Shown here piece after piece: positions 1 to 64,000 of a stretch of 64,000 bases of DNA. Position 1 is the first letter of the stretch; each line of letters starts with the position of its first letter. Position numbers and translations under genes: made by a program. The DNA is from Microbulbifer sp. Q7. GTDB taxonomy: Bacteria; Pseudomonadota; Gammaproteobacteria; Pseudomonadales; Cellvibrionaceae. The notes under the pieces are model-generated. The model was not told the DNA's origin. It searched no databases and saw nothing but the letters and a program-made list of their open reading frames with translations. The DNA lies in contig NZ_LROY01000002.1 in NCBI RefSeq assembly GCF_001639145.1, forward strand, positions 1 through 64,000. Reading direction: 5' to 3'.

Positions 1-767
<767 letters not shown>

Positions 768-980
768 TACAACAGAAATGGTTATTTACGATCGGATTAT
801 GAATCCGGGATTGTGAATCGAGCGACGCGTAGATCGATTGATCGACTTGCGGTGTATTACTACAGAATGTTTTACCGACCTTTTTGGGTTGATCGTTAGC
901 TGCGAGAGCAGTGGCAAACGGACGATCAAGCGGCAGCGCGGAGCATAGAGCTCATAAGACCACGCCAACCCAAGCCAGTT

Positions 981-1099
981 TGCCTGACGACAATAGAGTT
1001 GTGGAACCACCTGATCCCTTGCCGAACTCAGAAGTGAAACGCAACATCGCCGATGGTAGTGTGGGGCTTCCCCATGTGAGAGTAGGTCATCGTCAGGCT
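981..1099 (+). rRNA. rrf: 5S ribosomal RNA
   Basis: A stretch of about 119 nt with the canonical 5S core (CCGAACTCAGAAGTGAAAC) and a terminal helix formed by TGCCTGACGAC at the start and GTCAGGC at the end. It lies directly after 23S and directly before a strong terminator, as expected for the last gene of an rRNA operon. Ends are placed from helix I pairing. Confidence 0.96.
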
Positions 1100-1100
1100 T

Positions 1101-1148
1101 CTAAATACAAAAAGGCCACCCCAATGGGGTGGCCTTTTTTGTATTTAG
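1101..1148 (+). terminator. rRNA operon terminator (long inverted repeat)
   Basis: A GC-rich stem AAGGCCACCCC / GGGGTGGCCTT with loop AATG is followed by a T-run. The symmetry continues outward through CTAAATAC / GTATTTAG, giving arms of about 22 bp. It starts one base after 5S. The symmetric A/T flanks would allow termination from either side. Confidence 0.93.
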
Positions 1149-1175
1149 GATACGATGAACTTCTCTTACTACCAT

Positions 1176-1272
1176 GCAGCGCAAAGCGCTGCCATGTGAC
1201 CGGCCACGCTCCGCAGGAGCAAAGCCGGGGGCGCCGCAGGCGTCGCAACGCGATGGCGAGCACGGCTCGCCA
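1176..1272. repeat. Array of four compact GC-rich hairpins
   Basis: Four consecutive inverted repeats, each with a 3-nt loop: GCAGCGC-AAA-GCGCTGC (1176-1192); GCTCC-GCA-GGAGC nested inside CGGC/GCCG (1201-1227); GGCGCC-GCA-GGCGTC (about 1230-1244, one G-T pair); and TGGCGAGC-ACG-GCTCGCCA (1254-1272). There is no T-run, so these are not terminators. It resembles a REP/BIME-type palindromic element, but the family is not identified. Confidence 0.55.
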
Positions 1273-1436
1273 CCCAGTGTAGGTCATCGCCCCACCAGCA
1301 GGCACAAGCCTTCCTAACTCCTCCCCACCCGAAAACCCAGCCTTTCTTTCTTCAAAATCCATCCAACCCATATGACGTTTTTTTAGACGCTTTCCCAAAC
1401 CCAGCAACCACGCCGCTCACACCTAATATCCCAGAC

Positions 1437-1486
1437 TTACCCACAGCTCTGTCCAAGGTTTCTGTGTGTAACATGATTGTGGATAA
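1437..1486. promoter_or_regulatory. Cluster of DnaA-box-like 9-mers
   Basis: There is one perfect DnaA box, TTATCCACA, on the minus strand at 1478-1486. Two one-mismatch copies are TTACACACA (minus strand, 1463-1471) and TTACCCACA (plus strand, 1437-1445). The next 40 bases are AT-rich. No replication genes are nearby, so an origin is unlikely. A DnaA-titration or DnaA-responsive site is possible. Single 9-mers do occur by chance; the clustering is the only support. Confidence 0.35.
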
Positions 1487-1670
1487 CTGGAAAAATATTA
1501 TCAAAATCAATTCTTAACTAATGAGGCCGTGGTGCGCCTGGTGGCCCATTTCGGGAGCATTGAAAAGTTACGCACGCAGTTACACATGCGCAGTTGTACA
1601 TCCGTACTTGTCTGTGGGAATTGCATTGAAAATTAGTCTCGCATGGGACGCTGCAAGCTGTTACATTGCC

Positions 1671-1685
1671 TACAAATAAATTGCG
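1671..1685. promoter_or_regulatory. Candidate OhrR operator upstream of gpx
   Basis: TACAAATAAATTGCG matches 11 of 14 fixed positions of the Bacillus-type OhrR operator consensus TACAATTnAATTGTA as I remember it, with partial dyad symmetry (CAAAT/AATTG). It lies 32 bp before the gpx start, and gpx is followed by an ohrR-like gene. This suggests autoregulation and is inference only. Confidence 0.35.
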
Positions 1686-1716
1686 CACAACCTAAATGGA
1701 AAACAAGGAGATTCTG

Positions 1717-2196
1717 ATGAGCGACATTTACACCATTCCCGTGCAGGCCAATGATGGGAAAGAGTCCACGCTGGAGCAGTACAAGGGCAAAGTGCTGCTG
1801 ATCGTCAATACGGCGAGCAAGTGTGGGTTTACCCCTCAATATAAAGGTCTGGAAGAGCTTCACCAGAAATACAAGGATAAGGGACTCGTTATTCTCGGCT
1901 TTCCCTGTAACCAGTTTGGCAAGCAGGAACCGGGGAGTGACAGCGAGATACAGGAGTTCTGCACCCTGAATTATGGTGTGAGCTTTCCCGTATACGCCAA
2001 GCTGGATGTAAATGGCGCTGATGCGCATCCGCTGTTTACCCAGCTCAAGAAGTCCGCGCCTGGCATTCTGGGAACTGAGGGAATCAAGTGGAACTTCACC
2101 AAGTTTCTGGTGAACCGTGATGGCGAGGTGGTGAACCGCTATGCCCCCAAGGACAAACCGGAAGCACTGGCAGAAGACATTGAAAAACTGCTTTGA
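1717..2196 (+). CDS. Glutathione peroxidase family protein
   Basis: A thioredoxin-fold peroxidase of 159 aa that reduces hydrogen peroxide and organic peroxides using thiols, in the cytoplasm. The peroxidatic Cys36 sits in [12 protein letters not shown], followed by the family Gln in [14 protein letters not shown] and the Trp/Asn of [10 protein letters not shown]. It uses Cys rather than Sec, as bacterial Gpx (BtuE/GpxA type) do. An in-frame ATG exists 21 bp upstream (1696), but AAGGAG at 1704-1709 places the start at 1717. It probably forms an operon with the OhrR-like regulator 14 bp downstream, giving a peroxide-sensing pair. Confidence 0.93.
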
Positions 2197-2210
2197 CAGG
2201 AGGGGGCGCC

Positions 2211-2687
2211 GTGTCTTCAGACAAGGAGCTAGATTCCCTCAATCTTGACCGGCAATTGTGCTTTGCACTTTATGCGGCGTCGCGGGCGATGACCCGTGCC
2301 TATCAGCCAATGCTGCGTGAGCTCGGCATTACCTATCCACAATACCTGGTGTTGCTGGTGTTGTGGCAGTGGGAAAACGAGGGGCGTGAGCTAGAGGAAT
2401 GTACGGTGAGCGCACTGGGCGAGCAGTTGATGCTGGATTCCGGCACCCTCACGCCTTTGCTCAAGCGCATGGAGGTGCAAGGTCATGTGACCCGGGCGCG
2501 CAGTAAACGGGATGAGCGAGTGACGCTGATTCGTATCACTACTTCTGCCCAGCAACTGCGGCAGGATGCGAAAGTCTGGCGCGATAAGGCGTTGAGCGGG
2601 TTGTCGCTACCTCGCGCGCGTATGGCTGCGCTGCACGAAGATTTGTGGGTATTGCTTGCGGAGCTCCGCGCGGTAACGACAAGTTAG
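2211..2687 (+). CDS. MarR-family organic-hydroperoxide regulator (OhrR-like)
   Basis: A 158-aa winged-helix repressor. Near the N-terminus LDRQLCFALYAASRAM carries Cys17, equivalent to the single reactive Cys of OhrR that releases DNA on oxidation by organic hydroperoxides. The central VSALGEQLMLDSGTLTPLLKRME and DERVTLI wing match OhrR well. GTG at 2211 is preferred because AGGAGGGGG lies just before it; a TTG at 2193 is possible. The usual partner gene ohr is absent here and Gpx takes its place, so this regulator likely controls gpx and itself. Confidence 0.88.
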   Translation: MSSDKELDSLNLDRQLCFALYAASRAMTRAYQPMLRELGITYPQYLVLLVLWQWENEGRELEECTVSALGEQLMLDSGTLTPLLKRMEVQGHVTRARSKRDERVTLIRITTSAQQLRQDAKVWRDKALSGLSLPRARMAALHEDLWVLLAELRAVTTS

Positions 2688-3193
2688 GACGCTTCGCCGT
2701 AATTTCCTTAAATAATAATATGATCTTGCGCTGTTTTGCCTAATTTCATGGTTTTTTAGGATGGCTGTTGATGCGGGGGCTTATCGGGCATATAGTTCGG
2801 AGCGACCGGCTGGATCAACCCGGGAGCACATGGGCCGCATCAGATGCGGCCTCCCGGGCCAGCGTAGTAACCACGTACACCAGTGATCCATTGGCACGAC
2901 AACGAAAACCGCAATCATGAACGCCATAGTTTCCGATGACTCCATATCGACGGATGCGAGGCCCAAGGGGGTCCGCTTAAATCCCGTTACCGTTTTTTCT
3001 TTCCGCCCGGTGCACCCCTACAGCGCGCCCTGTGCCTCCTTCCTGCGACTAGCAAGCCTGCTACGACTGCCGCGCTGCGGCATATAATTTTATCCCCATA
3101 CCCGTCTACAGAATTCCGTACTTAATTTGAGCAGTGCATAGACAGCGGCGTCACCGCTGTTTAGCCTCGGGCCAGACTAGGAGAAGAGCCCTG
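2688..3193 (+). promoter_or_regulatory. leuA upstream region with leader hairpins and promoter
   Basis: About 500 bp without a convincing gene. A compound stem-loop at 2819-2858 has inner stem GGCCGCAT/ATGCGGCC (loop CAG) under outer stem CCCGGGA/TCCCGGG, with no T-run. A TATAAT -10 hexamer lies at 3083-3088 with no good -35. A CAGCGG/CCGCTG hairpin (3142-3158) lies in the transcribed leader before AGGAGA and the leuA ATG. I see no Leu-rich leader peptide and no T-box hallmark, so classical leu attenuation is not supported. Confidence 0.45.
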
Positions 3194-4729
3194 ATGAACA
3201 CTAAAAAAGATAAATTAGTCATTTTTGATACTACCCTGCGCGACGGTGAGCAGAGCCCCGGCGCTTCCATGACCAAGGATGAAAAGGTCAGGATCGCCAG
3301 TATGCTGGAGCGCATGCGGGTCGATGTGATCGAGGCGGGTTTTGCCATTGCCAGCCAAGGCGACTTTGAGGCGGTGCAGGCGGTAGCCGAGACCGTCAAG
3401 GATTCCACCATCTGCAGCCTCGCCAGAGCGGTTGAGTCGGATATTCTGCGTGCCGCGGAATCGCTGAAGAGGGCGAACTCCTCTCGCATTCATACCTTTA
3501 TCGCCACCTCACCGATCCACATGAAATACAAGCTGCAAATGGATCCTGAGGATGTGTTGCGGCAAGCGGTTGCCGCCGTCAAGCTTGCGCGTCAGCACAC
3601 CGATGATGTGGAGTTTTCTCTGGAAGACGGAAGCCGCTCCGAGCCGGAGTTCATGTATCGCATCATCGAAGAGGTGATCAAAGCGGGTGCGGGCACGATC
3701 AATATCCCCGACACCGTGGGCTACGGCGAACCTGGCGAGTATGGCGCCATGTTCCGCCGAGTCATCGAAAATGTACCGAATTCCGACAAGGCCATTTTCT
3801 CCACCCATTGCCACAATGATCTCGGGCTGGCGGTCGCTAACTCCCTGTCCGCAGTAATGAATGGCGTGCGGCAGGTGGAATGCACCATTAATGGCCTCGG
3901 CGAGCGCGCGGGTAATGCCTCCCTTGAAGAAATTGTGATGGCGGTGCGAACCCGTCAGGATCTCTACCCGGTCGAGACGGGAGTGGATGCTTCGCATATC
4001 GTGCCAACCTCACGTCTGGTATCGTCGATCACCGGCTTCCCGGTACAGCCCAACAAGGCCATCGTGGGTGCCAATGCATTTGCCCATGAGTCTGGTATTC
4101 ACCAGGATGGCGTGCTCAAACATCGCGAAACCTATGAAATCATGCGGGCGGAAGACGTTGGCTGGGGGCAGAATCGACTGGTGCTGGGCAAGCATTCGGG
4201 CCGCGCTGCGGTAAAAGCGCGCTACGAGGAGCTTGGCGTTACCTTTGCGGATCCCGCAGAGTTCAACGTACTCTTCCAGCGCTTCAAGGATCTCGCCGAC
4301 AAGAAGCACGAAATTTTCGATGAAGACCTGCAGTCGCTGATTTCCGGTGCTGCCGATCCGGTAGAGCATTATCAGCTGGCAGACCTGGAAGTGCGCAGCA
4401 AGAGTGGCTGCAACCCCCAGGCTCACCTCGAGCTGCTGATTGATGGTGACAAGAAGGCCTGCAGTGCCGAGGGCAGCGGCCCTGTGGATGCCACCTTCAA
4501 GGCCATCGAATCTGTGGTCGGGAGTCAGGCCGACCTGAAACTGTATTCTGTGAATGCAGTGACACAAGGAACCGATTCCCAGGGAAGCGTGACCGTTCGC
4601 CTGGAGCGGGATGGAAAGTTGGTTAATGGCGTGGGTGCGGATACCGATATTCTCGTGGCGTCCGCCAAAGCGTATCTGGATGCGTTAAACTTGCTGGCCA
4701 GCCAAAGCCCCAAGCCTCAGGGCGTTTGA
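3194..4729 (+). CDS. leuA: 2-isopropylmalate synthase
   Basis: The first committed enzyme of leucine synthesis, condensing acetyl-CoA with 2-oxoisovalerate. Its 511 aa is the usual length for the bacterial LeuA type 1 form. The N-terminal TIM barrel opens with [15 protein letters not shown] (metal-binding Asp and active-site Arg) and carries the HxH metal ligands in STHCHNDLG and the [13 protein letters not shown] signature. The last 120 residues form the regulatory LeuA dimer domain that binds leucine for feedback control. ATG at 3194 follows AGGAGA by 9 bases. It is monocistronic or co-transcribed with the HolD-like gene 24 bp downstream. Confidence 0.97.
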
Positions 4730-4753
4730 TCGACCAACACAGCGGAATTTATC

Positions 4754-5557
4754 GTGAACGAACGACAGCGGACGGAATATCTTTCGGCACTGGGTGTTAC
4801 CAGCTATATGCCGCGCTTCTGTCTGCCGTTGGCACCGGACCCGGTGCAGGCTCTTCTTCCTCCCCCTGTGGATGCACCTCAGGAGGCCCCGCGCGGGGTC
4901 TCCGCGGTGATGGCGGCTGCGGGCGTCGTCACGGAAGCCCCTGTGGCTGCGGATCGGGCGACGCAAACCGGAATGGACCCATCGCCATCATCCGCTCAAC
5001 AGGTATCGGATGTGGGGCGGGTAATCGGCAGTATCACGGCGGAATCCCGAGTCAGCGCCAGTGCCCCGAAGGCGACGCCGGTCGCGCCGCCGCAGCGGCA
5101 GGTGGCTCCTTTTGTATTGAGTAGCTGGCGGTTGGGTGATGAGTTGTTGGCGGTGGATAGCCGCGAACCCGGTGTTGCGCTGCCGGTGGAGTCATTGTTC
5201 GGCAATATTGCGCGCGCGCTCGGCTGGCACGGCCTCGAATCTGAGCGCAATAAACTTCGTTGGCCGCTGGCTGAAAACCCGTTCGCGGCCGCCGCCGGGG
5301 CGGAAGATGCAAAAGATACCTGCACAAGCTGGCTGGAGGCCGCCTGCGCCCGCAAGCCGGTCAAATCCATCTGGCTGATGGGCTTGCCTGCACAGGAATT
5401 CTGCGCGCCGGTCGCCATGACCGATGGGGTGGGCGACTGGCAGGGTGTGCGCGTGGTATTCATGCCAAGCCTCACGGAATTACTGGAAGCCCCCGCGCGC
5501 AAGCGCGAAGTCTGGAACATGCTGCGCCGCTTGTACCCGGAGCAGACGCGGCGCTGA
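4754..5557 (+). CDS. holD: Probable DNA polymerase III psi subunit (HolD-like), long form
   Basis: A 267-aa protein with a GTG start. The N-terminus RTEYLSALGVTSYMPR resembles the E. coli HolD start (LQQLGITQWSLRR), the segment that tethers psi to the clamp loader. The C-terminus (PSLTELLEAPARKREVWNMLRRLYPE) matches the HolD end (PALTDLRANPTARAALWQQI). Between them lies an Ala/Pro-rich, apparently disordered insert of about 90 residues (about 35-125), making it nearly twice E. coli psi (137 aa). Synteny agrees: holD precedes rimI in enterobacteria and rimI follows here. Similarity is weak outside the two ends. Confidence 0.65.
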   Translation: MNERQRTEYLSALGVTSYMPRFCLPLAPDPVQALLPPPVDAPQEAPRGVSAVMAAAGVVTEAPVAADRATQTGMDPSPSSAQQVSDVGRVIGSITAESRVSASAPKATPVAPPQRQVAPFVLSSWRLGDELLAVDSREPGVALPVESLFGNIARALGWHGLESERNKLRWPLAENPFAAAAGAEDAKDTCTSWLEAACARKPVKSIWLMGLPAQEFCAPVAMTDGVGDWQGVRVVFMPSLTELLEAPARKREVWNMLRRLYPEQTRR

Positions 5558-5670
5558 GCCTGAGCGCCTGTTGCCCACGTCTACCCCTTCATCACATACG
5601 CTGCTGAACACGGACGTTGCCTCAGTGAATGCATCCCCCTCAAATCCTTTGGCCAGTTTCGGTTGCCGTT

Positions 5671-6129
5671 ATGCCTGAACTCTCCCTGCACCTGCAGCAG
5701 GCCGTCGAGTCTGACTGCGATGCCCTGGCAGTGCTGGCGCACAGCGCACACTCACATCCCTGGAGCGCTGCTCAGTATCGTGGCAGCCTGGAGTCCGGCC
5801 ATGTCTGCTGGATATTGCGTGACGGTGATGATCCGGCGATTGCCGCCTGCTGTGTGGTTAGCCGCTTGTTTGATGAAATCGAAATTCTCGATGTGGCGGT
5901 TGCGCCCCAGTGGCGACAACAGGGTGTGGGTGCTCACTTGCTGCAGGAGATTTTTTCTCGCCTGCCGGCAGACGTCGCACGCGTGCTGTTGGAAGTGCGT
6001 GCATCCAACCGCCCGGCGCGCGCGCTGTACCGCAAGCTCGGGTTTTCAGAAGACGGTCGCCGTAAAAACTACTATCCGAAGCCGGACGGGAGCCGGGAAG
6101 ACGCGTTGCTGATGAGTCTGGTATTGTAG
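5671..6129 (+). CDS. rimI: Ribosomal protein S18-alanine N-acetyltransferase
   Basis: A GNAT-family enzyme of 152 aa that acetylates the N-terminal Ala of ribosomal protein S18 and possibly other proteins. Seen are ILDVAVAPQWRQQGVG (acetyl-CoA pyrophosphate loop), LLEVRASNRPARALYRKLGF (motif B, typical of RimI) and a terminal NYYPKPDGSREDALLMSL. ATG at 5671 gives the family length; another ATG at 5629 would add 14 residues. No clear Shine-Dalgarno decides it. It lies 113 bp after the HolD-like gene, the same order as in E. coli. Confidence 0.92.
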   Translation: MPELSLHLQQAVESDCDALAVLAHSAHSHPWSAAQYRGSLESGHVCWILRDGDDPAIAACCVVSRLFDEIEILDVAVAPQWRQQGVGAHLLQEIFSRLPADVARVLLEVRASNRPARALYRKLGFSEDGRRKNYYPKPDGSREDALLMSLVL

Positions 6130-6207
6130 GCCGCGCCATTAACGGCGAGCCCAGGCCGCCCTGCCTGCGCACTCAGTATTAAACCCGCGCCATTTTCCGG
6201 AACCCGC

Positions 6208-7599
6208 ATGCCAGCCAATCGCTCTCATCCGTCCCTGCTCGAAGGCCCGGTCGCGGCCCACCTGCATCGTTTGGCATTGCCTATGGTGTGGGGGATTCTC
6301 GCCACCATGTCGTTCAATGTGGTCGACACCTACTTTGTCGCGCAGCTGGGTGACGCACCGCTGGCTGCCATGAGCTTTACCTTCCCCGTGGTTATGGTCA
6401 TCAATGCGCTGGCAATTGGGCTAGGCGCAGGGACCTCATCTGCGGTCGCGCGCGCCTATGGCGCGGGCGATATGGCGCGGGTTCGCCAGCTGGTGAGCGA
6501 TGCGACCTTCCTGGCTTTGCTTGTTGCGCTTGCTGTCAGTGCCGTGGGTCTCCTGACCGTCGAGCCGCTGTTCCGCCTACTGGGCGCTGAACCGGATTTA
6601 TTGCCACTTATCGCAGAATACATGGTGCCCTGGTATCTCGGCGCGGTGTTCGCCGTCGTGCCCATGGTTTCCCTCTCCGCGCTGCGGGCTATCGGTAACA
6701 GCGCGATCACCGGCAGAATCCTGATGGCGGTGGCGCTGTTCAACCTGATTCTCGACCCTTTGCTGATATTCGGTCTGTTTGGATTCCCGCGCCTGGAGCT
6801 GCAGGGAGCAGCGCTGGCCACGGTCATCGCGCGGGGCTTAAGTTTTGTAATTGCGGCCTATGTGCTGGTGCGGCGAGAGCGGATTCTCGTAATGCCCAGC
6901 TGGCAGTGGCCAGCGCTCAGGGATTCTTGGCGCACACTGCTGGCGGTGGGGCTGCCGGCTATCGCCACCAACGTCATTATTCCCATGTCCGGTGGTGTGG
7001 TGGTGGCGCTTGTCGCTGCCCACGGTATCGATGCTGTTGCAGGATTGGGTGTTGCCCTGCGCATTGAGCCGGTGGCCCTGATTGTGTTTTATGCGTTGTC
7101 TTCGGTTGTGGGGCCGTTTATGGGGCAAAATGCCGGCGCTGGAAAATACGATCGCCTGTTGCAGACCGTGGCCGTGCTGGCAAAGTTCTGCATTATTTTC
7201 GGGCTCGTGTTGGCGGTGGTGCTCTGGTTCGTCGCGGGCCCGATGGTATCCCTGTTTAGTGATTCGCCCCAGGTGATGGCGGTGGCCGTAGCGTACCTGT
7301 GTCTGGTTCCGTTCAGTTACGCGGGCTACGGGTTTGTGATGTCGGCCAATGCGGCCTTCAATGGCCTGGGGCATCCGTTGCCAGGAACCTTTATTTCGTT
7401 TCTTCGGGTGCTGGGGGTTTACTTGCCGCTGGCCTGGTTGGGCAATCATTTTTGGGGTATTCAGGGGTTGTTTGTGGCCACCCTGATTTCCAACCTGGTC
7501 CTCGGGGCTTTGGCCTGGTGGTGGTTGCGAGGATATCTGCAGGGCCACCATGCCGAGTTGAGTGGTTCTGCGGCGGCCAGTGGCGCAGAACTGAAGTAA
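6208..7599 (+). CDS. MATE family cation/drug antiporter
   Basis: A 463-aa inner-membrane protein with about 12 hydrophobic segments in two similar halves, as in NorM/DinF-type MATE exporters that expel drugs or metabolites using Na+ or H+. The N-terminal LALPMVWGILATMSFNVVDTYFVAQLG and the GLGAGTSSAVARAYGAGD loop are typical of MATE helices 1-2, and the second half repeats the pattern at LAVGLPAIATNVI. It is followed by a convergent aminopeptidase gene. The substrate cannot be told. Confidence 0.92.
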   Translation: MPANRSHPSLLEGPVAAHLHRLALPMVWGILATMSFNVVDTYFVAQLGDAPLAAMSFTFPVVMVINALAIGLGAGTSSAVARAYGAGDMARVRQLVSDATFLALLVALAVSAVGLLTVEPLFRLLGAEPDLLPLIAEYMVPWYLGAVFAVVPMVSLSALRAIGNSAITGRILMAVALFNLILDPLLIFGLFGFPRLELQGAALATVIARGLSFVIAAYVLVRRERILVMPSWQWPALRDSWRTLLAVGLPAIATNVIIPMSGGVVVALVAAHGIDAVAGLGVALRIEPVALIVFYALSSVVGPFMGQNAGAGKYDRLLQTVAVLAKFCIIFGLVLAVVLWFVAGPMVSLFSDSPQVMAVAVAYLCLVPFSYAGYGFVMSANAAFNGLGHPLPGTFISFLRVLGVYLPLAWLGNHFWGIQGLFVATLISNLVLGALAWWWLRGYLQGHHAELSGSAAASGAELK

Positions 7600-7736
7600 G
7601 TCATGCCTTGCCGGGGGCATGTGCCGACGAGATCTGTTCCTGTGAATGCGCAACGAACTCTGGCCAACAGCAACACCGTAGTAGTCATCCCGGTTAGCCA
7701 GAGCTGGTACTTGAACCGTGAATCCTGGCTGTGTCC

Positions 7737-9503
7737 CTAGATGGCTTGCGTGGCCCGCTGGAGCCAGGCTTTCGTTTTGTCACTCACCAGTGGCAGCAGG
7801 GTATCACGTACCTTTTGGTGGTAGTCGTTGAGCCACTTTCGTTCGCCGTCCGTCAGTAATTCCGCCTCGATCAGGCGGTGCTCGATCGGTGCCAGTGTCA
7901 GCTCTTCGAATTCCAGAAAACCCGGACACTCTGCACACTCTTTCACGAAGACCAGATTCTCGATGCGGATACCGTATTCACCGGCAAGGTAAAAACCCGG
8001 CTCGTTGGAAACGATCATGCCGGCTTCGAGAGGCACACTGGTGTGGGCCTTGCCGATACGCTGCGGCCCCTCGTGCACACTGAGAAAGCTACCCACGCCA
8101 TGACCGGTACCATGGGCGTAGTCGAGCCCGGCATCCCACAGGGATTTGCGCGCGAAGGCGTCGATCTGTTCGCCGCAGGTGCCTTTGGGGAAGCGCAGGG
8201 TGGCAATGGCGATATGCCCCTTGAGCACCCGGGTGAAATGCTCCTTGGCCTGCGCGGGGAACTCTCCCAGCGCCACCGTGCGGGTCACATCGGTGGTGCC
8301 GTCCGGATACTGGCCGCCGGAGTCGATCAGATAAATACCGCGGGCCTCCATCGGCAGGCTGGATTGCGGGCTTACCCGGTAGTGCACAATGGCCCCGTTC
8401 CCCTGGTAGCCGGAGATGGAATCAAAGCTGTCGTCGGTAAATCCTTCCCGTTGTTCGCGTTTCTCGCGCAATAGCTGTACCGCCTCCAGCTCGCCAAAGC
8501 CCTCTCTTTTTACGGCGTCGGGTAGCTCGGCGAGGAATTCGCACAGGGCGGCGCCGTCGCGGATGTGGGCGGCGCGGCTGCCCTCCAGCTCAACCGGGTT
8601 TTTTCTGGCCTTGGCGCCGGTAATCGGATCGCGCTCAAGGAGTACCTGTATCTCGCGGCTTCTGAGTTGCTGCAGGGTCCAGCAGTTGGTGAGCTGTGGG
8701 TCTGCCCACACCCGCTGTACATGCTGGCGCTCGGCGGCGCTGAACAGTGCGGCTTTGTCATTGACCAGTTCGACCTGACTCCCCAGATGTTGGCGCAGGG
8801 CGTCTCCGCTGGCGCTTGCTGCCAGATAGAGGGTGGCACTGCCGTCGTGGTAAAGGAAGCCCATACAGAGGGCCACCGGGAGGTGCGGTATATCACTGCC
8901 GCGGATGTTGAACAGCCAGGCGCAGACTTCGGGGTTGGCGAGCCACAGGGCATCCTGGTTTTTGTCGGCGAGCAGTTTGGCGATACGCTGGCGTTTGCTG
9001 TCGGCATCCTCGCCGGTAAAGGTTTGTGGGTGCGGGCGCGCGGGACCGCATGGTGTGGCGGGGCGGTCCTGCCAGATGTGGTCGATGGGGTTAGTGTCGA
9101 GGGCGCGCAGTTCGATGCCGCGCTCGTCCAGGCGTTGTTTCAGGGGGGCGAGGCCGGGTTCGGTGTGCAGTCGCGGGTCGTAGCCGAGAATGTCCCCTTC
9201 ACCGAGGGCGTCGCACAGCCAGTCGGCGATTGCGCTGGGTGCCAGGTCGCCTTGTTCGATGGTCTGGTCGCCAATCTGCTGCTTGGCCTGAATGGTATAG
9301 CGGCCATCGACAAACAGGGCGGCGCGATTGGTGGTGACGGCGGCGAGGCCGGCAGAGCCATCAAAGCCCGTGAGCCAGGCGAGGCGTTCATCGGCGGCGG
9401 GCACGTACTCGTTCTGGTACTCGTCGCACCGGGGCACCAGGAAGCCCTGTACCTGCTGTTCGGATAGCGCCTGTTGCAGGGCCTCCAATCGTTCCTGACT
9501 CAT
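7737..9503 (-). CDS. Xaa-Pro aminopeptidase (M24B family, aminopeptidase P)
   Basis: A 588-aa metallopeptidase that removes N-terminal residues ahead of proline in the cytoplasm. It has the three-domain layout of eukaryotic-type APP1: two creatinase-like N-terminal domains followed by a pita-bread catalytic domain. Visible metal ligands are the Asp pair in YLIDSGGQYPDGTTDVTRT, His in HGTGHGVGSFLSVHEGP, and Glu in VSNEPGFY and GIRIENLV. It is longer than E. coli PepP (about 440 aa). GAGGTG precedes the ATG. It is divergent from prfC and convergent with the MATE gene. Confidence 0.93.
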   Translation of the reverse strand: MSQERLEALQQALSEQQVQGFLVPRCDEYQNEYVPAADERLAWLTGFDGSAGLAAVTTNRAALFVDGRYTIQAKQQIGDQTIEQGDLAPSAIADWLCDALGEGDILGYDPRLHTEPGLAPLKQRLDERGIELRALDTNPIDHIWQDRPATPCGPARPHPQTFTGEDADSKRQRIAKLLADKNQDALWLANPEVCAWLFNIRGSDIPHLPVALCMGFLYHDGSATLYLAASASGDALRQHLGSQVELVNDKAALFSAAERQHVQRVWADPQLTNCWTLQQLRSREIQVLLERDPITGAKARKNPVELEGSRAAHIRDGAALCEFLAELPDAVKREGFGELEAVQLLREKREQREGFTDDSFDSISGYQGNGAIVHYRVSPQSSLPMEARGIYLIDSGGQYPDGTTDVTRTVALGEFPAQAKEHFTRVLKGHIAIATLRFPKGTCGEQIDAFARKSLWDAGLDYAHGTGHGVGSFLSVHEGPQRIGKAHTSVPLEAGMIVSNEPGFYLAGEYGIRIENLVFVKECAECPGFLEFEELTLAPIEHRLIEAELLTDGERKWLNDYHQKVRDTLLPLVSDKTKAWLQRATQAI

Positions 9504-9576
9504 GATTCACCTCATTCTTATGGATGTCGCAGCGGATGCAATGACCGGGGACAACTTGCGGGACACGAGCTTGGCG

Positions 9577-9586
9577 CCCCCCCCCC
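9577..9586. repeat. Homopolymer tract of ten C
   Basis: An uninterrupted C10 run lies in the 260-bp spacer between the divergent aminopeptidase P and prfC genes, 74 bp upstream of the former's ATG. Such tracts are prone to slipped-strand length change. Whether it lies within a promoter cannot be decided from sequence. Confidence 0.8.
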
Positions 9587-9722
9587 GATAACCCATCCCG
9601 GGGGCCGGGCATTACATCCTTCACAGCGTATCTTGTTGCCACTGGAAATAGAGCCAGCCAGTTTAGCCGCAGTCTAGGCCCCCCGAATCGCCATTTCCAG
9701 CGATACCGGCGCGCCAGACGTG

Positions 9723-9728
9723 TATAAT
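9723..9728 (+). promoter_or_regulatory. Probable prfC promoter -10 box
   Basis: A perfect TATAAT preceded by TG (TGTATAAT) lies 35 bp before the prfC ATG. No convincing -35 hexamer sits at the right distance, so it may rely on the upstream TG. Confidence 0.45.
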
Positions 9729-9763
9729 GCGCGCCTGTTTTTTATCCAGTTTCAAGTTGCATT

Positions 9764-11347
9764 ATGGGTCAGTCTTCAAGTCTGGCGGGCATCAATGGCC
9801 GCCGCACCTTTGCCATCATCTCCCACCCGGACGCCGGTAAAACCACGGTGACCGAAAAGCTGCTGCTGTTCGGGAATGCCATCCAGCTGGCGGGCTCGGT
9901 CAAGGGCAAGAAGGGGCCGCACGCTCGTTCCGATTGGATGACCATGGAGCAGGAGCGGGGCATCTCCGTGACCTCTTCGGTGATGCAGTTTCCCTATAAA
10001 CAGCGCGTGGTGAATCTGCTGGACACCCCAGGGCACGAGGACTTCTCGGAGGATACGTACCGGGTTCTGACGGCGGTGGACTCCGCACTGATGGTCATCG
10101 ACGGGGCCAAGGGTGTTGAGGATCGCACCATCAAGCTGATGAACGTGTGTCGCCTGCGCACCACGCCGATCCTGTCCTTTATCAACAAGCTGGACCGTGA
10201 TATCCGCGATCCCATCGAGGTGATGGATGAGATCGAGGAGGTGCTGAATATTCAGGCGGCGCCGATCAACTGGCCGCTGGGCTCCGGCAAGTTGTTCAAG
10301 GGGGTGTACAACCTCTACACCGACACTATTCATGTGTTCAAGCAGGGGCAGGGTCACACCATTCCCGAAGACATCCAGATCCAGGGTCTGGATTCCGACG
10401 AGGCGACGGCGCTGCTGGGTGAGGATGCGGAGGAGATTCGCGAGGAAATCGACCTGGTGCGTGGCGCGACCCACGAGTTTGACCTGGAAGCCTACCGAGC
10501 GGGCAAATTGACGCCGGTGTTTTTCGGCACGGCGCTGGGCAACTTCGGTGTGCGCGAGATGCTGGATGGTTTTGTGGAGTGGGCCCCGGGTCCGCAGTCC
10601 CGCGCCACCAATGAGCGTGAAGTACAGCCCGATGAGGACAAGTTTTCCGGTTTCGTTTTCAAGATCCAGGCAAACATGGATCCCAAGCACCGCGACCGGA
10701 TTGCCTTTATGCGTGTATGTTCCGGTACCTATAACCGCGGCATGAAAATGAAGCATGTGCGTATTGGCAAGGACGTAAAAATTGCCGATGCGGTAACCTT
10801 TATGGCCGGCGATCGCACCCATGTGGAAGAGGCAATCGCAGGAGATATTATCGGCCTGCACAACCATGGCACTATCCAGATTGGCGATACCTTTACTGAA
10901 GGCGAGAGCCTGAAGTTCACAGGGATTCCCAATTTTGCCCCGGAGCTGTTCCGCCGTATTCGCCTGAAAGACCCGCTGAAGCTGAAGCAGCTGCAGAAAG
11001 GGCTGCAGCAGTTGTCCGAAGAGGGCTCGACACAGGTGTTCTTCCCGCTGGACAACAATGACATCATTGTTGGCGCGGTGGGGGTGCTGCAGTTTGAAGT
11101 GGTCGCCTATCGTCTGAAAGACGAATACAAGGTGGAAGCCATTTACGAAAACGTCAATGTAAACACCGCGCGCTGGGTCGACAGTGAAAGTGTTAAGGAA
11201 CTGGAAAACTTCAAGCGCAAGGCAAGTATTAATCTGGCGCTGGACGGCTCCGGGCACCTGACGTACCTGGCTCCCACACGGGTGAACCTGCAGCTGGCAC
11301 AAGAGCGTTATCCGGATGTCCGCTTCTACGCGACCCGGGAACACTGA
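9764..11347 (+). CDS. prfC: Peptide chain release factor 3
   Basis: A 527-aa translational GTPase that recycles RF1/RF2 from the ribosome after peptide release. The GTP-binding elements are clear: P-loop HPDAGKTT (residues 21-28), [14 protein letters not shown] (G3, with the RF3-specific sequence) and NKLDRD (G4). The length equals E. coli RF3 (529 aa), and the C-terminal [22 protein letters not shown] is typical of RF3. It is followed after 47 bp by an acyltransferase gene on the same strand. Confidence 0.98.
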
Positions 11348-11394
11348 CGCCCGCAATCAAATAGCAGTACTTACGCAGTAACCTTTGAGAAGAG

Positions 11395-12030
11395 ATGATG
11401 ACCGTGACTGTTGCCAAGAAAACCACGATCCCCGCGCAATTGCCGGACGAAATGCCGCGCAGCGGCAACTGGTTTACCCGCGGTGTTGGCCTGCTGATCG
11501 TGAAAGCACTGGGCTGGCGTATTGAAGGAGAATTCCCGCGGGAAAAAAAGGTGATGGTGGCACTGGCTCCGCACACTTCCAATTGGGACTTTGTGGTAGC
11601 AATGCCATTCATCCTGGCGCTGGGCCTCAAGGCATCCTGGCTCATGAAGAAGGAAGCGTTCTTCTTCCCGTTTAAAAACCTGTTTAAATGGCTTGGCGGT
11701 ATCCCCACTGACCGCTCTGCGGCTGGCGGCATGGCCAAACAGGTGGCGAGCCAGTTCCGGAAAAACGAAAAAATGTGGGTCGCCATTACCCCGGAAGGGA
11801 CCCGCAAGAAAACCGCAAAATGGAAGAACGGTTTTTTGCGTATCGCCTATGCGGCGGATGTGCCGGTGGTGCTGATTGCCTGGGATTTCCCCAGCAAGCA
11901 GATTTGCGTGGATTCCCTGTACCAGCCCACTGGTAATCTGGAAATCGATATGCGGGAAATCCAGCGACGTTTCCATAAGTACCAGGGCCGCAACCCGCAA
12001 TACCAGACGGATTTTGACGAGGCCGCCTGA
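11395..12030 (+). CDS. PlsC-like acyltransferase family protein
   Basis: A 211-aa lysophospholipid/glycerolipid acyltransferase-like protein. The usual HX4D motif appears as APHTSNWDFV, and the second block as ITPEGTRKK, equivalent to the FPEGTR motif of PlsC. It lacks strong hydrophobic spans, so it is likely membrane-peripheral. Two adjacent ATGs (11395, 11398) fit the GAGAAGAG ribosome site equally. It probably belongs to an operon with the small membrane protein 21 bp downstream. The acyl acceptor is not known; HTSNWD-type members are often annotated as 1-acylglycerol-3-phosphate acyltransferases. Confidence 0.85.
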   Translation: MMTVTVAKKTTIPAQLPDEMPRSGNWFTRGVGLLIVKALGWRIEGEFPREKKVMVALAPHTSNWDFVVAMPFILALGLKASWLMKKEAFFFPFKNLFKWLGGIPTDRSAAGGMAKQVASQFRKNEKMWVAITPEGTRKKTAKWKNGFLRIAYAADVPVVLIAWDFPSKQICVDSLYQPTGNLEIDMREIQRRFHKYQGRNPQYQTDFDEAA

Positions 12031-12051
12031 CGTTTAATGGAGGCATATGCA

Positions 12052-12399
12052 ATGACCATCGTCATAACACTGTGTGTCTCCTTCGCGATATTTTCTCTTG
12101 TGATCTGGGGGCTGATGCACATGCGCACACCGCGCTTCCGGATGGAGAGGGCGGACTTCCTGCGCGGGTTGGAAGAGGTAATTGTTGGGCAGGCGGACGA
12201 AAATGCATGGCGAATGCTGATTAGCTACCCTATGCGCCACGATCCTGCTCTGGAAGCCCTGCGGCTGGAATGCCTGCAAATTGAAGATGACGAATACACC
12301 GGTAAGCTCCCGTACCTGTTTACCGACACTGGCCTGGAAAGGCTACGCGACCTGCGCGAGCGCTTGCTGGCACTGCCGTCGCACGATGAACCCGAATAA
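12052..12399 (+). CDS. Small single-pass membrane protein, unknown function
   Basis: 115 aa with one N-terminal membrane segment (about residues 3-23, ITLCVSFAIFSLVIWGLMHM) and a charged cytoplasmic tail of about 90 residues, predicted mostly helical. ATG at 12052 is chosen over 12037 because GGAGG lies 8 bases upstream of it and overlaps the earlier ATG. It sits between the acyltransferase and an M28 peptidase in what looks like one transcript. I do not recognise the family. Confidence 0.75.
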   Translation: MTIVITLCVSFAIFSLVIWGLMHMRTPRFRMERADFLRGLEEVIVGQADENAWRMLISYPMRHDPALEALRLECLQIEDDEYTGKLPYLFTDTGLERLRDLRERLLALPSHDEPE

Positions 12400-12437
12400 A
12401 TTCTGATAACAATCTCAATGCTGTAACTGGAGAAATC

Positions 12438-13844
12438 ATGTTGAAACCCCTGAAGAGTGTTGCCGGCGGGCTGGCCGCCGCACTGGTGGCGGTCGCTGCC
12501 CAGGCTATTCCCCTGAAACAGGAAGATCTGTCGGTGGCGGAAGTGCTGCGTGACCGCGCGCTGGAGTCCTCGGATGCATACAGCATTGTCGAGTCCCTGA
12601 CCGTGGAAGTGGGCCCCCGCCGTGCGGGTACCGAGGGGGACGAGCGAGCGGTGGCCTGGGCACAGGAGAAGATGAAGGCTCTGGGGTTTGACCGGGTCTA
12701 CACCGAGCAGATTGATGTAAAGCGCTGGGCACGCGGCCACGCCCATGCGGAAGTCACCGCGCCTTACCCCCAGCCGCTGGTGGTGTCATCCCTGGGTTAC
12801 GGCGCCTCCACGCCAGAGGGTGGTCTTACCGCTGAAATCGTTGAGTTTGCCGATGTCGAAGCGCTGATGAAAGCGCCCGCGCGCAAGGTGAAGGGAAAAA
12901 TCGCATTTATCAACAAGCGCATGGGCCGTGCACGTACCGGTGAAGGCTATGGTCCCGCGGTGCAAGGGCGCAGCAAGGGCATGCGCGCTGCCGCCGAGAA
13001 GGGCGCCGCCGCTATGCTGCTGCGCTCCGTAGGCACCGATTCCGACCGTTTCGCGCACACCGGCATGATGTCGATCGACGGTGTAGCAAATCCGGTACCG
13101 GCGCTGGCACTGTCCGCGCCTGACGCCAACCTGCTTGAAGCCATGCTCAAGCGTGGCAAGCCGGTGGAAGTGAAGCTGAATGTGCACAATGAAGCGCTGG
13201 CGGATGGCCCCTCGTTCAATGTGATTGGTGAAGTCGTGGGCCGCGAGAAGCCGGAAGAAGTGGTGCTGATTGGCGCACACCTGGATAGCTGGGATGAAGG
13301 TACCGGAGCGCTGGACGATGGTGCCGGTGTGGCCATCGTAATGGAAACCGCGCGTCTTATTTCAGAGTTGCCCCAGCGTCCGCGCCGCACCCTTCGTGTC
13401 GTGCTGTTCGGAGCTGAGGAGATCGGCCTGGTCGGTGCGAAACAGTATGTGGATGCGCACCAGAGTGAGCTGGATAAAATCATCATGGTGTCCGAATCGG
13501 ACTTTGGTGCTGGCAAGATCTGGCGCTTTGATACGCGTATTCCGGAGAGCAAGTTTGTGATCGCCGACCAGATGATGCAGCTGTTGGCGCCACTGGGTAT
13601 CGAGCGCGGCAATAACAAGTCTTACGGTGGTCCAGACAGCAGCATTTTCGTGGCGCAGGGCGTACCGGCCATGGGACTGTTCCAGGATGGTACCGACTAC
13701 TTCGATTACCACCATACGCCCAACGATACCTTGGACAAGGTGGATCCGGAGAATCTCAAGCAGAACGTGGCGGCCTGGGTCGTGATGTCATTCCTCGCCG
13801 CAGAAATGGAAGGGGATTTTGGCCGGGTGCCCACCGAGCACTAA
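12438..13844 (+). CDS. Secreted M28 family metallopeptidase (carboxypeptidase Q-like)
   Basis: A 468-aa zinc peptidase with a signal peptide ending about AAQA (residues 19-22). A PA-like domain lies in the middle (about 110-250), inserted as in plasma glutamate carboxypeptidase/carboxypeptidase Q. The dizinc ligands are visible: His and Asp in GAHLDSWDEGTGALDDGAG, Glu-Glu in FGAEEIGLVGAKQYV, Asp in SESDFGAG and His in DYFDYHHTPNDTLD. It is periplasmic or exported and likely digests small peptides. A strong terminator follows within 25 bp. Confidence 0.92.
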   Translation: MLKPLKSVAGGLAAALVAVAAQAIPLKQEDLSVAEVLRDRALESSDAYSIVESLTVEVGPRRAGTEGDERAVAWAQEKMKALGFDRVYTEQIDVKRWARGHAHAEVTAPYPQPLVVSSLGYGASTPEGGLTAEIVEFADVEALMKAPARKVKGKIAFINKRMGRARTGEGYGPAVQGRSKGMRAAAEKGAAAMLLRSVGTDSDRFAHTGMMSIDGVANPVPALALSAPDANLLEAMLKRGKPVEVKLNVHNEALADGPSFNVIGEVVGREKPEEVVLIGAHLDSWDEGTGALDDGAGVAIVMETARLISELPQRPRRTLRVVLFGAEEIGLVGAKQYVDAHQSELDKIIMVSESDFGAGKIWRFDTRIPESKFVIADQMMQLLAPLGIERGNNKSYGGPDSSIFVAQGVPAMGLFQDGTDYFDYHHTPNDTLDKVDPENLKQNVAAWVVMSFLAAEMEGDFGRVPTEH

Positions 13845-13867
13845 GCCTGCTGCCTGTTTTCGTTCCC

Positions 13868-13898
13868 AAAGCCCCGCAATGTGTGGGGCTTTTTTTTG
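13868..13898 (+). terminator. Rho-independent terminator after the M28 peptidase gene
   Basis: Stem AAGCCCC / GGGGCTT with a short loop followed by an eight-T run, 24 bp after the stop codon. Confidence 0.9.
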
Positions 13899-13998
13899 CC
13901 TCGGGTATTGTGCGCGAATTAACTGCCGCTCGATTGACAAGGCCATACCTGCTCGTCATGCTGGCTGCACCTCAATCAGGCAAGTCAAGGAATAGGTT

Positions 13999-14493
13999 AT
14001 GGCCAATATCACCCTGAAAGGAAATCCCGTCACTACCGTTGGTGAACTGCCTGCGGTTGGAAGCGATGCGCCGGCATTTACCCTGGTGCAGGGGGATCTG
14101 TCTGAGATCACTTTGGATGATCTCGCGGGCAAGCGTGTGGTTCTTAATATTTTTCCATCCGTAGATACGCCGACCTGCGCTACCTCGGTGCGCACGTTCA
14201 ATGAAAAGGTCGCGTCTCTGGACAATACCGTAGTGGTGTGTGTATCTGCGGATTTACCGTTTGCCATGGCGCGCTTCTGCGGTGCCGAGGGCATCGAAAA
14301 TGTGAAACTGGGCTCGGCGTTCCGCGCGAGCTTCGGTAAGGATTACGGCGTAGCCTTCGAGACCGGCCCGTTAAAAGGACTGCTCTCCCGGTCGGTGGTC
14401 GTGATTGACGAGCACGGCAAGGTCGCCTACACCGAACAGGTGGCAGAAACGGCAGATGAGCCGAGTTACGAGGGTGCCATCAGCGCACTCTGA
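13999..14493 (+). CDS. tpx: Thiol peroxidase (atypical 2-Cys peroxiredoxin)
   Basis: 164 aa, matching E. coli Tpx (168 aa). The peroxidatic Cys60 lies in [12 protein letters not shown] and the resolving Cys94 in [12 protein letters not shown], the spacing that defines Tpx (Cys61/Cys95 in E. coli). It reduces alkyl and hydrogen peroxides with thioredoxin as donor. It is single-gene: a terminator lies on each side. Confidence 0.97.
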
Positions 14494-14516
14494 CAATCAT
14501 TCGGCACCTTATTTTC

Positions 14517-14549
14517 AAAAACGCCGCGACAACTGTCGCGGCGTTTTTT
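14517..14549 (+). terminator. Rho-independent terminator after tpx
   Basis: Stem ACGCCGCGACA / TGTCGCGGCGT with a two-base loop core followed by six T; A-rich 5' flank. It may also serve the convergent gene that ends at 14580. Confidence 0.92.
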
Positions 14550-14579
14550 GTTTAAGAGGGGCCCCGTCGGCTCGCATCC

Positions 14580-16466
14580 TCAGCGATGCTGCCCGCGCAA
14601 ATCTAGCACGGTTTCCTGCAGCGCTTCTGCTTTCACTTCTGCCGCGGTCAGTGGATCGCCTGCCACCACACATACACGCGACCAGAAACGCCGGGGCAGT
14701 GTGCTGAATGCATTGCCGTCCTTGTGGCTGAAGAAACTGCCCCATAAACCGCGCAGAGCCATGGGGATCACCGGCACCGGGGTGCGCTGCAGAATCTTTT
14801 CGATCCCCGCCTTGAACGGCTGAAGTTCGCCATCTTTGGTTAGCTGGCCTTCCGGGAAAATACACAGCAAGTCCCCATCCTTCAGTCCCTGTTCGATCTC
14901 CGCAAATGCCTGTGCATAGCCGGCCGGGTCCTGCTGTTTGGAGCAGATCGGGATGGCGCGGCTTGTCTTGAAGATAAAGTGCAGCACCGGAATTTCATAG
15001 ATCGGTTTGTACATGATGAAGCGGATAGGTCGGCGCACGGCGCCGGCCAGCAACAGCGCATCCACATAGCTTACATGGTTACAGGCAATAATCGCTGGTC
15101 CCTCGGCGGGAATGCGTTCGAGCCCCTTGTGGTTTACCCGGTACATGGTGTGGGAGAGCAGCCATATCAGCAGGCGCATCGCAAACTCCGGCACCTTGGC
15201 AAAAACGAATACGGCTACTGCCGCGTTCATCAGCGCCATGATCAGGAAAAACTGCGGGATGGTCGCCCCGAGCAGGTTGAGAAACACAATGCCCAGCACT
15301 GCCGCTACCACCATGAACAACGCATTTAGCACATTGTTCACCGCGATAATCCGCGCGCGGATACTGGGGTCCGAGCGCTCCTGCATCATGGCGTAGAGGG
15401 GCACGATAAAGAAGCCTCCGAATATTCCGATCAATGTCAGGTTGATCAGAATACCCAGAGATCCCTCGGCCGCCCAAAATGCTGTCACGGTCGCTTCGGC
15501 CGGTGGCTGATAGCCTCCGGTTGTGAATGCCAGTAACACCCCGGCAATCGTCAACCCGGCCGCGCCGATGGGTACCAGCCCCAGTTCCACGCGTCCGCCA
15601 GATAGCCGCCCACACAATAGTGAACCGATGGCGACGCCGATGGTGAAGCAGCACAGCAGCAGGGTCACCAGCGATTCGCTACCACCCAGCACATTGCGGG
15701 TGAGGCTGGGAATCTGGGTGAGGTATGCGGCGCCGAGCAGCCAGAACCAGGAGATGCCGATTATGGCGTAAAACACCGATGGCTTTTTCAGTGCTTCCCG
15801 CAACATCCTGCGGGTTTGGCTAACCGGGTTGTAGTTGATCTTCAGCTCTGGCACTGGTGCCACGGCGGAGGGAATGGCTCTGGAAATCCAATAGCCCAGT
15901 CCAGCGGTGGTCAGGATGATGATGGAAATCCACAGCAGGCCATGCTGCCCGCTACCGGTCTGTCCTGCCAGCAGGCCACCCACGATGGTGCCGAGCAATA
16001 TCGATACAAAGGTGCCCATTTCCACCAGTGCGTTACCGCTGACCAGTTCCGGCTTTTTCAGGTGCTGCGGCAGAATGGCGTATTTTACCGGGCCAAAGAA
16101 CGCCGACTGAACACCGAGAGCAAACAGTACCATCAGGCAAAAGGTGTTATTGCCGCTGTACAGCGCCCCAATACCAAATACTGCGATGGCAATTTCGGCC
16201 AGCTTGATCCGTCGGATCAACACGCTTTTGTCGGTCTTGTCCGCCACCTGGCCGGCGGTGGCGGAGAAAAGAAAGAAGGGCAGAATGAAAAGGCCGGCCG
16301 CCAGGTTAATCAGGAAGTTTGCCTCGGAGGCGGCCAGGCGGAAGGCGATCATGACAATCAACGCATTCTTGAACACGTTGTCGTTGAATGCCCCCAGAAA
16401 CTGGGTACAGAAAAAGGGTAGAAAACGGCGACTGCGCAACAGCTGCGATTGGCTGAGGTGGGCCAT
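14580..16466 (-). CDS. MFS transporter fused to 1-acylglycerophosphate acyltransferase
   Basis: 628 aa. Residues about 1-420 form a 12-TM major-facilitator permease resembling LplT (lysophospholipid flippase), opening FLPFFCTQFLGAFNDNVFKNAL. Residues about 430-628 are a PlsC-type acyltransferase with CNHVSYVDALLLAG (HX4D) and IFPEGQLTKDG. This is the order of LplT-Aas fusions but without the acyl-ACP synthetase domain of Aas. The likely role is import and re-acylation of lysophospholipids in the inner membrane. ATG at 16466 has GGGAG 8 bases upstream; an ATG 30 bp earlier lacks such a site. Confidence 0.88.
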   Translation of the reverse strand: MAHLSQSQLLRSRRFLPFFCTQFLGAFNDNVFKNALIVMIAFRLAASEANFLINLAAGLFILPFFLFSATAGQVADKTDKSVLIRRIKLAEIAIAVFGIGALYSGNNTFCLMVLFALGVQSAFFGPVKYAILPQHLKKPELVSGNALVEMGTFVSILLGTIVGGLLAGQTGSGQHGLLWISIIILTTAGLGYWISRAIPSAVAPVPELKINYNPVSQTRRMLREALKKPSVFYAIIGISWFWLLGAAYLTQIPSLTRNVLGGSESLVTLLLCCFTIGVAIGSLLCGRLSGGRVELGLVPIGAAGLTIAGVLLAFTTGGYQPPAEATVTAFWAAEGSLGILINLTLIGIFGGFFIVPLYAMMQERSDPSIRARIIAVNNVLNALFMVVAAVLGIVFLNLLGATIPQFFLIMALMNAAVAVFVFAKVPEFAMRLLIWLLSHTMYRVNHKGLERIPAEGPAIIACNHVSYVDALLLAGAVRRPIRFIMYKPIYEIPVLHFIFKTSRAIPICSKQQDPAGYAQAFAEIEQGLKDGDLLCIFPEGQLTKDGELQPFKAGIEKILQRTPVPVIPMALRGLWGSFFSHKDGNAFSTLPRRFWSRVCVVAGDPLTAAEVKAEALQETVLDLRGQHR

Positions 16467-16521
16467 GTGGGGCTCCCGGTAACTGGTACCGCTCAATGGT
16501 AAACCATCTCAAGCCGCCAGG

Positions 16522-17874
16522 TTAGCCCACTCCCTGAGCCATCAGCGCATTGGCTACACGGTGGAACGCGGCGATGTTGGCCCCGCGGTGGTAGTCCTGA
16601 TAGCCGTCGTCCGCCTCGAGATGCGCGATGCACTGGGCGTGGATGTCTTGCATGATTTCCAGCAGCTTTTCATCGAGGTGCTCCTGCTCCCAGCGGGAAA
16701 AAGACGCATTTTGCGCCATTTCAAGACCGGATAACGCGACACCCCCGGCGTTGGAGGCTTTGCCGGGTGCGTGTAATACCTTGTGTTCCTTGAATAAACC
16801 GGTGGCATCTTCGGTGCAGGGCATATTGGCACCTTCCGCAACAATCTGACATTTATTGTCGATGAGTGCGCGCGCATCCTCCTTGTCGAGTTCATTCTGG
16901 GTTGCACACGGGAGGGCAATATCACACGGGAACTGCCAGGGTTTTTCCCCATCGTGCCAGTCACCGCCACTGTTGGACTGTATTGTTTTCAGGGTTTTGG
17001 TACTACCGTTCGCGGCATCAATTGCTGCATCGATATCTTTTTGCGGAATACCTTTTTCGTTGTGGAGGACGCCTTTGCTGGAAGACAGGGTTATCACCCG
17101 CGCGCCAAGCTGCACGGCCTTCTGTGCGGCATGCAGTGCCACATTGCCCGCCCCGGAAATAGACACGCGCAGGCCGTCCAGCTCTTGCTGCCGCTGTGCG
17201 AGCATGCAGCGCAGAAAATAGATCAGGCCGTAACCGGTGGCCTCCATACGCACATGGCTGCCGCCAAATTCGATGTCCTTGCCGGTGAGGGCGCCGGTAA
17301 AGGAATTGGCAAGCCGCCGGTAATGGCCAAAGAGGTAGCCAATTTCCCGGCGCCCCACGTTAATGTCTCCGGCAGGGACATCGGTGTTCTCACCGATATG
17401 GCGGTACAGCTCATTCATGAAGGCCTGGCAGAAGCGCATGATCTCGCGGTCCGAGCGGTCGCTGGGGTCGAAGTCGGAGCCGCCCTTGCCGCCGCCGATG
17501 GGCAGCCCGGTGAGCGCGTTCTTGAAGGTCTGCTCGAACGCGAGAAACTTGAGAACGGACGCTGTCACCGAGCGGTGGAAGCGGATGCCACCTTTGTAAG
17601 GGCCAACGGCACTGCAATGTTGTACTCGCCAGCCGCGATTCACCTGTACCTCGCCGTCGTCGTCCTCCCAGCACACACGGAATGTGATGATCCGATCGGC
17701 TTCACTGAGACGGGGTAATATTTTGGCGGAGTGCCATCCGGCGTGCTCGGCGTACTGCGGGTACACATCGTACGCCAGCTCCCGTATTGCCTGGTTGAAT
17801 TCCGGCTCATCGGGGTTGCGCGTTTGTACCCAGGCAAGAAAGTCTTCCAGACCTTGCTTGTGCTGTTTGTCCAT
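16522..17874 (-). CDS. gdhA: NADP-type glutamate dehydrogenase
   Basis: 450 aa, hexameric family I GDH that makes glutamate from 2-oxoglutarate and ammonia. Visible are the KNALTGLPIGGGKGGSDFDP block with the catalytic and substrate lysines, DVPAGDINVGRREIGYLFG, the Rossmann SGAGNVALHAAQ and the GGVALSGLEMAQN signature near the end. The start at 17874 follows GGAGCGACTCC and gives the E. coli length (447 aa); an upstream ATG would add 18 residues. Confidence 0.97.
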   Translation of the reverse strand: MDKQHKQGLEDFLAWVQTRNPDEPEFNQAIRELAYDVYPQYAEHAGWHSAKILPRLSEADRIITFRVCWEDDDGEVQVNRGWRVQHCSAVGPYKGGIRFHRSVTASVLKFLAFEQTFKNALTGLPIGGGKGGSDFDPSDRSDREIMRFCQAFMNELYRHIGENTDVPAGDINVGRREIGYLFGHYRRLANSFTGALTGKDIEFGGSHVRMEATGYGLIYFLRCMLAQRQQELDGLRVSISGAGNVALHAAQKAVQLGARVITLSSSKGVLHNEKGIPQKDIDAAIDAANGSTKTLKTIQSNSGGDWHDGEKPWQFPCDIALPCATQNELDKEDARALIDNKCQIVAEGANMPCTEDATGLFKEHKVLHAPGKASNAGGVALSGLEMAQNASFSRWEQEHLDEKLLEIMQDIHAQCIAHLEADDGYQDYHRGANIAAFHRVANALMAQGVG

Positions 17875-17995
17875 GGAGTCGCTCCGCTCGTTAATCCCGC
17901 TGGCTTGGTGCCCAGGTCGCATAACCATAGCTCAACCAGTGTCTACCAGTACCTGCCAATACCTACGCCAGCGCGCGGCATTGGGATTGCCGGAG

Positions 17996-18030
17996 CATAA
18001 AAAAACCCCGCAGGGCGGGGTTTCTTCCGT
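17996..18030 (-). terminator. Rho-independent terminator after the M13 peptidase gene
   Basis: Read on the minus strand, the stem AACCCCGC / GCGGGGTT is followed by eight T. It lies 18 bp past the stop at 18048. Confidence 0.9.
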
Positions 18031-18047
18031 GTCACTGGTGGGTGCGC

Positions 18048-20129
18048 TTACCAGATGACCACGCGCTCCTCTTCCGGAAGGTACATGCCGTCGCCTTCTT
18101 TTACATCAAAGGCAGAGTAGAACGCCTCGATGTTCGGCAGGACGCCCTGGACACGATACTCCGCCGGTGAGTGCGGATCGGTTTTCAGGCGCTCGCTCAG
18201 TGCTTCGTCGCGCATCTTGCTACGCCATACCTGCGCCCAGCCGAGGAACACACGCTGATCGCCGGTGAAGCCATCAATTTCTGGTGCTTCTTCACCATTC
18301 AGGGAAAGCTTGTAGGCCTTGTAGGCGATACCCAGTCCGGACAGGTCGCCAATGTTTTCACCCAGGGTCAGCTCGCCGTTTACGTGTTCGCCTTCAATTG
18401 GCTCGAAGCCATTGTACTGGGCGACCAATTTGCCGGTCAGCTGCTCAAAGTTGTTGCGGTCAGAGTCTGTCCACCAGTTGTTCAGGTAACCTTTTCCGTC
18501 GAACTTGGAGCCCTTGTCGTCGAAGCCGTGGCCGATCTCATGGCCGATGACCCCGCCGATACCGCCGTAGTTTACGGCGTCGTCTGCGTTCATGTTAAAG
18601 AACGGCGGCTGCAGGATGGCGGCGGGGAAAACGATTTCGTTCATCGCCGGGTTGTAATACGCATTGACCGTCTGCGGACTCATAGCCCAGGCGCCACGAT
18701 CCAGCGGTTTGCCCAGTTTGTCGCGCTCGTGCATGGTCTCAAACAGGGTCGCGGCAATGGCGTTACCGACCAGATCATCCGCCTTTACTTGCAGCGCGCT
18801 GTAGTCACGCCACTTGTCCGGGTAACCAATTTTGGTGGTGAAGTTATCCAGCTTGGTGAGGGCTTCCTGTTTGGTATCTTCGCTCATCCAGCTCAGGGAC
18901 TCGATGGACTCCCGGTAGGCCGCCTTCAGGTTGTCCACCAGTTTCACCATGCGCGCCTTGGCTTCTGGCGGAAAGTATTTTTCCACATAGCGCTGGCCGA
19001 CCAGTTCGCCGACAGAACCGTTAACAAACTGTACCGCGCGCTTCCAGCGGGGCTCCATCTGTTCCACGCCGCGGATGGTGGTGCTGTAAAAATCGAAGTT
19101 GGCCTGGGCGATTTCACTGTGCATATAGGGCGCAGCGGCAGAGAGCACCTTGAGTTTGAGGTAGCGCTTCCAGGTGGCCAGATCAGTCTCGGCAATGATT
19201 GTGTTGGCCGCTTCCAGGTATTCCGGCTGGCCGACAATGAACTCTTCAGCGCTCTCGAGGTGGGCCTTCTGCAGGTAGCTGTCCCACTCGATGGCCGGCA
19301 TCATTGCTTTCAGATCAGCGAGTGTTTTCTTGTTGTAGTAGCGCTCGGGGTCACGGTTGTCCACACGGGTGCGGTGGTGCTCGGCCAGACTCTTCTCCAG
19401 CGCGTAAACCGCGTCGGCACTTTCCTCGGCATTATCGAGTCCGGCGATGCTTTGCATCTTGATCAGATATTCCCGATAAGCCTGCTGCAGCTTCTGACCT
19501 TTTTCGGAGTCGTCAAAGTAGTAATCGCGATCCGGGAGGCCGAGGCCCGCCTGCCACATAAAGGTGATGTAATTCTCTACCTGCTTCAGGTCCTGGTAAA
19601 TTGTGCCACCAAAGGGCACGTTGTAGCCGACGGTGTCGGCGTAGGCAAAGAAGTCGCTCAGGTCTTTGCGAGACTGGATGGCGTCCACTTTGGCCAGTTC
19701 GCCGGCGATTGCGCTCAGGCCTTTTTTCTCGATCAGCTCCTCGTTCATATAGCTGTTGTAGAGATCGCCGATCTGTTTGGCCGCGGCACTGTTGGCATGC
19801 TCGCCAGCTTCCATAATCAACGCCTTAACTTCTTCCATGGCCTTGTCGCGCAGGATGCTGAAGCCACCCCAGCGGGATTTGTCCGCGGGTATCTCGGTGT
19901 TCTTCAGCCAGTTGCCATTGACGTAGGTATAGAAGTCATCCTGTGGGCGCACACTGGTATCCATAGCGCTCAGGTCGATACCGGAGCCAAGTTCGGCGGT
20001 CTGTACAGCGGCCGCTTCGGTCGCACCCTGGGTGCTCTTTGCTTCGGGGTTTTCGGACTGGGAGCAACCGGTGAGTGCGCTGCCGGCAATAGCGCCGGCA
20101 ATTGCCAGAGGTAAAAGCAGTTTTTTCAT
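18048..20129 (-). CDS. M13 (neprilysin/PepO) family metallopeptidase lipoprotein
   Basis: 693 aa. The signal peptide has lipobox SALTGC (Cys22), so it is a lipid-anchored envelope protein. The gluzincin motif GVIGHEIGHGF has zinc ligands His530 and His534 and catalytic Glu531. The third ligand Glu lies in LTLGENIGDLSGL, and NAYYNPAMNEIVFPAAILQPPFF is the M13 substrate-binding block. The length matches bacterial M13 peptidases. It likely trims small peptides in the periplasm. It is flanked by terminators on both sides, hence transcribed alone. Confidence 0.95.
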   Translation of the reverse strand: MKKLLLPLAIAGAIAGSALTGCSQSENPEAKSTQGATEAAAVQTAELGSGIDLSAMDTSVRPQDDFYTYVNGNWLKNTEIPADKSRWGGFSILRDKAMEEVKALIMEAGEHANSAAAKQIGDLYNSYMNEELIEKKGLSAIAGELAKVDAIQSRKDLSDFFAYADTVGYNVPFGGTIYQDLKQVENYITFMWQAGLGLPDRDYYFDDSEKGQKLQQAYREYLIKMQSIAGLDNAEESADAVYALEKSLAEHHRTRVDNRDPERYYNKKTLADLKAMMPAIEWDSYLQKAHLESAEEFIVGQPEYLEAANTIIAETDLATWKRYLKLKVLSAAAPYMHSEIAQANFDFYSTTIRGVEQMEPRWKRAVQFVNGSVGELVGQRYVEKYFPPEAKARMVKLVDNLKAAYRESIESLSWMSEDTKQEALTKLDNFTTKIGYPDKWRDYSALQVKADDLVGNAIAATLFETMHERDKLGKPLDRGAWAMSPQTVNAYYNPAMNEIVFPAAILQPPFFNMNADDAVNYGGIGGVIGHEIGHGFDDKGSKFDGKGYLNNWWTDSDRNNFEQLTGKLVAQYNGFEPIEGEHVNGELTLGENIGDLSGLGIAYKAYKLSLNGEEAPEIDGFTGDQRVFLGWAQVWRSKMRDEALSERLKTDPHSPAEYRVQGVLPNIEAFYSAFDVKEGDGMYLPEEERVVIW

Positions 20130-20265
20130 GAATGGCCTTTTGGGCTTGTTATATTTTGCGGTCAGGGACCGGGTGGAACGAAATCAATCGTATAGTATGC
20201 ACCGGTGTGGATTCGGAGCAAGCGGGCTTGCGGCCAGCTGCAGGCAAGGAGCGACGGATTTCGGC

Positions 20266-20300
20266 CAATAAAAAACCCCGCGACGCGGGGTTTTTTATTG
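20266..20300 (-). terminator. Rho-independent terminator after the TonB-C fusion gene
   Basis: A near-perfect palindrome AAAAAACCCCGCG / CGCGGGGTTTTTT with A and T runs on both sides. On the minus strand it lies just after the stop at 20317. Confidence 0.9.
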
Positions 20301-20316
20301 GCCATTTGGCTCCGGA

Positions 20317-21546
20317 TTAGTCCGGGAGGCGGAAGGTAATGGGTACCGAGAACTTGTACTCATCCAGCTTCAGCTGTGAAGGCGTGGCCGGGTAGGGGCC
20401 AGCGCGTTCCACTGCCTCCAGGGCCTCGCGGTTCAGGCTGGAATAGCGGGACTCCTGCAGGGTGTTCACGTTCGTTACGTTACCTCTGCTGTCGATGGTC
20501 ACATTCAGGCGGACACTGCCCTCCTGACCGCGCTCCTGGGCGCGTTTCGGATAGCGAATGTGCTTGAAGGTATGGCGCAGCAGCATGGAATGGTAGATCT
20601 GGCGAGCCAGGATCATGTCGGCGGTCAGCGGGGCTTCCTCTTCTTCTTCCAGGTCCTCATCGTCTACCGGCGCGCCGGGGCGCGTGGTGGTGGGCTTGAG
20701 GGGCTTGGGCTGTGAAGCCGGCTGCGAGGTCGCCTGAGCGGCGGCGGTTTCGGGCTTGAGCTCGGGGCGTGCCGGGGCGGGCTTTTCGATCGCCGGTGCG
20801 CTGATCGCAGCCAGTGTGGGCGGCGGTATGTTGGCCGCAAGTGACGGCTGTGGGGAGGCGGCCGCAATCTGGGCGGACTCGGCCTTCGGCTTCGCCGGTT
20901 GAGCGGCGGCCTGCTGTTCTTGCTCTTGCTGGGCTTCCTGCTGGTCAACCATGGATGCTACCTGTGCGACACGGTCGGCACCCGGCTGCAGGGCCTCGTA
21001 GGTGGCTAGCAGGCCGGATGTCACCTCACCGGCGGACATCAGGTCGTCACGAAAGTCGGTGGAGGGGGGGACAGGGCCTATCCAGGCACGCAACAGTGTA
21101 TTGAAGAACTCGCGGTCCTCAATCATGCCGAGCATGATGTCGTTGAGAGAGATCGAGGTTGTGCCGGTATCCGCTGCAAAGTCAATGCGCAGCCGGTCTC
21201 CCGCGACCAGGCGGCCTTTGAACAGGTTGGCGAAGGTCACCATGTTTTCCGCTTGGCTGGTCAGGGTGTTGCCGGGGTTATTAATGGCAATGCCTTCCAT
21301 CCACTGGTTGCGGAAGCGGCGAGCCGACAGGCGGTCCGCAACAATCCGGACCTCCAGGCTGCGTGGCGTATTGTTATCGAGCAGGCTACTCGCGTCGCTG
21401 GCGAGACGCTCGGAATACACGGCAGCGATGTACTGGTCTTTGTTGAATTGTTGTTCCAGAGCGAGACCGTTCAGCAGCGGCGCGGCTTTTGCAGTCAGGG
21501 CCGTAGCGAACAACAGCAGGGCAATGACGAAGTTGGTCGTTTTCAT
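20317..21546 (-). CDS. Periplasmic chalcone-isomerase-like domain fused to TonB C-terminal domain
   Basis: 409 aa. A cleavable signal peptide ends about TAKAAP (residue 22). Residues about 24-180 resemble the bacterial chalcone-isomerase-like fold (LNGLALEQQFNKDQYIAAVYSE, the SLEVRIVADRLSARRFRNQW block, GDRLRIDFA). A linker (about 195-310) is rich in Ala, Pro, Gln and Glu. Residues about 325-409 form a TonB C-terminal domain (YPKRAQERGQEGSVRLNVTID, ending KFSVPITFRLPD). No transmembrane anchor remains after cleavage, so it is not a classic TonB. Function unknown. A divergent gene lies 540 bp away. Confidence 0.75.
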   Translation of the reverse strand: MKTTNFVIALLLFATALTAKAAPLLNGLALEQQFNKDQYIAAVYSERLASDASSLLDNNTPRSLEVRIVADRLSARRFRNQWMEGIAINNPGNTLTSQAENMVTFANLFKGRLVAGDRLRIDFAADTGTTSISLNDIMLGMIEDREFFNTLLRAWIGPVPPSTDFRDDLMSAGEVTSGLLATYEALQPGADRVAQVASMVDQQEAQQEQEQQAAAQPAKPKAESAQIAAASPQPSLAANIPPPTLAAISAPAIEKPAPARPELKPETAAAQATSQPASQPKPLKPTTTRPGAPVDDEDLEEEEEAPLTADMILARQIYHSMLLRHTFKHIRYPKRAQERGQEGSVRLNVTIDSRGNVTNVNTLQESRYSSLNREALEAVERAGPYPATPSQLKLDEYKFSVPITFRLPD

Positions 21547-22089
21547 TTTTGCTTTGGTATCTGATTGAAAGCCGGATGGGCAGAACCCGGCAGATAAAGC
21601 GCTGAAAAATCAATCAAAATACCCCAGAGTCATTTCCAGCCGCTTCGACCGCACCCTCCCCGAAAGGCACGGGGCCCCGCGCTAACCCGCTAAAAACCGT
21701 AGGGCATTTTTTACCCAGTGGCGGATAGAGATTAATCGAGGCTCTGCTCAACTCTACTTTAACTGCAATGGAGTTCAACCCTGAAGTGGGTAAAATGTCT
21801 CGTTTTTTTAAATCCGGGGATGGGGTGGGAAGACAGACGTAACTTTCCGCCTAGAATGCATGATCAGATGATTCAGCCCCGCCTGCCTGCAGGAAAGACA
21901 CGATAATGACACGGGCGTGTACAGGAGCGAATAAAAGCCATTGGGCCGGCAACGGGCACTGAGGCACGAAGCAGGCACGGTTCGCCCGATTAAAGCTCCC
22001 TTTGCGTAGAAGATCGCGCATTTACTTCAACCGGTATCTGCAAATGCAAGTACCATTCAACGAACATTAACGACCAAGCCAAGAGTTTC
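21547..22089. other. Divergent intergenic region
   Basis: About 540 bp between the TonB-C fusion (minus) and the cyclic-nucleotide-binding gene (plus). No gene is credible. It contains a separated inverted pair CATTTTTTACCCA (about 21701) and TGGGTAAAATG (about 21786), and AACTC/GAGTT arms between them, suggestive of a regulator site. No clear sigma-70 promoter is seen. Confidence 0.5.
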
Positions 22090-22791
22090 ATGAATTACAA
22101 GCCGCTCAGTGATTACCCGCGGGATGCGGTAGATCGTCTCCTGAATGTCATCCATCTCTTTCGCGATATTCGAGCCACCAGTGAATGGCAGTACGATGTC
22201 TTGCTGAAGCGATCGCGCCTGTCCACCCTGTCGCCCGGTGAGGCGTTGCTCCATGCGGGGGACGTGGATCAGTGGGTGTACTTCCTGCTGCGCGGCGAGC
22301 TGCATGTGCATGTTGATGACGACGCGGCGGCCCGCGGCGAGCGGCCCTTGGCGGTCATTCGCCCCGGCGAGGTGTTCGGGGACCTGTCCATGCTGTTGGC
22401 AAAACCCCGCAGTGCGACCATCGTGGCAGCCCCGGTCGGCCAGGACATTCAGGTGCTGGCGGTGGATTGCACCCTGTTTGGCGACCTTGAGGACTTCTCT
22501 CTGCTGCACCTGCCGACCAAGTTGGTGTTCTACCGCAATATGGTGCACTCGCTGCGCTGGAAACTTGAGGTCTATCGTTCCAAGTACCCCATGCACGAGC
22601 TTGCCAACAGTCATCGTCGCCTGAAACTGTACACCGGCCCCAAAAACAGTAAAGAAGAGCTGGTTGCCCTGGCCGGTCAGGCGCGAGACCTGGCACGGAT
22701 CCTACTGGACTGGAATGCGGAGTTTGGCAGTGGCCAGCTCGCGGCCGAAGAGTCCGACATGACCGATTTTCTCGAGTCGATTCTTTCCTGA
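22090..22791 (+). CDS. Cyclic nucleotide-binding domain protein
   Basis: 233 aa. Residues about 38-150 form a cNMP-binding beta-roll: LSTLSPGEALLHAGDVDQWVYFLLRGELHVHV, then the phosphate-binding cassette PGEVFGDLSMLLAKPRSATIVAA (Gly-Glu-Val-Phe-Gly-Asp-Leu with the downstream Arg-Ser-Ala-Thr). The C-terminal 80 residues are helical with no helix-turn-helix I can recognise, so it is a sensor or adaptor rather than a CRP-type regulator. The ligand could be cAMP or another cyclic nucleotide. Confidence 0.85.
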   Translation: MNYKPLSDYPRDAVDRLLNVIHLFRDIRATSEWQYDVLLKRSRLSTLSPGEALLHAGDVDQWVYFLLRGELHVHVDDDAAARGERPLAVIRPGEVFGDLSMLLAKPRSATIVAAPVGQDIQVLAVDCTLFGDLEDFSLLHLPTKLVFYRNMVHSLRWKLEVYRSKYPMHELANSHRRLKLYTGPKNSKEELVALAGQARDLARILLDWNAEFGSGQLAAEESDMTDFLESILS

Positions 22792-22817
22792 GCACCTTCT
22801 CTCTTTCCTGAGCACCT
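22782..22817 (+). repeat. Short direct repeat across a stop codon
   Basis: TCTTTCCTGAGCACCT occurs at 22782-22797 and again at 22802-22817 (16 bp, period 20). The first copy contains the stop codon of the cyclic-nucleotide-binding gene, so the second looks like a local duplication of the gene's end. Confidence 0.75.
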
Positions 22818-23116
22818 CCAGCTTTTCCCCGAGTGCTTCCCCGCCCGGTTTGCATGCCGGGCGAGCACCGGCCTGCGTGGCCGTGGCTTTACGGTCATGA
22901 ATTCTGCGCTTCACTCTGAACTCTTGTCTGGTATCCCTGTGTTTCGCCGCACGCCCTGCCTGCCGCCGTGTTTTCGCCTATCGATTTCGCAATTCGGCAG
23001 CTTTCATCACTGCGTGGTCATCGTTTTGCGCATAAAATGCGTACAACTTTGAGTCTTTCGGCGGTTTACGCCGCTCTGCACCACGCACCTTCCGAGTAAA
23101 CAGGAATACAGTAGGT
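22818..23116. other. Region upstream of the RND efflux operon
   Basis: About 300 bp without a gene. It holds a CGCCCGG/CCGGGCG hairpin (22842-22863) that lacks a T-run and is therefore a weak terminator at best. No regulator gene or clear promoter hexamer pair is seen. Confidence 0.45.
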
Positions 23117-24358
23117 ATGAATTTTCTGCTTTCGTTCTGGCGGCAGCGCAATTATCGAATTGCCGCGATCGTCGCTCTCCTTGCAATTGTCTGGCTACTG
23201 AGTGGCGTGCTGTCCGCTGGCCGCGATGCCGCGCCTCAGATCAATGGTGCTGCAAGTACCAAGCGAGCCGCGGCGGAGAACATTTCTGTTCGCGCGCGCC
23301 GGATCGAGGCTCAGCCTTACACCACCCGTGTGATCGTCAACAGCCGTACCGAGGAAAACCGGAGTGTGCAGCTGCGTGCGGAACTGGATGGTGTGATTGC
23401 GGCACTGCCGGTTTCGGAGGGTGAACGTGTGGCCGCCGGTGATGTGATCTGCGAAATTGCTGCCGAAGATCGACCGGAGAAGCTGGCGCGGGCCCGCGCT
23501 ACGCTGCGCAAGGCGGAACTGGATTATGCCGGAGCCAAAAAGCTCCAGGGGCGGGGGTTGCAGTCGGAAGCGGCCATGGCGCAGCAGGAAGTGAATCTGG
23601 CTATTGCCCGGGCCGAACTGAAGCGCGCGCAGGTGGACGTGAAGAACCTGCGGATTCGGGCTCCCTTCGATGGGCTGGTGAATCGTCGGGCGGTTGAGCT
23701 GGGGGACTTCGTCCGTCGGGGTGAAGAGTGCGCAACGCTGCTCGACCTGAACCCTATTCTGATCGTGGGTGAGGTATCCGAGTCACAGGTAGCCAGCCTG
23801 CAGCCCGGGAAGCAGGCCTCGGCGCAATTGCAGCAGGGTCAGTTGGTCGAGGGGCGTTTGCGCTATGTCAGCCAGCAGGCGCACCCGGTCACGCGCGCTT
23901 ATCGCGTTGAGGTCGCGGTGCCGAACGCCGATGGGGCGCTGCGCAGTGGTATCAGTGCGCGTATGGCGTTGCCCACTGGAGATGTGCTGGCGCACCGTAT
24001 CAATGCCTCCCTGTTGACGCTGGATGACCGGGGGCAGCTCGGCGTGCGTATTCTGGATGAGGAGCATCGGGTCCAATTTGTGAATGTGCGACTCGTGAGT
24101 GACGACAGCTCGGGTGTTTGGGTTGCCGGCCTCCCAGCCCAGTCACTGCTGATTACCGTGGGTCAGGAGTACGTGAGCGAGGGTGAGCAGGTGGCTGTAG
24201 AGCTGGAGGAGTCTGCCGGTGACCTGCCGGCGCCGGTATCCCGCGTGGACGGGGAGAGCCGAGGCTATGGGGCCGATCTGTTGAAAGCCTCCGCCGGCGT
24301 CGGGGTAAAACAGCCTGATGTGCCGTCTGGCGCGGTTGCGCAGGAGCCCGTGCAATGA
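23117..24358 (+). CDS. RND efflux periplasmic adaptor (membrane fusion protein)
   Basis: 413 aa. A single N-terminal membrane anchor (about residues 15-32), then the barrel-sandwich half-motif (LRAELDGVIAALPVSEGERVAAGDVICEI), an alpha-hairpin rich in Ala/Arg/Glu (about 115-175), the matching second lipoyl half LRIRAPFDGLVNRRAVELGDFV and a beta-barrel domain. It links the inner-membrane pump to an outer-membrane channel encoded elsewhere. Its stop overlaps the pump gene by 4 bp (ATGA), so the two are translationally coupled. Confidence 0.94.
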   Translation: MNFLLSFWRQRNYRIAAIVALLAIVWLLSGVLSAGRDAAPQINGAASTKRAAAENISVRARRIEAQPYTTRVIVNSRTEENRSVQLRAELDGVIAALPVSEGERVAAGDVICEIAAEDRPEKLARARATLRKAELDYAGAKKLQGRGLQSEAAMAQQEVNLAIARAELKRAQVDVKNLRIRAPFDGLVNRRAVELGDFVRRGEECATLLDLNPILIVGEVSESQVASLQPGKQASAQLQQGQLVEGRLRYVSQQAHPVTRAYRVEVAVPNADGALRSGISARMALPTGDVLAHRINASLLTLDDRGQLGVRILDEEHRVQFVNVRLVSDDSSGVWVAGLPAQSLLITVGQEYVSEGEQVAVELEESAGDLPAPVSRVDGESRGYGADLLKASAGVGVKQPDVPSGAVAQEPVQ

Positions 24359-27300
24359 AGCTGCTTGAGAGCGCGGTTAACCGCTTTCGCGCCAGCATCA
24401 GCCTGATGCTGCTGATTGTCATCATGGGCATTGCGGCGCGCGGTGCCATGACGGTGGAATCCAGTCCGGAAGTCAATCCGCCCATCGTTATTGTGCAGGT
24501 GATGCACGAGGGGATCTCACCGGAAGACGGCGTGCGCCTGCTGATTCGTCCCCTGGAGCAGGAGATCCGGGCGCTCGAGGGTGTGAAGGAAGTGATCGCC
24601 ACCGCCCGCGAGGGGCTGGTGTACCTGGTGATCGAGTTCGACTCGGCGCTGGATATTGACCTTGCGGTGGATGAGGCGCGCAACGCGGTGGACCGGGCGA
24701 AAGCTGAATTGCCGCGGGATGCGGAAGAGCCCATCGTTGAGGAAGCCTCGGCACAGCCATTCCCCACGATCGTGGTAACCCTGGCGGGACAGGGGATTAG
24801 TGAGCGCGAGATGCTGCGCAGTGCTCAGGCACTGCAGCGCAAAATTGAAAATATCAGCGAAGTGTTGAGCGCGGAGATCAATGGCAATCGTGAGGAGGTT
24901 GTGGAGGCGACCATCGATCCGGTGCGCCTGGAGCACTACCAGATTACCAGCGGCGAACTGATTAATGCGGTGCTGGGCAATAACCTGCTGATCCCCGCCG
25001 GTGAAATGGATGTGAGCAAGGGCCGTTTCTCCGTCAAGGTGCCGGGCCTGATCGAATCCGCTGAGGATGTGTATCAAATCCCGCTGAAGCGCTCCGATGA
25101 CGGTGTTGTGACCCTGGGGCAGGTGACGGATATCCGTCGCACCTTTAAAGATGCAACCACCTACACCAGCGTGAATGGGCGCCCGGGACTGGCCATCAAT
25201 GTGGAAAAGCGCACCGGTGCCAGTTCGGTGGCGCTTGCCGATACCGTCCGCGACGTGGTCAATGCCGAGCGGGAGTACCTTCCGCGGGGCGTTCAGGTGG
25301 ACTTCGTGTTTGACCAGTCGCAGGTTGCGCGGGATATGGTCAGTGAAATGGAGGGCAATATCCTCACCGCGATGTTGCTGGTGATGATCATCGTGGTGGC
25401 GGCACTGGGTTTTCGCTCCGGATTGCTGGTGGGGTTTGGTATTCCGTTTTCGCTGTTGTTTGGTGCCATCATCGCCTGGTATCTGGGTTACTCCTTCAAC
25501 TTCATGGTGATGTTCGGCATGTTGCTGGCGCTCGGCATGCTCATCGATGGCTCCATCGTGATTACGGAGTTTGCCGACCGTAAAATGGCCGAGGGGCTGT
25601 CCGCTCGGGTCGCCTATTCAATTGCGGTGCGTCGTATGTTCTGGCCGGTGGTGGCCTCGACCGGAACCACGCTCGCTGCCTTTTTGCCGATTATCTTCTG
25701 GCCGGGCGTTGTCGGTGACTTCATGCGTTACCTGCCGGTGACCGTGTTCGCCGTGCTGGCGGGCTCACTGGTGTACGCCCTGTTTTTTGCCCCGGTGCTG
25801 GGCTCGGTGTTTGGCAAGTCCGGAGTGGACCTGGCGGATCAGCAGTATCTCAAACAGCTGGAATCCGGTGACCCCAAGGGGCTACAGGGCGTTACCGGGC
25901 TTTATGCACGCCTGCTCGACCCGGTTGTGCGTCGCCCGATCACTTCATTTTGCGCGACCATCCTGACCCTGGTGGGTATTTTTGTTGCCTTTAATGTCTT
26001 CAACCCCGGGGTAGAGTTTTTCACCGATACCGAAGAGCAATACGGCAACGTCGAGGTTCGGGCGCAGGGCAACCTGTCCATGGAGGAAAAGAAAGCGCTG
26101 GTGTCCCAGGTGGAAGCAGCGGTGATGGGGGTGCCGGAGGTTCGCGTGGTGTACTCGGCGATTGGCTCCGGTGGGATTTCCGGTAATTCGGAAAAGTCCC
26201 CGGACCAGATTGCCAATTTGCTGGTGGAGTTGCTGCCGTCGATGGAGCGGGAGCGCAAGAGTAAAGAGATATTTGCCGATATCCGCAAAAGCACCGCGAA
26301 TTTTGCCGGTATCAAGACCACGGCCAATGCATTTGAGGGCGGCCCGCCGGTTGGCAAGGATATTGTGCTCGAGCTGCGCAGCCGCGATTACGATCAACTG
26401 CTCGCGGAGACCTGGCGCCTGCACCGTGCCATGGTGGGTGAATTCGATGGCCTGCGCGACATCGTTAACACGGCGCCGCTGCCGGGTATTGAATGGGAGG
26501 TCAAGGTGGACCGCGCCAAGGCGGCACTCTACGGGGCGGATCTCACCGGAGTGGGGCGCGCCGTTCAGCTGGTTACCAACGGGGTAATAATGGCTGAGTA
26601 CCGCCCGGATGACTCGGATGAGGAGGTCGACATCCGCATCCGCTACCCGGAGCATGCGCGGGGGATCACGGCGCTCGACGAGCTTAAGGTGAATACGCCC
26701 AACGGCGCGGTCCCGGTCAGCAGTTTTGTTTCCACCCATGCCGGCCCCAAGGTGGACAAGATCGAACGCATCGATGGCATTACGCGGATGCAGGTAAAGG
26801 CCGATGTGGAAGATGGTGTGCTGGCCGACGACAAAGTGCGGGAGATTCGGCAGTGGCTGGCGGAAAACCCGGTGGACGACCGGGTGGAGTTACTGTTCCG
26901 TGGTGCCGATGAGGACCAGAATGAGTCGCTGACGTTTCTGCTTGGTGCCTTCCTGTTGTCGCTGTTCCTGATGTTCATCCTGCTGGTGACCCAGTTCAAC
27001 AGCTTTTACCAGTCTGCGCTGATCCTCTCTTCCGTAATCATGTCCACCGCGGGTGTCATGCTGGGTCTGACACTCACCCAGAGCACCTTCAGTGTCATTA
27101 TGACCGGGGTGGGGATCGTGGCACTGGCGGGTATTGTGGTGAACAACAACATCGTGTTGATCGACACCTATAACTATGTGCGCAAAGCCGAACCGGAATT
27201 GAGTCAGAGTGCGGCTGCGGTGAAAGCGGCGGCACAGCGGTTGAGACCGGTATTTTTGACCACGGCAACCACGATCCTCGGCCTGTTACCTCTGGCATTG

Positions 27301-27516
27301 GGGGTGAGTGTGGATATGGTAGGCCGTACCGTGGTGGTCAACGGGGTGATTGCTTCTTTCTGGGTAAAGCTCGCCAGCGCCATTGTTTACGGGCTGACCT
27401 TTTCCACCCTGTTAACGCTGATTGTGACCCCGGTGATGCTGGCGTTGCCATCCTCGCTACAGCAGCGGATGCAGCGGGTAATGCCTGAGCGTTTGCGCGC
27501 GGTAAGAGAAGGCTGA
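24355..27516 (+). CDS. RND family efflux permease
   Basis: A 1053-aa inner-membrane pump with 12 TM segments and two large periplasmic loops. The TM4 proton-relay segment reads GMLIDGSIVITEF: Asp398 is kept, but the neighbouring Asp of AcrB is Gly399. The TM10 Lys of AcrB is replaced by Asn in GIVVNNNIVLIDTYNYVRK (Asn930-932). This pattern belongs to a proteobacterial subgroup distinct from AcrB/MexB. N-terminal NPPIVIVQVMHEGISPEDG is typical of HAE1-like pumps. No outer-membrane factor gene is adjacent. The substrate is unknown. Confidence 0.93.
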   Translation: MKLLESAVNRFRASISLMLLIVIMGIAARGAMTVESSPEVNPPIVIVQVMHEGISPEDGVRLLIRPLEQEIRALEGVKEVIATAREGLVYLVIEFDSALDIDLAVDEARNAVDRAKAELPRDAEEPIVEEASAQPFPTIVVTLAGQGISEREMLRSAQALQRKIENISEVLSAEINGNREEVVEATIDPVRLEHYQITSGELINAVLGNNLLIPAGEMDVSKGRFSVKVPGLIESAEDVYQIPLKRSDDGVVTLGQVTDIRRTFKDATTYTSVNGRPGLAINVEKRTGASSVALADTVRDVVNAEREYLPRGVQVDFVFDQSQVARDMVSEMEGNILTAMLLVMIIVVAALGFRSGLLVGFGIPFSLLFGAIIAWYLGYSFNFMVMFGMLLALGMLIDGSIVITEFADRKMAEGLSARVAYSIAVRRMFWPVVASTGTTLAAFLPIIFWPGVVGDFMRYLPVTVFAVLAGSLVYALFFAPVLGSVFGKSGVDLADQQYLKQLESGDPKGLQGVTGLYARLLDPVVRRPITSFCATILTLVGIFVAFNVFNPGVEFFTDTEEQYGNVEVRAQGNLSMEEKKALVSQVEAAVMGVPEVRVVYSAIGSGGISGNSEKSPDQIANLLVELLPSMERERKSKEIFADIRKSTANFAGIKTTANAFEGGPPVGKDIVLELRSRDYDQLLAETWRLHRAMVGEFDGLRDIVNTAPLPGIEWEVKVDRAKAALYGADLTGVGRAVQLVTNGVIMAEYRPDDSDEEVDIRIRYPEHARGITALDELKVNTPNGAVPVSSFVSTHAGPKVDKIERIDGITRMQVKADVEDGVLADDKVREIRQWLAENPVDDRVELLFRGADEDQNESLTFLLGAFLLSLFLMFILLVTQFNSFYQSALILSSVIMSTAGVMLGLTLTQSTFSVIMTGVGIVALAGIVVNNNIVLIDTYNYVRKAEPELSQSAAAVKAAAQRLRPVFLTTATTILGLLPLALGVSVDMVGRTVVVNGVIASFWVKLASAIVYGLTFSTLLTLIVTPVMLALPSSLQQRMQRVMPERLRAVREG

Positions 27517-27520
27517 ACAC

Positions 27521-27560
27521 GCCTGTAGGAGGCAGGGCACGGCGAGCCCGCCCTGCGCAT
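27521..27560. repeat. REP-like palindromic element
   Basis: GCAGGGC / GCCCTGC arms (27532-27538, 27550-27556) surround ACGGCGAGCCC. The same ACGGCGAGCCC and CGCCCTGC blocks recur in the same order at 6142-6170 after rimI, so this may be a dispersed intergenic repeat. It lies directly after the RND pump stop. Confidence 0.4.
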
Positions 27561-27589
27561 CAGAAAGATTCTTGGACCAGTGGCTGAAA

Positions 27590-27624
27590 ACGAAAAAACC
27601 CCGGCGAGCCGGGGTTTTTTCGTT
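27590..27624. terminator. Bidirectional terminator
   Basis: ACGAAAAAACCCCGGC / GCCGGGGTTTTTTCGT is a near-perfect symmetric stem with A and T runs on both sides. It lies between the RND pump (plus) and the AlgP-like gene (minus), whose stops face each other, and serves both. Confidence 0.92.
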
Positions 27625-27645
27625 CCAGGAGCTGGAAATAACCGC

Positions 27646-28509
27646 TTAGGATTTTGCCTTTGGCGGGCGACCGCGACGGCCTGGCGCTTTCTTGGCGGCG
27701 GAAGACTTGGCCGGGCGGCCTGGCTTTTTCTTGGCTGCCGCAGACTTGGCTGGACGGCCAGGCTTCTTGGCCGCAGTTTTAGCCGCAGACTTCTTGGCTG
27801 GACGGCCGGGCTTCTTTTTGACTGCAGACTTTGCCTTGGCCTTAGCCTTGGCAGCAGCTTTCTTGGCCTTTTCAGCGGCCTTTTTCTTTGCAGCAGCAGC
27901 CTTCTTCTTCTCAGCAGCGGCTTTCTTCTTGGCCGCAGCGGCAGCCTTCTTCTTGGCGGCAGCGGCCTTCTTCTTGGCAGCAGCAGCGGCTTTCTTAGCA
28001 GCGGCAGCCGCTTTTTTCTTCTCGGCGGCAGCTTTCTTCTTCGCGGCGGCAGCGGCTTTCTTGGCAGCGGCAGCGGCTTTTTTCTTCTCAGCAGCGGCCA
28101 GCTTCTTGGTAATGGTGGCCTCTTCCTTGGCTACTGCCTTGGCGACTTTGGTGGCCAGTGCGTTTTCGGCGCTGATCGTGGCCAGCTTGGACTTGGCATC
28201 GGCAGCGGCAGCTTTGGCGGCGGTAGCGGCCTTTTTGGCAGCAGCTGCAGCAGTCTGAGCGGCCTTCAGTTGCTTCTGCTGAGCGGCAGACTTCTTCTTT
28301 GCGCGCGCGGCTTTTACCTTGGCGGCAGCAGCCTGAGCTTTCTTGGCTGCCTTATCGGCTTCCTTGGTAGCTTTCTCGGCTTCCTTCTGTGCAGCGGCTT
28401 CTTGAGTGCTGCGTGCTTTTTCGAGCTGGCTCTTCAGTGAGGCGAGCTCCGCTTCCAACTTCGCTACGGCGCTCACTTTCTTAGCAGTGGCTTTTTTACG
28501 TGCGGCCAT
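27646..28509 (-). CDS. AlgP/histone H1-like Lys-Ala-rich DNA-binding protein
   Basis: 287 aa of extreme composition. Residues about 15-75 form a charged coiled coil (KLEAELASLKSQLEKARS). Residues about 130-215 are near-perfect KKKAAAAAKKAA-type repeats like the tail of histone H1. The C-terminal 65 residues carry four AT-hook-like cores: three PGRPAK and one RGRPPK. This resembles AlgP/AlgR3 of Pseudomonas, a nucleoid protein linked to alginate gene control. It probably binds DNA nonspecifically and compacts or bends it. The repeat number is likely variable between strains. Confidence 0.88.
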   Translation of the reverse strand: MAARKKATAKKVSAVAKLEAELASLKSQLEKARSTQEAAAQKEAEKATKEADKAAKKAQAAAAKVKAARAKKKSAAQQKQLKAAQTAAAAAKKAATAAKAAAADAKSKLATISAENALATKVAKAVAKEEATITKKLAAAEKKKAAAAAKKAAAAAKKKAAAEKKKAAAAAKKAAAAAKKKAAAAKKKAAAAAKKKAAAEKKKAAAAKKKAAEKAKKAAAKAKAKAKSAVKKKPGRPAKKSAAKTAAKKPGRPAKSAAAKKKPGRPAKSSAAKKAPGRRGRPPKAKS

Positions 28510-28586
28510 AAAATATCCCTGTGTCTAAATTTAGTATTTAGGTGTTATTTTGGATGAGTGGAATTCATCGCGCTAATTGCAGCTTA

Positions 28587-28614
28587 TTTATATACTTGAA
28601 TGCAAGTGTTTTAA
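28587..28614 (-). promoter_or_regulatory. Candidate promoter of the AlgP-like gene
   Basis: On the minus strand TTAAAA (28609-28614) and TATAAA (28587-28592) are 16 bp apart, in an AT-rich stretch about 80 bp upstream of the ATG. Confidence 0.4.
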
Positions 28615-28632
28615 GGGTGTTTTTACTCTCTA

Positions 28633-29505
28633 ATGAATAAATTTAAGGTTTTTTTTACATTTATCGCGTTTTTGTGGCTTTTGTTCTGTGGGGCAGGGGC
28701 TATTTTCGCAATCGCGAGCGGTGACGGCGGTAATTCTATGCTGGCCTGGCTGGGGCTATTAATTAATGCCTGGGCGCTGCCGGTTTGGATGCTGTTACGT
28801 TATCGGTACCCGGAAAAATTCGCCGGTGATTTACGTGCGTCGGGTGCGCTATTTGGTGTTTTGGTGGGGTTGGCGATCGTGCTGCTGACAGATACGGCGC
28901 TTGGTTTGCCGATTTATCTGGCGATTGGCAATCTGTTTGTCCTGCTCGTTTATCTCTATCACCTGAGCACGGTGATGCACCCGAAAATGCCAGCGGTGGA
29001 TGACAAATTCCCCCAGCTTGAACTCGCTGGTGGGCAAAATTGGGAGGCGAGACAATTTTGTTCCGCCCGGCATCTACGTGGTGTGCTCGTGGTCTTCCTG
29101 CGCGGTGCCTTTTGTGCCGCCAGTCGGCGGCAGCTCCACCAGTTGCACGGGCTGATGCCGGAACTTGCGCGGCGCAACATCGGCATGCTGCTGTTGAGTG
29201 GGCAACTGCCCGCCCATTGGCCCGCCTCTCTGACTGCTGAACGTACCGCGCTTGCCGGTGAGGATTGCCGATTGGAGCAATTGGATATCGCTGGAACCAA
29301 CGCACAAGGGTTTATTGCTGGGTCCGCCGCCCCTTTTTTGCTGCACGCTTTCCGTCGGCCTGCACGCTGCACGAACGCGGTGCGTCCGAGCGCCTGGCTT
29401 CTGGATGCAGACGGATACATTCTATGGCGTGAATTGGCGATGAATTACCGGGTTCCGGCGGAGGCGGAAAATTTACGCAGCCAGTTGTCGCGCGTCGAAG
29501 ACTGA
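28633..29505 (+). CDS. Membrane protein with peroxiredoxin/thioredoxin-like C-terminal domain
   Basis: 290 aa. Four hydrophobic spans fill residues about 5-115. From about 125 a thioredoxin-fold AhpC/TSA-like domain follows: LRGVLVVFLRGAFCAASRRQLHQLHGLMPEL matches the peroxiredoxin-like pattern FxRGxxCPxC, but with a single Cys161 (FCAAS) in place of CxxC. The rest of the fold (INIGMLLLSGQ-like strand, SAWLLDADGYILWREL) is present. The orientation of the domain is not certain. Perhaps a membrane-anchored one-Cys redox enzyme; no close characterised homologue is recognised. Confidence 0.65.
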   Translation: MNKFKVFFTFIAFLWLLFCGAGAIFAIASGDGGNSMLAWLGLLINAWALPVWMLLRYRYPEKFAGDLRASGALFGVLVGLAIVLLTDTALGLPIYLAIGNLFVLLVYLYHLSTVMHPKMPAVDDKFPQLELAGGQNWEARQFCSARHLRGVLVVFLRGAFCAASRRQLHQLHGLMPELARRNIGMLLLSGQLPAHWPASLTAERTALAGEDCRLEQLDIAGTNAQGFIAGSAAPFLLHAFRRPARCTNAVRPSAWLLDADGYILWRELAMNYRVPAEAENLRSQLSRVED

Positions 29506-29667
29506 TTGCTGGGGTTCGTGTGTGGTGTCACCTTTGCCCGCAGGTTTTCTCCGTAGCCAGCGATTTAGATTGGCGCAATGGGGTCGACCCATTGCGCCAT
29601 TTTGTGAAACTTTTCAGGGGCTTACCGCTCGGGGTTGGCACCGTGCGAGCGCTTGCCGGGAAATGGC

Positions 29668-30084
29668 TTACAGGGGGCCGTAGGGCAGGTAGCGGTTGTC
29701 GGAATGCTCGCGAATCCACAGCAGCTGTTCTCGCTGTAGTGGCGCTTTTCGCTGGCGGAGGGATTTCGCCAGTGGAATTACCGGAGATTCCGCGCCTCCC
29801 CGCCACTCCGGCAGCTGCATCTCTGCCAGGGTGAAAAAGCGGATCAAGGCCCAAAGTTGAGCTTCGTTCCAGTGCGCGGCTTCTGCGAGCCATTGAGCAG
29901 CGGGGACACCGGCGAGCCAATGGGCAAGCTGAATGTCCTGGTCGATGGACTTAAGGTCCGGTGCGTTTTCGCCGCTCTCTTCCCCCAGTGCGTGGATGAT
30001 CTTTGCCAGTAACACGCGGTCGATCTCGGTGCGGGACTGGTCGTTGGAGGCTTGGTTTTCTGGTTCCCAGGCGCCGACACTCAT
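29668..30084 (-). CDS. Conserved-looking hypothetical protein
   Basis: 138 aa, soluble, mostly helical by composition, no signal peptide. ATG at 30084 is preceded by AGGAG with 7 bases spacing; upstream in-frame codons have no such site and read as noise. The C-terminal half is Trp-rich with LWALIRFFTLAEMQLPEWRGG and ends in LLWIREHSDNRYLPYGPL, suggesting a defined fold. Divergent from mgsA. Family not recognised. Confidence 0.7.
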   Translation of the reverse strand: MSVGAWEPENQASNDQSRTEIDRVLLAKIIHALGEESGENAPDLKSIDQDIQLAHWLAGVPAAQWLAEAAHWNEAQLWALIRFFTLAEMQLPEWRGGAESPVIPLAKSLRQRKAPLQREQLLWIREHSDNRYLPYGPL

Positions 30085-30314
30085 AATTACTCCTATAAAA
30101 GGTAGGCATGCGATTGAATGGGGCGGATTATACCTACCTGTGTGCGCCGCTCTACCTGCAACCGCGTGCGCGCGTCTTTCGGCGTGCACTGGCGGATGGA
30201 TGGCGGGCGCGGAATTTAGCATAATTCAACGGTACCCCTGATGTAGGACCCGCACTGGCGGGGAATCCTGTTTGGCGGTGCCAACCAACTGACCATTATT
30301 CGCCTGGGGGCCAC

Positions 30315-30785
30315 GTGGATTACATAGACCAGCCAATTGCTGCGCAAAAGCGCATTGCCCTGGTGGCACACGATAACCGCAAGTCAGCATTGATCCAGTG
30401 GTGCAACAAACACCGTGGGATTCTCGAGCAGCACCAACTGCTGGGTACCGGCACGACCGGCAGCAAAATTCAGGCAGCCACCGGTATGCCGGTGGAGCAG
30501 CTATTCAGTGGCCCGATGGGAGGGGATCAGCAGCTGGGGGCAAAAATCTGTCAGGGAGAAGTGGACATCCTCATTTTTTTCTGGGACCCCTTCGAGCCAA
30601 TGCCCCACGATCCGGATGTGAAGGCGCTGCTGCGGATCGCGGCGGTATGGAATATCCCGGTGGCGTGTAACGCGAGCAGCGCGGATATGATGATCCAGTC
30701 AGCGCTGATGGCGCAGAGCTTTCCCCGGCAAATACCTGACTATCAAGGCTATCTGGCGGCACGAAAGGATGAATTGGCTGTATGA
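30315..30785 (+). CDS. mgsA: Methylglyoxal synthase
   Basis: 156 aa (E. coli MgsA 152). It converts dihydroxyacetone phosphate to methylglyoxal, a bypass that relieves phosphorylated sugar stress. The conserved blocks IALVAHDNRK, GTGTTGSKI, LFSGPMGGDQQLGAKICQGEVDILIFFWDP and HDPDVKALLRIAAVWNIPVACN are nearly identical to the family pattern, including the catalytic Asp in GGDQ. It begins with GTG at 30315 after GGGGG. Confidence 0.97.
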   Translation: MDYIDQPIAAQKRIALVAHDNRKSALIQWCNKHRGILEQHQLLGTGTTGSKIQAATGMPVEQLFSGPMGGDQQLGAKICQGEVDILIFFWDPFEPMPHDPDVKALLRIAAVWNIPVACNASSADMMIQSALMAQSFPRQIPDYQGYLAARKDELAV

Positions 30786-30952
30786 TTTGTGAGCTTTTGC
30801 ACGTCAGGGCGGCTCCAACGTATTGATTTTAAAGGGCTATATCTGTTGCGCGCAGGTTGCACTTGCATTGATGGCGATTTCCCGGCAATCTTCCCCCCCT
30901 GATTAGACCGGTGTGTCCGGCGAATTCGAATTGAAAAACAGTACGGTGTTTT

Positions 30953-31381
30953 ATGAGTAGACGACGCGGTAAGGCCGTAGAAGAAGAAAAGGCCGATATT
31001 GACCTGACGCCCATGCTGGACGTTGTGTTTATCATGCTGATCTTCTTTATCGTGACGGCATCCTTCGTGAAAGAGAAGGCGCTGGACGTGAACGTGCCCG
31101 ATCCAGATCAGACTGAACAGACTCCGCCGGACCCCGACAAGCAGAATATCCTGATCACAGTGAACTCTGCGGATGAGATCTGGATGGGGCAGAACCGCAT
31201 CGACAGCCGTGCCGTGCGTGCCCGTATTGCGCAGATGTTTGCGGAAAACCCGCAGGCGATCGTGATTATCCGTGCGCACAACAAGTCCAGTGCGGACACT
31301 TACGTGACCATTGCTGACGCGGCGAAGGAAGTGAACCCGAATATTCAGGTATCCCTGGTTCCTTTCGACGATAAGAAGTAA
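30953..31381 (+). CDS. exbD: ExbD/TolR family biopolymer transport protein
   Basis: 142 aa. Short cytoplasmic N-terminus, one TM segment (about 20-42) with the proton-conducting Asp23 in DLTPMLDVVFIMLIFFI, and a periplasmic ExbD/TolR domain. It partners an ExbB-type channel to energise TonB. No exbB or tonB lies beside it: the nearest MotA/TolQ/ExbB gene is 11 kb away on the other strand and probably works with vWA proteins instead. A strong terminator follows, so it appears to be transcribed alone. Confidence 0.92.
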   Translation: MSRRRGKAVEEEKADIDLTPMLDVVFIMLIFFIVTASFVKEKALDVNVPDPDQTEQTPPDPDKQNILITVNSADEIWMGQNRIDSRAVRARIAQMFAENPQAIVIIRAHNKSSADTYVTIADAAKEVNPNIQVSLVPFDDKK

Positions 31382-31437
31382 CGCGCCAAGCAAAGGGGCT
31401 GCGTTAGAAAAATGTTCTAGCGAAAAGCCGACCTGCA

Positions 31438-31470
31438 GAAGAAAGCCAGCAATTGCTGGCTTTTTTTGTG
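31438..31470 (+). terminator. Rho-independent terminator after exbD
   Basis: Stem AAAGCCAGCAA / TTGCTGGCTTT, a perfect palindrome, followed by T7. It is close enough to the convergent kynA stop (31493) to act on both transcripts. Confidence 0.88.
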
Positions 31471-31492
31471 TCTGCCGATTGGCTTTTGCGGG

Positions 31493-32275
31493 TCAAAACT
31501 CCGAGCGGATATGCCACAAGTCCGGGAAAACCGGTTTGAACAGGGTGCTCTGGAGGTAGCCCACACCGCTTGAGCCGCCGGTGCCCATCTTGCTGCCAAT
31601 GGTACGCTCCACCATTTTCACATGTCGGTAGCGCCACTGCTGCAGCGAGGTGTCGATATCCACCAGGGCTTCGCAAATGTCACTGACCAGCGGATCGTTA
31701 CGGTAAACGTCGATCAGCACCTTCTGCACCGCAGGGGAGGGTTCCGCAGTCTGGCTGAAGTCGCGCTCCAGCACGGAGGACGGAATATCATGCCCCTCGT
31801 GGGCAAGAAACCGCAGGAACGCATCCCACAGGGTCGGTGCCTGCAGGCGCTTTTGCAGACGCAGATAGTGCTCGGAGCCGGGCGCGTAGTTTTCCAGCTT
31901 TTTCGAATCCTTGGCGCCGTACAGGAACTCCAGTTCGCGGAACTGGTACGACTGGAAGCCGCTGGCGGTGGACAAACGGTCGCGGAACGACATGAACTCC
32001 AGTGGCGTCAGTGTTTCGAGGATATCGACCTGCTGAATCAACGTGCGGTAGATAGCGTCGATCCGTTTCAGGGTATGCAGTGCGCGATTGCGTTCCCCCG
32101 CGTTGAACAGGCGCACCAAGAAATCCAGCTCGTGGAGAAGCTGCTTGAACCAGAGTTCATAACTCTGATGAATGACAATAAACAGTAGTTCATCGTGCTC
32201 CGGGCCCTCAGAGAGCGGTTGCTGGCACTTCAGCAGGTCATCTACCTTCAGGTAGGAGCTGTACGTCACGGTCAT
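31493..32275 (-). CDS. kynA: Tryptophan 2,3-dioxygenase
   Basis: 260 aa heme enzyme that opens the indole ring of L-tryptophan to N-formylkynurenine, the first step of the kynurenine pathway. Matches to Xanthomonas TDO run throughout: TYSSYLKVDDLLKCQQPLSE, HDELLFIVIHQSYELWFKQL, ETLTPLEFMSFRD, SGFQSYQFRELEFL, the proximal heme His in WRYRHVKMVERTIG, and GTGGSSGVGYLQ. ATG at 32275 starts just before the first conserved block; an ATG 24 bp earlier is also possible. No other kynurenine genes are nearby. Confidence 0.95.
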   Translation of the reverse strand: MTVTYSSYLKVDDLLKCQQPLSEGPEHDELLFIVIHQSYELWFKQLLHELDFLVRLFNAGERNRALHTLKRIDAIYRTLIQQVDILETLTPLEFMSFRDRLSTASGFQSYQFRELEFLYGAKDSKKLENYAPGSEHYLRLQKRLQAPTLWDAFLRFLAHEGHDIPSSVLERDFSQTAEPSPAVQKVLIDVYRNDPLVSDICEALVDIDTSLQQWRYRHVKMVERTIGSKMGTGGSSGVGYLQSTLFKPVFPDLWHIRSEF

Positions 32276-32590
32276 GGGTGGGTAATTCCTTTGTCTCATT
32301 TTGCGACCGAAATTTCTATACCGGTTTTCGCAAGGATGGGATTCTGATGTTGCGTAAATGTGCAAAACTGTGGCCGTATTATAAGGTGTTAGGCCGCTAT
32401 ATTGGAAAAATCCGCTCAATGACCGCGAGCCCCACAATCCGTTACCCAAACTGGTTGAATTGGACCTCGTGCCGGAAGACGGAGTGGCTAAACTAGTGAC
32501 TTATTGCCTGTGACCGTAATTCACGCTTGGGGTCACACAATATTTGCCAGAACAAAACCTGTGATAACCACACATAATGCGGAGCCCGCT

Positions 32591-33370
32591 ATGCAGAGTA
32601 CATGCGCAGAAATCCAGGCCCAGTTGTCCGACCGGGTGCTGGAAATCACCATCAATCGGCCGGAGCGTAAGAACGCGCTCACCATGGCCATGTATTCCGC
32701 GATGGCCGAGTTACTCAACAGCGCTGCCAGTGATCCGGGCGTGCGCGTGGTCATTCTCTCCGGCACCGGTGGTGTGTTTACCAGTGGCAATGATTTGGGT
32801 GACTTTCTCGGCGGCTCCGCGTCCGGAGAGGAGTCGCCGGTATTTCAGTTCATGTCGGCGCTGTATCAATTTCCCAAGCCGCTGGTTGCCGCAGTCAGCG
32901 GGCCGGCAGTGGGCATCGGGACCACGATGCTGCTGCACTGCGATCTTTCTATCGCCGATGACGACGCGCTGTTCCAGATGCCTTTCGTCAATCTGGGGCT
33001 GTGCCCCGAATATGGCTCCAGTTTCCTGTTGCCCCGAATCATGGGGCACGCCAAGGCCTCGGAGCTTTTACTGCTGGGGAAAAAGTTTGACGCCCAGACC
33101 GCCGCCGATGTGAATATCTGCAACGAGGTGGTTTATTCGGGAGAGGCCCTGGGACGCGCGCGCGAGTACGCGCTGGAACTGGCGCAGAAGGCGCCTGAAG
33201 CAGTGCGTCTGACCAAAAAATTGTTGCGTCAGGGTACGATGGAAACCGGTCTGGCGGCGATTCGTGAAGAGGCGGGACACTTCCAGAGTCGTCTGCAATC
33301 GGAAGAGTTTCGTGAGGCGGCTACCGCGTTTATGGAAAAGCGGCCGGCGGATTTTTCAAAGTTCGACTAG
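32591..33370 (+). CDS. Enoyl-CoA hydratase/isomerase family protein
   Basis: A 259-aa crotonase-fold enzyme. The oxyanion-hole segments SGTGGVFTSGNDLGDF and AAVSGPAVGIGTTMLLHCDLSIADDDALFQMPF are present. FVNLGLCPEYGSSFLLPR places a Glu at the catalytic position used by enoyl-CoA isomerases, so it may be a delta3-delta2 isomerase-like member rather than a strict hydratase. ATG at 32591 is chosen because GGAG precedes it by 6 bases. A terminator follows. Divergent from kynA; the exact substrate is unknown. Confidence 0.9.
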   Translation: MQSTCAEIQAQLSDRVLEITINRPERKNALTMAMYSAMAELLNSAASDPGVRVVILSGTGGVFTSGNDLGDFLGGSASGEESPVFQFMSALYQFPKPLVAAVSGPAVGIGTTMLLHCDLSIADDDALFQMPFVNLGLCPEYGSSFLLPRIMGHAKASELLLLGKKFDAQTAADVNICNEVVYSGEALGRAREYALELAQKAPEAVRLTKKLLRQGTMETGLAAIREEAGHFQSRLQSEEFREAATAFMEKRPADFSKFD

Positions 33371-33781
33371 CTTTTGGCTTCAGTGTAGATTTTTGAAATA
33401 TTTAAATCGTTCAAGTTAAAAAAATATTCTAAAGGGTCGCTTTTGGCGGCCCTTTTTGTTTTTTTAGGGTCGAAGATCGTGCCCTGCGACACTCGCATTG
33501 ATCCCGTGAGCATGCGTAATGTGACCCTTTTTGGTGGTTGGCCCTTTAGGGCTAATGGCGTGCCTGTCCGTGTATTTTTTGTGATTTTTATCCGTTAAAA
33601 CCAGGGGGGATACATGATTCTCGTTTTGCGAGCCGGTACACTGCTAGGGCATTGGTTTCCGGGCCAGCCAACGGCCGTTGGCCGTCCCCCCTGTCGCACG
33701 GTGCTGAATCGATAAGATCCAATAACGCGGCGGGGGTTAATTTTTTCGCAGACATTCTGCGGTAACCTGATTTTCAGGACC
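33371..33781. other. Intergenic region with terminator and a 16-bp palindrome
   Basis: About 410 bp. After the enoyl-CoA hydratase gene lies an AT-rich stretch and a terminator. A perfect palindrome GCCAACGGCCGTTGGC sits at 33667-33682, 100 bp before the diguanylate cyclase start, and could be an operator. No gene is seen. Confidence 0.5.
33431..33463 (+). terminator. Rho-independent terminator after the enoyl-CoA hydratase gene
   Basis: Stem AAGGGTCGC / GCGGCCCTT (one T-G pair), loop TTTTG, followed by a T-rich run, 60 bp past the stop. Confidence 0.85.
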
Positions 33782-35725
<1,944 letters not shown>

Positions 35726-35735
35726 GTTTAGCGGC

Positions 35736-37187
35736 CTACTGCACTATTTTGATCCACTCGCCGGGTTTGGGTTCGCCGCGCGGGTAGTACCCATTCAGCA
35801 GGCGGAGTTGCTCTTCGGCGTACTCGCCAATCTCCATATGGCGGGCCAGGGATGAAAACGTGGTTTTCTCGTTGGCTTGCACATACTTCACCCGCTTGAT
35901 ATCTGGCGTCACCATATCCGTTTTACGCAACGGGCGGAAGCTGCGGATACTGGTCAAAAACAAGTTGTCGTACTCGGTTTCTGCTTCCGATTTTGAAGGC
36001 TTTTCCTTCACCCGGCCCTCGAGAATGTACTGGCGGCTGCCGTAGAACAGCACCGCGACCCGGTCTGGCACGTCTTCGCCGCTCACGGGCAGCTTGCCGG
36101 TATGTCCCTCCAGGCGATACTGGTTGAGCGCTTCGTCCTCCTCCAGACTGCGGACATCGTACACGCCGCGCAGGGCCATATCCGCCGGCTGGTTACCGTC
36201 GCGCTTGGCGACCCGGATTGTCAGTGTGGCCGAATTGTCCGGTGCCTTACCCACAATGGCGGAACGCTGGTTCTCCACTTCCCAGCCATCCGGAAACAAC
36301 AGCGAAAAGCCGAGGCTTTTGTGATTAAAGCGATTTTTTTCGCTTTCCTGGGCATTCTGCCCGTACACAATGCCCTCGGTTTTTTCCCGGTAGTACTCGA
36401 CCTTGGTCACTTTCTTGTCTTCCGGCAGCTCGCCGGCCGCTGCCACCACCTCGCGCAGTCGCACATCATTGCGTGGATGTGACGAGAATACCCCGTGATA
36501 GGTTTGCTGCTTCTTGCCCTCGACACGCGCGCGGCGGCGGGCAAAGGTCTCCTGGTCCTTCAGCAGCGCAATCACGTTGATCATGGACTGGGGATCGTAT
36601 CCCGCGTTGTACATGTACTGTGCGCCGAAGCGATCCGCCTCCAGTTCCATATCGCGGCCATAACCTTTCACCGCAGCGGTACTCCACAAGTTGGCGACAT
36701 CGCCCACCACACCACTGCCGGTCACCAGCACAGAGAGAACCGAGGCAACGCCCGCACCTGTGGCTGCCGTTTTCTGGCGGACTGCGTGGCGGGCCGTAAT
36801 GTGACCCACTTCATGGGCCAGTACCGCGGCCATTTCTGCTTCCGATTGCAGATAGGTGAGCAGCCCACGGTTGATGTAGACGTAACCGCCGGGCAGGGCA
36901 AATGCATTGATGTCCTGGCTGTCGATAATCGTGAAATGATAAGTGAGGTCCGGCCGATCACTGGCTTTGGCGATCTTCTCACCCACGTGTCTCACATAAG
37001 CGGTCAGGATGGGGTCGTTGTAAATCGGGGTGCTCGCCACCAGCTTTTCGTGCATTTCGCGACCAATTTTGATCTCTTTTTCCTCCGACATCAGCACGAG
37101 GTCCGGGCGATTTGTGGCCGGATTGAAAGCGCAGCCGGCGGCCGTCGTCAACAAGATGGCGGCCAACAGTTTATTGAGCGTGTGCAT
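35736..37187 (-). CDS. M48 family metalloprotease lipoprotein (BepA/YggG-like)
   Basis: 483 aa. Lipoprotein signal with Cys19 (TTAAGC). Zinc site HEVGH with His125, Glu126 and His129 in VLAHEVGHITARHAV, and the third-ligand Glu in the helix RDMELEADRFGAQYMY. The second half (about 280-483) lacks the TPRs of BepA and ends in a LysM-like sequence (EKTTFSSLARHMEIGEYAEEQLRLLNG). Likely an envelope quality-control protease. AGGAG precedes the ATG. It lies at the 3' end of the minus-strand cluster, 45 bp after a lipoprotein gene. Confidence 0.9.
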   Translation of the reverse strand: MHTLNKLLAAILLTTAAGCAFNPATNRPDLVLMSEEKEIKIGREMHEKLVASTPIYNDPILTAYVRHVGEKIAKASDRPDLTYHFTIIDSQDINAFALPGGYVYINRGLLTYLQSEAEMAAVLAHEVGHITARHAVRQKTAATGAGVASVLSVLVTGSGVVGDVANLWSTAAVKGYGRDMELEADRFGAQYMYNAGYDPQSMINVIALLKDQETFARRRARVEGKKQQTYHGVFSSHPRNDVRLREVVAAAGELPEDKKVTKVEYYREKTEGIVYGQNAQESEKNRFNHKSLGFSLLFPDGWEVENQRSAIVGKAPDNSATLTIRVAKRDGNQPADMALRGVYDVRSLEEDEALNQYRLEGHTGKLPVSGEDVPDRVAVLFYGSRQYILEGRVKEKPSKSEAETEYDNLFLTSIRSFRPLRKTDMVTPDIKRVKYVQANEKTTFSSLARHMEIGEYAEEQLRLLNGYYPRGEPKPGEWIKIVQ

Positions 37188-37232
37188 CGCTATCTCCTGT
37201 CGTTATTGTTTCCAGTGAGCATCGCCGCCGTG

Positions 37233-37907
37233 CTAGCGGCTGGCGGATTGAGGCGGTAACAAAAACTCCTGCAGTTGTGCCGCCATGCCTTTGCAGGCGT
37301 TGTTCTGTACCCGCGCAATCAGCGGAATCGGCACAACAATGGCGGGCATGTAGGAGGTGCCCTGGGCATCCGCGCTGATCTTCCCGGATAGCTCCTGGTC
37401 CCGGAAGTCCCACACGGCGGCCTCGTAATCCGATTCCTTGTCCCAGGTGCCGAAGCCAAAGCAGCCGGCCCCGGCGGTACCAATGGAGCAGCCGATGGAG
37501 CCGGCACTGGAGGTGGTCTCGGTAGAGCCATCAATCCAGACGATGTACTTCACCCCATATTTCGCCATGCGGTCGCGCACATCGGGAATGTCCATCAATT
37601 TGTCGAGGGACTTGATATGCATAGGTGCGGTGCGCGGTTCGAACCAGGGGTACAACGCATCCACAAATTGTCGCTCGGGAATGACGTTAACCCCCGCGCT
37701 GGGGTTGTGCAGGGTTTTTCCCACGCAGTCGATCAGGTCCGGCTCGGTTTCGTAGTCGCTGGAATGACGGCGGCCGAGAATCACCACAGAGTCGCCAACG
37801 GCGAGCTCGCCGGTGCTGCGCCGGTATTCATCGATCACCACGGTGGTACACCCGCTGGAAAACAGCGTCAGGACCGAAATCGAAAAAAGTGCGCTCAGGA
37901 ATTTCAC
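37233..37907 (-). CDS. Lipoprotein of unknown function
   Basis: 224 aa with a GTG start chosen because AAGGAGG lies 9 bases upstream. Lipobox FSSGC with Cys20. The mature part has a beta-rich GDSVVILGRRHSSDY segment, a conserved-looking PERQFVDALYPWF, a Gly/Cys-rich stretch (GSIGCSIGTAGAGCFGFGTW) that looks like a tight beta turn region, and a C-terminal NACKGMAAQLQEFL. The predicted site is the periplasmic face of a membrane. It is part of the minus-strand cluster; no family recognised. Confidence 0.78.
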   Translation of the reverse strand: MKFLSALFSISVLTLFSSGCTTVVIDEYRRSTGELAVGDSVVILGRRHSSDYETEPDLIDCVGKTLHNPSAGVNVIPERQFVDALYPWFEPRTAPMHIKSLDKLMDIPDVRDRMAKYGVKYIVWIDGSTETTSSAGSIGCSIGTAGAGCFGFGTWDKESDYEAAVWDFRDQELSGKISADAQGTSYMPAIVVPIPLIARVQNNACKGMAAQLQEFLLPPQSASR

Positions 37908-37977
37908 CAGTACATCCTCCTTGAGATTTCCGCGTACCGGGTACACGGACGGAATTTCCAGACTCCGCTGGAAACTA

Positions 37978-38631
37978 TTAGTCGCTACCTGTTTGCTTCA
38001 TGCTCAGGGCGCGTTGTTTGTCGGCGATGAGTGCCTGCAACTCAGGCACACGCTCAAAACCCGTATACAGGGTGGCCCCGGCATCGCGCAGCGCCACATT
38101 GATGGCCTGAGCCAGTGCCGCTTCCTGGGATTTCAGAAAGGCGGTAGGGGTTTTTCCGTAGGCGGTGATGACCCATTCTGCCACCGACTCACCCTGTTGG
38201 TTGTAGGCGTGCATGTCGTACTTGATCCACACTTCGAAAATGTTGACACGGGTTTCCCGGGGCATAGTGAATTGCAGTTCGCGCACCTCGGGGACAATCA
38301 CCAGGTCCAACCCCTGTGGGAGGTCGGACGGGTATTGCGCGAGGTTAATGGTTTCCTGGAACATGGAGCCCAGTACCGTTTCAAACAGGTTTCTCTGCGC
38401 GCGACCGGTGTCGATGTTCCACTCATCGCGATCATCCCGGTTTTCGCTATAGGTAAACTGCCGGAAATCATCACTCAAATAAACGCCGACAGTCAGAGGG
38501 TGGGGGTCGCCCACCGGTGCGGGGAACTCGCCATCCACCGACACCGTATGGGCACAGGCGGTCAGCAGACCAGCCAGCACTACCAAGGTGAAGGTTCGGA
38601 TCGTGCCAATTCCATTTAACAAGCGATTCAT
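37978..38631 (-). CDS. Lipoprotein of unknown function
   Basis: 217 aa. Lipobox LLTAC with Cys26. ATG at 38631 has GGGAG 7 bases upstream. The mature part reads as a mixed alpha/beta fold: PLTVGVYLSDDFRQFTY, GLDLVIVPEVRELQFTMP, and RVNIFEVWIKYDMHAYN, a layout reminiscent of LptE-like or TPR-less assembly lipoproteins, but no confident match. It lies 48 bp after the second vWA gene and is likely co-transcribed. Confidence 0.78.
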   Translation of the reverse strand: MNRLLNGIGTIRTFTLVVLAGLLTACAHTVSVDGEFPAPVGDPHPLTVGVYLSDDFRQFTYSENRDDRDEWNIDTGRAQRNLFETVLGSMFQETINLAQYPSDLPQGLDLVIVPEVRELQFTMPRETRVNIFEVWIKYDMHAYNQQGESVAEWVITAYGKTPTAFLKSQEAALAQAINVALRDAGATLYTGFERVPELQALIADKQRALSMKQTGSD

Positions 38632-38679
38632 GGTTTGCTCCCGGGTTTCTCCCAACCCAACGTCGTCTTTAGTTGCCTA

Positions 38680-39681
38680 TCAGCGAAAGTCATTCAGGCC
38701 CACAAAGGTGCCGCCATTGCGGTAGGTCAGTTCACGCATCAGGGCGGCAAAGCGCAGACCCGTGGTCTGCAGGTGTAGTGGGCGAGAGAACTGAATGGGG
38801 AAGCCGATCGCGTGAATGCGGACCATGCGCTGGTCCTCCCCGCGTTGCGCGTTCACGCGATCCACTGCCATCATGACGTTGCGGATGGACTTGCCGGTGA
38901 ATTCATCGCCGAGTACGTAAATACTGATTTTTTTGTTCGGATCGTAGAAGGTGCGTACCGCTTTCTGGATGCCTTCCACGGGGCTTGAATTACTGAACGG
39001 ATTCCATGAGCGGAGGCGGGACAGTACCGCGTCCCGACGCCCTGGGGTGTCGGGGATCCAGCGATTGCGATAGTTGGAAAACATATAGTCCCCCATATCG
39101 TTCATCACCTGGATACCTTTCACATTGGGGTACAGGTTCAGGGTGTTGACCATCTCCTGGATCATGCGATCCCAGCCGTAATTAAACATACTGCCCGAGG
39201 TGTCGATGATAAACAGGATGTATTCGCTATCCACTGGAATGCCACCAATGACATTGTTTTTACGCTGGTAATTTTCCCCGAGCAGCCGTTTCATTTCGTC
39301 GGTCATACTCTGCAGCGCAATCGTCAGCTCGCCCTTGAGTTTACCTTCCTCGCTTTCACTCTCGGTCTTGCGCGCATACTGAGCCTGCAGGGTTTCCAGT
39401 TCACCCTTCAGTTTAGCGATGCGCTTGGTTTCGATATCCAGCTGCTCTTTTTTGGCGTTCAGATCGCGGTTCAGTACGGAGGTTTCCCCGCGGATTTCCG
39501 CCAGCTGTTCCTGCAACTCCTGAACTTGGCCATCCAGATCCAGCTCGGCTTCCTCCAGCACGATGGGTTCCACCGTCTTGGCGATCATCAACAGCAGTAC
39601 GATGGCGCCAAACCCACAGCAGATGACGTCGAGGAACGAGATGCTGAACTCTTCTTGTTGCCGTTTGCTGCGTCTACTCAT
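38680..39681 (-). CDS. Membrane-anchored coiled-coil vWA protein (B)
   Basis: 333 aa. A basic N-terminus, then one TM segment (about 14-36) beginning SFLDVICCGFGAIVLL with Asp18 at the position of the proton-channel Asp of ExbD/TolR/MotB. A periplasmic coiled coil follows (about 45-130), then a von Willebrand A domain (about 150-333) with MIDAS DTSGS (Asp160). Its start overlaps the stop of the paralogous upstream gene by 4 bp. With the channel protein at 42163 it likely forms an ion-driven stator-like complex (inference). Confidence 0.82.
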   Translation of the reverse strand: MSRRSKRQQEEFSISFLDVICCGFGAIVLLLMIAKTVEPIVLEEAELDLDGQVQELQEQLAEIRGETSVLNRDLNAKKEQLDIETKRIAKLKGELETLQAQYARKTESESEEGKLKGELTIALQSMTDEMKRLLGENYQRKNNVIGGIPVDSEYILFIIDTSGSMFNYGWDRMIQEMVNTLNLYPNVKGIQVMNDMGDYMFSNYRNRWIPDTPGRRDAVLSRLRSWNPFSNSSPVEGIQKAVRTFYDPNKKISIYVLGDEFTGKSIRNVMMAVDRVNAQRGEDQRMVRIHAIGFPIQFSRPLHLQTTGLRFAALMRELTYRNGGTFVGLNDFR

Positions 39682-40760
39682 GGCCAGTCCTTGGAGGGTG
39701 CTAGGAATGAACCCTGGGTTTCCATAGCCAGTTTCCAGTATTCACTGGCGGCGAAGGGATCGCCTTCCATGGGAGCCAGGACCACATTGACGGGAATACT
39801 TTTGGGCAGGGCTTTTACCGCCTTGCGGAACAGCTTCAAGCGGTCCTTGCCGGAAATCGTATTGCCCCGAGGGGCCTTCATGCCCTGGGTGGGCAGCCCA
39901 TCGGTAATCAGGATGATGTTGTCGGGTAGCGGCGACATGCTGTTCACCGCATTGAAGATTCGCTCGAGACTGGTACCGTTCTCGGGCACGATGGTGTCAA
40001 GGGCCTTGATGGCATCGTCCATCTGATCGCGATCGTCCACGTTCAGCCAGCGATCCTCGGAGCCGACGAGGGCGGCGCGGAACTCGGTATTGAAGGTGTA
40101 AATCTGGTACTGGCTATCCTGCGGGAATTGCGACACCAGCCAGGAAACGGTCTGTTTGGCACGTCGCCACTTTTCGGTATCCCGCTTTACCGCATCGGAC
40201 ATGTTGCGCGTGCGAATTACCTTGATCAGCTCGTCGCCGAGCATGCTGGCAGAAGAGTCCAGCAGAATCAGGATGCGATCACCGCCCAAGCGCAGGCCGG
40301 TGAGGTATTGCCGGTCGCCATCGCCGACAAATTTGCGCACGTTGTTACCCAACTTTTTGTTTTCAGCCTCCAGCTGCTTCTTGGCCTGCTCCAGTTTCTT
40401 GAGCTTCTGTTGCAGGCGGGCAATGTCCATTTCGTCTGTGGTGCTGTCGACCTCAGCGATATTGCCTTTTACCTCTTCAATCTGCTCCATGATGCGTCGT
40501 GCCAGGCCCTGCACCGTGGCCAGTTCATCGCTGGTGGTGTCCAGGGTGTTGCGGGCCAGGACCAGGTGCTCTTGCCCGAACTGGACTTCCTCTTGCAGCA
40601 GGTTGACCTCGGCAGCCAGATCCTGGTTTTCCGCCTCGATATCGTGGTCGGAGCCGTGCTTGATGATCAGGAAGATCAATGCAACGGCACCGAATCCACA
40701 GGACATGATGTCCAGAAACGACAGGCTGAAGGCTGAGAACCGCCGGTTTTTACGCGCCAT
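39678..40760 (-). CDS. Membrane-anchored coiled-coil vWA protein (A)
   Basis: 360 aa, same architecture as the next gene. TM segment (about 12-35) opens SFLDIMSCGFGAVALIF with Asp17, followed by a long coiled coil (about 40-145) and a vWA domain (about 160-345) with MIDAS DSSAS (Asp168), a Thr-containing loop, and LITDGLP. The two proteins share the N-terminal S-F-L-D-x-x-x-C-G-F-G-A motif but little else in sequence, so this is an old duplication. The start overlaps the preceding gene by 11 bp, and the end overlaps the next by 4 bp: tight translational coupling. Confidence 0.82.
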   Translation of the reverse strand: MARKNRRFSAFSLSFLDIMSCGFGAVALIFLIIKHGSDHDIEAENQDLAAEVNLLQEEVQFGQEHLVLARNTLDTTSDELATVQGLARRIMEQIEEVKGNIAEVDSTTDEMDIARLQQKLKKLEQAKKQLEAENKKLGNNVRKFVGDGDRQYLTGLRLGGDRILILLDSSASMLGDELIKVIRTRNMSDAVKRDTEKWRRAKQTVSWLVSQFPQDSQYQIYTFNTEFRAALVGSEDRWLNVDDRDQMDDAIKALDTIVPENGTSLERIFNAVNSMSPLPDNIILITDGLPTQGMKAPRGNTISGKDRLKLFRKAVKALPKSIPVNVVLAPMEGDPFAASEYWKLAMETQGSFLAPSKDWP

Positions 40761-42054
40761 AATGTTCCACGCTGATCGCAGTAATTACGTCTTCAAGATT
40801 GGCCGCGCCGATGCGGTCACCTGCGGTGAGATTCACCGGCGCAGAAATTTCTTCACCGTTCAGCATCAGCTGCGCACCGGCATCCACGCGCAGTGCCAGG
40901 CGACCGGCGTGATTGGTGATGGTGGCGGCCGGGTGCGTGGGTGGCGTGGGCGTGATGTTGAGCTTGCCCTCCTGCCAGCTGACAAACAGCGGTTGCTGTG
41001 CGGCCAGGGCCCGATGGCCAAAGAGCAGGTGCGTTGCGCCAGCCTCCGCCGCAGCATTGACCTGTACGGCAACCTCGGTGGCCGGTGCCGCACTCAGCGC
41101 ATTGACGAGCCGCAGTTGCTCGCTTTCGCTGTGGATTTCCTGCCAGTGCTTTTCCGCCGCCTGTGCCACCGCGTTGTGCGGCAGCAGGTGTATACGCTCG
41201 GCCAGCTGCGCGCCCCCAGGAATTTCCGCCCAACGGTGCGAGACAAATACAACGCTGTTGGCTTCACTGAGGTTCTCAATCATGGCGCGAACCCGGGAGA
41301 GAATCGGTATGCTCGCGTCCTGCAGTTGTCGCAGGCTGACTTTGGCGGTGCGGTCATCGAGTTCCGCCATGACTTCGCCCTGGCGCATCGCGCGGGCGAT
41401 CCACTGTGGCAGCATGTCGTACAGCTGTTGCTCGGATTCTGCCGAGTGCAGCGGGTCAAACCGGCACTGCATGATGAAGGCATCGGTAAACATGCGGGCC
41501 CAGGCTTCCTGGAAGTGCTGGAGCCCTGCATCGGTTACGGTTTCCGCGATATCCAGTTCCGCCTGCTCGTGTACCACAACACGGCTTACCAGAGTCTGGT
41601 GTCGGTGCAGTTCGATATGCAGGTGTACACCCCGTGGAGCGCAGCTGCTGATACATGCGGCTGCGGCATCCACCAGAGAGATAGCGTTGAACGGGCTCTC
41701 TTTGATGACACCCAGCAGCAGGGCCAGCTGTTCACGGGTGAAGTTGCCGGGCACTGCGAGGGCGACCTCATCCGGCAGGTCGCATAGTTCGGCGATATGC
41801 TGGAGGTGGCAGAACGCCAGGTCCGCGTGATGGCGGCAGCCCGGGTTGTCGGACTTGACCGATTCGAGACTGAGTCGACGCCAGAACTGGTGGTTGATCT
41901 GTGTGGGGTGGCTGCGCGCACGCATCAAGGCGGCGGTGCCTGTGACAATTTCCTGATCATTGACAATGGCAACCCCCGGGCTTTCCAGCACTTCATTGTT
42001 GCCGACAAAAACCCGCAGACCGCAGTCGTTGATATCCAGTACACCCTTGCTCAT
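40750..42054 (-). CDS. Actin/Hsp70-fold-like protein with degenerate nucleotide loops
   Basis: 434 aa, cytoplasmic, no signal or TM. The start DINDCGLRVFVGNNEVLESPGVAI and GTAALMRARSHPTQINHQFW follow the Hsp70/MreB pattern (phosphate-1 strand-turn-strand, then the G-x-A-A and N-x-F elements), and SLVDAAAACISS resembles the EPTAAA helix. However, phosphate-1 lacks the Gly-Thr/Ser residues, and the place of phosphate-2 (HIELHRHQTLVSRV) has no glycines. The last 75 residues look beta-rich and FHA-like (LMLNGEEISAPVNLTAGDRIG). I infer a non-hydrolysing scaffold, with moderate doubt about the fold. Confidence 0.6.
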   Translation of the reverse strand: MSKGVLDINDCGLRVFVGNNEVLESPGVAIVNDQEIVTGTAALMRARSHPTQINHQFWRRLSLESVKSDNPGCRHHADLAFCHLQHIAELCDLPDEVALAVPGNFTREQLALLLGVIKESPFNAISLVDAAAACISSCAPRGVHLHIELHRHQTLVSRVVVHEQAELDIAETVTDAGLQHFQEAWARMFTDAFIMQCRFDPLHSAESEQQLYDMLPQWIARAMRQGEVMAELDDRTAKVSLRQLQDASIPILSRVRAMIENLSEANSVVFVSHRWAEIPGGAQLAERIHLLPHNAVAQAAEKHWQEIHSESEQLRLVNALSAAPATEVAVQVNAAAEAGATHLLFGHRALAAQQPLFVSWQEGKLNITPTPPTHPAATITNHAGRLALRVDAGAQLMLNGEEISAPVNLTAGDRIGAANLEDVITAISVEHYGA

Positions 42055-42162
42055 GGAAGCTCCTGTTTTCCCTGTTGCGGCTGGCCACTTCCCTGGTCAG
42101 CCTGCGTTATGCAGTGATTCGTGATCCGGACGCGTAACCGCGTGAATCTGGGCTGTTCTGCG

Positions 42163-42957
42163 TTAGCCCACTTTCAAGAAGCGCAGTAGTTTGTTGTCGC
42201 AATAATTCTGGGTGTCCAGCACCAGGCGTTCCTGCATGAGTTGCAGCTGGTGAGTGAAGAACATGATGACGATGCTGATGACCAGGGCGATAAAGGTGGA
42301 GTTGAACGCGACACCGAGGCTTACGGTCACCCCGGCTATGTCGCCTTCCACGGCGCGATGGGCCTGCGCTAGTGCTTCACCGATACCGCGCACCGTGCCG
42401 ATAAACCCGATAGAGGGGATCGCCCAGGTGATGTAGCGCACCATCGCCAGTTCTGAATCCAGCCTATCGCCTTCGGTATCACAGACCTCTTTGACCGAAT
42501 TGGATACAGCGGCCACATTGCGTGTGGAACCGAAGCGTTGCAATGCAGTGAGCAGGGCGCGAGGTAGCAGGAAATTACGCTCTTCCTCTGGTAACGCCTG
42601 TATCGGTCGCGACAGGTCGCGGGCGTCTTCCGGCAGAATGGGTGTTCCTTCGCTCACGTTCAGTAGTGCCTGGTCCAGCAGTTTGCGTTCGCGAAAGCCG
42701 CGCCGCGCTTTCAGTCCCATGATGGCCATGGCCCACAGCATGAGTACGAAGCAGGCTTCCTGTTCGTAGTCGCGCATCACGATGTAGATCGATCGCTGTT
42801 GTATGTAGGTCTCGCCGGCTTCTTCCCGTGCCATTTGCTCGGCGATCAAGGCATCGGCGTTGGGGCGGATGATGGCCACATAGATGGCATGTACCAGGAT
42901 GATCGCCCCGAGTAGGGCAAACAGCTGGAAGACGAAATCTGAAGACTTGAATTTCAT
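42163..42957 (-). CDS. MotA/TolQ/ExbB proton channel family protein
   Basis: 264 aa. A first TM at about 7-29, a second at about 72-90, and two C-terminal TMs (about 168-190, 212-236). The family core is YITWAIPSIGFIGTVRGIGEAL (compare TolQ APYIGLLGTVWGIM) and SLGVAFNSTFIALVISIVIMFF, which keep the channel Thr residues. ATG at 42957 follows GGGAAAA; an upstream ATG would add 11 residues. No ExbD or TolR follows; instead come the actin-like gene and two vWA proteins with an ExbD-like TM Asp. These are the probable partners. Confidence 0.9.
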   Translation of the reverse strand: MKFKSSDFVFQLFALLGAIILVHAIYVAIIRPNADALIAEQMAREEAGETYIQQRSIYIVMRDYEQEACFVLMLWAMAIMGLKARRGFRERKLLDQALLNVSEGTPILPEDARDLSRPIQALPEEERNFLLPRALLTALQRFGSTRNVAAVSNSVKEVCDTEGDRLDSELAMVRYITWAIPSIGFIGTVRGIGEALAQAHRAVEGDIAGVTVSLGVAFNSTFIALVISIVIMFFTHQLQLMQERLVLDTQNYCDNKLLRFLKVG

Positions 42958-43046
42958 GGGTTTTCCCGCTTTTTTGTAGGGCCATTCCATTGGCGATGGG
43001 CCCGGATATTGCTCTGACTGTGCCTGTTGAATATGCGATCTTGGGT

Positions 43047-43355
43047 TTAGATGTCCACCGGGTAGGAGACCGAGAGGTCTTCCGAAATTTCTTCCGAGGC
43101 TTCATAGCCATCGGCGCTTTCCGCACTCTGTGCCTTGATCTTGGGTGTTTTTTTACTGACCGGTTTCGGTGCGGGTTCCGCAGCCTTGACGCTGACCGGT
43201 TGTGCGCTCGCTTCCGCCTTACTGGTGTCGCTATCACTGGCTTCGCTTGCGGAGTCAGCGGCGACCTGAGCGGCTACCGAACCAGCAAGTGCGGTCAGTA
43301 GTGCGAAAGCCAATACCTGGTAGCGGGAGCGGGTAAAACACTGTGTAAGTTGCAT
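43047..43355 (-). CDS. Small secreted Ser/Ala/Lys-rich protein
   Basis: 102 aa. A classic signal peptide ends about GSVAAQ (residue 30). The mature 70 residues are low-complexity (Ala, Ser, Glu, Lys, Pro) and end in a possibly ordered acidic tail, EEISEDLSVSYPVDI. It lies between the PEGA-FGE gene and the channel gene, 46 and 89 bp from them. GAGG precedes the ATG. It may be a periplasmic linker peptide of the complex; no homologue recognised. Confidence 0.65.
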   Translation of the reverse strand: MQLTQCFTRSRYQVLAFALLTALAGSVAAQVAADSASEASDSDTSKAEASAQPVSVKAAEPAPKPVSKKTPKIKAQSAESADGYEASEEISEDLSVSYPVDI

Positions 43356-43401
43356 CGCTGTGCCTCGTCAGTAATTGCGTGATTCCACGCAGGCCATGAC
43401 T

Positions 43402-45492
43402 TCAGTTCACCCACCGGGCTACGCGGAACCCGATATCGTTGCGTGCCTCGGCACCATAGTCCCGGTACGACAAACGTAATTCTGTGAGCCCAGCGTGTTT
43501 CCAGCTGGAGCCCCGAACCACGTGATAGTCGCCTTCCTGGGGGCCCACCGGGTTCTCTTCCCGTTTGAGGGACAAACCGGTGCCAATGGTGTAGAGATCG
43601 TGAATCCATTCAGAGACATTGCCGCCCATATCGAACAGGCCAGTGTGGTTGGGTGCGAAGCTGGCTACGGGGGCGGTGGCCGGATAGCGGTCGTTGTAGG
43701 TGCGAAGTACGGCTGGGACTATCTGCCCCGCGCTGCTATCGGCGTAATTTCCGGAGTTCTTGCCCACCGGCAGCGCATTGCCCCAGGGGAACTTGCGCAT
43801 GGCACCGCGTTCGAAGCGCGCGGCCCAGGCCCACTCCGCTTCGGTCGGCATACGGTACCCATTTGCACTTGCGTCAAAGCCCACTATGCGTCCGCGTTCG
43901 CTGCGGTACACCTCTTTGAGCCCGTCCCGTGCACTTAGCCAGTTGCAAAACAGGGCGGCATCATTCCAGCTGATATTCACCACCGGCAGGTTATCGTTAT
44001 CCAGGCTCACCCCATTGGCATGGCTGGAATTGTGCATCCGCTGGTAACGGCGATATTCGCGGTTGGTCACTTCGGTCGCGCCGATATAGAACGGCCGGGT
44101 GAGTGCAATCTTGCGCATGACTTCATTGGCGCGGCGGCCCTGTTCACGGCGGGACGACCCCATGGTGAACTGTGCATTGGGACGCATCAGTAACATTTTG
44201 CCGCCGGCACCGTGGGTGATTTCAGCGGGTATGCCACTCCAGCGTGCCTGCTCACCGGTGAGCAGTACGGCCCGTACCGACTGTTTCAGCTTGCTGGATG
44301 GCACGATGGTGGTGGAGTAGTCCTCATACCCGGGTTTGCGCACGGTAATTCTGTGGCTGCGGGTGGGCAGGGTGAAGGTCTGGCCGGCAACACCGGCCAG
44401 TTTGCCGTCGATAAATACCTGCGCTTCTGCTGGATTACTGGTGATGGAAACCTTGCCGAATACGGCGGTCAGCTCCACGTTCATATCCCGCTGGTCACCC
44501 GCGCGGACATCGACGGTACGCTCGACGGTACTGTATCCATCGAGGAAAAAACGCAACTCATGTCGGCTGTTGGAGGCCAGTTCCAGATCGATGGGCGCCT
44601 GCCCGCGGTACTCGCCATTGACGGTGATACTGGCACCCGGCGGATTGGTCACCACGCGCAATGTGCCGTCGGCAGCGTTGAGGTCCACCGTGGCCAGGGT
44701 CTGGTCGACCCCCGCGGTGACGGGTACCTGGATTTGTGCGGTCTTGTGATCCGGCAGGGAAATATCTACCAGTCGATCTCCCTGCACCAGCTCGGCGGTC
44801 AGCGGGGTGGTGCCCAGAACCCGGCCTTCCACACTGACGGTTGCGCCTGCCGGGTTACTGGTAATGTACACGTTGGCCCAGGCCGGGCGCAGTGTTGCAG
44901 AGAGCGTTTGTGTGTTGTCCAGTCCTTCAATCTCAACTTCCTTGCTGAAGGGCAGGTAGCGCTCGGTGAGAATGGTGATGCGCTTGCGGCCGGCGGGAAT
45001 GGACGCGGCCAGACCGTCCGTGCTGCTCACTTCCGCACCGTTCACCAGGACGCGCACGGGTACCGGTGGGTCGGTTACCACCTGCAGGTGGCCCGGCAAG
45101 CGTTCCAGCTTCACTGCGTGGCGACTGTTGCTGTCGCTGCTCACTTCGACCTCACCAGTGCGCGGGAGATAGCCGGTGGCACTGATGGTGTAGTTGTAGT
45201 GACCGGGTAAAACCAGATGGCCATCGCCCAGGGGGAGGGCGAGACCACTGACCGATACGTCGGCATCGGCAGGCTGTGTTTCAAAAATGAGTGAGCGGGC
45301 GACCAGCAGGTAGACCAGCATCAGGGCGCCCAGTAGCAGGCAGCTGGCGACCACAATTGCTTTCGGGGTAAGTAGCAGTTTTCTGCCACCGGTGGTAACC
45401 GGGGCGGGGGTGAATCCGATGGGTTGAATGACGGATGCATCTTCGCTTGCCGGCTCGCTGTCGCGAACGGGTACCGCTTCCTTGGCTGTCAT
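43402..45492 (-). CDS. Inner-membrane PEGA-repeat protein with FGE-sulfatase-like domain
   Basis: 696 aa. A cytoplasmic tail (1-45) carries DASVIQPIGF. One TM spans about 46-66. The periplasmic part has about five PEGA-type beta repeats (about 70-415), with signatures such as VYITSNPAGATVSVEGRVLGTTPL and ITSNPAEAQVFIDGK. A formylglycine-enzyme-like domain spans about 430-696 (FTMGSS, YRMPTEAEWAWAARF, GLFDMGGNVSEWIHD, VVRGSSW). After RGSSW the two catalytic Cys of true FGE are absent (KHAGLTELRLSYRDYG), so it should not make formylglycine. Likely a structural or ligand-binding module. Confidence 0.88.
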   Translation of the reverse strand: MTAKEAVPVRDSEPASEDASVIQPIGFTPAPVTTGGRKLLLTPKAIVVASCLLLGALMLVYLLVARSLIFETQPADADVSVSGLALPLGDGHLVLPGHYNYTISATGYLPRTGEVEVSSDSNSRHAVKLERLPGHLQVVTDPPVPVRVLVNGAEVSSTDGLAASIPAGRKRITILTERYLPFSKEVEIEGLDNTQTLSATLRPAWANVYITSNPAGATVSVEGRVLGTTPLTAELVQGDRLVDISLPDHKTAQIQVPVTAGVDQTLATVDLNAADGTLRVVTNPPGASITVNGEYRGQAPIDLELASNSRHELRFFLDGYSTVERTVDVRAGDQRDMNVELTAVFGKVSITSNPAEAQVFIDGKLAGVAGQTFTLPTRSHRITVRKPGYEDYSTTIVPSSKLKQSVRAVLLTGEQARWSGIPAEITHGAGGKMLLMRPNAQFTMGSSRREQGRRANEVMRKIALTRPFYIGATEVTNREYRRYQRMHNSSHANGVSLDNDNLPVVNISWNDAALFCNWLSARDGLKEVYRSERGRIVGFDASANGYRMPTEAEWAWAARFERGAMRKFPWGNALPVGKNSGNYADSSAGQIVPAVLRTYNDRYPATAPVASFAPNHTGLFDMGGNVSEWIHDLYTIGTGLSLKREENPVGPQEGDYHVVRGSSWKHAGLTELRLSYRDYGAEARNDIGFRVARWVN

Positions 45493-45940
45493 TTATGATG
45501 TCCTGTTACTGCGTACTTATTGATTTTTACGTAGCTGGAATCTCTGCTGCCGGGCGGTGTTGTTGCATGCTTGTCACATTCTTGTCGCATGCGTTACCTG
45601 TCCGGCCCGGGGCTTGCTGCCAGAGACAAAGCCGCGCATTTCAGCTTAGCCCGCTCTCGCGCTTGCAGCCGGAGCGGGGGCGTTTTTGGCGTAGCTTTCT
45701 CCGTTTTACCGATACCAGGACGACAATTTCGTCCATTGCCCGTCACCGGCTCGGGGCCAGCGCGCAAGGGCGAATTTCGGTTGCGGAAGGTGGGCGGGTA
45801 GTCAGAATATTCTGGTGCGACCCGCGGACAGCCTGGCCGTAGGAGCGGCCAAAGCTGCGTCAAAAACGGCTACGTAAAATTCGGATGATTTCCGACGTCG
45901 CTTAGTTTTTGATCTGCCCGCGGGCAAAGGGTTTCACCGA
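45493..45940 (-). other. Internal gap in the minus-strand cluster
   Basis: About 450 bp between the TPR-PEGA and PEGA-FGE genes, with no gene on either strand that I credit. It holds a REP-like hairpin GGCCG-TAGGAG-CGGCC (45835-45850) and three tandem 11-mers (45558-45590) just before the PEGA-FGE start. It probably separates two transcripts. Confidence 0.6.
45558..45590 (-). promoter_or_regulatory. Three tandem 11-bp direct repeats upstream of the PEGA-FGE gene
   Basis: On the minus strand three consecutive 11-mers read ATGCGACAAGA, then ATGTGACAAGC, then ATGCAACAACA, ending 66 bp before the ATG. An 11-bp helical period with a conserved GACAAG-type core is the arrangement bound by OmpR/PhoB-family response regulators. 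The regulator is unknown. Confidence 0.5.
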
Positions 45941-47506
45941 TCAGGATTTATTGGCGCTGTTAATTTTTTCTTCGCACTCGATGGTCACTACGGGAGACTC
46001 CGAGGACGGATCCACGATCAGTTCGCGGCGCACATCCCGATAGCCTTGGCGTGTGCCCACCACGGTATAGCGCCCGGGTTTCAGTGCAATTTCCCGTTCT
46101 GAGAAATTCCCCAGCCTGCCTACGTGGTAAATGGTCACGTTGGTGCTGGCATCGGACTGCAGCAGCACGGTAATCGGGATCAGGGACTTCGTGAGAGCCG
46201 ATTCCAGTGCCTCAATCTGTCCCGTGAGCCGTGGGGTACTGGTTCTGAGTGCGCGGGCATCGGCCAGTACCTTACGCGCGTACTGATTGCGTTTGCTCTG
46301 CCCGAGTGTGAGGGGGTCCTCCAGTAATTCCTGCAGCTGGTCATCCAGTTTCGCGCGCGCCTGCGAGCGGGCCTTGCCGGTAAGTGCTTCTACCAGGCTG
46401 CTGTCTTCGGCGATTAAGGCACCATATTTTTCCGCGGCCTTGTGCCATTGCTCGCTCTGTTCGTGCTTGGCGGCGGTGGCAAACAGTCGGTCGATGCGCG
46501 CCTTGGCGAGCCCGTTTTCCGCCTGGGTAATACCGATGTTCGGGTCTCTGGCATCCGGCTTCAGCGTGCGAGCCTTAACGAAGTGGGTCCTGGCCTTGGT
46601 GAATTCATCGGCGGCGATAGCGGCATAACCAGCGGACATGGCCTCGCTGTAGTCGCGTTCGAGAATGGCTGCGTTGACCGCTGGCAGAAGTGCTTTGGCG
46701 GGGGCCGTTTCCGGGTCCAGGTTCAGGGCGGTTTCCAGTGCCTGCTTCGCGGTGTCGAGGGCATTTGCTTCAAAGGCCTCTTTGCCCGCGACCACATGCG
46801 GCCACACTTCCGGCAACTGTTCCGCGCGGGCTTTGCCCGCGACCCCGCGCGGGTGGTCCTCGGAGATCGTCAGGGCGAGGTCAAAGGCTTTGTGGGCGGC
46901 TTCGGCATCACCGGCATCCAGCGCGCTATTCCCGTCTGCCAGATGTTTTTCGATTCGTTCTGGAATGCTATCCCGCACTGCCTGCATACCGGACAGCGCC
47001 TGGCGGTATTGCTCCAGCGCCTGCATGAATTTGCGCTGGCGGTAGATGCCATCGGCATTTTCGGCGAGCGTACGTGCGGCGAAATAGTCCTCGGCGGCCC
47101 AGGTTTCCACCTTCCGCTCCAGCAGTTCTTCCTGCAGCTGCAGAATCTCCTGCAATATCTTCTGCACTTCACGGCGTTGGGCAGCAATTTCCGCCTCGGT
47201 AAAGGGGGATTCCTGGACTTGCTTTACGCTGGCTTTTGCCGGTGTGCTGGCGGCCGTGGTGGTGGCGGCGGGAATGACTGGCTTCTCAACCATCTGGGGA
47301 AGTACCCAGAAGACGCCGACCAGAGCTGCCAGCATGCCGCCGCCGAGGATAACCGGGGCCAGCTTGCCGCTGCCTGACGGCTTTTTGTCTGCCGTATGCG
47401 CCGCCGCCGGATCTCCCGGCTGCTCGCCGTTGGCGGTGCCTCCGAAGGAGAAATCGGCAGGCTGAATGATGGACTGGTCTTCCGGTGATGGATCGCGGTG
47501 TTGCAT
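45941..47506 (-). CDS. Inner-membrane TPR protein with PEGA-like C-terminus
   Basis: 521 aa. The cytoplasmic tail (1-47) contains DQSIIQPADFSF, then one TM (about 49-70). The periplasmic part has a coiled coil (about 95-125, QKILQEILQLQEELLERK) and a long array of TPR-like helices (about 130-420) with repeated Ala-rich A-x-x-x-F/Y units. A PEGA-like beta domain ends the protein (about 445-510: NVTIYHVGRLGNFSEREIALKPGRYTVVGTRQGYRDVRRELIV). It shares the tail motif with the PEGA-FGE protein, so both may dock to one cytoplasmic partner. Confidence 0.85.
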   Translation of the reverse strand: MQHRDPSPEDQSIIQPADFSFGGTANGEQPGDPAAAHTADKKPSGSGKLAPVILGGGMLAALVGVFWVLPQMVEKPVIPAATTTAASTPAKASVKQVQESPFTEAEIAAQRREVQKILQEILQLQEELLERKVETWAAEDYFAARTLAENADGIYRQRKFMQALEQYRQALSGMQAVRDSIPERIEKHLADGNSALDAGDAEAAHKAFDLALTISEDHPRGVAGKARAEQLPEVWPHVVAGKEAFEANALDTAKQALETALNLDPETAPAKALLPAVNAAILERDYSEAMSAGYAAIAADEFTKARTHFVKARTLKPDARDPNIGITQAENGLAKARIDRLFATAAKHEQSEQWHKAAEKYGALIAEDSSLVEALTGKARSQARAKLDDQLQELLEDPLTLGQSKRNQYARKVLADARALRTSTPRLTGQIEALESALTKSLIPITVLLQSDASTNVTIYHVGRLGNFSEREIALKPGRYTVVGTRQGYRDVRRELIVDPSSESPVVTIECEEKINSANKS

Positions 47507-47613
47507 GGTAATTCCGCTATGTTTGCTGTTATTTTCGGTTGCCGGCCAGCGCTAAAAATTGAGTGGCACGGCCGGCCAGGTAGAGACGAATCTGGAACAC
47601 GATGGTGAGCGTG

Positions 47614-48810
47614 TTAAATATCGCTCATGCCCCCGGTTTCCACTTCGTAAATTTCCTTGAGCAGTTCGCGCCACTGGCGGTACTGGTTTTCCACAGAACC
47701 GGAAAGCGTTACGGTGCGATCTTCCAGCTCAACGATGCGCGGTTCTACCTCGGCTTCCATTGAGTCACCGAGTTCCTGCAGCGCCTCGATGTGCATTTTG
47801 GCTTCGGAGCGGCGGTCGAACCCGCTTTTCACCAGGTAACCACCACCGGCCACGGCCACGTTGCCAGCCTGGCGCGCTGCGCCACCACCGGCACCGGCAG
47901 CCGCAATACCACCCACGATGGCGGCGACGCCCATGATGGTGTTATTGCGCGCTTTGCGTTTCAGTTCACGCATCTGCTTGACCTCTTCATAACTCATGGC
48001 ACGCCACTCCTGATAGGGCGTCTCCATGCTTTTTACAAAGGTGTCGTAGTAGCCCTGCAGCGTATCGACAAACAGATAGTCGCGTTCGCGGACCCGTCGA
48101 ATACGCATCAACATCGGGTCGTTGTCTGCGGGCAGTGCACTGAGCTGGTAGAGGCCATCGTCGTCCTGCACCAGGTAGCGATCAAACGCACCGGGCGAAA
48201 AGCTTTGCGCAAATTTGATTTCAGAAATCGTGCGCAGCTCGGCGATGTATTGACTGGACAGGCGCTGTCGGTAGGTCAGCATGTCATTGGAAATACGGTT
48301 GTAGATACCCTGGAACGCATCGCCTTCGGTCGGGTGTTTGCGATCGTACGCATAGTGGGAGGCGTGCTCGGTGTATTGCTTGGTGAACCACACCTGACCG
48401 CGGGAATCCGTCACGGTAACGTCTACCGTCAGGGTTTCACCGTCGGACTTCACGATGGTGCCCGCCACGGTGACATCGATATTGGTGCGCTCGCTGGGAA
48501 TCACGCGCACCGCGCCCCAGCCCTGGCTCGACTGCAATGCATCGGCGAGCGTGACCGCAAGGTAGCGGGATTCGGCGCGGCGTAATTCCGGAAACACCAG
48601 CTCGTCTTCCTCTGGCTCTTCTTCCTGGTCAAGCCCGGTATTGAATTGCACGATGCCGACATCCAGCAGCCGGTTTTCGGCGATGGCCGCGTCTTCAACC
48701 GTGAGCGGCGTATAAGCGGTCGTGCGTACCTCGGTAGTGGTGCAGCCCGCCAGTGTCAGCAGGCCCATGACCAGCGTGCACAGGGTTGTGCGTGTGTGTG
48801 AGAAAAACAT
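47614..48810 (-). CDS. Large lipoprotein of unknown function
   Basis: 398 aa. Lipobox LTLAGC with Cys23; GGGAGAG precedes the ATG. Residues about 45-180 form an alpha/beta region (LLDVGIVQFNTGLDQ, YLAVTLADALQSSQGWGAVRVIPS, VTVAGTIVKSDGETLTVDVTVTDSRGQVWF) similar in style to CsgG- or TolB-N-like surface-assembly lipoproteins. A later hydrophobic Gly/Ala stretch (about 305-335, GVAAIVGGIAAAGAGGGAA) could insert into or cross a membrane. The C-terminus is helical. It is in the minus-strand cluster, 30 bp from the Ser-rich gene. Confidence 0.8.
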   Translation of the reverse strand: MFFSHTRTTLCTLVMGLLTLAGCTTTEVRTTAYTPLTVEDAAIAENRLLDVGIVQFNTGLDQEEEPEEDELVFPELRRAESRYLAVTLADALQSSQGWGAVRVIPSERTNIDVTVAGTIVKSDGETLTVDVTVTDSRGQVWFTKQYTEHASHYAYDRKHPTEGDAFQGIYNRISNDMLTYRQRLSSQYIAELRTISEIKFAQSFSPGAFDRYLVQDDDGLYQLSALPADNDPMLMRIRRVRERDYLFVDTLQGYYDTFVKSMETPYQEWRAMSYEEVKQMRELKRKARNNTIMGVAAIVGGIAAAGAGGGAARQAGNVAVAGGGYLVKSGFDRRSEAKMHIEALQELGDSMEAEVEPRIVELEDRTVTLSGSVENQYRQWRELLKEIYEVETGGMSDI

Positions 48811-48840
48811 GTCACTACTCTCCCTGATGAATGTTCATCT

Positions 48841-50181
48841 TCATTTCTGTGATTTTTTATATTTCCGATACTCTTCCCAGAGTCGCTCCTGCAATTCCGG
48901 ATCAGCCTCGCGCATGGCGGCCTCGCGAATCTGCCGGGCAACTACATCGTCATCGTCACCGCTGGGGATGTCTGCCGGAACCACGGCGGCGGTGTTGGTG
49001 TGGTTGTACTCACCTTTGCGGCCCCTGGTTGGCAGCCCCGGTCCGGTGGCCTGCCCGCTGGAATTATTTTGCTCCGGTCCGCTGCCACCCTCGCCGCCGC
49101 CAGAGGGCGGAGGGGCAGGCAGTTCGGCCTCGGCAGACTGGATCAGGTCTTCCAGAGACTCGCCGGGCGGTACCTCGTTCTCTGCCGCTTCCTGTTCTTC
49201 CGCCGAGGCGGGGCGATTGCGCACGTAATCCCGCTCGCGCAGGATCATGCCGTCGTAACTGGCCATCGTGGATTCAAACTGCCCTTCGAGATCCGCTACC
49301 CGCTCTGCAGAACTGGCGGGAGCCTCGTTGGGTGCCGGGTTGCCCCCGCTGGCCGGGCTCCCGGCACTGGAAGCGCTGGCGGGCGCACCGCCACCGCCGG
49401 GTTGTCCGCTCGCAGATGCACTAGCCTGTGCGCCACCCTGGGCGCCGGAAGGGGAACTGCTGGATGCGCTACTGGGGGCGCCACTGCTGGACGCACTGGC
49501 AGAGGCGCTGCTGCTGGAGGCACTACTGCTGGAGGCGCTGGAAGAACTGGATGAGGCGCTGCTCGCGGTCTGCTGCTCTTCGGAAAAATCGATCTCGTCC
49601 GGTGGCTCGCCCTCGCTGTTGGAGGAGGGGTCTGGTGGCATGCGGGTTTCCTGCGGGCGCTCATCGGAGTCGCTGTACACCGGCGTCGACGGGTTTCTGC
49701 TGGCCGTGGGGTCTTCAGCGCTGCTGCTGGCCTGGCGCGAACGGCGATCGGATTCTTCGCCGGAGTCTGAGGCGGTACTGGATTGCTCACTCGAGCGGTC
49801 CGCTGACTCAATACTGGGGAAGGAGGTATTCGGCTGCGCAGGGCTGCTGGCGGTGGACATGCTCGGGCTGCGGCTGCTGCTGGGTGAGCTGGGCGACGGC
49901 ATACTGCTGGCCGTGGACGGGCTCGGCTTCGACTTGCTGGATGACGAGCTTGACGACTGCGACTGTGATTGGGACTGCGACTGCGACTGTGAAGCACTGG
50001 ACTGTGACTTCTGCTGTGGCTGCGCCGGCGGTTGCTGTTGCGTCTGCTGGTTTTTGCAGCCGCTTATCACCGCCGACAATACCACCACCGACGCCAGCGA
50101 TTGCCAGCGCCATCCAGTGGCGCAATTATTTGTCTTGCCGGTTTTTTGCGTAAACCGCTGAGCGATCGTCCGTAATGCCAT
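48841..50181 (-). CDS. Serine-rich low-complexity lipoprotein
   Basis: 446 aa. Signal with lipobox VISGC (Cys42). Residues about 45-300 are almost purely Ser/Ala/Pro/Gln (runs of SQSQS and SSSSAS) and are probably disordered, long enough to bridge the periplasm. The last 150 residues are more regular: a coiled-coil-prone VADLEGQFESTMASYDGMILRERDYV, then QIREAAMREADPELQERLWEEYRKYKK. AGGAGA precedes the ATG. Codon use remains G+C-rich and matches its neighbours. Probably an elastic tether of the cluster's complex (inference). Confidence 0.75.
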   Translation of the reverse strand: MALRTIAQRFTQKTGKTNNCATGWRWQSLASVVVLSAVISGCKNQQTQQQPPAQPQQKSQSSASQSQSQSQSQSQSSSSSSSKSKPSPSTASSMPSPSSPSSSRSPSMSTASSPAQPNTSFPSIESADRSSEQSSTASDSGEESDRRSRQASSSAEDPTASRNPSTPVYSDSDERPQETRMPPDPSSNSEGEPPDEIDFSEEQQTASSASSSSSSASSSSASSSSASASASSSGAPSSASSSSPSGAQGGAQASASASGQPGGGGAPASASSAGSPASGGNPAPNEAPASSAERVADLEGQFESTMASYDGMILRERDYVRNRPASAEEQEAAENEVPPGESLEDLIQSAEAELPAPPPSGGGEGGSGPEQNNSSGQATGPGLPTRGRKGEYNHTNTAAVVPADIPSGDDDDVVARQIREAAMREADPELQERLWEEYRKYKKSQK

Positions 50182-50371
50182 GAGCTATCTCCTGATGCGT
50201 TCACGGGCCGCAGCGAAATCGCGGCGACCCGTCTTGCTCCTTGTCTGTTCGACAGCTTTCTTTCAGCGGGGTTTGATTGGCAGAACCGATTTGCTGCCAG
50301 TTTTTCCCAATGCTGAAATCAAACTTACTTCGCTACATCAGTCGAACACGGTGTGTTGTTTCCTCAATTTT

Positions 50372-51682
50372 TCAATCGAATACGAATCGTTGCACGATGC
50401 CGGTGGTGGCCACCGGTTCACCGTTCTCGAACCGGGGGCGGAACTTGGCCCGTTTGAGCACGTTGCGTACCCGCGAACGGATGCTCACTTTGTCTTCCGG
50501 TCTGGCACTTAAAATCTGAATGTTGCGCGCCTTGCCGAACGCCGTCACATCATAAGAAACGGTGACATAGGAATTGGCCAGAGCCTCACGATCTTCGTCC
50601 AGCAGCGGCAGAGTCGGCAGTGCCGCCGGGCGGCCGAAGATCTCATCAATTTCTTCATTGGTTGCGCCGTTGTCCCACAGTGCCTGATAGGCTTCGCCAT
50701 AGGTCTCGCGGGCGGAATGCCATTTGTTGAAGATCATGTACCAGTCACCCAGCTCCACTTTGGCCTTTGCCGATGCCGCCGGTGGCGAAGACGGGTTCTT
50801 CTGGTAGACGTCCATGATTTTGGTGATTGCGGTTTTACCGGAGCTGAAACTGTTCATCCGGTAGTGATCCAGCTGCGCGCGACGCTCTGGCGTGCTGTTG
50901 CCGCTACCGGCAAAGCCCGCATTAATGACAATGGCTTCCTGAGGTTCACCGGTGTAGGTGGCCAGGTAATAATTTGTCGCCTTGAGGCCACGCAATGCCT
51001 CGACCATGCGCAAGTCATTGGCACCAAAGTTTTGCGAAATAATATCGACGGCCAGGGCGTAGAGGTTGGTGGCATTGATCAGGTGCTCAAACAGCGTCGC
51101 TCCTTTCTCATCGATATAGGCCTGCAGGTGCCAGTTGCTCAACTGGTTGATGATCGGCAGCATGCGCGGATCTTTTTCACCGTAGTTTTTGGCATGTAAC
51201 CAGAACAGATATTCGTGGTTGTCGTTGGCCTCTTCCCATTGATTGAGGGCGATTTGACTCTCAATCATACGTTCGATCATCGGCACCTGATTGAGTGAGT
51301 AGAGCCCTTCATTCACCCGGTTGATCAGCATGGCACGGCGAAATTCGGAGATGGCCTCTTCGTGATTCCCGCTGCGCTGCAGAGCGCTGGCGAGCCCCAT
51401 TAATTGTTCGTCGATACCGGCACCGTAGGCGCCGTGCTCGGCTTCCATGTCTTCAATGCGCCGGCGATAATCCTCGGCCGCTTTCGAGGGGCGGAGCTGT
51501 CGCTTTGGTTTTTCCAGCGGTTTGGATGCCGCTTCTATATAAGCTGCTGGAGGAGCCTTGGCGTTGTCGAGGGCCGAGTCTAGGGCGGAGATTTCTTCCG
51601 CCGTAACAGAGCCACACAGCAGAGCTGAGGCTGTAAACATCAAGCCGATAGCAATTGCGTTGCTGGTATCTGTCTGTGTCAC
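50372..51682 (-). CDS. Periplasmic TPR-like protein with TonB C-terminal-like domain
   Basis: 436 aa using GTG at 51682, which gives a normal signal peptide ending about GSVTAEE; an in-frame ATG at 51730 would put 16 unlikely residues before it. A proline/lysine linker is followed by helical TPR-like repeats (about 75-250: MGLASALQRSGNHEEAISEFRRAM). The last 70 residues resemble a TonB C-terminal domain (SYVTVSYDVTAFGKARNIQIL, KRAKFRPRFENGEPVATTGIVQRFVF). It has no membrane anchor. It is the first gene of the cluster. Confidence 0.78.
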   Translation of the reverse strand: MTQTDTSNAIAIGLMFTASALLCGSVTAEEISALDSALDNAKAPPAAYIEAASKPLEKPKRQLRPSKAAEDYRRRIEDMEAEHGAYGAGIDEQLMGLASALQRSGNHEEAISEFRRAMLINRVNEGLYSLNQVPMIERMIESQIALNQWEEANDNHEYLFWLHAKNYGEKDPRMLPIINQLSNWHLQAYIDEKGATLFEHLINATNLYALAVDIISQNFGANDLRMVEALRGLKATNYYLATYTGEPQEAIVINAGFAGSGNSTPERRAQLDHYRMNSFSSGKTAITKIMDVYQKNPSSPPAASAKAKVELGDWYMIFNKWHSARETYGEAYQALWDNGATNEEIDEIFGRPAALPTLPLLDEDREALANSYVTVSYDVTAFGKARNIQILSARPEDKVSIRSRVRNVLKRAKFRPRFENGEPVATTGIVQRFVFD

Positions 51683-52479
51683 GGTTGAACCACTTCCATT
51701 GCATGTTGTTCCTGACCCGTCTGCAGCCATTTGGGGGCTGGGCTGACGAGCTCGAAATCCGTGCGACGCGATGATCGTCCGGTGCGCACTTGCGTGTGTG
51801 CGCTAACCCCGGTTGCACGGAACCTCTCTCCCTGACGTGTGGTTCGTTCACTTTCCTGCCGGTTACCCGGTGTGCTGTCGATTGTCGACGCTGGACTCTG
51901 GTGGCGCGGGAATTTATTGGCCGTAAATTGGCACTGCGTTCCCTTGCAATTGGCGTTCACCGTCCATGTAGTTTCAGTATAGCCAACGAATTTTCGCCCC
52001 CTGCTTCCACAGGTGTGCTGTGACGCCACTGTTCTGAACGACTCTTCTGCACCTTCGTCACGCGGGCTTCCGCGCGCTCCTGCCTGGGTCCTTTTAAACG
52101 GCGGTAGCGTGACCTGTACGGGGGTTCAAAGAGTCTGGCAGGCGGGGAAAAGATGGGTGGGAATTCTCAGAAAACCCGGTGCCAATAATTTGCCGCGCAA
52201 TGCAAATTGTGACGGCGCTTCGCTCGCGTGGCGTTGCAGGCAAACTAACTTGTTGGGTGGGGCGCCCCCACATCCGGTGATGGCGCACGGCGCGACCGTG
52301 AGCCCCATGGCAGTCGCCGATTTTCACCTGTGGAAAAGGGTTGTCCTAATTCTGGCCGGTTTTTCCCTTTCGTGTTGCGTGATACCAATACCCTTTGGTC
52401 GCAATATTTGGAATAAGGGCTGCGTGGGGCCATAATCCGCGGGTTTGACGAATTGTGTACTTTCTAGTGGGAGCGCTTT
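51683..52479. other. Divergent intergenic region before ilvE
   Basis: About 800 bp between the cluster's first gene (minus) and ilvE (plus). Open frames of up to 140 codons here have no ribosome site or plausible domain. The part at 52260-52480 carries the ilvE promoter. It should also hold the promoter of the minus-strand cluster, which I cannot pinpoint. Confidence 0.5.
52408..52436 (+). promoter_or_regulatory. Sigma-70-type promoter of ilvE
   Basis: TTGGAA (52408-52413) and CATAAT (52431-52436) are separated by exactly 17 bp and lie 44 bp upstream of the ilvE GTG. Confidence 0.6.
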
Positions 52480-53544
52480 GTGAACATAACAATACAACCT
52501 GAAGCCATCGTCAGCCTGCGGGGATTTGAAATGCCGGAGCGCCTCGGCTTCGGCACGGTCATGGCCCCGGTGATGTTCCGGGCCCGATACCAGGACGGGC
52601 GTTGGAGCGATGGCGAGCTGATCCCCTATGGTCCTCTGTCGCTGGATCCTGCGGCAAAGGTGCTGCACTACGCCCAGTCCTGCTTTGAGGGACTCAAGGC
52701 CTATCGCTATGGCGATGGTGTGGGGCTTTTCCGCCCTGAGCGCAATGCGGCGCGCATGGCACACTCGGCCCGTCGTCTGTGTATGCCGCCGGTGCCGGAA
52801 TCCCTGTTCATGGACGCGGTGCGCACGGTGGCATCTCACTGCGCCACGCTGATCCCGGGGAGTAGCGGCGAATCGCTGTATCTGCGCCCTTTCCTGATGG
52901 GTACCCAGCCGGATCTTTCGGTCACTGCCAGTAAGGCCTACGAGTTTTACGTCATTGCCAGTCCTTCCGAGGCATACCATGCCGGGAATATGCGCCTGTG
53001 GGTGGAGCGCGAAGACAGCCGCGCGGCGGTGGGTGGCACCGGCGATGCCAAGGTGGGCGGGAACTACGCGGCTTCCTTGCTGAGCATCGCCGGTCTCAAA
53101 GAGCGCGGGTACGACCAGTCCCTGTGGCTTAACCCCGGGAACCGCCACACCGTTGACGAGCTGTCTGGCATGAATTTCTTCGCGGTGATGGACGGCGCCC
53201 TGCACACGCCGGCCCTGAACGGCTCCATCCTGGAAGGCGTCACCCGGGATTCGATGCTCGCCCTGGCGCGGGAGCAGGGGCTTGAGGTGCATGAGCGGGA
53301 CATTGATATCGACGACCTGTTGGCCTTGGTTGCCTCAGGTACCTGCAGCGAAGCCTTTGCCTGTGGCACGGCGGCCATTGTCAGCCCGATCAGCGAGCTG
53401 GGTGATGGCGACCGACGGTACCGCCTGAAGCAGGCGCCCGGTCCCGTAGCCGACCTGTTACGTCGCTCGCTGTTGGATATTCAGGAAGGCCGGGCCGAAG
53501 ACCGCTTTGGTTGGATGCAAAAGGTGCCGGTGGCCAGCTACTGA
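52480..53544 (+). CDS. ilvE: Branched-chain amino acid aminotransferase (long, ilvE2-type)
   Basis: A 354-aa fold-type IV PLP enzyme that interconverts Leu, Ile and Val with their 2-oxo acids. PLP lysine Lys191 is in GTGDAKVGGNYAAS. Other class signatures are LHYAQSCFEGLKAYR, RLCMPPVPE, LYLRPFLMGT and VDELSGMNFF. It resembles the eukaryotic/Actinobacterial longer BCAT rather than E. coli IlvE (309 aa). The GTG start has GGGAG 5 bases before it. It is monocistronic, with a promoter upstream and terminator downstream. Confidence 0.94.
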   Translation: MNITIQPEAIVSLRGFEMPERLGFGTVMAPVMFRARYQDGRWSDGELIPYGPLSLDPAAKVLHYAQSCFEGLKAYRYGDGVGLFRPERNAARMAHSARRLCMPPVPESLFMDAVRTVASHCATLIPGSSGESLYLRPFLMGTQPDLSVTASKAYEFYVIASPSEAYHAGNMRLWVEREDSRAAVGGTGDAKVGGNYAASLLSIAGLKERGYDQSLWLNPGNRHTVDELSGMNFFAVMDGALHTPALNGSILEGVTRDSMLALAREQGLEVHERDIDIDDLLALVASGTCSEAFACGTAAIVSPISELGDGDRRYRLKQAPGPVADLLRRSLLDIQEGRAEDRFGWMQKVPVASY

Positions 53545-54028
53545 CACCTCTGGGTTCCAGCAGATATTTTTGATGTCACACATTTCCACGGCAAAGTGGC
53601 TGTAAATGCCGGCTTTGGTGGTTCGAGTGTATTGGTAGCACTCCCGTATAGGCGGTTGTTTCCAGGGGAAACAGCCGCTTTTTTATTTCTACTTTTCCGC
53701 TGGCGTGCGTTGACTTGAATGACCGAGGTGTTACAAATCTACTGTGCGCTGTAAGTTATTCCTGTATCTGCACAACCGGGCAGTATCCTGGGCTTGCAGC
53801 GCTGGCGCCCGCGCAATGTGCGGGTAAAGCGCGGCCGAACCAAAGGCGCGCGTTAACAATAAAAAACTGGAACTTTTGGGAAAAGCCTTTGGCGGTATCC
53901 CTCACTTTGACAAGTAGTATCCAGATCAATTTGAGACACAGGGGTCGAATTTTGGCGGTGACTCCTTAAAAAAGGCTCTCCCCCGCAGCCACAAGCTGCG
54001 AGGTTCCTCGCAAGTGAGGAGAACGGGA
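53545..54028. other. Region between ilvE and the Yip1 gene
   Basis: About 480 bp. It holds the ilvE terminator (53651-53684), a perfect -35 TTGACA at 53907-53912 without a good -10 partner, GGAACTTTT at 53869-53877 (ECF-like -35, unpaired), and hairpins at 53984-54000 and 54006-54019 directly before the next start codon. No gene is credible. Confidence 0.5.
53651..53684 (+). terminator. Rho-independent terminator after ilvE
   Basis: Stem GCGGTTGTTTCC / GGAAACAGCCGC with a short loop followed by T6. Confidence 0.9.
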
Positions 54029-54631
54029 ATGCTGAATCATCTCTATGGCCTGATGGTACAACCGCGCAGGCAGTGGCAGGAAATTGCTGGACTGTCTGAG
54101 AAAGGGCTCAACCGTCAGATTCCTTACGTCATTATTTTGGCGTTAGTACCCGCGTTGTGCTGGTATTTTGGCACTACAGAAATCGGCTGGAATATTGGCG
54201 GCAACGGCCAGGTGCGCACGCTGACCAGTAACAGTGCCCTGTCCCTGGTGGCGGTGTTCTATGTCACCATGATCCTTGCGGTGGTCGCCGTGGGTTATTT
54301 TATTCACTGGATGGCGAAAACCTACGGTGCCAAGTCCAACCCAATGAAGGGTATGGTGATCGCCGGGTTTACCGCGACCCCGATCTTTGTTGCCGGTGCG
54401 GCCGGTCTCTACCCCATCCTCTGGCTGGATATCCTGCTGGCAACCCTGGCGGTGGCTTATGCGGTGTACTTGCTGTATGTGGGCATTCCCATCGTGCTCA
54501 ACGTCAATGAGGAGCGTGGTTTCCTGTTTGCCAGCGCGGTGGTTACGGCGTGTCTGGTCATGGCCGTGGTGGTGATGGTTGGCACCGTGCTGTTCTGGAG
54601 CTTTGTTGCCGCACCGGTGTTCCAGCACTGA
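54029..54631 (+). CDS. Yip1-family inner-membrane protein
   Basis: A 200-aa protein with about five TM segments. LYGLMVQPRRQWQEIA is the typical Yip1-domain opening (helix, P-x-x-x-W), followed by conserved membrane helices with IAGFTATPIFVAGAAGLYPILW. ATG at 54029 has AGGAG 7 bases before it. The role of bacterial Yip1 proteins is unknown. Hairpins upstream could pair with the ribosome site (see findings). Followed by a very strong terminator. Confidence 0.88.
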   Translation: MLNHLYGLMVQPRRQWQEIAGLSEKGLNRQIPYVIILALVPALCWYFGTTEIGWNIGGNGQVRTLTSNSALSLVAVFYVTMILAVVAVGYFIHWMAKTYGAKSNPMKGMVIAGFTATPIFVAGAAGLYPILWLDILLATLAVAYAVYLLYVGIPIVLNVNEERGFLFASAVVTACLVMAVVVMVGTVLFWSFVAAPVFQH

Positions 54632-54660
54632 TGTGATTTCGGTGTAACCCAGAGCGCTAG

Positions 54661-54708
54661 AAAACGGGCGCACCCGGAAGCAATTCCGGGTGCGCCCGTT
54701 TTTTTTGG
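54661..54708 (+). terminator. Very strong rho-independent terminator
   Basis: A 16-bp perfect stem ACGGGCGCACCCGGAA / TTCCGGGTGCGCCCGT with a GCAA loop, followed by T8. Confidence 0.96.
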
Positions 54709-55078
54709 GAGGCATGGGCATGCTGGCCACCGGTACGGAGCAGGAGAAGGCTAAGGGCTGGTGACGGACGGGTGCTGCACCAGTCGGTCATCTTTCGACT
54801 GGTTAAAACGAGACAAAGGTCCTGTATTACCGTTGCCGCGTCTTGGGGCATTGGATAGTATCCGGGCAACGGCAGTCGACAGGCGCTGCGCTTCCTAGTT
54901 GGTACAGTCGTACCATTTAGAACCCGAGTGGCAAATATGGTCATGGTTTTCCGGCCATATCGCTGTTCGCCATTGCCGTGAAGTACGGCGGCCGCAAGAC
55001 CGCCTGATGGAGGGGGAGGGCCTCCTTGAAGAATAAATACGGCATCGTTGCCATAAAAAAAGGGAAACGGGAGATTCC
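54709..55078. other. Region upstream of the beta-helix gene
   Basis: About 370 bp without a gene. It holds a 16-bp interrupted palindrome TGGTAC-AGTC-GTACCA (54900-54915), a likely regulator site, and GGGAGA 4 bases before the ATG at 55079. A minus-strand frame across the region has no support. Confidence 0.5.
54900..54915. promoter_or_regulatory. Candidate operator (TetR-like dyad)
   Basis: TGGTAC and GTACCA are a perfect inverted repeat around AGTC, about 165 bp before the beta-helix lipoprotein gene. The size and symmetry fit a TetR- or similar-family operator. A TetR gene lies 5 kb downstream, but no matching site is seen at its own promoter. Confidence 0.4.
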
Positions 55079-56386
55079 ATGAAAACACCAGTCAAGTTGG
55101 GTGCCGTATTACTGGCAGCGTTGGTCGCAGCCTGTTCACAGGACAACGGGCCGGGCGATACCAGTAGCTCGCCTGCCGCGTCGGCCGCGGCCGATTTCCA
55201 GAAGCAGCTGCTTAAACAGCTGATCACGGCACAGCCCGGAGATGTGATCGAGATTCCGGAAGGACGCTACGAGTTGAACCGCAGTCTTTCGCTGAATGTC
55301 GACGGGGTCACGATACGCGGCGCGGGCATGGACAAAACCATCCTGTCCTTCAAAAACCAGATTCAGGGGGCGGAAGGGCTGCTGGTGAACGCCAGCGACT
55401 TCACCATTGAAGATCTCGCGCTGGAGGACACCATCGGTGATGCCCTCAAGGTCAATGAAGGCAAGAACATCATTATTCGGGATATTCGCGTGGAGTGGAC
55501 CAATGGCCCGTCCACCGAGAATGGCGCTTATGGAATTTACCCAGTACAGACAGAAAACACGCTGGTAGAAGGCACCGTCGCCATCGGGGCCTCCGATGCG
55601 GGTATCTACGTTGGCCAGTCACGCAATGTGATTGTGCGCAACAACCGTGCGGAATTTAACGTGGCGGGGATCGAGATTGAAAATACGATCGGTGCCGATG
55701 TTTACGACAATGTAGCCACCAATAATACCGGCGGTATCCTGGTATTTAATATGCCGAACCTGCCGCAACCGGGCCACAGTACCCGCGTGTATAACAACAA
55801 GGTCTACAAGAATAATACCGAGAACTTTGGCCACGAGGGCACGCCCGTGGCGGCCGTGCCGGCGGGCTCTGGTGTGGTGATCAATTCCAATGATTTTGTT
55901 GAGATCTTCAACAACGAGATATCAGACAACGACACCGCCAACATTATTGTCAGCAGCTATTTTTCGGCCGGCTACTACAGCGATAAATCCACCCAGGAAA
56001 ATTTTGACCCGTATCCGGAAGGTATTTATATCTACGACAACACCTTTACCGGTGGTGGCACGTCCCCGGATCACCTGGAGCTGAAAGCGCTGAAAGTGGC
56101 CAAGTTCGGCCTCACCGGCCGCCTGCCCGACGTATTGTGGGATGGGGCGATTGACAGCCAGAAAATGGTGGATGGCGCACTGCCGTCGGCACTCAAGCTA
56201 TGTATCGAGAACGAAGGTGTTGGCATCATCAATATCGATGTGCAGAACGACTTCAAAAATATCTCTACGGACATTGCGGCCCACAACTGTAGCCTGAAGA
56301 AATTGCCGCAAGTCGTTCTTGAGTTTGATTCCGAACAGGAAAAAGACAAGGCGCAGCACGCAGAGAATGAGGTGGCCGATGCGTAA
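55079..56386 (+). CDS. Parallel beta-helix repeat lipoprotein (TIGR03805-type)
   Basis: 435 aa. Lipobox VAAC (Cys19). Residues about 40-330 form a right-handed parallel beta-helix (PbH1 repeats): successive coils such as NIIIRDIRVEW, NVIVRNNRAEFNVAGIEIENT, and AGSGVVINSNDFVEIFNNEI carry the Asn ladder. The C-terminal 90 residues have paired Cys. It overlaps the diheme cytochrome gene by 8 bp. I recall this pairing as TIGR03805 (beta helix) with TIGR03806 (partner), usually found together and of unknown role. Confidence 0.85.
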   Translation: MKTPVKLGAVLLAALVAACSQDNGPGDTSSSPAASAAADFQKQLLKQLITAQPGDVIEIPEGRYELNRSLSLNVDGVTIRGAGMDKTILSFKNQIQGAEGLLVNASDFTIEDLALEDTIGDALKVNEGKNIIIRDIRVEWTNGPSTENGAYGIYPVQTENTLVEGTVAIGASDAGIYVGQSRNVIVRNNRAEFNVAGIEIENTIGADVYDNVATNNTGGILVFNMPNLPQPGHSTRVYNNKVYKNNTENFGHEGTPVAAVPAGSGVVINSNDFVEIFNNEISDNDTANIIVSSYFSAGYYSDKSTQENFDPYPEGIYIYDNTFTGGGTSPDHLELKALKVAKFGLTGRLPDVLWDGAIDSQKMVDGALPSALKLCIENEGVGIINIDVQNDFKNISTDIAAHNCSLKKLPQVVLEFDSEQEKDKAQHAENEVADA

Positions 56387-57512
56387 ATTATGCTCGCTCC
56401 GCTGGTTAGGGAGCGCGGCGCTGGCGTTGTCGCTGTTGGGGTGCGGCGCCCCCCGCGAGCCGGTTGCACTGCACGAACGCAATGCGGTACCGGATAACCT
56501 GAGCCAATGGCATCTGGTCAATGTGACAAACGGTACCCTTGCACTCAACCAGCGCGTTATACCCTATGACCTGAATACCGCTTTGTTTACGGATTACGCC
56601 CACAAGCTGCGCACCGTATGGATGCCGGAAGGGACCAGTGCCGGTTATGGCGATGCGCATTTCGATTATCCGGTCGGGACCATCATCAGCAAGACATTTT
56701 ATTATCCGTTGGCTGAAGATGGCTCGGTGCTACGGACCGATGATTATTCCCGGGACTTCGCCGAGAACGGCCTTGACCTGAGTAATGTCAAGCTGATCGA
56801 GACCCGCATTCTGGTCAAGCGTACGGACGGCTGGCAGGCGCTGCCCTATGTTTGGAATGAAGCCCAGACCGATGCAGTGCTGGAAATCGCGGGCGAAGCC
56901 ATGCCGCTGCAGTTGGTGAACGGGGCTGGTAACCGAGAGGTATTTACCTATGTTGTGCCGGATGCCAATCAATGCGCCGGTTGTCACGCGGACAACCACA
57001 CGCAGAAAGCGGTGCGCCCTATTGGCCCGCGGGCCCGCCACCTGAACAAGCGCTACGACTATGCAACGGGCAGCGAGAACCAGCTGGTGTACTGGCAGCA
57101 GATGGGATACCTGAGCAACTTGCCCGACCTCGCGCGTGTGCCGCGCAATGTGAATTACCGGGACACCAGCGCCACGCTGGACGAGCGGGCGCGCTCCTAC
57201 CTGGATATTAACTGCGGCCACTGCCATAACCCCAGTGGTCCAGCGGATACATCCGGGCTGATGCTGTACAGCGCAGAACATGACATGCGCAAGCTTGGGG
57301 TGTGCAAGCCGCCGGTGGCCGCAGGCACCGGTTCCGGTGATCGGCTGTTTGCGATTGTTCCGGGAAGCCCGGAGGATTCCATCCTTAATTTTCGAGTGGA
57401 ATCCACTGACCCGGGAGCGATGATGCCCGAGCTGGGGCGCAGCCTGGTGCATGAGGAAGGTGCGGCGCTACTCGAATCGTGGATTGCCTCAATGCCCGGC
57501 AACTGCAGCTGA
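56379..57512 (+). CDS. Diheme c-type cytochrome lipoprotein (SO2930/TIGR03806-type)
   Basis: 377 aa from ATG 56379, preceded by GAGGTGG. Lipobox SLLGC (Cys22). Two heme-binding motifs, CAGCH (199-203) and CGHCH (279-283). The N-terminal half is beta-rich (FDYPVGTIISKTFYYPLAEDG, ILVKRTDGWQALPYVWNEAQTDA), typical of this family. It overlaps the beta-helix gene, implying a complex. Its last 24 bp overlap the convergent transglycosylase gene. A periplasmic electron-transfer role is inferred. Confidence 0.88.
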   Translation: MRKLCSLRWLGSAALALSLLGCGAPREPVALHERNAVPDNLSQWHLVNVTNGTLALNQRVIPYDLNTALFTDYAHKLRTVWMPEGTSAGYGDAHFDYPVGTIISKTFYYPLAEDGSVLRTDDYSRDFAENGLDLSNVKLIETRILVKRTDGWQALPYVWNEAQTDAVLEIAGEAMPLQLVNGAGNREVFTYVVPDANQCAGCHADNHTQKAVRPIGPRARHLNKRYDYATGSENQLVYWQQMGYLSNLPDLARVPRNVNYRDTSATLDERARSYLDINCGHCHNPSGPADTSGLMLYSAEHDMRKLGVCKPPVAAGTGSGDRLFAIVPGSPEDSILNFRVESTDPGAMMPELGRSLVHEEGAALLESWIASMPGNCS

Positions 57513-59903
57513 AGTTGGCGTGGCGGCAACCGCCGGTTGTCGCCCGCCTGCCAAATTGCTTAACTGCAGGAACTTGGGGTACAGCGGATCCAGCAACATA
57601 CTGGTTTCCGCTTCCTGCCTGCGTTCGTAGTCTTCCAGGAGTGCCACATAGGTGCGGAAACGCGCGTTAATTTTCCGCACATAGTCGTAGGGCTCCTGGC
57701 CTCTGGCGTAGCCGTAGCGGGCCTTTTCGTAATACTTCTTCTCGGACAACAGCAACATGGCGTTCTCCACGTTGTTGAACCACACCCGGCGATCCCAACC
57801 CTTTTGCTCGGCGAGATCCTGCGCATCGTAAACGTGCCCCAGTCCGGCATTGTAGGAGGCCAGGGTAAACCACATCATGTCTTCCGGGCTGATACCCTTG
57901 TCTTCAAATTTCCGGTGTAGCCACTCCAGGTACTTGATGCCGGCGCGTACACTGGTTTCAGGGTCGAACAGGTTTTTCTCGCCGATCTGCTTGCCCGTAT
58001 CCGGCATGACCTGCATAAGCCCTCTGGCACCTACCCAGGATTTTGCCTTGGGATTGAAGGTGCTCTCCTGAAACATCTGCGCAACGATCAGGCGCCAGTC
58101 GAAATCGTATTTGTCGGCGTATTTTTTGACATATTTGTCGAACGGAGAGATGGTGCCGTTCTCGTTGACTTCATTAATTTCTGGACGGGTTCTTTTTGGC
58201 GCATCGAAATATTTTGTATAGAGCACCGCCATTTTTTTCTGGGTGCTCTTCTTGTCAAAGAATTTGTTCACAGCTTCTTGCAGCTCCGGATTGCCTTCCC
58301 GTATCAACCATACATAAACGTTGTCGTCTTCGTGCAGGTCGATCAGCTCCTTGATGTTCTTGCGCCAGCTGTGTTCGAGCTTTACAGAAACATCGTCAGC
58401 GATGGTCAGGTCATAATCGTTATCGGCCACCTTGTCGATAATCTGCTGGATGTTTAATTCCTCCGGGGCCAGTTCAATTTTTACATCCGGCACCTGTTTC
58501 TTGACCTTGAGGGCAACGTCATAGTGGCTGCTCGACTTGCGCACATGCAGGGTTCTGCCCGCGAGGTCATCGAGGCTGTCGATCTTGTCGTTCTCTTCGC
58601 CGACCACGACCACTTTTTCTTTCATGTAGGGGCGGCCGAAATCGACGCCGGCATCATCCCTGCGCTCGGTGGCGGATAGCAGGCTGGCGGCGATGTCGGC
58701 CTTGCCGTCGACTACATAACTGAGCAGATCCGCGTGGGTGGGGGCAACGACGATTTCGAGTCGGACATCCAGATGTTTGGCGAAGCTCTCGGCCAGTTCA
58801 AATTCGTACCCCAGAATCCGCCCCTTCCACATGTAGTAGGTGCCGGGATGGTTGCGGGTGACCACGCGCACGTACCCGCGTTTTTTGATCTCATCCAGGT
58901 CGCCCACCGAGCGGTCGGATGTGCGCGTCAGCTTGTGGTCCCTGACGAACTTGTTAATGGCTTCCACCAGCTCGGGGGAGTTCTTGCGTACCCCCCAGGC
59001 CATCTGGCGCTCACCGGGGAACACGTAGTTTTCCTGCAGGTTGTCTTTGAACTGGTCCACCAGGTCAAATACCTGCCGCTCCACCACCGTGTATTCAAGG
59101 TCACTCTCTGCAACGTCGATCACCAGTTCGACGTAATTTTTTTCCGTCACTTTGAGCTTCAAGCCGGGATGCTTTTTGGCAAATTCCCGCGCTGCTGCTT
59201 CGTAGGCGGTGCCCTTGGTGACCGCAAGGGTTTTGCCGCTCAGGTCGGAATCGTCGGTCACCGGCGCCGCATCTTTTTCCGACACCAGAATCAGCTCGGT
59301 ATTGGCGGTGGGGGTGGAAAAGTCGACTTGCTGTTTGCGCTCTTCGGTCATGACCAGGTTATTGGCGATGATGTCACCTTTTCCCGCCTCGAGCAGGGGC
59401 AGTAGCTGGTCGAAGTTTTCGGCGTACAGCACCACCGGTTCCAGCCCCATCTGCTGAGCCATGCGCTTGGCCGCATCGATCTCAATATCTTGTTGGGTGG
59501 CAGAGCGGTGCAGGGAGTCCGTATTGGAGATGTCAACGAGGATGCGTAGTTTGCCGCGTTCGCGCAGGGCGCTCAGGTCGCCGGTGTCGACATAGTTGTC
59601 GTAGGCATTAATAGGGTATTCGCCGGTGGTATCCGGTGCCCATGCCGCTTCCGGTCTCAGGTCATCTTTGCCGGCCATGCGCATGGCCTTTTCCTGATCC
59701 GCAGCGTTGTCTTCGGCCGTGTCGAGCGCGGGCTGTTGCGCATCAGTGTCGGTCGCCGGGCTCTGTGCCTCGACGGTTTCGGCGGCACCTTGCGCCGGCG
59801 TTTCTTTTCCGGATTGTGCATCAACCTCCCGCTCGCAGGCGGACAGACAGAGCAGCAGCGGTAGCAGGCAACAGAGAATGCCGCGAACAGAAGACAGGTT
59901 CAT
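57489..59903 (-). CDS. MltF-like lytic transglycosylase with two solute-binding domains
   Basis: A lipoprotein of 804 aa (lipobox CLSAC, Cys23) that cleaves peptidoglycan glycan strands. A linker (25-95) is acidic. The first family-3 solute-binding domain is about 108-330 (RGKLRILVDISNTDSL), the second about 335-570 (KKRGYVRVVTRNHPGTYY), and the SLT domain about 585-770 with catalytic Glu613 in QMFQESTFNPKA and GARGLMQVMPDTG. E. coli MltF (518 aa) has only one binding domain. Ends 24 bp inside the convergent cytochrome gene. Confidence 0.9.
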   Translation of the reverse strand: MNLSSVRGILCCLLPLLLCLSACEREVDAQSGKETPAQGAAETVEAQSPATDTDAQQPALDTAEDNAADQEKAMRMAGKDDLRPEAAWAPDTTGEYPINAYDNYVDTGDLSALRERGKLRILVDISNTDSLHRSATQQDIEIDAAKRMAQQMGLEPVVLYAENFDQLLPLLEAGKGDIIANNLVMTEERKQQVDFSTPTANTELILVSEKDAAPVTDDSDLSGKTLAVTKGTAYEAAAREFAKKHPGLKLKVTEKNYVELVIDVAESDLEYTVVERQVFDLVDQFKDNLQENYVFPGERQMAWGVRKNSPELVEAINKFVRDHKLTRTSDRSVGDLDEIKKRGYVRVVTRNHPGTYYMWKGRILGYEFELAESFAKHLDVRLEIVVAPTHADLLSYVVDGKADIAASLLSATERRDDAGVDFGRPYMKEKVVVVGEENDKIDSLDDLAGRTLHVRKSSSHYDVALKVKKQVPDVKIELAPEELNIQQIIDKVADNDYDLTIADDVSVKLEHSWRKNIKELIDLHEDDNVYVWLIREGNPELQEAVNKFFDKKSTQKKMAVLYTKYFDAPKRTRPEINEVNENGTISPFDKYVKKYADKYDFDWRLIVAQMFQESTFNPKAKSWVGARGLMQVMPDTGKQIGEKNLFDPETSVRAGIKYLEWLHRKFEDKGISPEDMMWFTLASYNAGLGHVYDAQDLAEQKGWDRRVWFNNVENAMLLLSEKKYYEKARYGYARGQEPYDYVRKINARFRTYVALLEDYERRQEAETSMLLDPLYPKFLQLSNLAGGRQPAVAATPTSAAVAGH

Positions 59904-60076
59904 GGTGTGTATTTACATCATCCAATACATTCTCTGAAAGTCTAGCTGAATGGCAGCATTTGGCTGCGGATGAAATGGGTGAAAGCAGCAGGTGGGTCGG
60001 GGGAGGCGGGTTAGCGGGTGGTGCAGCGAAAGGCGCTGCACCAGTGCGGCAGAAGAATCCTGTAGGGCGGTGTGAC

Positions 60077-60823
60077 TCAGGTGACGGTAAAGCGCATAAA
60101 CTGCTTGTCAGTGGCACCGCAGGGCTGGTCATCTGCGGGTGCTTCTACGGTCGGGGGGATCAATGCTTTGATCATCATCGCCACCGTGCGCTCCAGTAGC
60201 GGAGAGTCGATGGCGGTGGCGCCACTCAGGATTTGAAATTCCAGGTTGAGGATGGTGCCGTGGGCAATCTGTGCGGCGGCAACGGGATCGGGGAGACGTA
60301 GCAGCTCGAAAAACTCGATGATCATGTTTTCCGTGGCCTGATTGGCCATGCGAACGGCCCGTGTCAGCTGGTGATTGCGCAGCGCTTCGTTTTTGAAGGC
60401 CAGTTCAATGACGCGGTGGTCGCGATTACTCGCCTGCGAGCGGATGTGCGACAGTACAAAACGACTCAGCTGTTGAATCAGCTGGCGACGGCCGGCGGGC
60501 GCGGCAAGTTGTTCCGGGGTCAGTTGCCGGGCTACGGCAACACTTTCTTCCTGCAAGGCACGGGTATGGTCGATATTCTGTTCCACGAAATAGGTAAAGG
60601 CATCGCTGATCAGATCGTCGAGGTGCTTGAAATAATAGGTGGTCGCGGCGAGGGGAACGGCCGCTTCTTTTGCTACTGCGCGGTGACGGATTCCGCGGAT
60701 CCCCTCTTTGACAATGATACGCAGGGTCGCTTCGAGAATGGCTTTGCGGCGCTGACGGCTGTCTGCACGTTGGGCTTTGCGCCCGTTATAAACCAGTTCA
60801 GACTTTCCTTTGTCTAAAGCCAT
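60077..60823 (-). CDS. TetR-family transcriptional regulator
   Basis: 248 aa. The N-terminal helix-turn-helix spans about residues 22-68: RRKAILEATLRIIVKEGIRGIRHRAVAKEAAVPLAATTYYFKHLDDLI, the classic TetR layout. The C-terminal ligand-binding region is helical and of unknown specificity. AAGGAATT precedes the ATG. It lies after the transglycosylase gene and might control the neighbouring cytochrome operon; the ligand cannot be told. Confidence 0.93.
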   Translation of the reverse strand: MALDKGKSELVYNGRKAQRADSRQRRKAILEATLRIIVKEGIRGIRHRAVAKEAAVPLAATTYYFKHLDDLISDAFTYFVEQNIDHTRALQEESVAVARQLTPEQLAAPAGRRQLIQQLSRFVLSHIRSQASNRDHRVIELAFKNEALRNHQLTRAVRMANQATENMIIEFFELLRLPDPVAAAQIAHGTILNLEFQILSGATAIDSPLLERTVAMMIKALIPPTVEAPADDQPCGATDKQFMRFTVT

Positions 60824-61423
60824 GGCAACAAGAATTCCTTTGCGTTAGTAAGCGAATAGCTATCGGGATCATGTGATACACAATCCAGAAAAATAGCGTG
60901 GTAAAAACGTGTGGCTCTTTTGGTGCCCACAATCTACCTGCCTCAGAAAATCTATTGTGTTATTAGTTGGCAAGCAGTTTAACGAATGTTGCAGCCTCGC
61001 TTCCATGAATAGCGATGACCGCAAAGCCAATCTGAGACGGCCGCGCTATTTTAGCGATGTGAGACCCTTTGGCTACTCATTAATTTAAGATTGTGAATAA
61101 AATCCCATTACAGTCTCTTACGGGGAATTTAATTCGAAGGATGCTTCGGTAAATCGCGGAATTGGTTTGAATATGTGAGAAAAATTGGTCTGAATTGTTA
61201 GTGTGTTTGGTCAGAATTTTTCGCTCGGCATTTTGTACCGGTGTGAATCGTTGGCGTGCGGGAAGGGGGTGAATACGAGAGGGGGCGAACGCGAGAAGGG
61301 GTGAATGTGAGGAGGGAGCCTGACAAGGGGGGGGCGCGCGGAGGGCGTTGAATCGCTTCACGCGTGCCACCGGCGACCACTCACAACAATGCAGGTGATC
61401 GCCAACAAAGAATTGCGTCGGCG
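60824..61423. other. Region between the TetR gene and rnfE
   Basis: About 600 bp. The left part should hold the tetR promoter. At 61265-61312 lies a tandem 16-bp repeat, followed by a G8 tract (61327-61334) just downstream of rnfE (minus). No nth gene is present after rnfE, unlike in E. coli. No terminator of normal shape is seen for the rnf operon. Confidence 0.5.
61265..61312. repeat. Tandem repeat, three 16-bp units
   Basis: The units read GGGGGTGAATACGAGA, GGGGGCGAACGCGAGA and AGGGGTGAATGTGAGG. They keep the pattern GGGGyGAAyryGAGr. A fourth, decayed unit may begin at 61313. Downstream of rnfE. Confidence 0.7.
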
Positions 61424-62137
61424 TTACTGGATCTTTCCGGTGGTTCGCACGCGCTTGCTGCCGCGTACGATGTCCGCACCGAGGTTTTGGCGGCGCTCGA
61501 TGCTCGCGTCGATGGCGTTTTTCCCGGCGATTAACAAACCGGCAACCAGAAACGCACCGGGCGGCAATACGGCGACGAGAAACCCAGAGTAATCAGCCCC
61601 CAGCACCGGCAGTGTCCAATTGGCCGCGGCCGGCCCCAGCAGCAGGTCCATGTCACTGAACAGTGTGCCGCGCCCGATAATTTCCCGCACGGCACCGATT
61701 ACGATCAGCACCGCACTGAAGCCCACACCCATCATCAGTCCATCCACCACGGAAGGCAGTACCGGGTTTTTGCTGGCAAAGGCATCGGCGCGGCCGAGAA
61801 TCGCGCAGTTGGTGACAATCAGTGGAATAAAAATCCCCAGTACCAGGTAGAGCTCGTAGGTAAACGCTTTCATGAGCAGCTCTGCGCAGGTAACGAAGGT
61901 GGCAATAATCATGACCGATGCCGGCAGCCGCACGGTCTCGGGCATCTGCCGCCGCACCAGGGACACGGCGAGGTTGGAGCAGACCAGCACCGCGGTAGTG
62001 GCAAGGCCCAGGCCGATGGCATTGACCACCGAGCCAGTGACCGCCAGCAGCGGACACAGGCCGAGCAGTTGTACCAGCGCGGGGTTGTTGCTCCACAAGC
62101 CGTTGCGGGTAATCTCAGAATATTCCGGGGTGGCCAT
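61424..62137 (-). CDS. rnfE: Rnf electron transport complex subunit E
   Basis: 237 aa, six TM helices. [22 protein letters not shown], the [14 protein letters not shown] and [22 protein letters not shown] blocks are highly typical of RnfE/RsxE and NqrD. It pairs with RnfA in the membrane core of the ferredoxin:NAD+ oxidoreductase. Start overlaps the rnfG stop by 1 bp. Last gene of the operon in this window. Confidence 0.96.
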
Positions 62138-62835
62138 CAGTTTTTGTCCCCTTGCTGCTTGGTGTCGTCGGTGGCCGGCGGTTCTACCTCAACCGCGCGT
62201 TGTGACACCGGTGCGCTAAATATTTCCTGCCGATGTTCGGCAACGAAGTCCAGCACCGTGCGCACCTGTTTTACCACCGCGCGCGGTGTGATGGTTGCCC
62301 CCGTGAACTGGTCGAAGGCACCGCCGTCTTTCTGCACTTTCCACATATCCCGGCCGGGATCGTCCAGGGAAGTGCCGTCGAATGAGCGTATCCAGTCGCT
62401 TTTCTTTACTTCTACTTTATCGCCGAGGCCGGGCGTTTCCGCGTGGTTGGTCACCCGCACACCGGCAATAGTGCCGTCCCGGTTGACGCCCACCAGCATC
62501 TCAATGGGGCCCGAGTAGCCGTCTGGCGCTACAGTGGGAATGATGACCGCATCGATGTTGCCGTCGCCCTGGCGCGCCAGGTTGATGTTGCCGCCCTGCT
62601 TTAGCCCGAGCATGGCCCAGTACTGTTTGGGGATGGGATAGGTGTCCACCAGCAGGTCATTGCTGTGGCGCTCGATGGGTACGATTTCCAGCAGGGCCTT
62701 GGCAGCCGCTTCGCGAATGGCCCGCTCGATGGGTTCGCGGGTGGTGATCTGGGTGATCGCGAGCGTGCCGGCGGTCACCAGGGCGAACAGGGCAAGGATA
62801 ACGGCATTGCTGCCGATGGAGCGCCTCAGCATCAC
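62137..62835 (-). CDS. rnfG: Rnf electron transport complex subunit G
   Basis: 232 aa. One N-terminal TM (about 8-28) and a periplasmic FMN domain with the flavinylation motif FTGAT, in which Thr181 should carry covalent FMN. Overlaps rnfD by 4 bp. Confidence 0.95.
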
Positions 62836-63884
62836 TGCTCCTCCAGGTCGGTTGCCTTGCGCGGGGCTTTGTGGCCGTAAGTGCGGGGCAGGGTGTAGTT
62901 ATCGATAAACGGCGCCGCGAAGTTCATCAGCAGTACCGCAAACGCGACGGCGTCCGGGTAGGCGCCCCAGGCGCGGATAACGAACACCAGCAGCCCGACA
63001 CCGGCACCAAAAATCAGCCGGCCCTTGTTGCTGGTACAGCCGCTCACTGGATCGGTGATGATAAAGAAGGCACCGAGCATGGTGGCGCCGGAGAACAGGT
63101 GCAGCAGCGGGGAGCCTTCGCTGAGGGAGCTACCACCGTCATAAAACACCACAGACAGCGCGGCCAGGGTGGCGAGCATGGCCACCGGCGCATGCCAGGT
63201 GATCAGACGTCGGAACAGCAGGAACAAACCACCGAGCAGGAATCCGAAATTGGCCATCTCCCAGCCGACACCGGCGATGGTGCCCTGGCTGAACACTGGT
63301 TCCATCTCGTACAGCTGGGCGAGGACCGTGGACTGGTTGTGGCGCACGATTTCCAGCGGGGTGGCACGGGTAAAACCATCCACGTTCATATTGCCGAAAA
63401 TCAGGGCAAAGGTTTCATCCAGCCCCGGCGCACCCTGGATCAGCTCGGCGGCACCGGCCCAGCGGGTCATTTCCACCGGGAAACTGATCAGCAGAACCAC
63501 ATAGCCCACCATGGCCGGATTGAACGGGTTGTAGCCGATACCGCCGTACAGCTGTTTTGCCAGCAAAATAGCGCTCACACTGCCAATCACCGGAATCCAC
63601 CACGGGCAGTAGGGGGGCAGCGCAATACCCAGCAGTAACGCGGTAACCAGCGCGCTGTAGTCCTTCAGATAAAAGGCCACCGGGCGGCCGCGCAGTTTCA
63701 GCACCGCCGCCTCGGTACCGAGCGCCGCGGCAATACACAGGGCGATATTGATCAGCACGCCGGGGCCGAAGTAAACCACCAGCGCCAGTACCCCCGGGAT
63801 GGTGGCGGCGGCGACCTGCAGCATCACCTTGGAGGTGCTCTGGCCGGAATGGGCGTGGGGGGACGTGACTCGCATCAGGGACAT
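62832..63884 (-). CDS. rnfD: Rnf electron transport complex subunit D
   Basis: 350 aa integral membrane subunit with about nine TM helices, related to NqrB. The covalent FMN site reads DGFTRATPLE (Thr175). Start is preceded by AGGAG after rnfC with a 10-bp gap. The C-terminal 20 residues are charged ([13 protein letters not shown]). Confidence 0.96.
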   Translation of the reverse strand: MSLMRVTSPHAHSGQSTSKVMLQVAAATIPGVLALVVYFGPGVLINIALCIAAALGTEAAVLKLRGRPVAFYLKDYSALVTALLLGIALPPYCPWWIPVIGSVSAILLAKQLYGGIGYNPFNPAMVGYVVLLISFPVEMTRWAGAAELIQGAPGLDETFALIFGNMNVDGFTRATPLEIVRHNQSTVLAQLYEMEPVFSQGTIAGVGWEMANFGFLLGGLFLLFRRLITWHAPVAMLATLAALSVVFYDGGSSLSEGSPLLHLFSGATMLGAFFIITDPVSGCTSNKGRLIFGAGVGLLVFVIRAWGAYPDAVAFAVLLMNFAAPFIDNYTLPRTYGHKAPRKATDLEEQ

Positions 63885-63894
63885 GGCTTACTCC

Positions 63895-64000
63895 TCAATT
63901 CCCACTGCCGTTGCGGCCCTGCTGGGCCTGCTTTTCCTGCAGCTTGCCCTGCATTTTTTCCAGTGCCGTTGCAAAGGCGCTGGTGTTCGGGTCGTCCTCA
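63895..64000 (-). CDS. rnfC: Rnf electron transport complex subunit C, C-terminal fragment
   Basis: Only the last 35 codons lie in the window. They read as a helical Gln/Lys/Ala-rich tail (ALEKMQGKLQEKQAQQG), typical of the long C-terminal extension of proteobacterial RnfC. Position upstream of rnfD supports the call. The rest runs past the window end. Confidence 0.85.
   Translation of the reverse strand, partial: EDDPNTSAFATALEKMQGKLQEKQAQQGRNGSGN

Follow-up and report, generated by a model that had tools for sequence, protein, structure and literature searches.

Gene content of the operon

The window, the whole 64,000-nt stretch of Microbulbifer sp. Q7 DNA that was analysed, contains twelve consecutive ORFs and an adjoining M48 lipoprotein gene, all on the minus strand. 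A preliminary description of this DNA had delimited the same set, and every ORF was found where it had been placed, except that the first gene, said to start at 51682, has an ATG further upstream at 51730. The overlaps noted between gene pairs were confirmed as 11 nt between vWA1 and its upstream neighbour and 4 nt between vWA2 and vWA1. The features are as follows.

50372..51730, minus: 452-aa TPR protein bearing a signal peptide and, at its end, a TonB C-terminal-like domain; ATG at 51730 (Pfam, PDB profile)
48841..50181, minus: 446-aa lipoprotein containing a long low-complexity stretch rich in Ser and Pro, its C-terminal segment strongly conserved; core gene (sequence, conservation)
47614..48810, minus: lipoprotein with a FlgT/PelC/CsgG/TolB-N-type alpha/beta domain, a predicted long helical hairpin and a small C-terminal domain, 398 aa
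45941..47506, minus: TPR-PEGA-like inner-membrane protein, 521 aa (Pfam TPR_2, 27.2 bits; PEGA-like end by eye)
43402..45492, minus: PEGA and FGE-like inner-membrane protein, 696 aa (Pfam PEGA, 168 bits over 4 stretches; FGE, 155 bits)
45406..45429, minus: cytoplasmic short motif IQPIGFTP, possible Hsp70-FHA docking site (pattern occurrence across loci)
43047..43355, minus: small secreted protein of 102 aa, whose C-terminal tail is highly conserved and closes with PVDI or PIDI (sequence conservation)
42163..42990, minus: channel of the MotA/TolQ/ExbB type, 275 aa; 264 aa if translation begins at Met codon 42957 (PF01618)
40750..42054, minus: Hsp70-like actin-fold protein with a C-terminal degenerate FHA domain, 434 aa (AF2, Foldseek, profile)
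39678..40760, minus: vWA1, with a membrane helix containing Asp17, a coiled coil and a vWA domain with intact DxSxS, 360 aa (Pfam, alignment)
40653..40727, minus: vWA1 transmembrane helix region, residues 12–36 (alignment)
38680..39681, minus: vWA2, with a membrane helix containing Asp18, a coiled coil and a vWA-like domain with DTSGS, 333 aa
37978..38655, minus: lipoprotein LP225, 225 aa when read from TTG, with the Met codon 38631 as the likely start; no Pfam match
37233..37946, minus: lipoprotein LP237, 237 aa when read from GTG, with the codon at 37907 as the likely start; no Pfam match
35736..37187, minus: M48 metalloprotease lipoprotein, a lineage-restricted partner (PF01435, 130 bits)

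The 446-aa and 398-aa lipoproteins, TPR-PEGA, PEGA-FGE, the channel, vWA1 and vWA2 constitute the seven-gene core. Lipobox-like signal peptides, judged by eye, are present on the four proteins previously called lipoproteins and on the M48 protein. The PEGA, FGE, TPR and M48 assignments also stand, with PEGA and FGE-sulfatase well over the Pfam cut-offs. The Pfam matches of the thirteen proteins include neither a T6SS family nor an outer-membrane barrel domain.

The TPR protein ends in a TonB C-terminal-like domain, the profile of which matches TonB2 (PDB accession number 2k9k) with an E value of 1.4e-9; thus the claim that the set lacks TonB is true only for a complete TonB. In Pfam, TonB_C reached 21.6 bits, below its cut-off of 24.6, and TPR_12 was likewise below cut-off. 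The LP225 and LP237 profiles gave no match of note in the PDB. Comparison of the 398-aa lipoprotein with a list of folds, families off that list not being excluded, revealed a resemblance to FlgT, PelC, CsgG and TolB-N; Foldseek returned no match at E 0.001, the best being 0.0012.

The PEGA-FGE protein is anchored in the inner membrane by an N-terminal helix. Formylglycine-generating enzyme has an active-site cysteine pair, which the PEGA-FGE protein lacks: the block that we take to correspond to the FGE active site contains Cys in 0/51 aligned sequences. In NCBIfam the FGE part matches GldK best, with 124 bits against a cut-off of 350. The GldLM-GldKN system of type IX secretion and gliding has a periplasm-spanning motor partner and an FGE-fold component, as does the operon; however, the operon's motor partner ends in a vWA domain, its FGE protein is anchored in the inner membrane, and the phylum is different. 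NCBIfam sequence models for GldL, GldM and GldN gave no match at E 0.1 among the ten proteins searched. By analogy with type IX secretion, in which a GldLM motor lies under a GldK/GldN ring, the motor described below could energise the export or assembly of protein, lipoprotein or polysaccharide at the outer membrane. The GldK match, the fold that the large lipoprotein has in common with the secretion components CsgG and PelC, and the Cys-free block, as expected of a binding module, are consistent with such a role. We nevertheless regard it as somewhat unlikely, given the GldK score under cut-off, the lack of a barrel domain among the thirteen proteins, and a shared fold being no proof of function.

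The channel and the vWA pair

The channel, previously assigned to the MotA/TolQ/ExbB family, matches MotA_ExbB (PF01618) with 51.5 bits against a Pfam cut-off of 22.9. Its NCBIfam matches are weak (for example tolQ, 26.5 bits, cut-off 221) or, for ZorA, very weak (12.1 bits, cut-off 500), and a search of the PDB with its profile gave nothing at E 0.01, so that homology is based on the Pfam and weak NCBIfam matches. Threonines in the patterns GTVRGIG and FNST, which we take to be the equivalents of TolQ T145 and T178, occur in 151/153 and 153/153 loci, respectively. The two vWA proteins were said to carry a channel-type Asp, and a membrane-helix Asp is indeed present in 151/152 loci for vWA1 and likewise 151/152 for vWA2, counting only loci whose best vWA1 and vWA2 matches fall on different ORFs (five single-ORF loci excluded). 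The Asp is missing in one case from a fragment (L198) and in the other from a mis-framed ORF (L176). Within the vWA1 helix the Asp and most flanking residues are invariant among 19 aligned sequences. The vWA assignment itself exceeds the Pfam VWA_2 cut-off of 27 for vWA1 (29.1 bits), whereas vWA2 (17.2 bits) remains below it; PDB matches of the vWA profiles are weak and run through coiled coils and one integrin stretch. Spacer length in vWA1 varies together with that in vWA2 (r 0.73 over 66 loci, uncorrected for kinship). The conserved channel threonines together with the Asp in both vWA proteins make it likely that the core is a proton-driven motor, with a predicted 5:2 arrangement of five channel subunits around two axle helices.

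A core of this kind, with a TolQ-like channel, a vWA pair and no TolR/ExbD, was already reported computationally (Mol Biol Evol 2025, PMC12204202, section 8), and AF3 models in that section bring the Asp and the channel Thr together. The operon resembles this TPH-vWA/TolQ-like motor in the channel beside a heterologous vWA pair, in the membrane-helix Asp, in the channel threonines and in the lack of a syntenic TolR/ExbD, which here refers to the window: no ExbD match occurs in its 37–52 kb region, and an ExbD gene lies at 30953–31378. The likeness is one of described features; the figure genes there start from Idiomarina. The proposal that the system is undescribed thus fails for its core, but the other parts were not found in that source: its section 8 does not connect the TPH-vWA family with PEGA-FGE, Hsp70-FHA, lipoproteins or a kinase, and the terms kinase, FHA domain, PEGA, formylglycine and Hsp70 were all absent when its main text was searched for them. 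Among the literature matches listed, with most subscription papers, and preprints, outside the search, only PMC12204202 was rich in both TolQ and vWA terms. Relative to the literature searched, the non-core parts of the machine and the kinase-based switch look undescribed.

The operon has in common with TolQRA-TolB-Pal a predicted PMF motor, an Asp/Thr site and putative outer-membrane targets, and the 398-aa lipoprotein has a TolB N-terminal-like fold. However, in agreement with the earlier claim that TolA, TolB and Pal are missing, no Pfam match to TolA, TolR, TolB (propeller) or Pal was found in the operon, and the genome has a separate TolB_N gene. In the Ton system, ExbD is the partner and TonB consists of a membrane anchor, a Pro-rich span and a C-terminal domain, whereas the operon lacks ExbD and its TonB-C-like domain is carried by the TPR protein. 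Zorya combines a ZorB containing an OmpA-like domain with nuclease/helicase partners; as stated before, no such nuclease or helicase domain is present by Pfam, and Pfam and PADLOC (ten of the thirteen proteins) detected none of these components. It is therefore most improbable that the operon is a form of Tol-Pal, Ton, Zorya or the flagellar stator: beside the family of the channel, the TonB-C-like domain and the very weak ZorA match stand the absence of TolR/ExbD, OmpA and TolB matches from the set and the location of the genome's single TolB_N gene and all eight ExbD matches outside the operon. PADLOC, moreover, returned nothing for the channel and only the vWA2 coiled coil as a match to ZorA (E 0.009). 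Zorya or another defence function was rejected, the PADLOC matches of the ten proteins lying mostly in coiled coils. A general replacement of Tol-Pal was also rejected, TolB_N being present in 13/13 tested genomes outside family f267; it is absent from 3/3 f267 genomes (1.3–1.4 Mb, 88–92% complete).

Conservation and gene order

Loci were considered complete when at least 9 kb upstream and at least 3.2 kb downstream of vWA1 were available, which was the case for 26/27 Microbulbifer, 38/53 other named Gammaproteobacteria, 12/31 further Gammaproteobacteria, 2/6 f211 and 34/40 loci of the order with kinases described below. L246 was left out of all counts, and the loci are related by descent, so that the counts are not independent. 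Among the complete loci, whichever genes are present run collinearly in 26/26 Microbulbifer, 38/38 other named and 10/12 further Gammaproteobacteria and in 2/2 f211 loci; in the two exceptions the channel gene alone has moved. All twelve genes were detected in 23/26 Microbulbifer and 30/38 other named gammaproteobacterial loci. Because of this collinearity the arrangement is not due to chance: the twelve-gene set is real and widely conserved. Neighbourhoods that split it, as the preliminary description had proposed looking for, were sought, and the set stays together, with several accessory genes limited to lineages.

The seven-gene core is whole in 51/52 complete non-Microbulbifer loci (38/38, 11/12 and 2/2), the sole gap being the 398-aa lipoprotein in L181, and is retained in a non-gammaproteobacterial family. 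In the kinase order it is whole in 31/34 complete loci; L213, L222 and L223 miss core genes within the fetched stretch, and those of L222 and L223 were found further upstream on longer reads. The small secreted protein was detected in all 38 complete non-Microbulbifer named loci. The Hsp70-FHA gene is absent from 5/38 other named and 3/12 further Gammaproteobacteria and from 2/2 f211 loci, and the M48 gene is present in 26/26, 34/38, 4/12 and 0/2 complete loci of Microbulbifer, other named, further Gammaproteobacteria and f211, respectively. These Hsp70-FHA losses and the lineage-limited TonB-C-like, LP225, LP237 and M48 genes imply that not all twelve products form one obligate complex. The genes could even encode co-regulated yet separate modules, with the vWA motor, the FGE/PEGA/TPR pair and the lipoproteins not joined in one complex, as the independent loss of several genes, the channel gene positioned after vWA2 in L180 and L181, and the gap of some kilobases between PEGA-FGE and the channel gene in G802 and G842 would allow. 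The near-constant core of the 52 loci argues against this arrangement, which we consider quite unlikely.

Clustering of 389 flanking ORFs from 73 loci gave no functional hint from neighbour genes: flanking families recur in at most 13/73 loci, and the three annotated ones, which are the commonest and lie on the downstream side, encode an AMP-binding enzyme in 13 loci, a sodium:dicarboxylate symporter in 12 and a metallo-beta-lactamase-fold protein in 11. vWA1 was matched in 96/117 sampled genomes of one gammaproteobacterial order, or 42/51 genera (a second sampling of nearly the same genomes was not added), and in 30/370 genomes of the class, counting the genome itself and one weak match.

The Hsp70-FHA protein, the kinase and the proposed machine

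The 434-aa protein, earlier described as an actin-fold-like scaffold, is modelled with an Hsp70-type fold (AF2 pLDDT 93.6; best Foldseek match DnaK, E 5.3e-16). That description lacked the C-terminal FHA-like domain found here by profile. The window copy is degenerate, lacking the canonical phosphothreonine-reader pattern (S-x-x-H and S-x-(Y/N/F/H)-(G/N)-(T/S)), and the operon has no kinase. A Ser/Thr kinase is fused N-terminally to TPR-PEGA in one gammaproteobacterial order; TPR-PEGA carries none in the window or in sampled relatives outside that order. Canonical FHA domains occur in 31/31 kinase-fused, 4/4 adjacent-kinase and 0/79 no-kinase loci, the last including Microbulbifer and defined by the fetched stretch. 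This is the widened form of the pattern, adopted when a His had at first made three kinase loci count as degenerate. Excluded were 2 short Hsp70-FHA ORFs and 14 loci in which the TPR start was absent or short; FHA was canonical in 3 of the 14 and non-canonical in 11. Two of these 3 later proved kinase-fused, giving 31 instead of 29. L227 (canonical FHA) and L113 (no canonical FHA), each with a kinase elsewhere in the locus, stand outside the three classes. The kinase-fused loci all come from one order and are not independent events. In a set of 29 fused kinases, an HRDxKxxN-type pattern is present in 24 and DFG in 22, and those of L226 and L228 align with no more than roughly half of the kinase model; some may therefore lack activity. 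Within the order, kinase-less L206 and L207 have a degenerate FHA, L209 has a 348-aa protein without an FHA end, and L224 and L225 lack the Hsp70-FHA gene; these look like further losses. At the start of the 670-aa TPR protein of L206 there is, as judged by eye, an apparent kinase remnant. New here are the Hsp70-like and FHA identity, the fold likeness of the large lipoprotein and the kinase on TPR-PEGA of one order.

An IQPIGFTP-type pattern in PEGA-FGE occurs in 71/76 loci with the Hsp70-FHA gene (45/49 outside Microbulbifer) and in 0/12 without it. This set of 88 loci (27 Microbulbifer, 61 others) comprises those up to L185 in which vWA1, PEGA-FGE, the channel and the membrane helix were found, and the pattern was defined on the same data. 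L187 and L190 have the gene and lack the strict pattern. It is present in only 2/29 kinase-fused loci, most of which have an FHA-like domain instead; such a domain is fused to PEGA-FGE in relatives. The motif may serve as a dock for the Hsp70-FHA protein.

The threonine phosphorylation pathway of type VI systems, with PpkA, Fha and TagR, also has a membrane Ser/Thr kinase, an FHA reader and a lipoprotein, with a vWA domain in PpkA and FGE in TagR, but it regulates a contractile system and has no ion channel. The operon might similarly be mainly a sensor of envelope state, its periplasmic PEGA, FGE, TPR and vWA domains signalling inwards via kinase and FHA and the channel serving as conformational input only. 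In one order, lipoproteins occur together with kinase, FHA, FGE-like and vWA domains, which fits this proposal, as does the linking of envelope events to an inner-membrane machine by type VI PpkA and Fha, described in PMC12133291 and PMC3953482. However, the window and the sampled relatives outside that order, with no kinase on TPR-PEGA, retain the channel Thr and vWA Asp, and the conserved set has no response regulator; a sensor is unlikely.

The operon probably builds one trans-envelope machine powered by a proton or sodium gradient. The PMF coupling proposed earlier is partly supported, indirectly, by the vWA Asp, the channel Thr, the strongly conserved gene set and the outer-membrane-type fold of the lipoprotein. 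A TolQ-like channel pentamer would enclose two vWA membrane helices, in the likeliest arrangement one from vWA1 and one from vWA2, and ions passing through the Asp/Thr site would set this pair in motion, perhaps by rotation. Coiled coils of ~110 residues (~16 nm if fully helical) could carry the vWA heads past the peptidoglycan towards the outer membrane, where they may exert force on lipoproteins, chiefly the 398-aa one with the fold of ring-forming FlgT, PelC and CsgG. TPR-PEGA and PEGA-FGE would be inner-membrane scaffolds with periplasmic binding domains, and the Hsp70-like/FHA protein would dock on PEGA-FGE from the cytoplasm. In the related order the TPR-PEGA kinase probably phosphorylates a Thr read by FHA, thereby switching the machine; the Microbulbifer version would lack this switch and seemingly keeps a phosphorylation-independent dock. 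An ion-driven motor switched by phosphorylation, with the kinase in TPR-PEGA, a cytoplasmic pseudo-Hsp70/FHA clutch on PEGA-FGE, and joint loss of kinase and FHA site elsewhere, window included, can be put forward tentatively; it would be very common in one gammaproteobacterial order. Envelope maintenance or export across the outer membrane could be its physiological role.

To our knowledge, few PMF motors reach the outer membrane (Tol, Ton, GldLM and Agl), and a further one would fill a substantial gap. The kinase-FHA pattern provides a specific prediction of how such motors may be gated. Now that the parts are catalogued and the core residues identified, deletion or point-mutant tests could be made directly in a culturable Microbulbifer.

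Gene content and conservation of the operon

The preliminary description had attributed a trans-envelope machine to twelve consecutive minus-strand genes with an adjoining M48 protease gene, and ORF and family searches bore out this gene set. The closest named proteins place the window in Microbulbifer.

Operon genes in order of transcription (37233–51730, minus strand)
Genes 1–3: TPR protein with a TonB-C-like end; Ser/Pro-rich lipoprotein; 398-aa lipoprotein
Genes 4–6: TPR-PEGA protein; PEGA-FGE protein; small secreted protein
Genes 7–8: MotA/TolQ/ExbB channel; Hsp70-like/FHA protein
Genes 9–12: vWA1; vWA2; two lipoproteins (LP225 and LP237); the M48 gene follows these

A tRNA-Ala prediction (49313–49401, plus strand), antisense within the Ser/Pro-rich lipoprotein gene, is probably a false call caused by repetitive sequence.

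A vWA1 alignment was scanned against named genomes and the best 80 of 294 relatives were kept. Collinearity was scored with family models, only on the genes present in each complete locus (at least 9 kb upstream and at least 3.2 kb downstream of vWA1). Gene order and strand were the same in 26/26 complete Microbulbifer loci, with all twelve genes detected in 23, and in 38/38 from other named genera, with all twelve in 30. Ten of 12 complete loci from further Gammaproteobacteria were collinear; in the other two the channel gene alone was relocated behind vWA2. The non-gammaproteobacterial family f211 retained seven genes in order in both complete loci. A seven-gene core, comprising the Ser-rich and 398-aa lipoproteins, TPR-PEGA, PEGA-FGE, the channel, vWA1 and vWA2, was intact in 51/52 complete loci outside Microbulbifer (named genera, further Gammaproteobacteria and f211) and in 31/34 of the gammaproteobacterial order holding genomes G205 and G072, hereafter the kinase order. 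The Hsp70-FHA, small secreted, TonB-C-like, LP225, LP237 and M48 genes occur more narrowly than the core, and the flanking genes are variable, the commonest flanking family being present in 13/73 loci.

The channel occurs in 36/37 Microbulbifer genomes (that of strain Q7 included), the sole exception being a genome 80% complete. vWA1 was matched in 30/370 genomes and 23/273 genera sampled from the class (the Q7 genome and one weak match counted), in 12/397 genomes sampled from the phylum, seven of them (one a weak match) from a single non-gammaproteobacterial genus, and in 96/117 genomes and 42/51 genera sampled from the kinase order. Within that order, family f267 retains vWA1 even at a genome size of 1.3–1.5 Mb. 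Three reduced f267 genomes with the system (G803, G815 and G825, 1.3–1.4 Mb) gave no match in a TolB_N search, which could be an effect of genome incompleteness. Two genomes of family f263 (G799 and G811) gave four vWA matches, not two, with a divergent second vWA pair on other contigs. The operon system is real, conserved and mostly uncharacterised.

Predicted motor residues and a putative docking motif

The N-termini of vWA1 and vWA2 each carry a membrane helix with the pattern FLDxxxCGFGAxxL, whose Asp is present in 151/152 loci for either protein. The f211 vWA1 genes (L166–L171) have no ATG, GTG or TTG ahead of the helix; the Asp is present, and translation there seems to begin at an upstream CTG or other rare codon. 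The channel threonines of GTVRGIG (151/153 loci; the pattern was missed in L192 and L217) and FNST (153/153) are presumably equivalent to TolQ T145 and T178. The aligned vWA1 and vWA2 sequences retain an intact DxSxS metal-site motif, and the spacer of ~110 residues between helix and vWA head gives profiles that match PDB coiled coils weakly. The best-supported reading is an inner-membrane motor, driven by the proton motive force, that moves the vWA heads and through them acts on lipoproteins of the outer membrane; export at the outer membrane and outer-membrane maintenance are the leading candidate roles for the cell.

The cytoplasmic N-terminus of PEGA-FGE carries the pattern [IVL]x[PA]x(x)[FY]xP (IQPIGFTP in the window). 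This putative docking motif occurs in 71/76 loci with an Hsp70-FHA gene (26/27 Microbulbifer, 45/49 others), in 0/12 loci without one and in a mean of 0.86 of 76 shuffled sequences, counts that offer a lead and not a test because the pattern was derived from the same data. Two Colwellia loci have neither gene nor motif and two others have both. The kinase order mostly has an FHA-like domain in place of the motif, which is found in 2/29 kinase-fused loci.

Kinase and FHA domains

A Pkinase domain lies at the TPR-PEGA N-terminus in G205 (105.8 bits) and G072 (102.3 bits; cut-off 31.7). When the TPR part of G205 TPR-PEGA served as the query against proteins, PF00069 was present in 113 of the best 120 of 1320 matches; the length window used favours fused proteins. 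Forty loci from the kinase order were added, two were re-read over longer stretches, and counts were restricted to loci where both Hsp70-FHA and the TPR start could be read. Canonical FHA accompanied the fused kinase in 29/29 loci (31/31 with the two longer reads) and a kinase gene immediately upstream of TPR-PEGA in 4/4; it was found in 0/79 loci without a kinase in the fetched stretch. The Q7 genome has seven kinases above cut-off, none within the operon.

Many kinase-order relatives have an FHA-like domain at the PEGA-FGE N-terminus. Of five isolated copies, four had FHA as top Pfam match (E 0.003–0.12, short of the cut-off) and one had YscD, a domain with the FHA fold; profile comparison with Hsp70-FHA proteins gave a probability of 84%. 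PEGA-FGE proteins longer than 600 aa have the domain in 42 loci and lack it in 97; in 26 of the 42 the kinase is present as well. The best-supported reading also gives the motor a cytoplasmic docking protein, with phosphorylation control in one order. This arrangement parallels type VI control, in which PpkA and Fha couple envelope events to an inner-membrane machine (PMC12133291, PMC3953482). In L206 (G795), a 670-aa TPR protein (3582–5594) beside a degenerate FHA protein has an N-terminus that on visual inspection resembles a truncated kinase remnant. A PP2C phosphatase–Ser/Thr kinase fusion lies ~18 kb past the operon in L186 (6990–8768, minus strand).

Prior literature and other genes in the window

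The complex had been put forward as possibly undescribed. Its motor core, a TolQ-like channel with a heterologous vWA pair, is already in print as a prediction (PMC12204202, which terms such systems still to be discovered); the full machine and the kinase–FHA link were not found in the literature searched. The main text of PMC12204202 has no occurrence of kinase, FHA domain, PEGA, formylglycine or Hsp70, and the available parts of PMC12505986 and PMC9389320 have none of von Willebrand or vWA.

An ExbD/TolR gene (30953–31378, plus strand; 89 bits) has genes for an MGS-domain protein and a tryptophan dioxygenase nearby, and among the matches listed for the genome no MotA/TolQ/ExbB match falls within 10 kb of it. 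A 7TMR-DISM diguanylate cyclase gene (33782–35725, plus strand) adjoins the M48 gene. The window also encodes a solute-binding/transglycosylase protein (57492–59903, minus strand) and an Rnf-Nqr subunit (61427–62137, minus strand).
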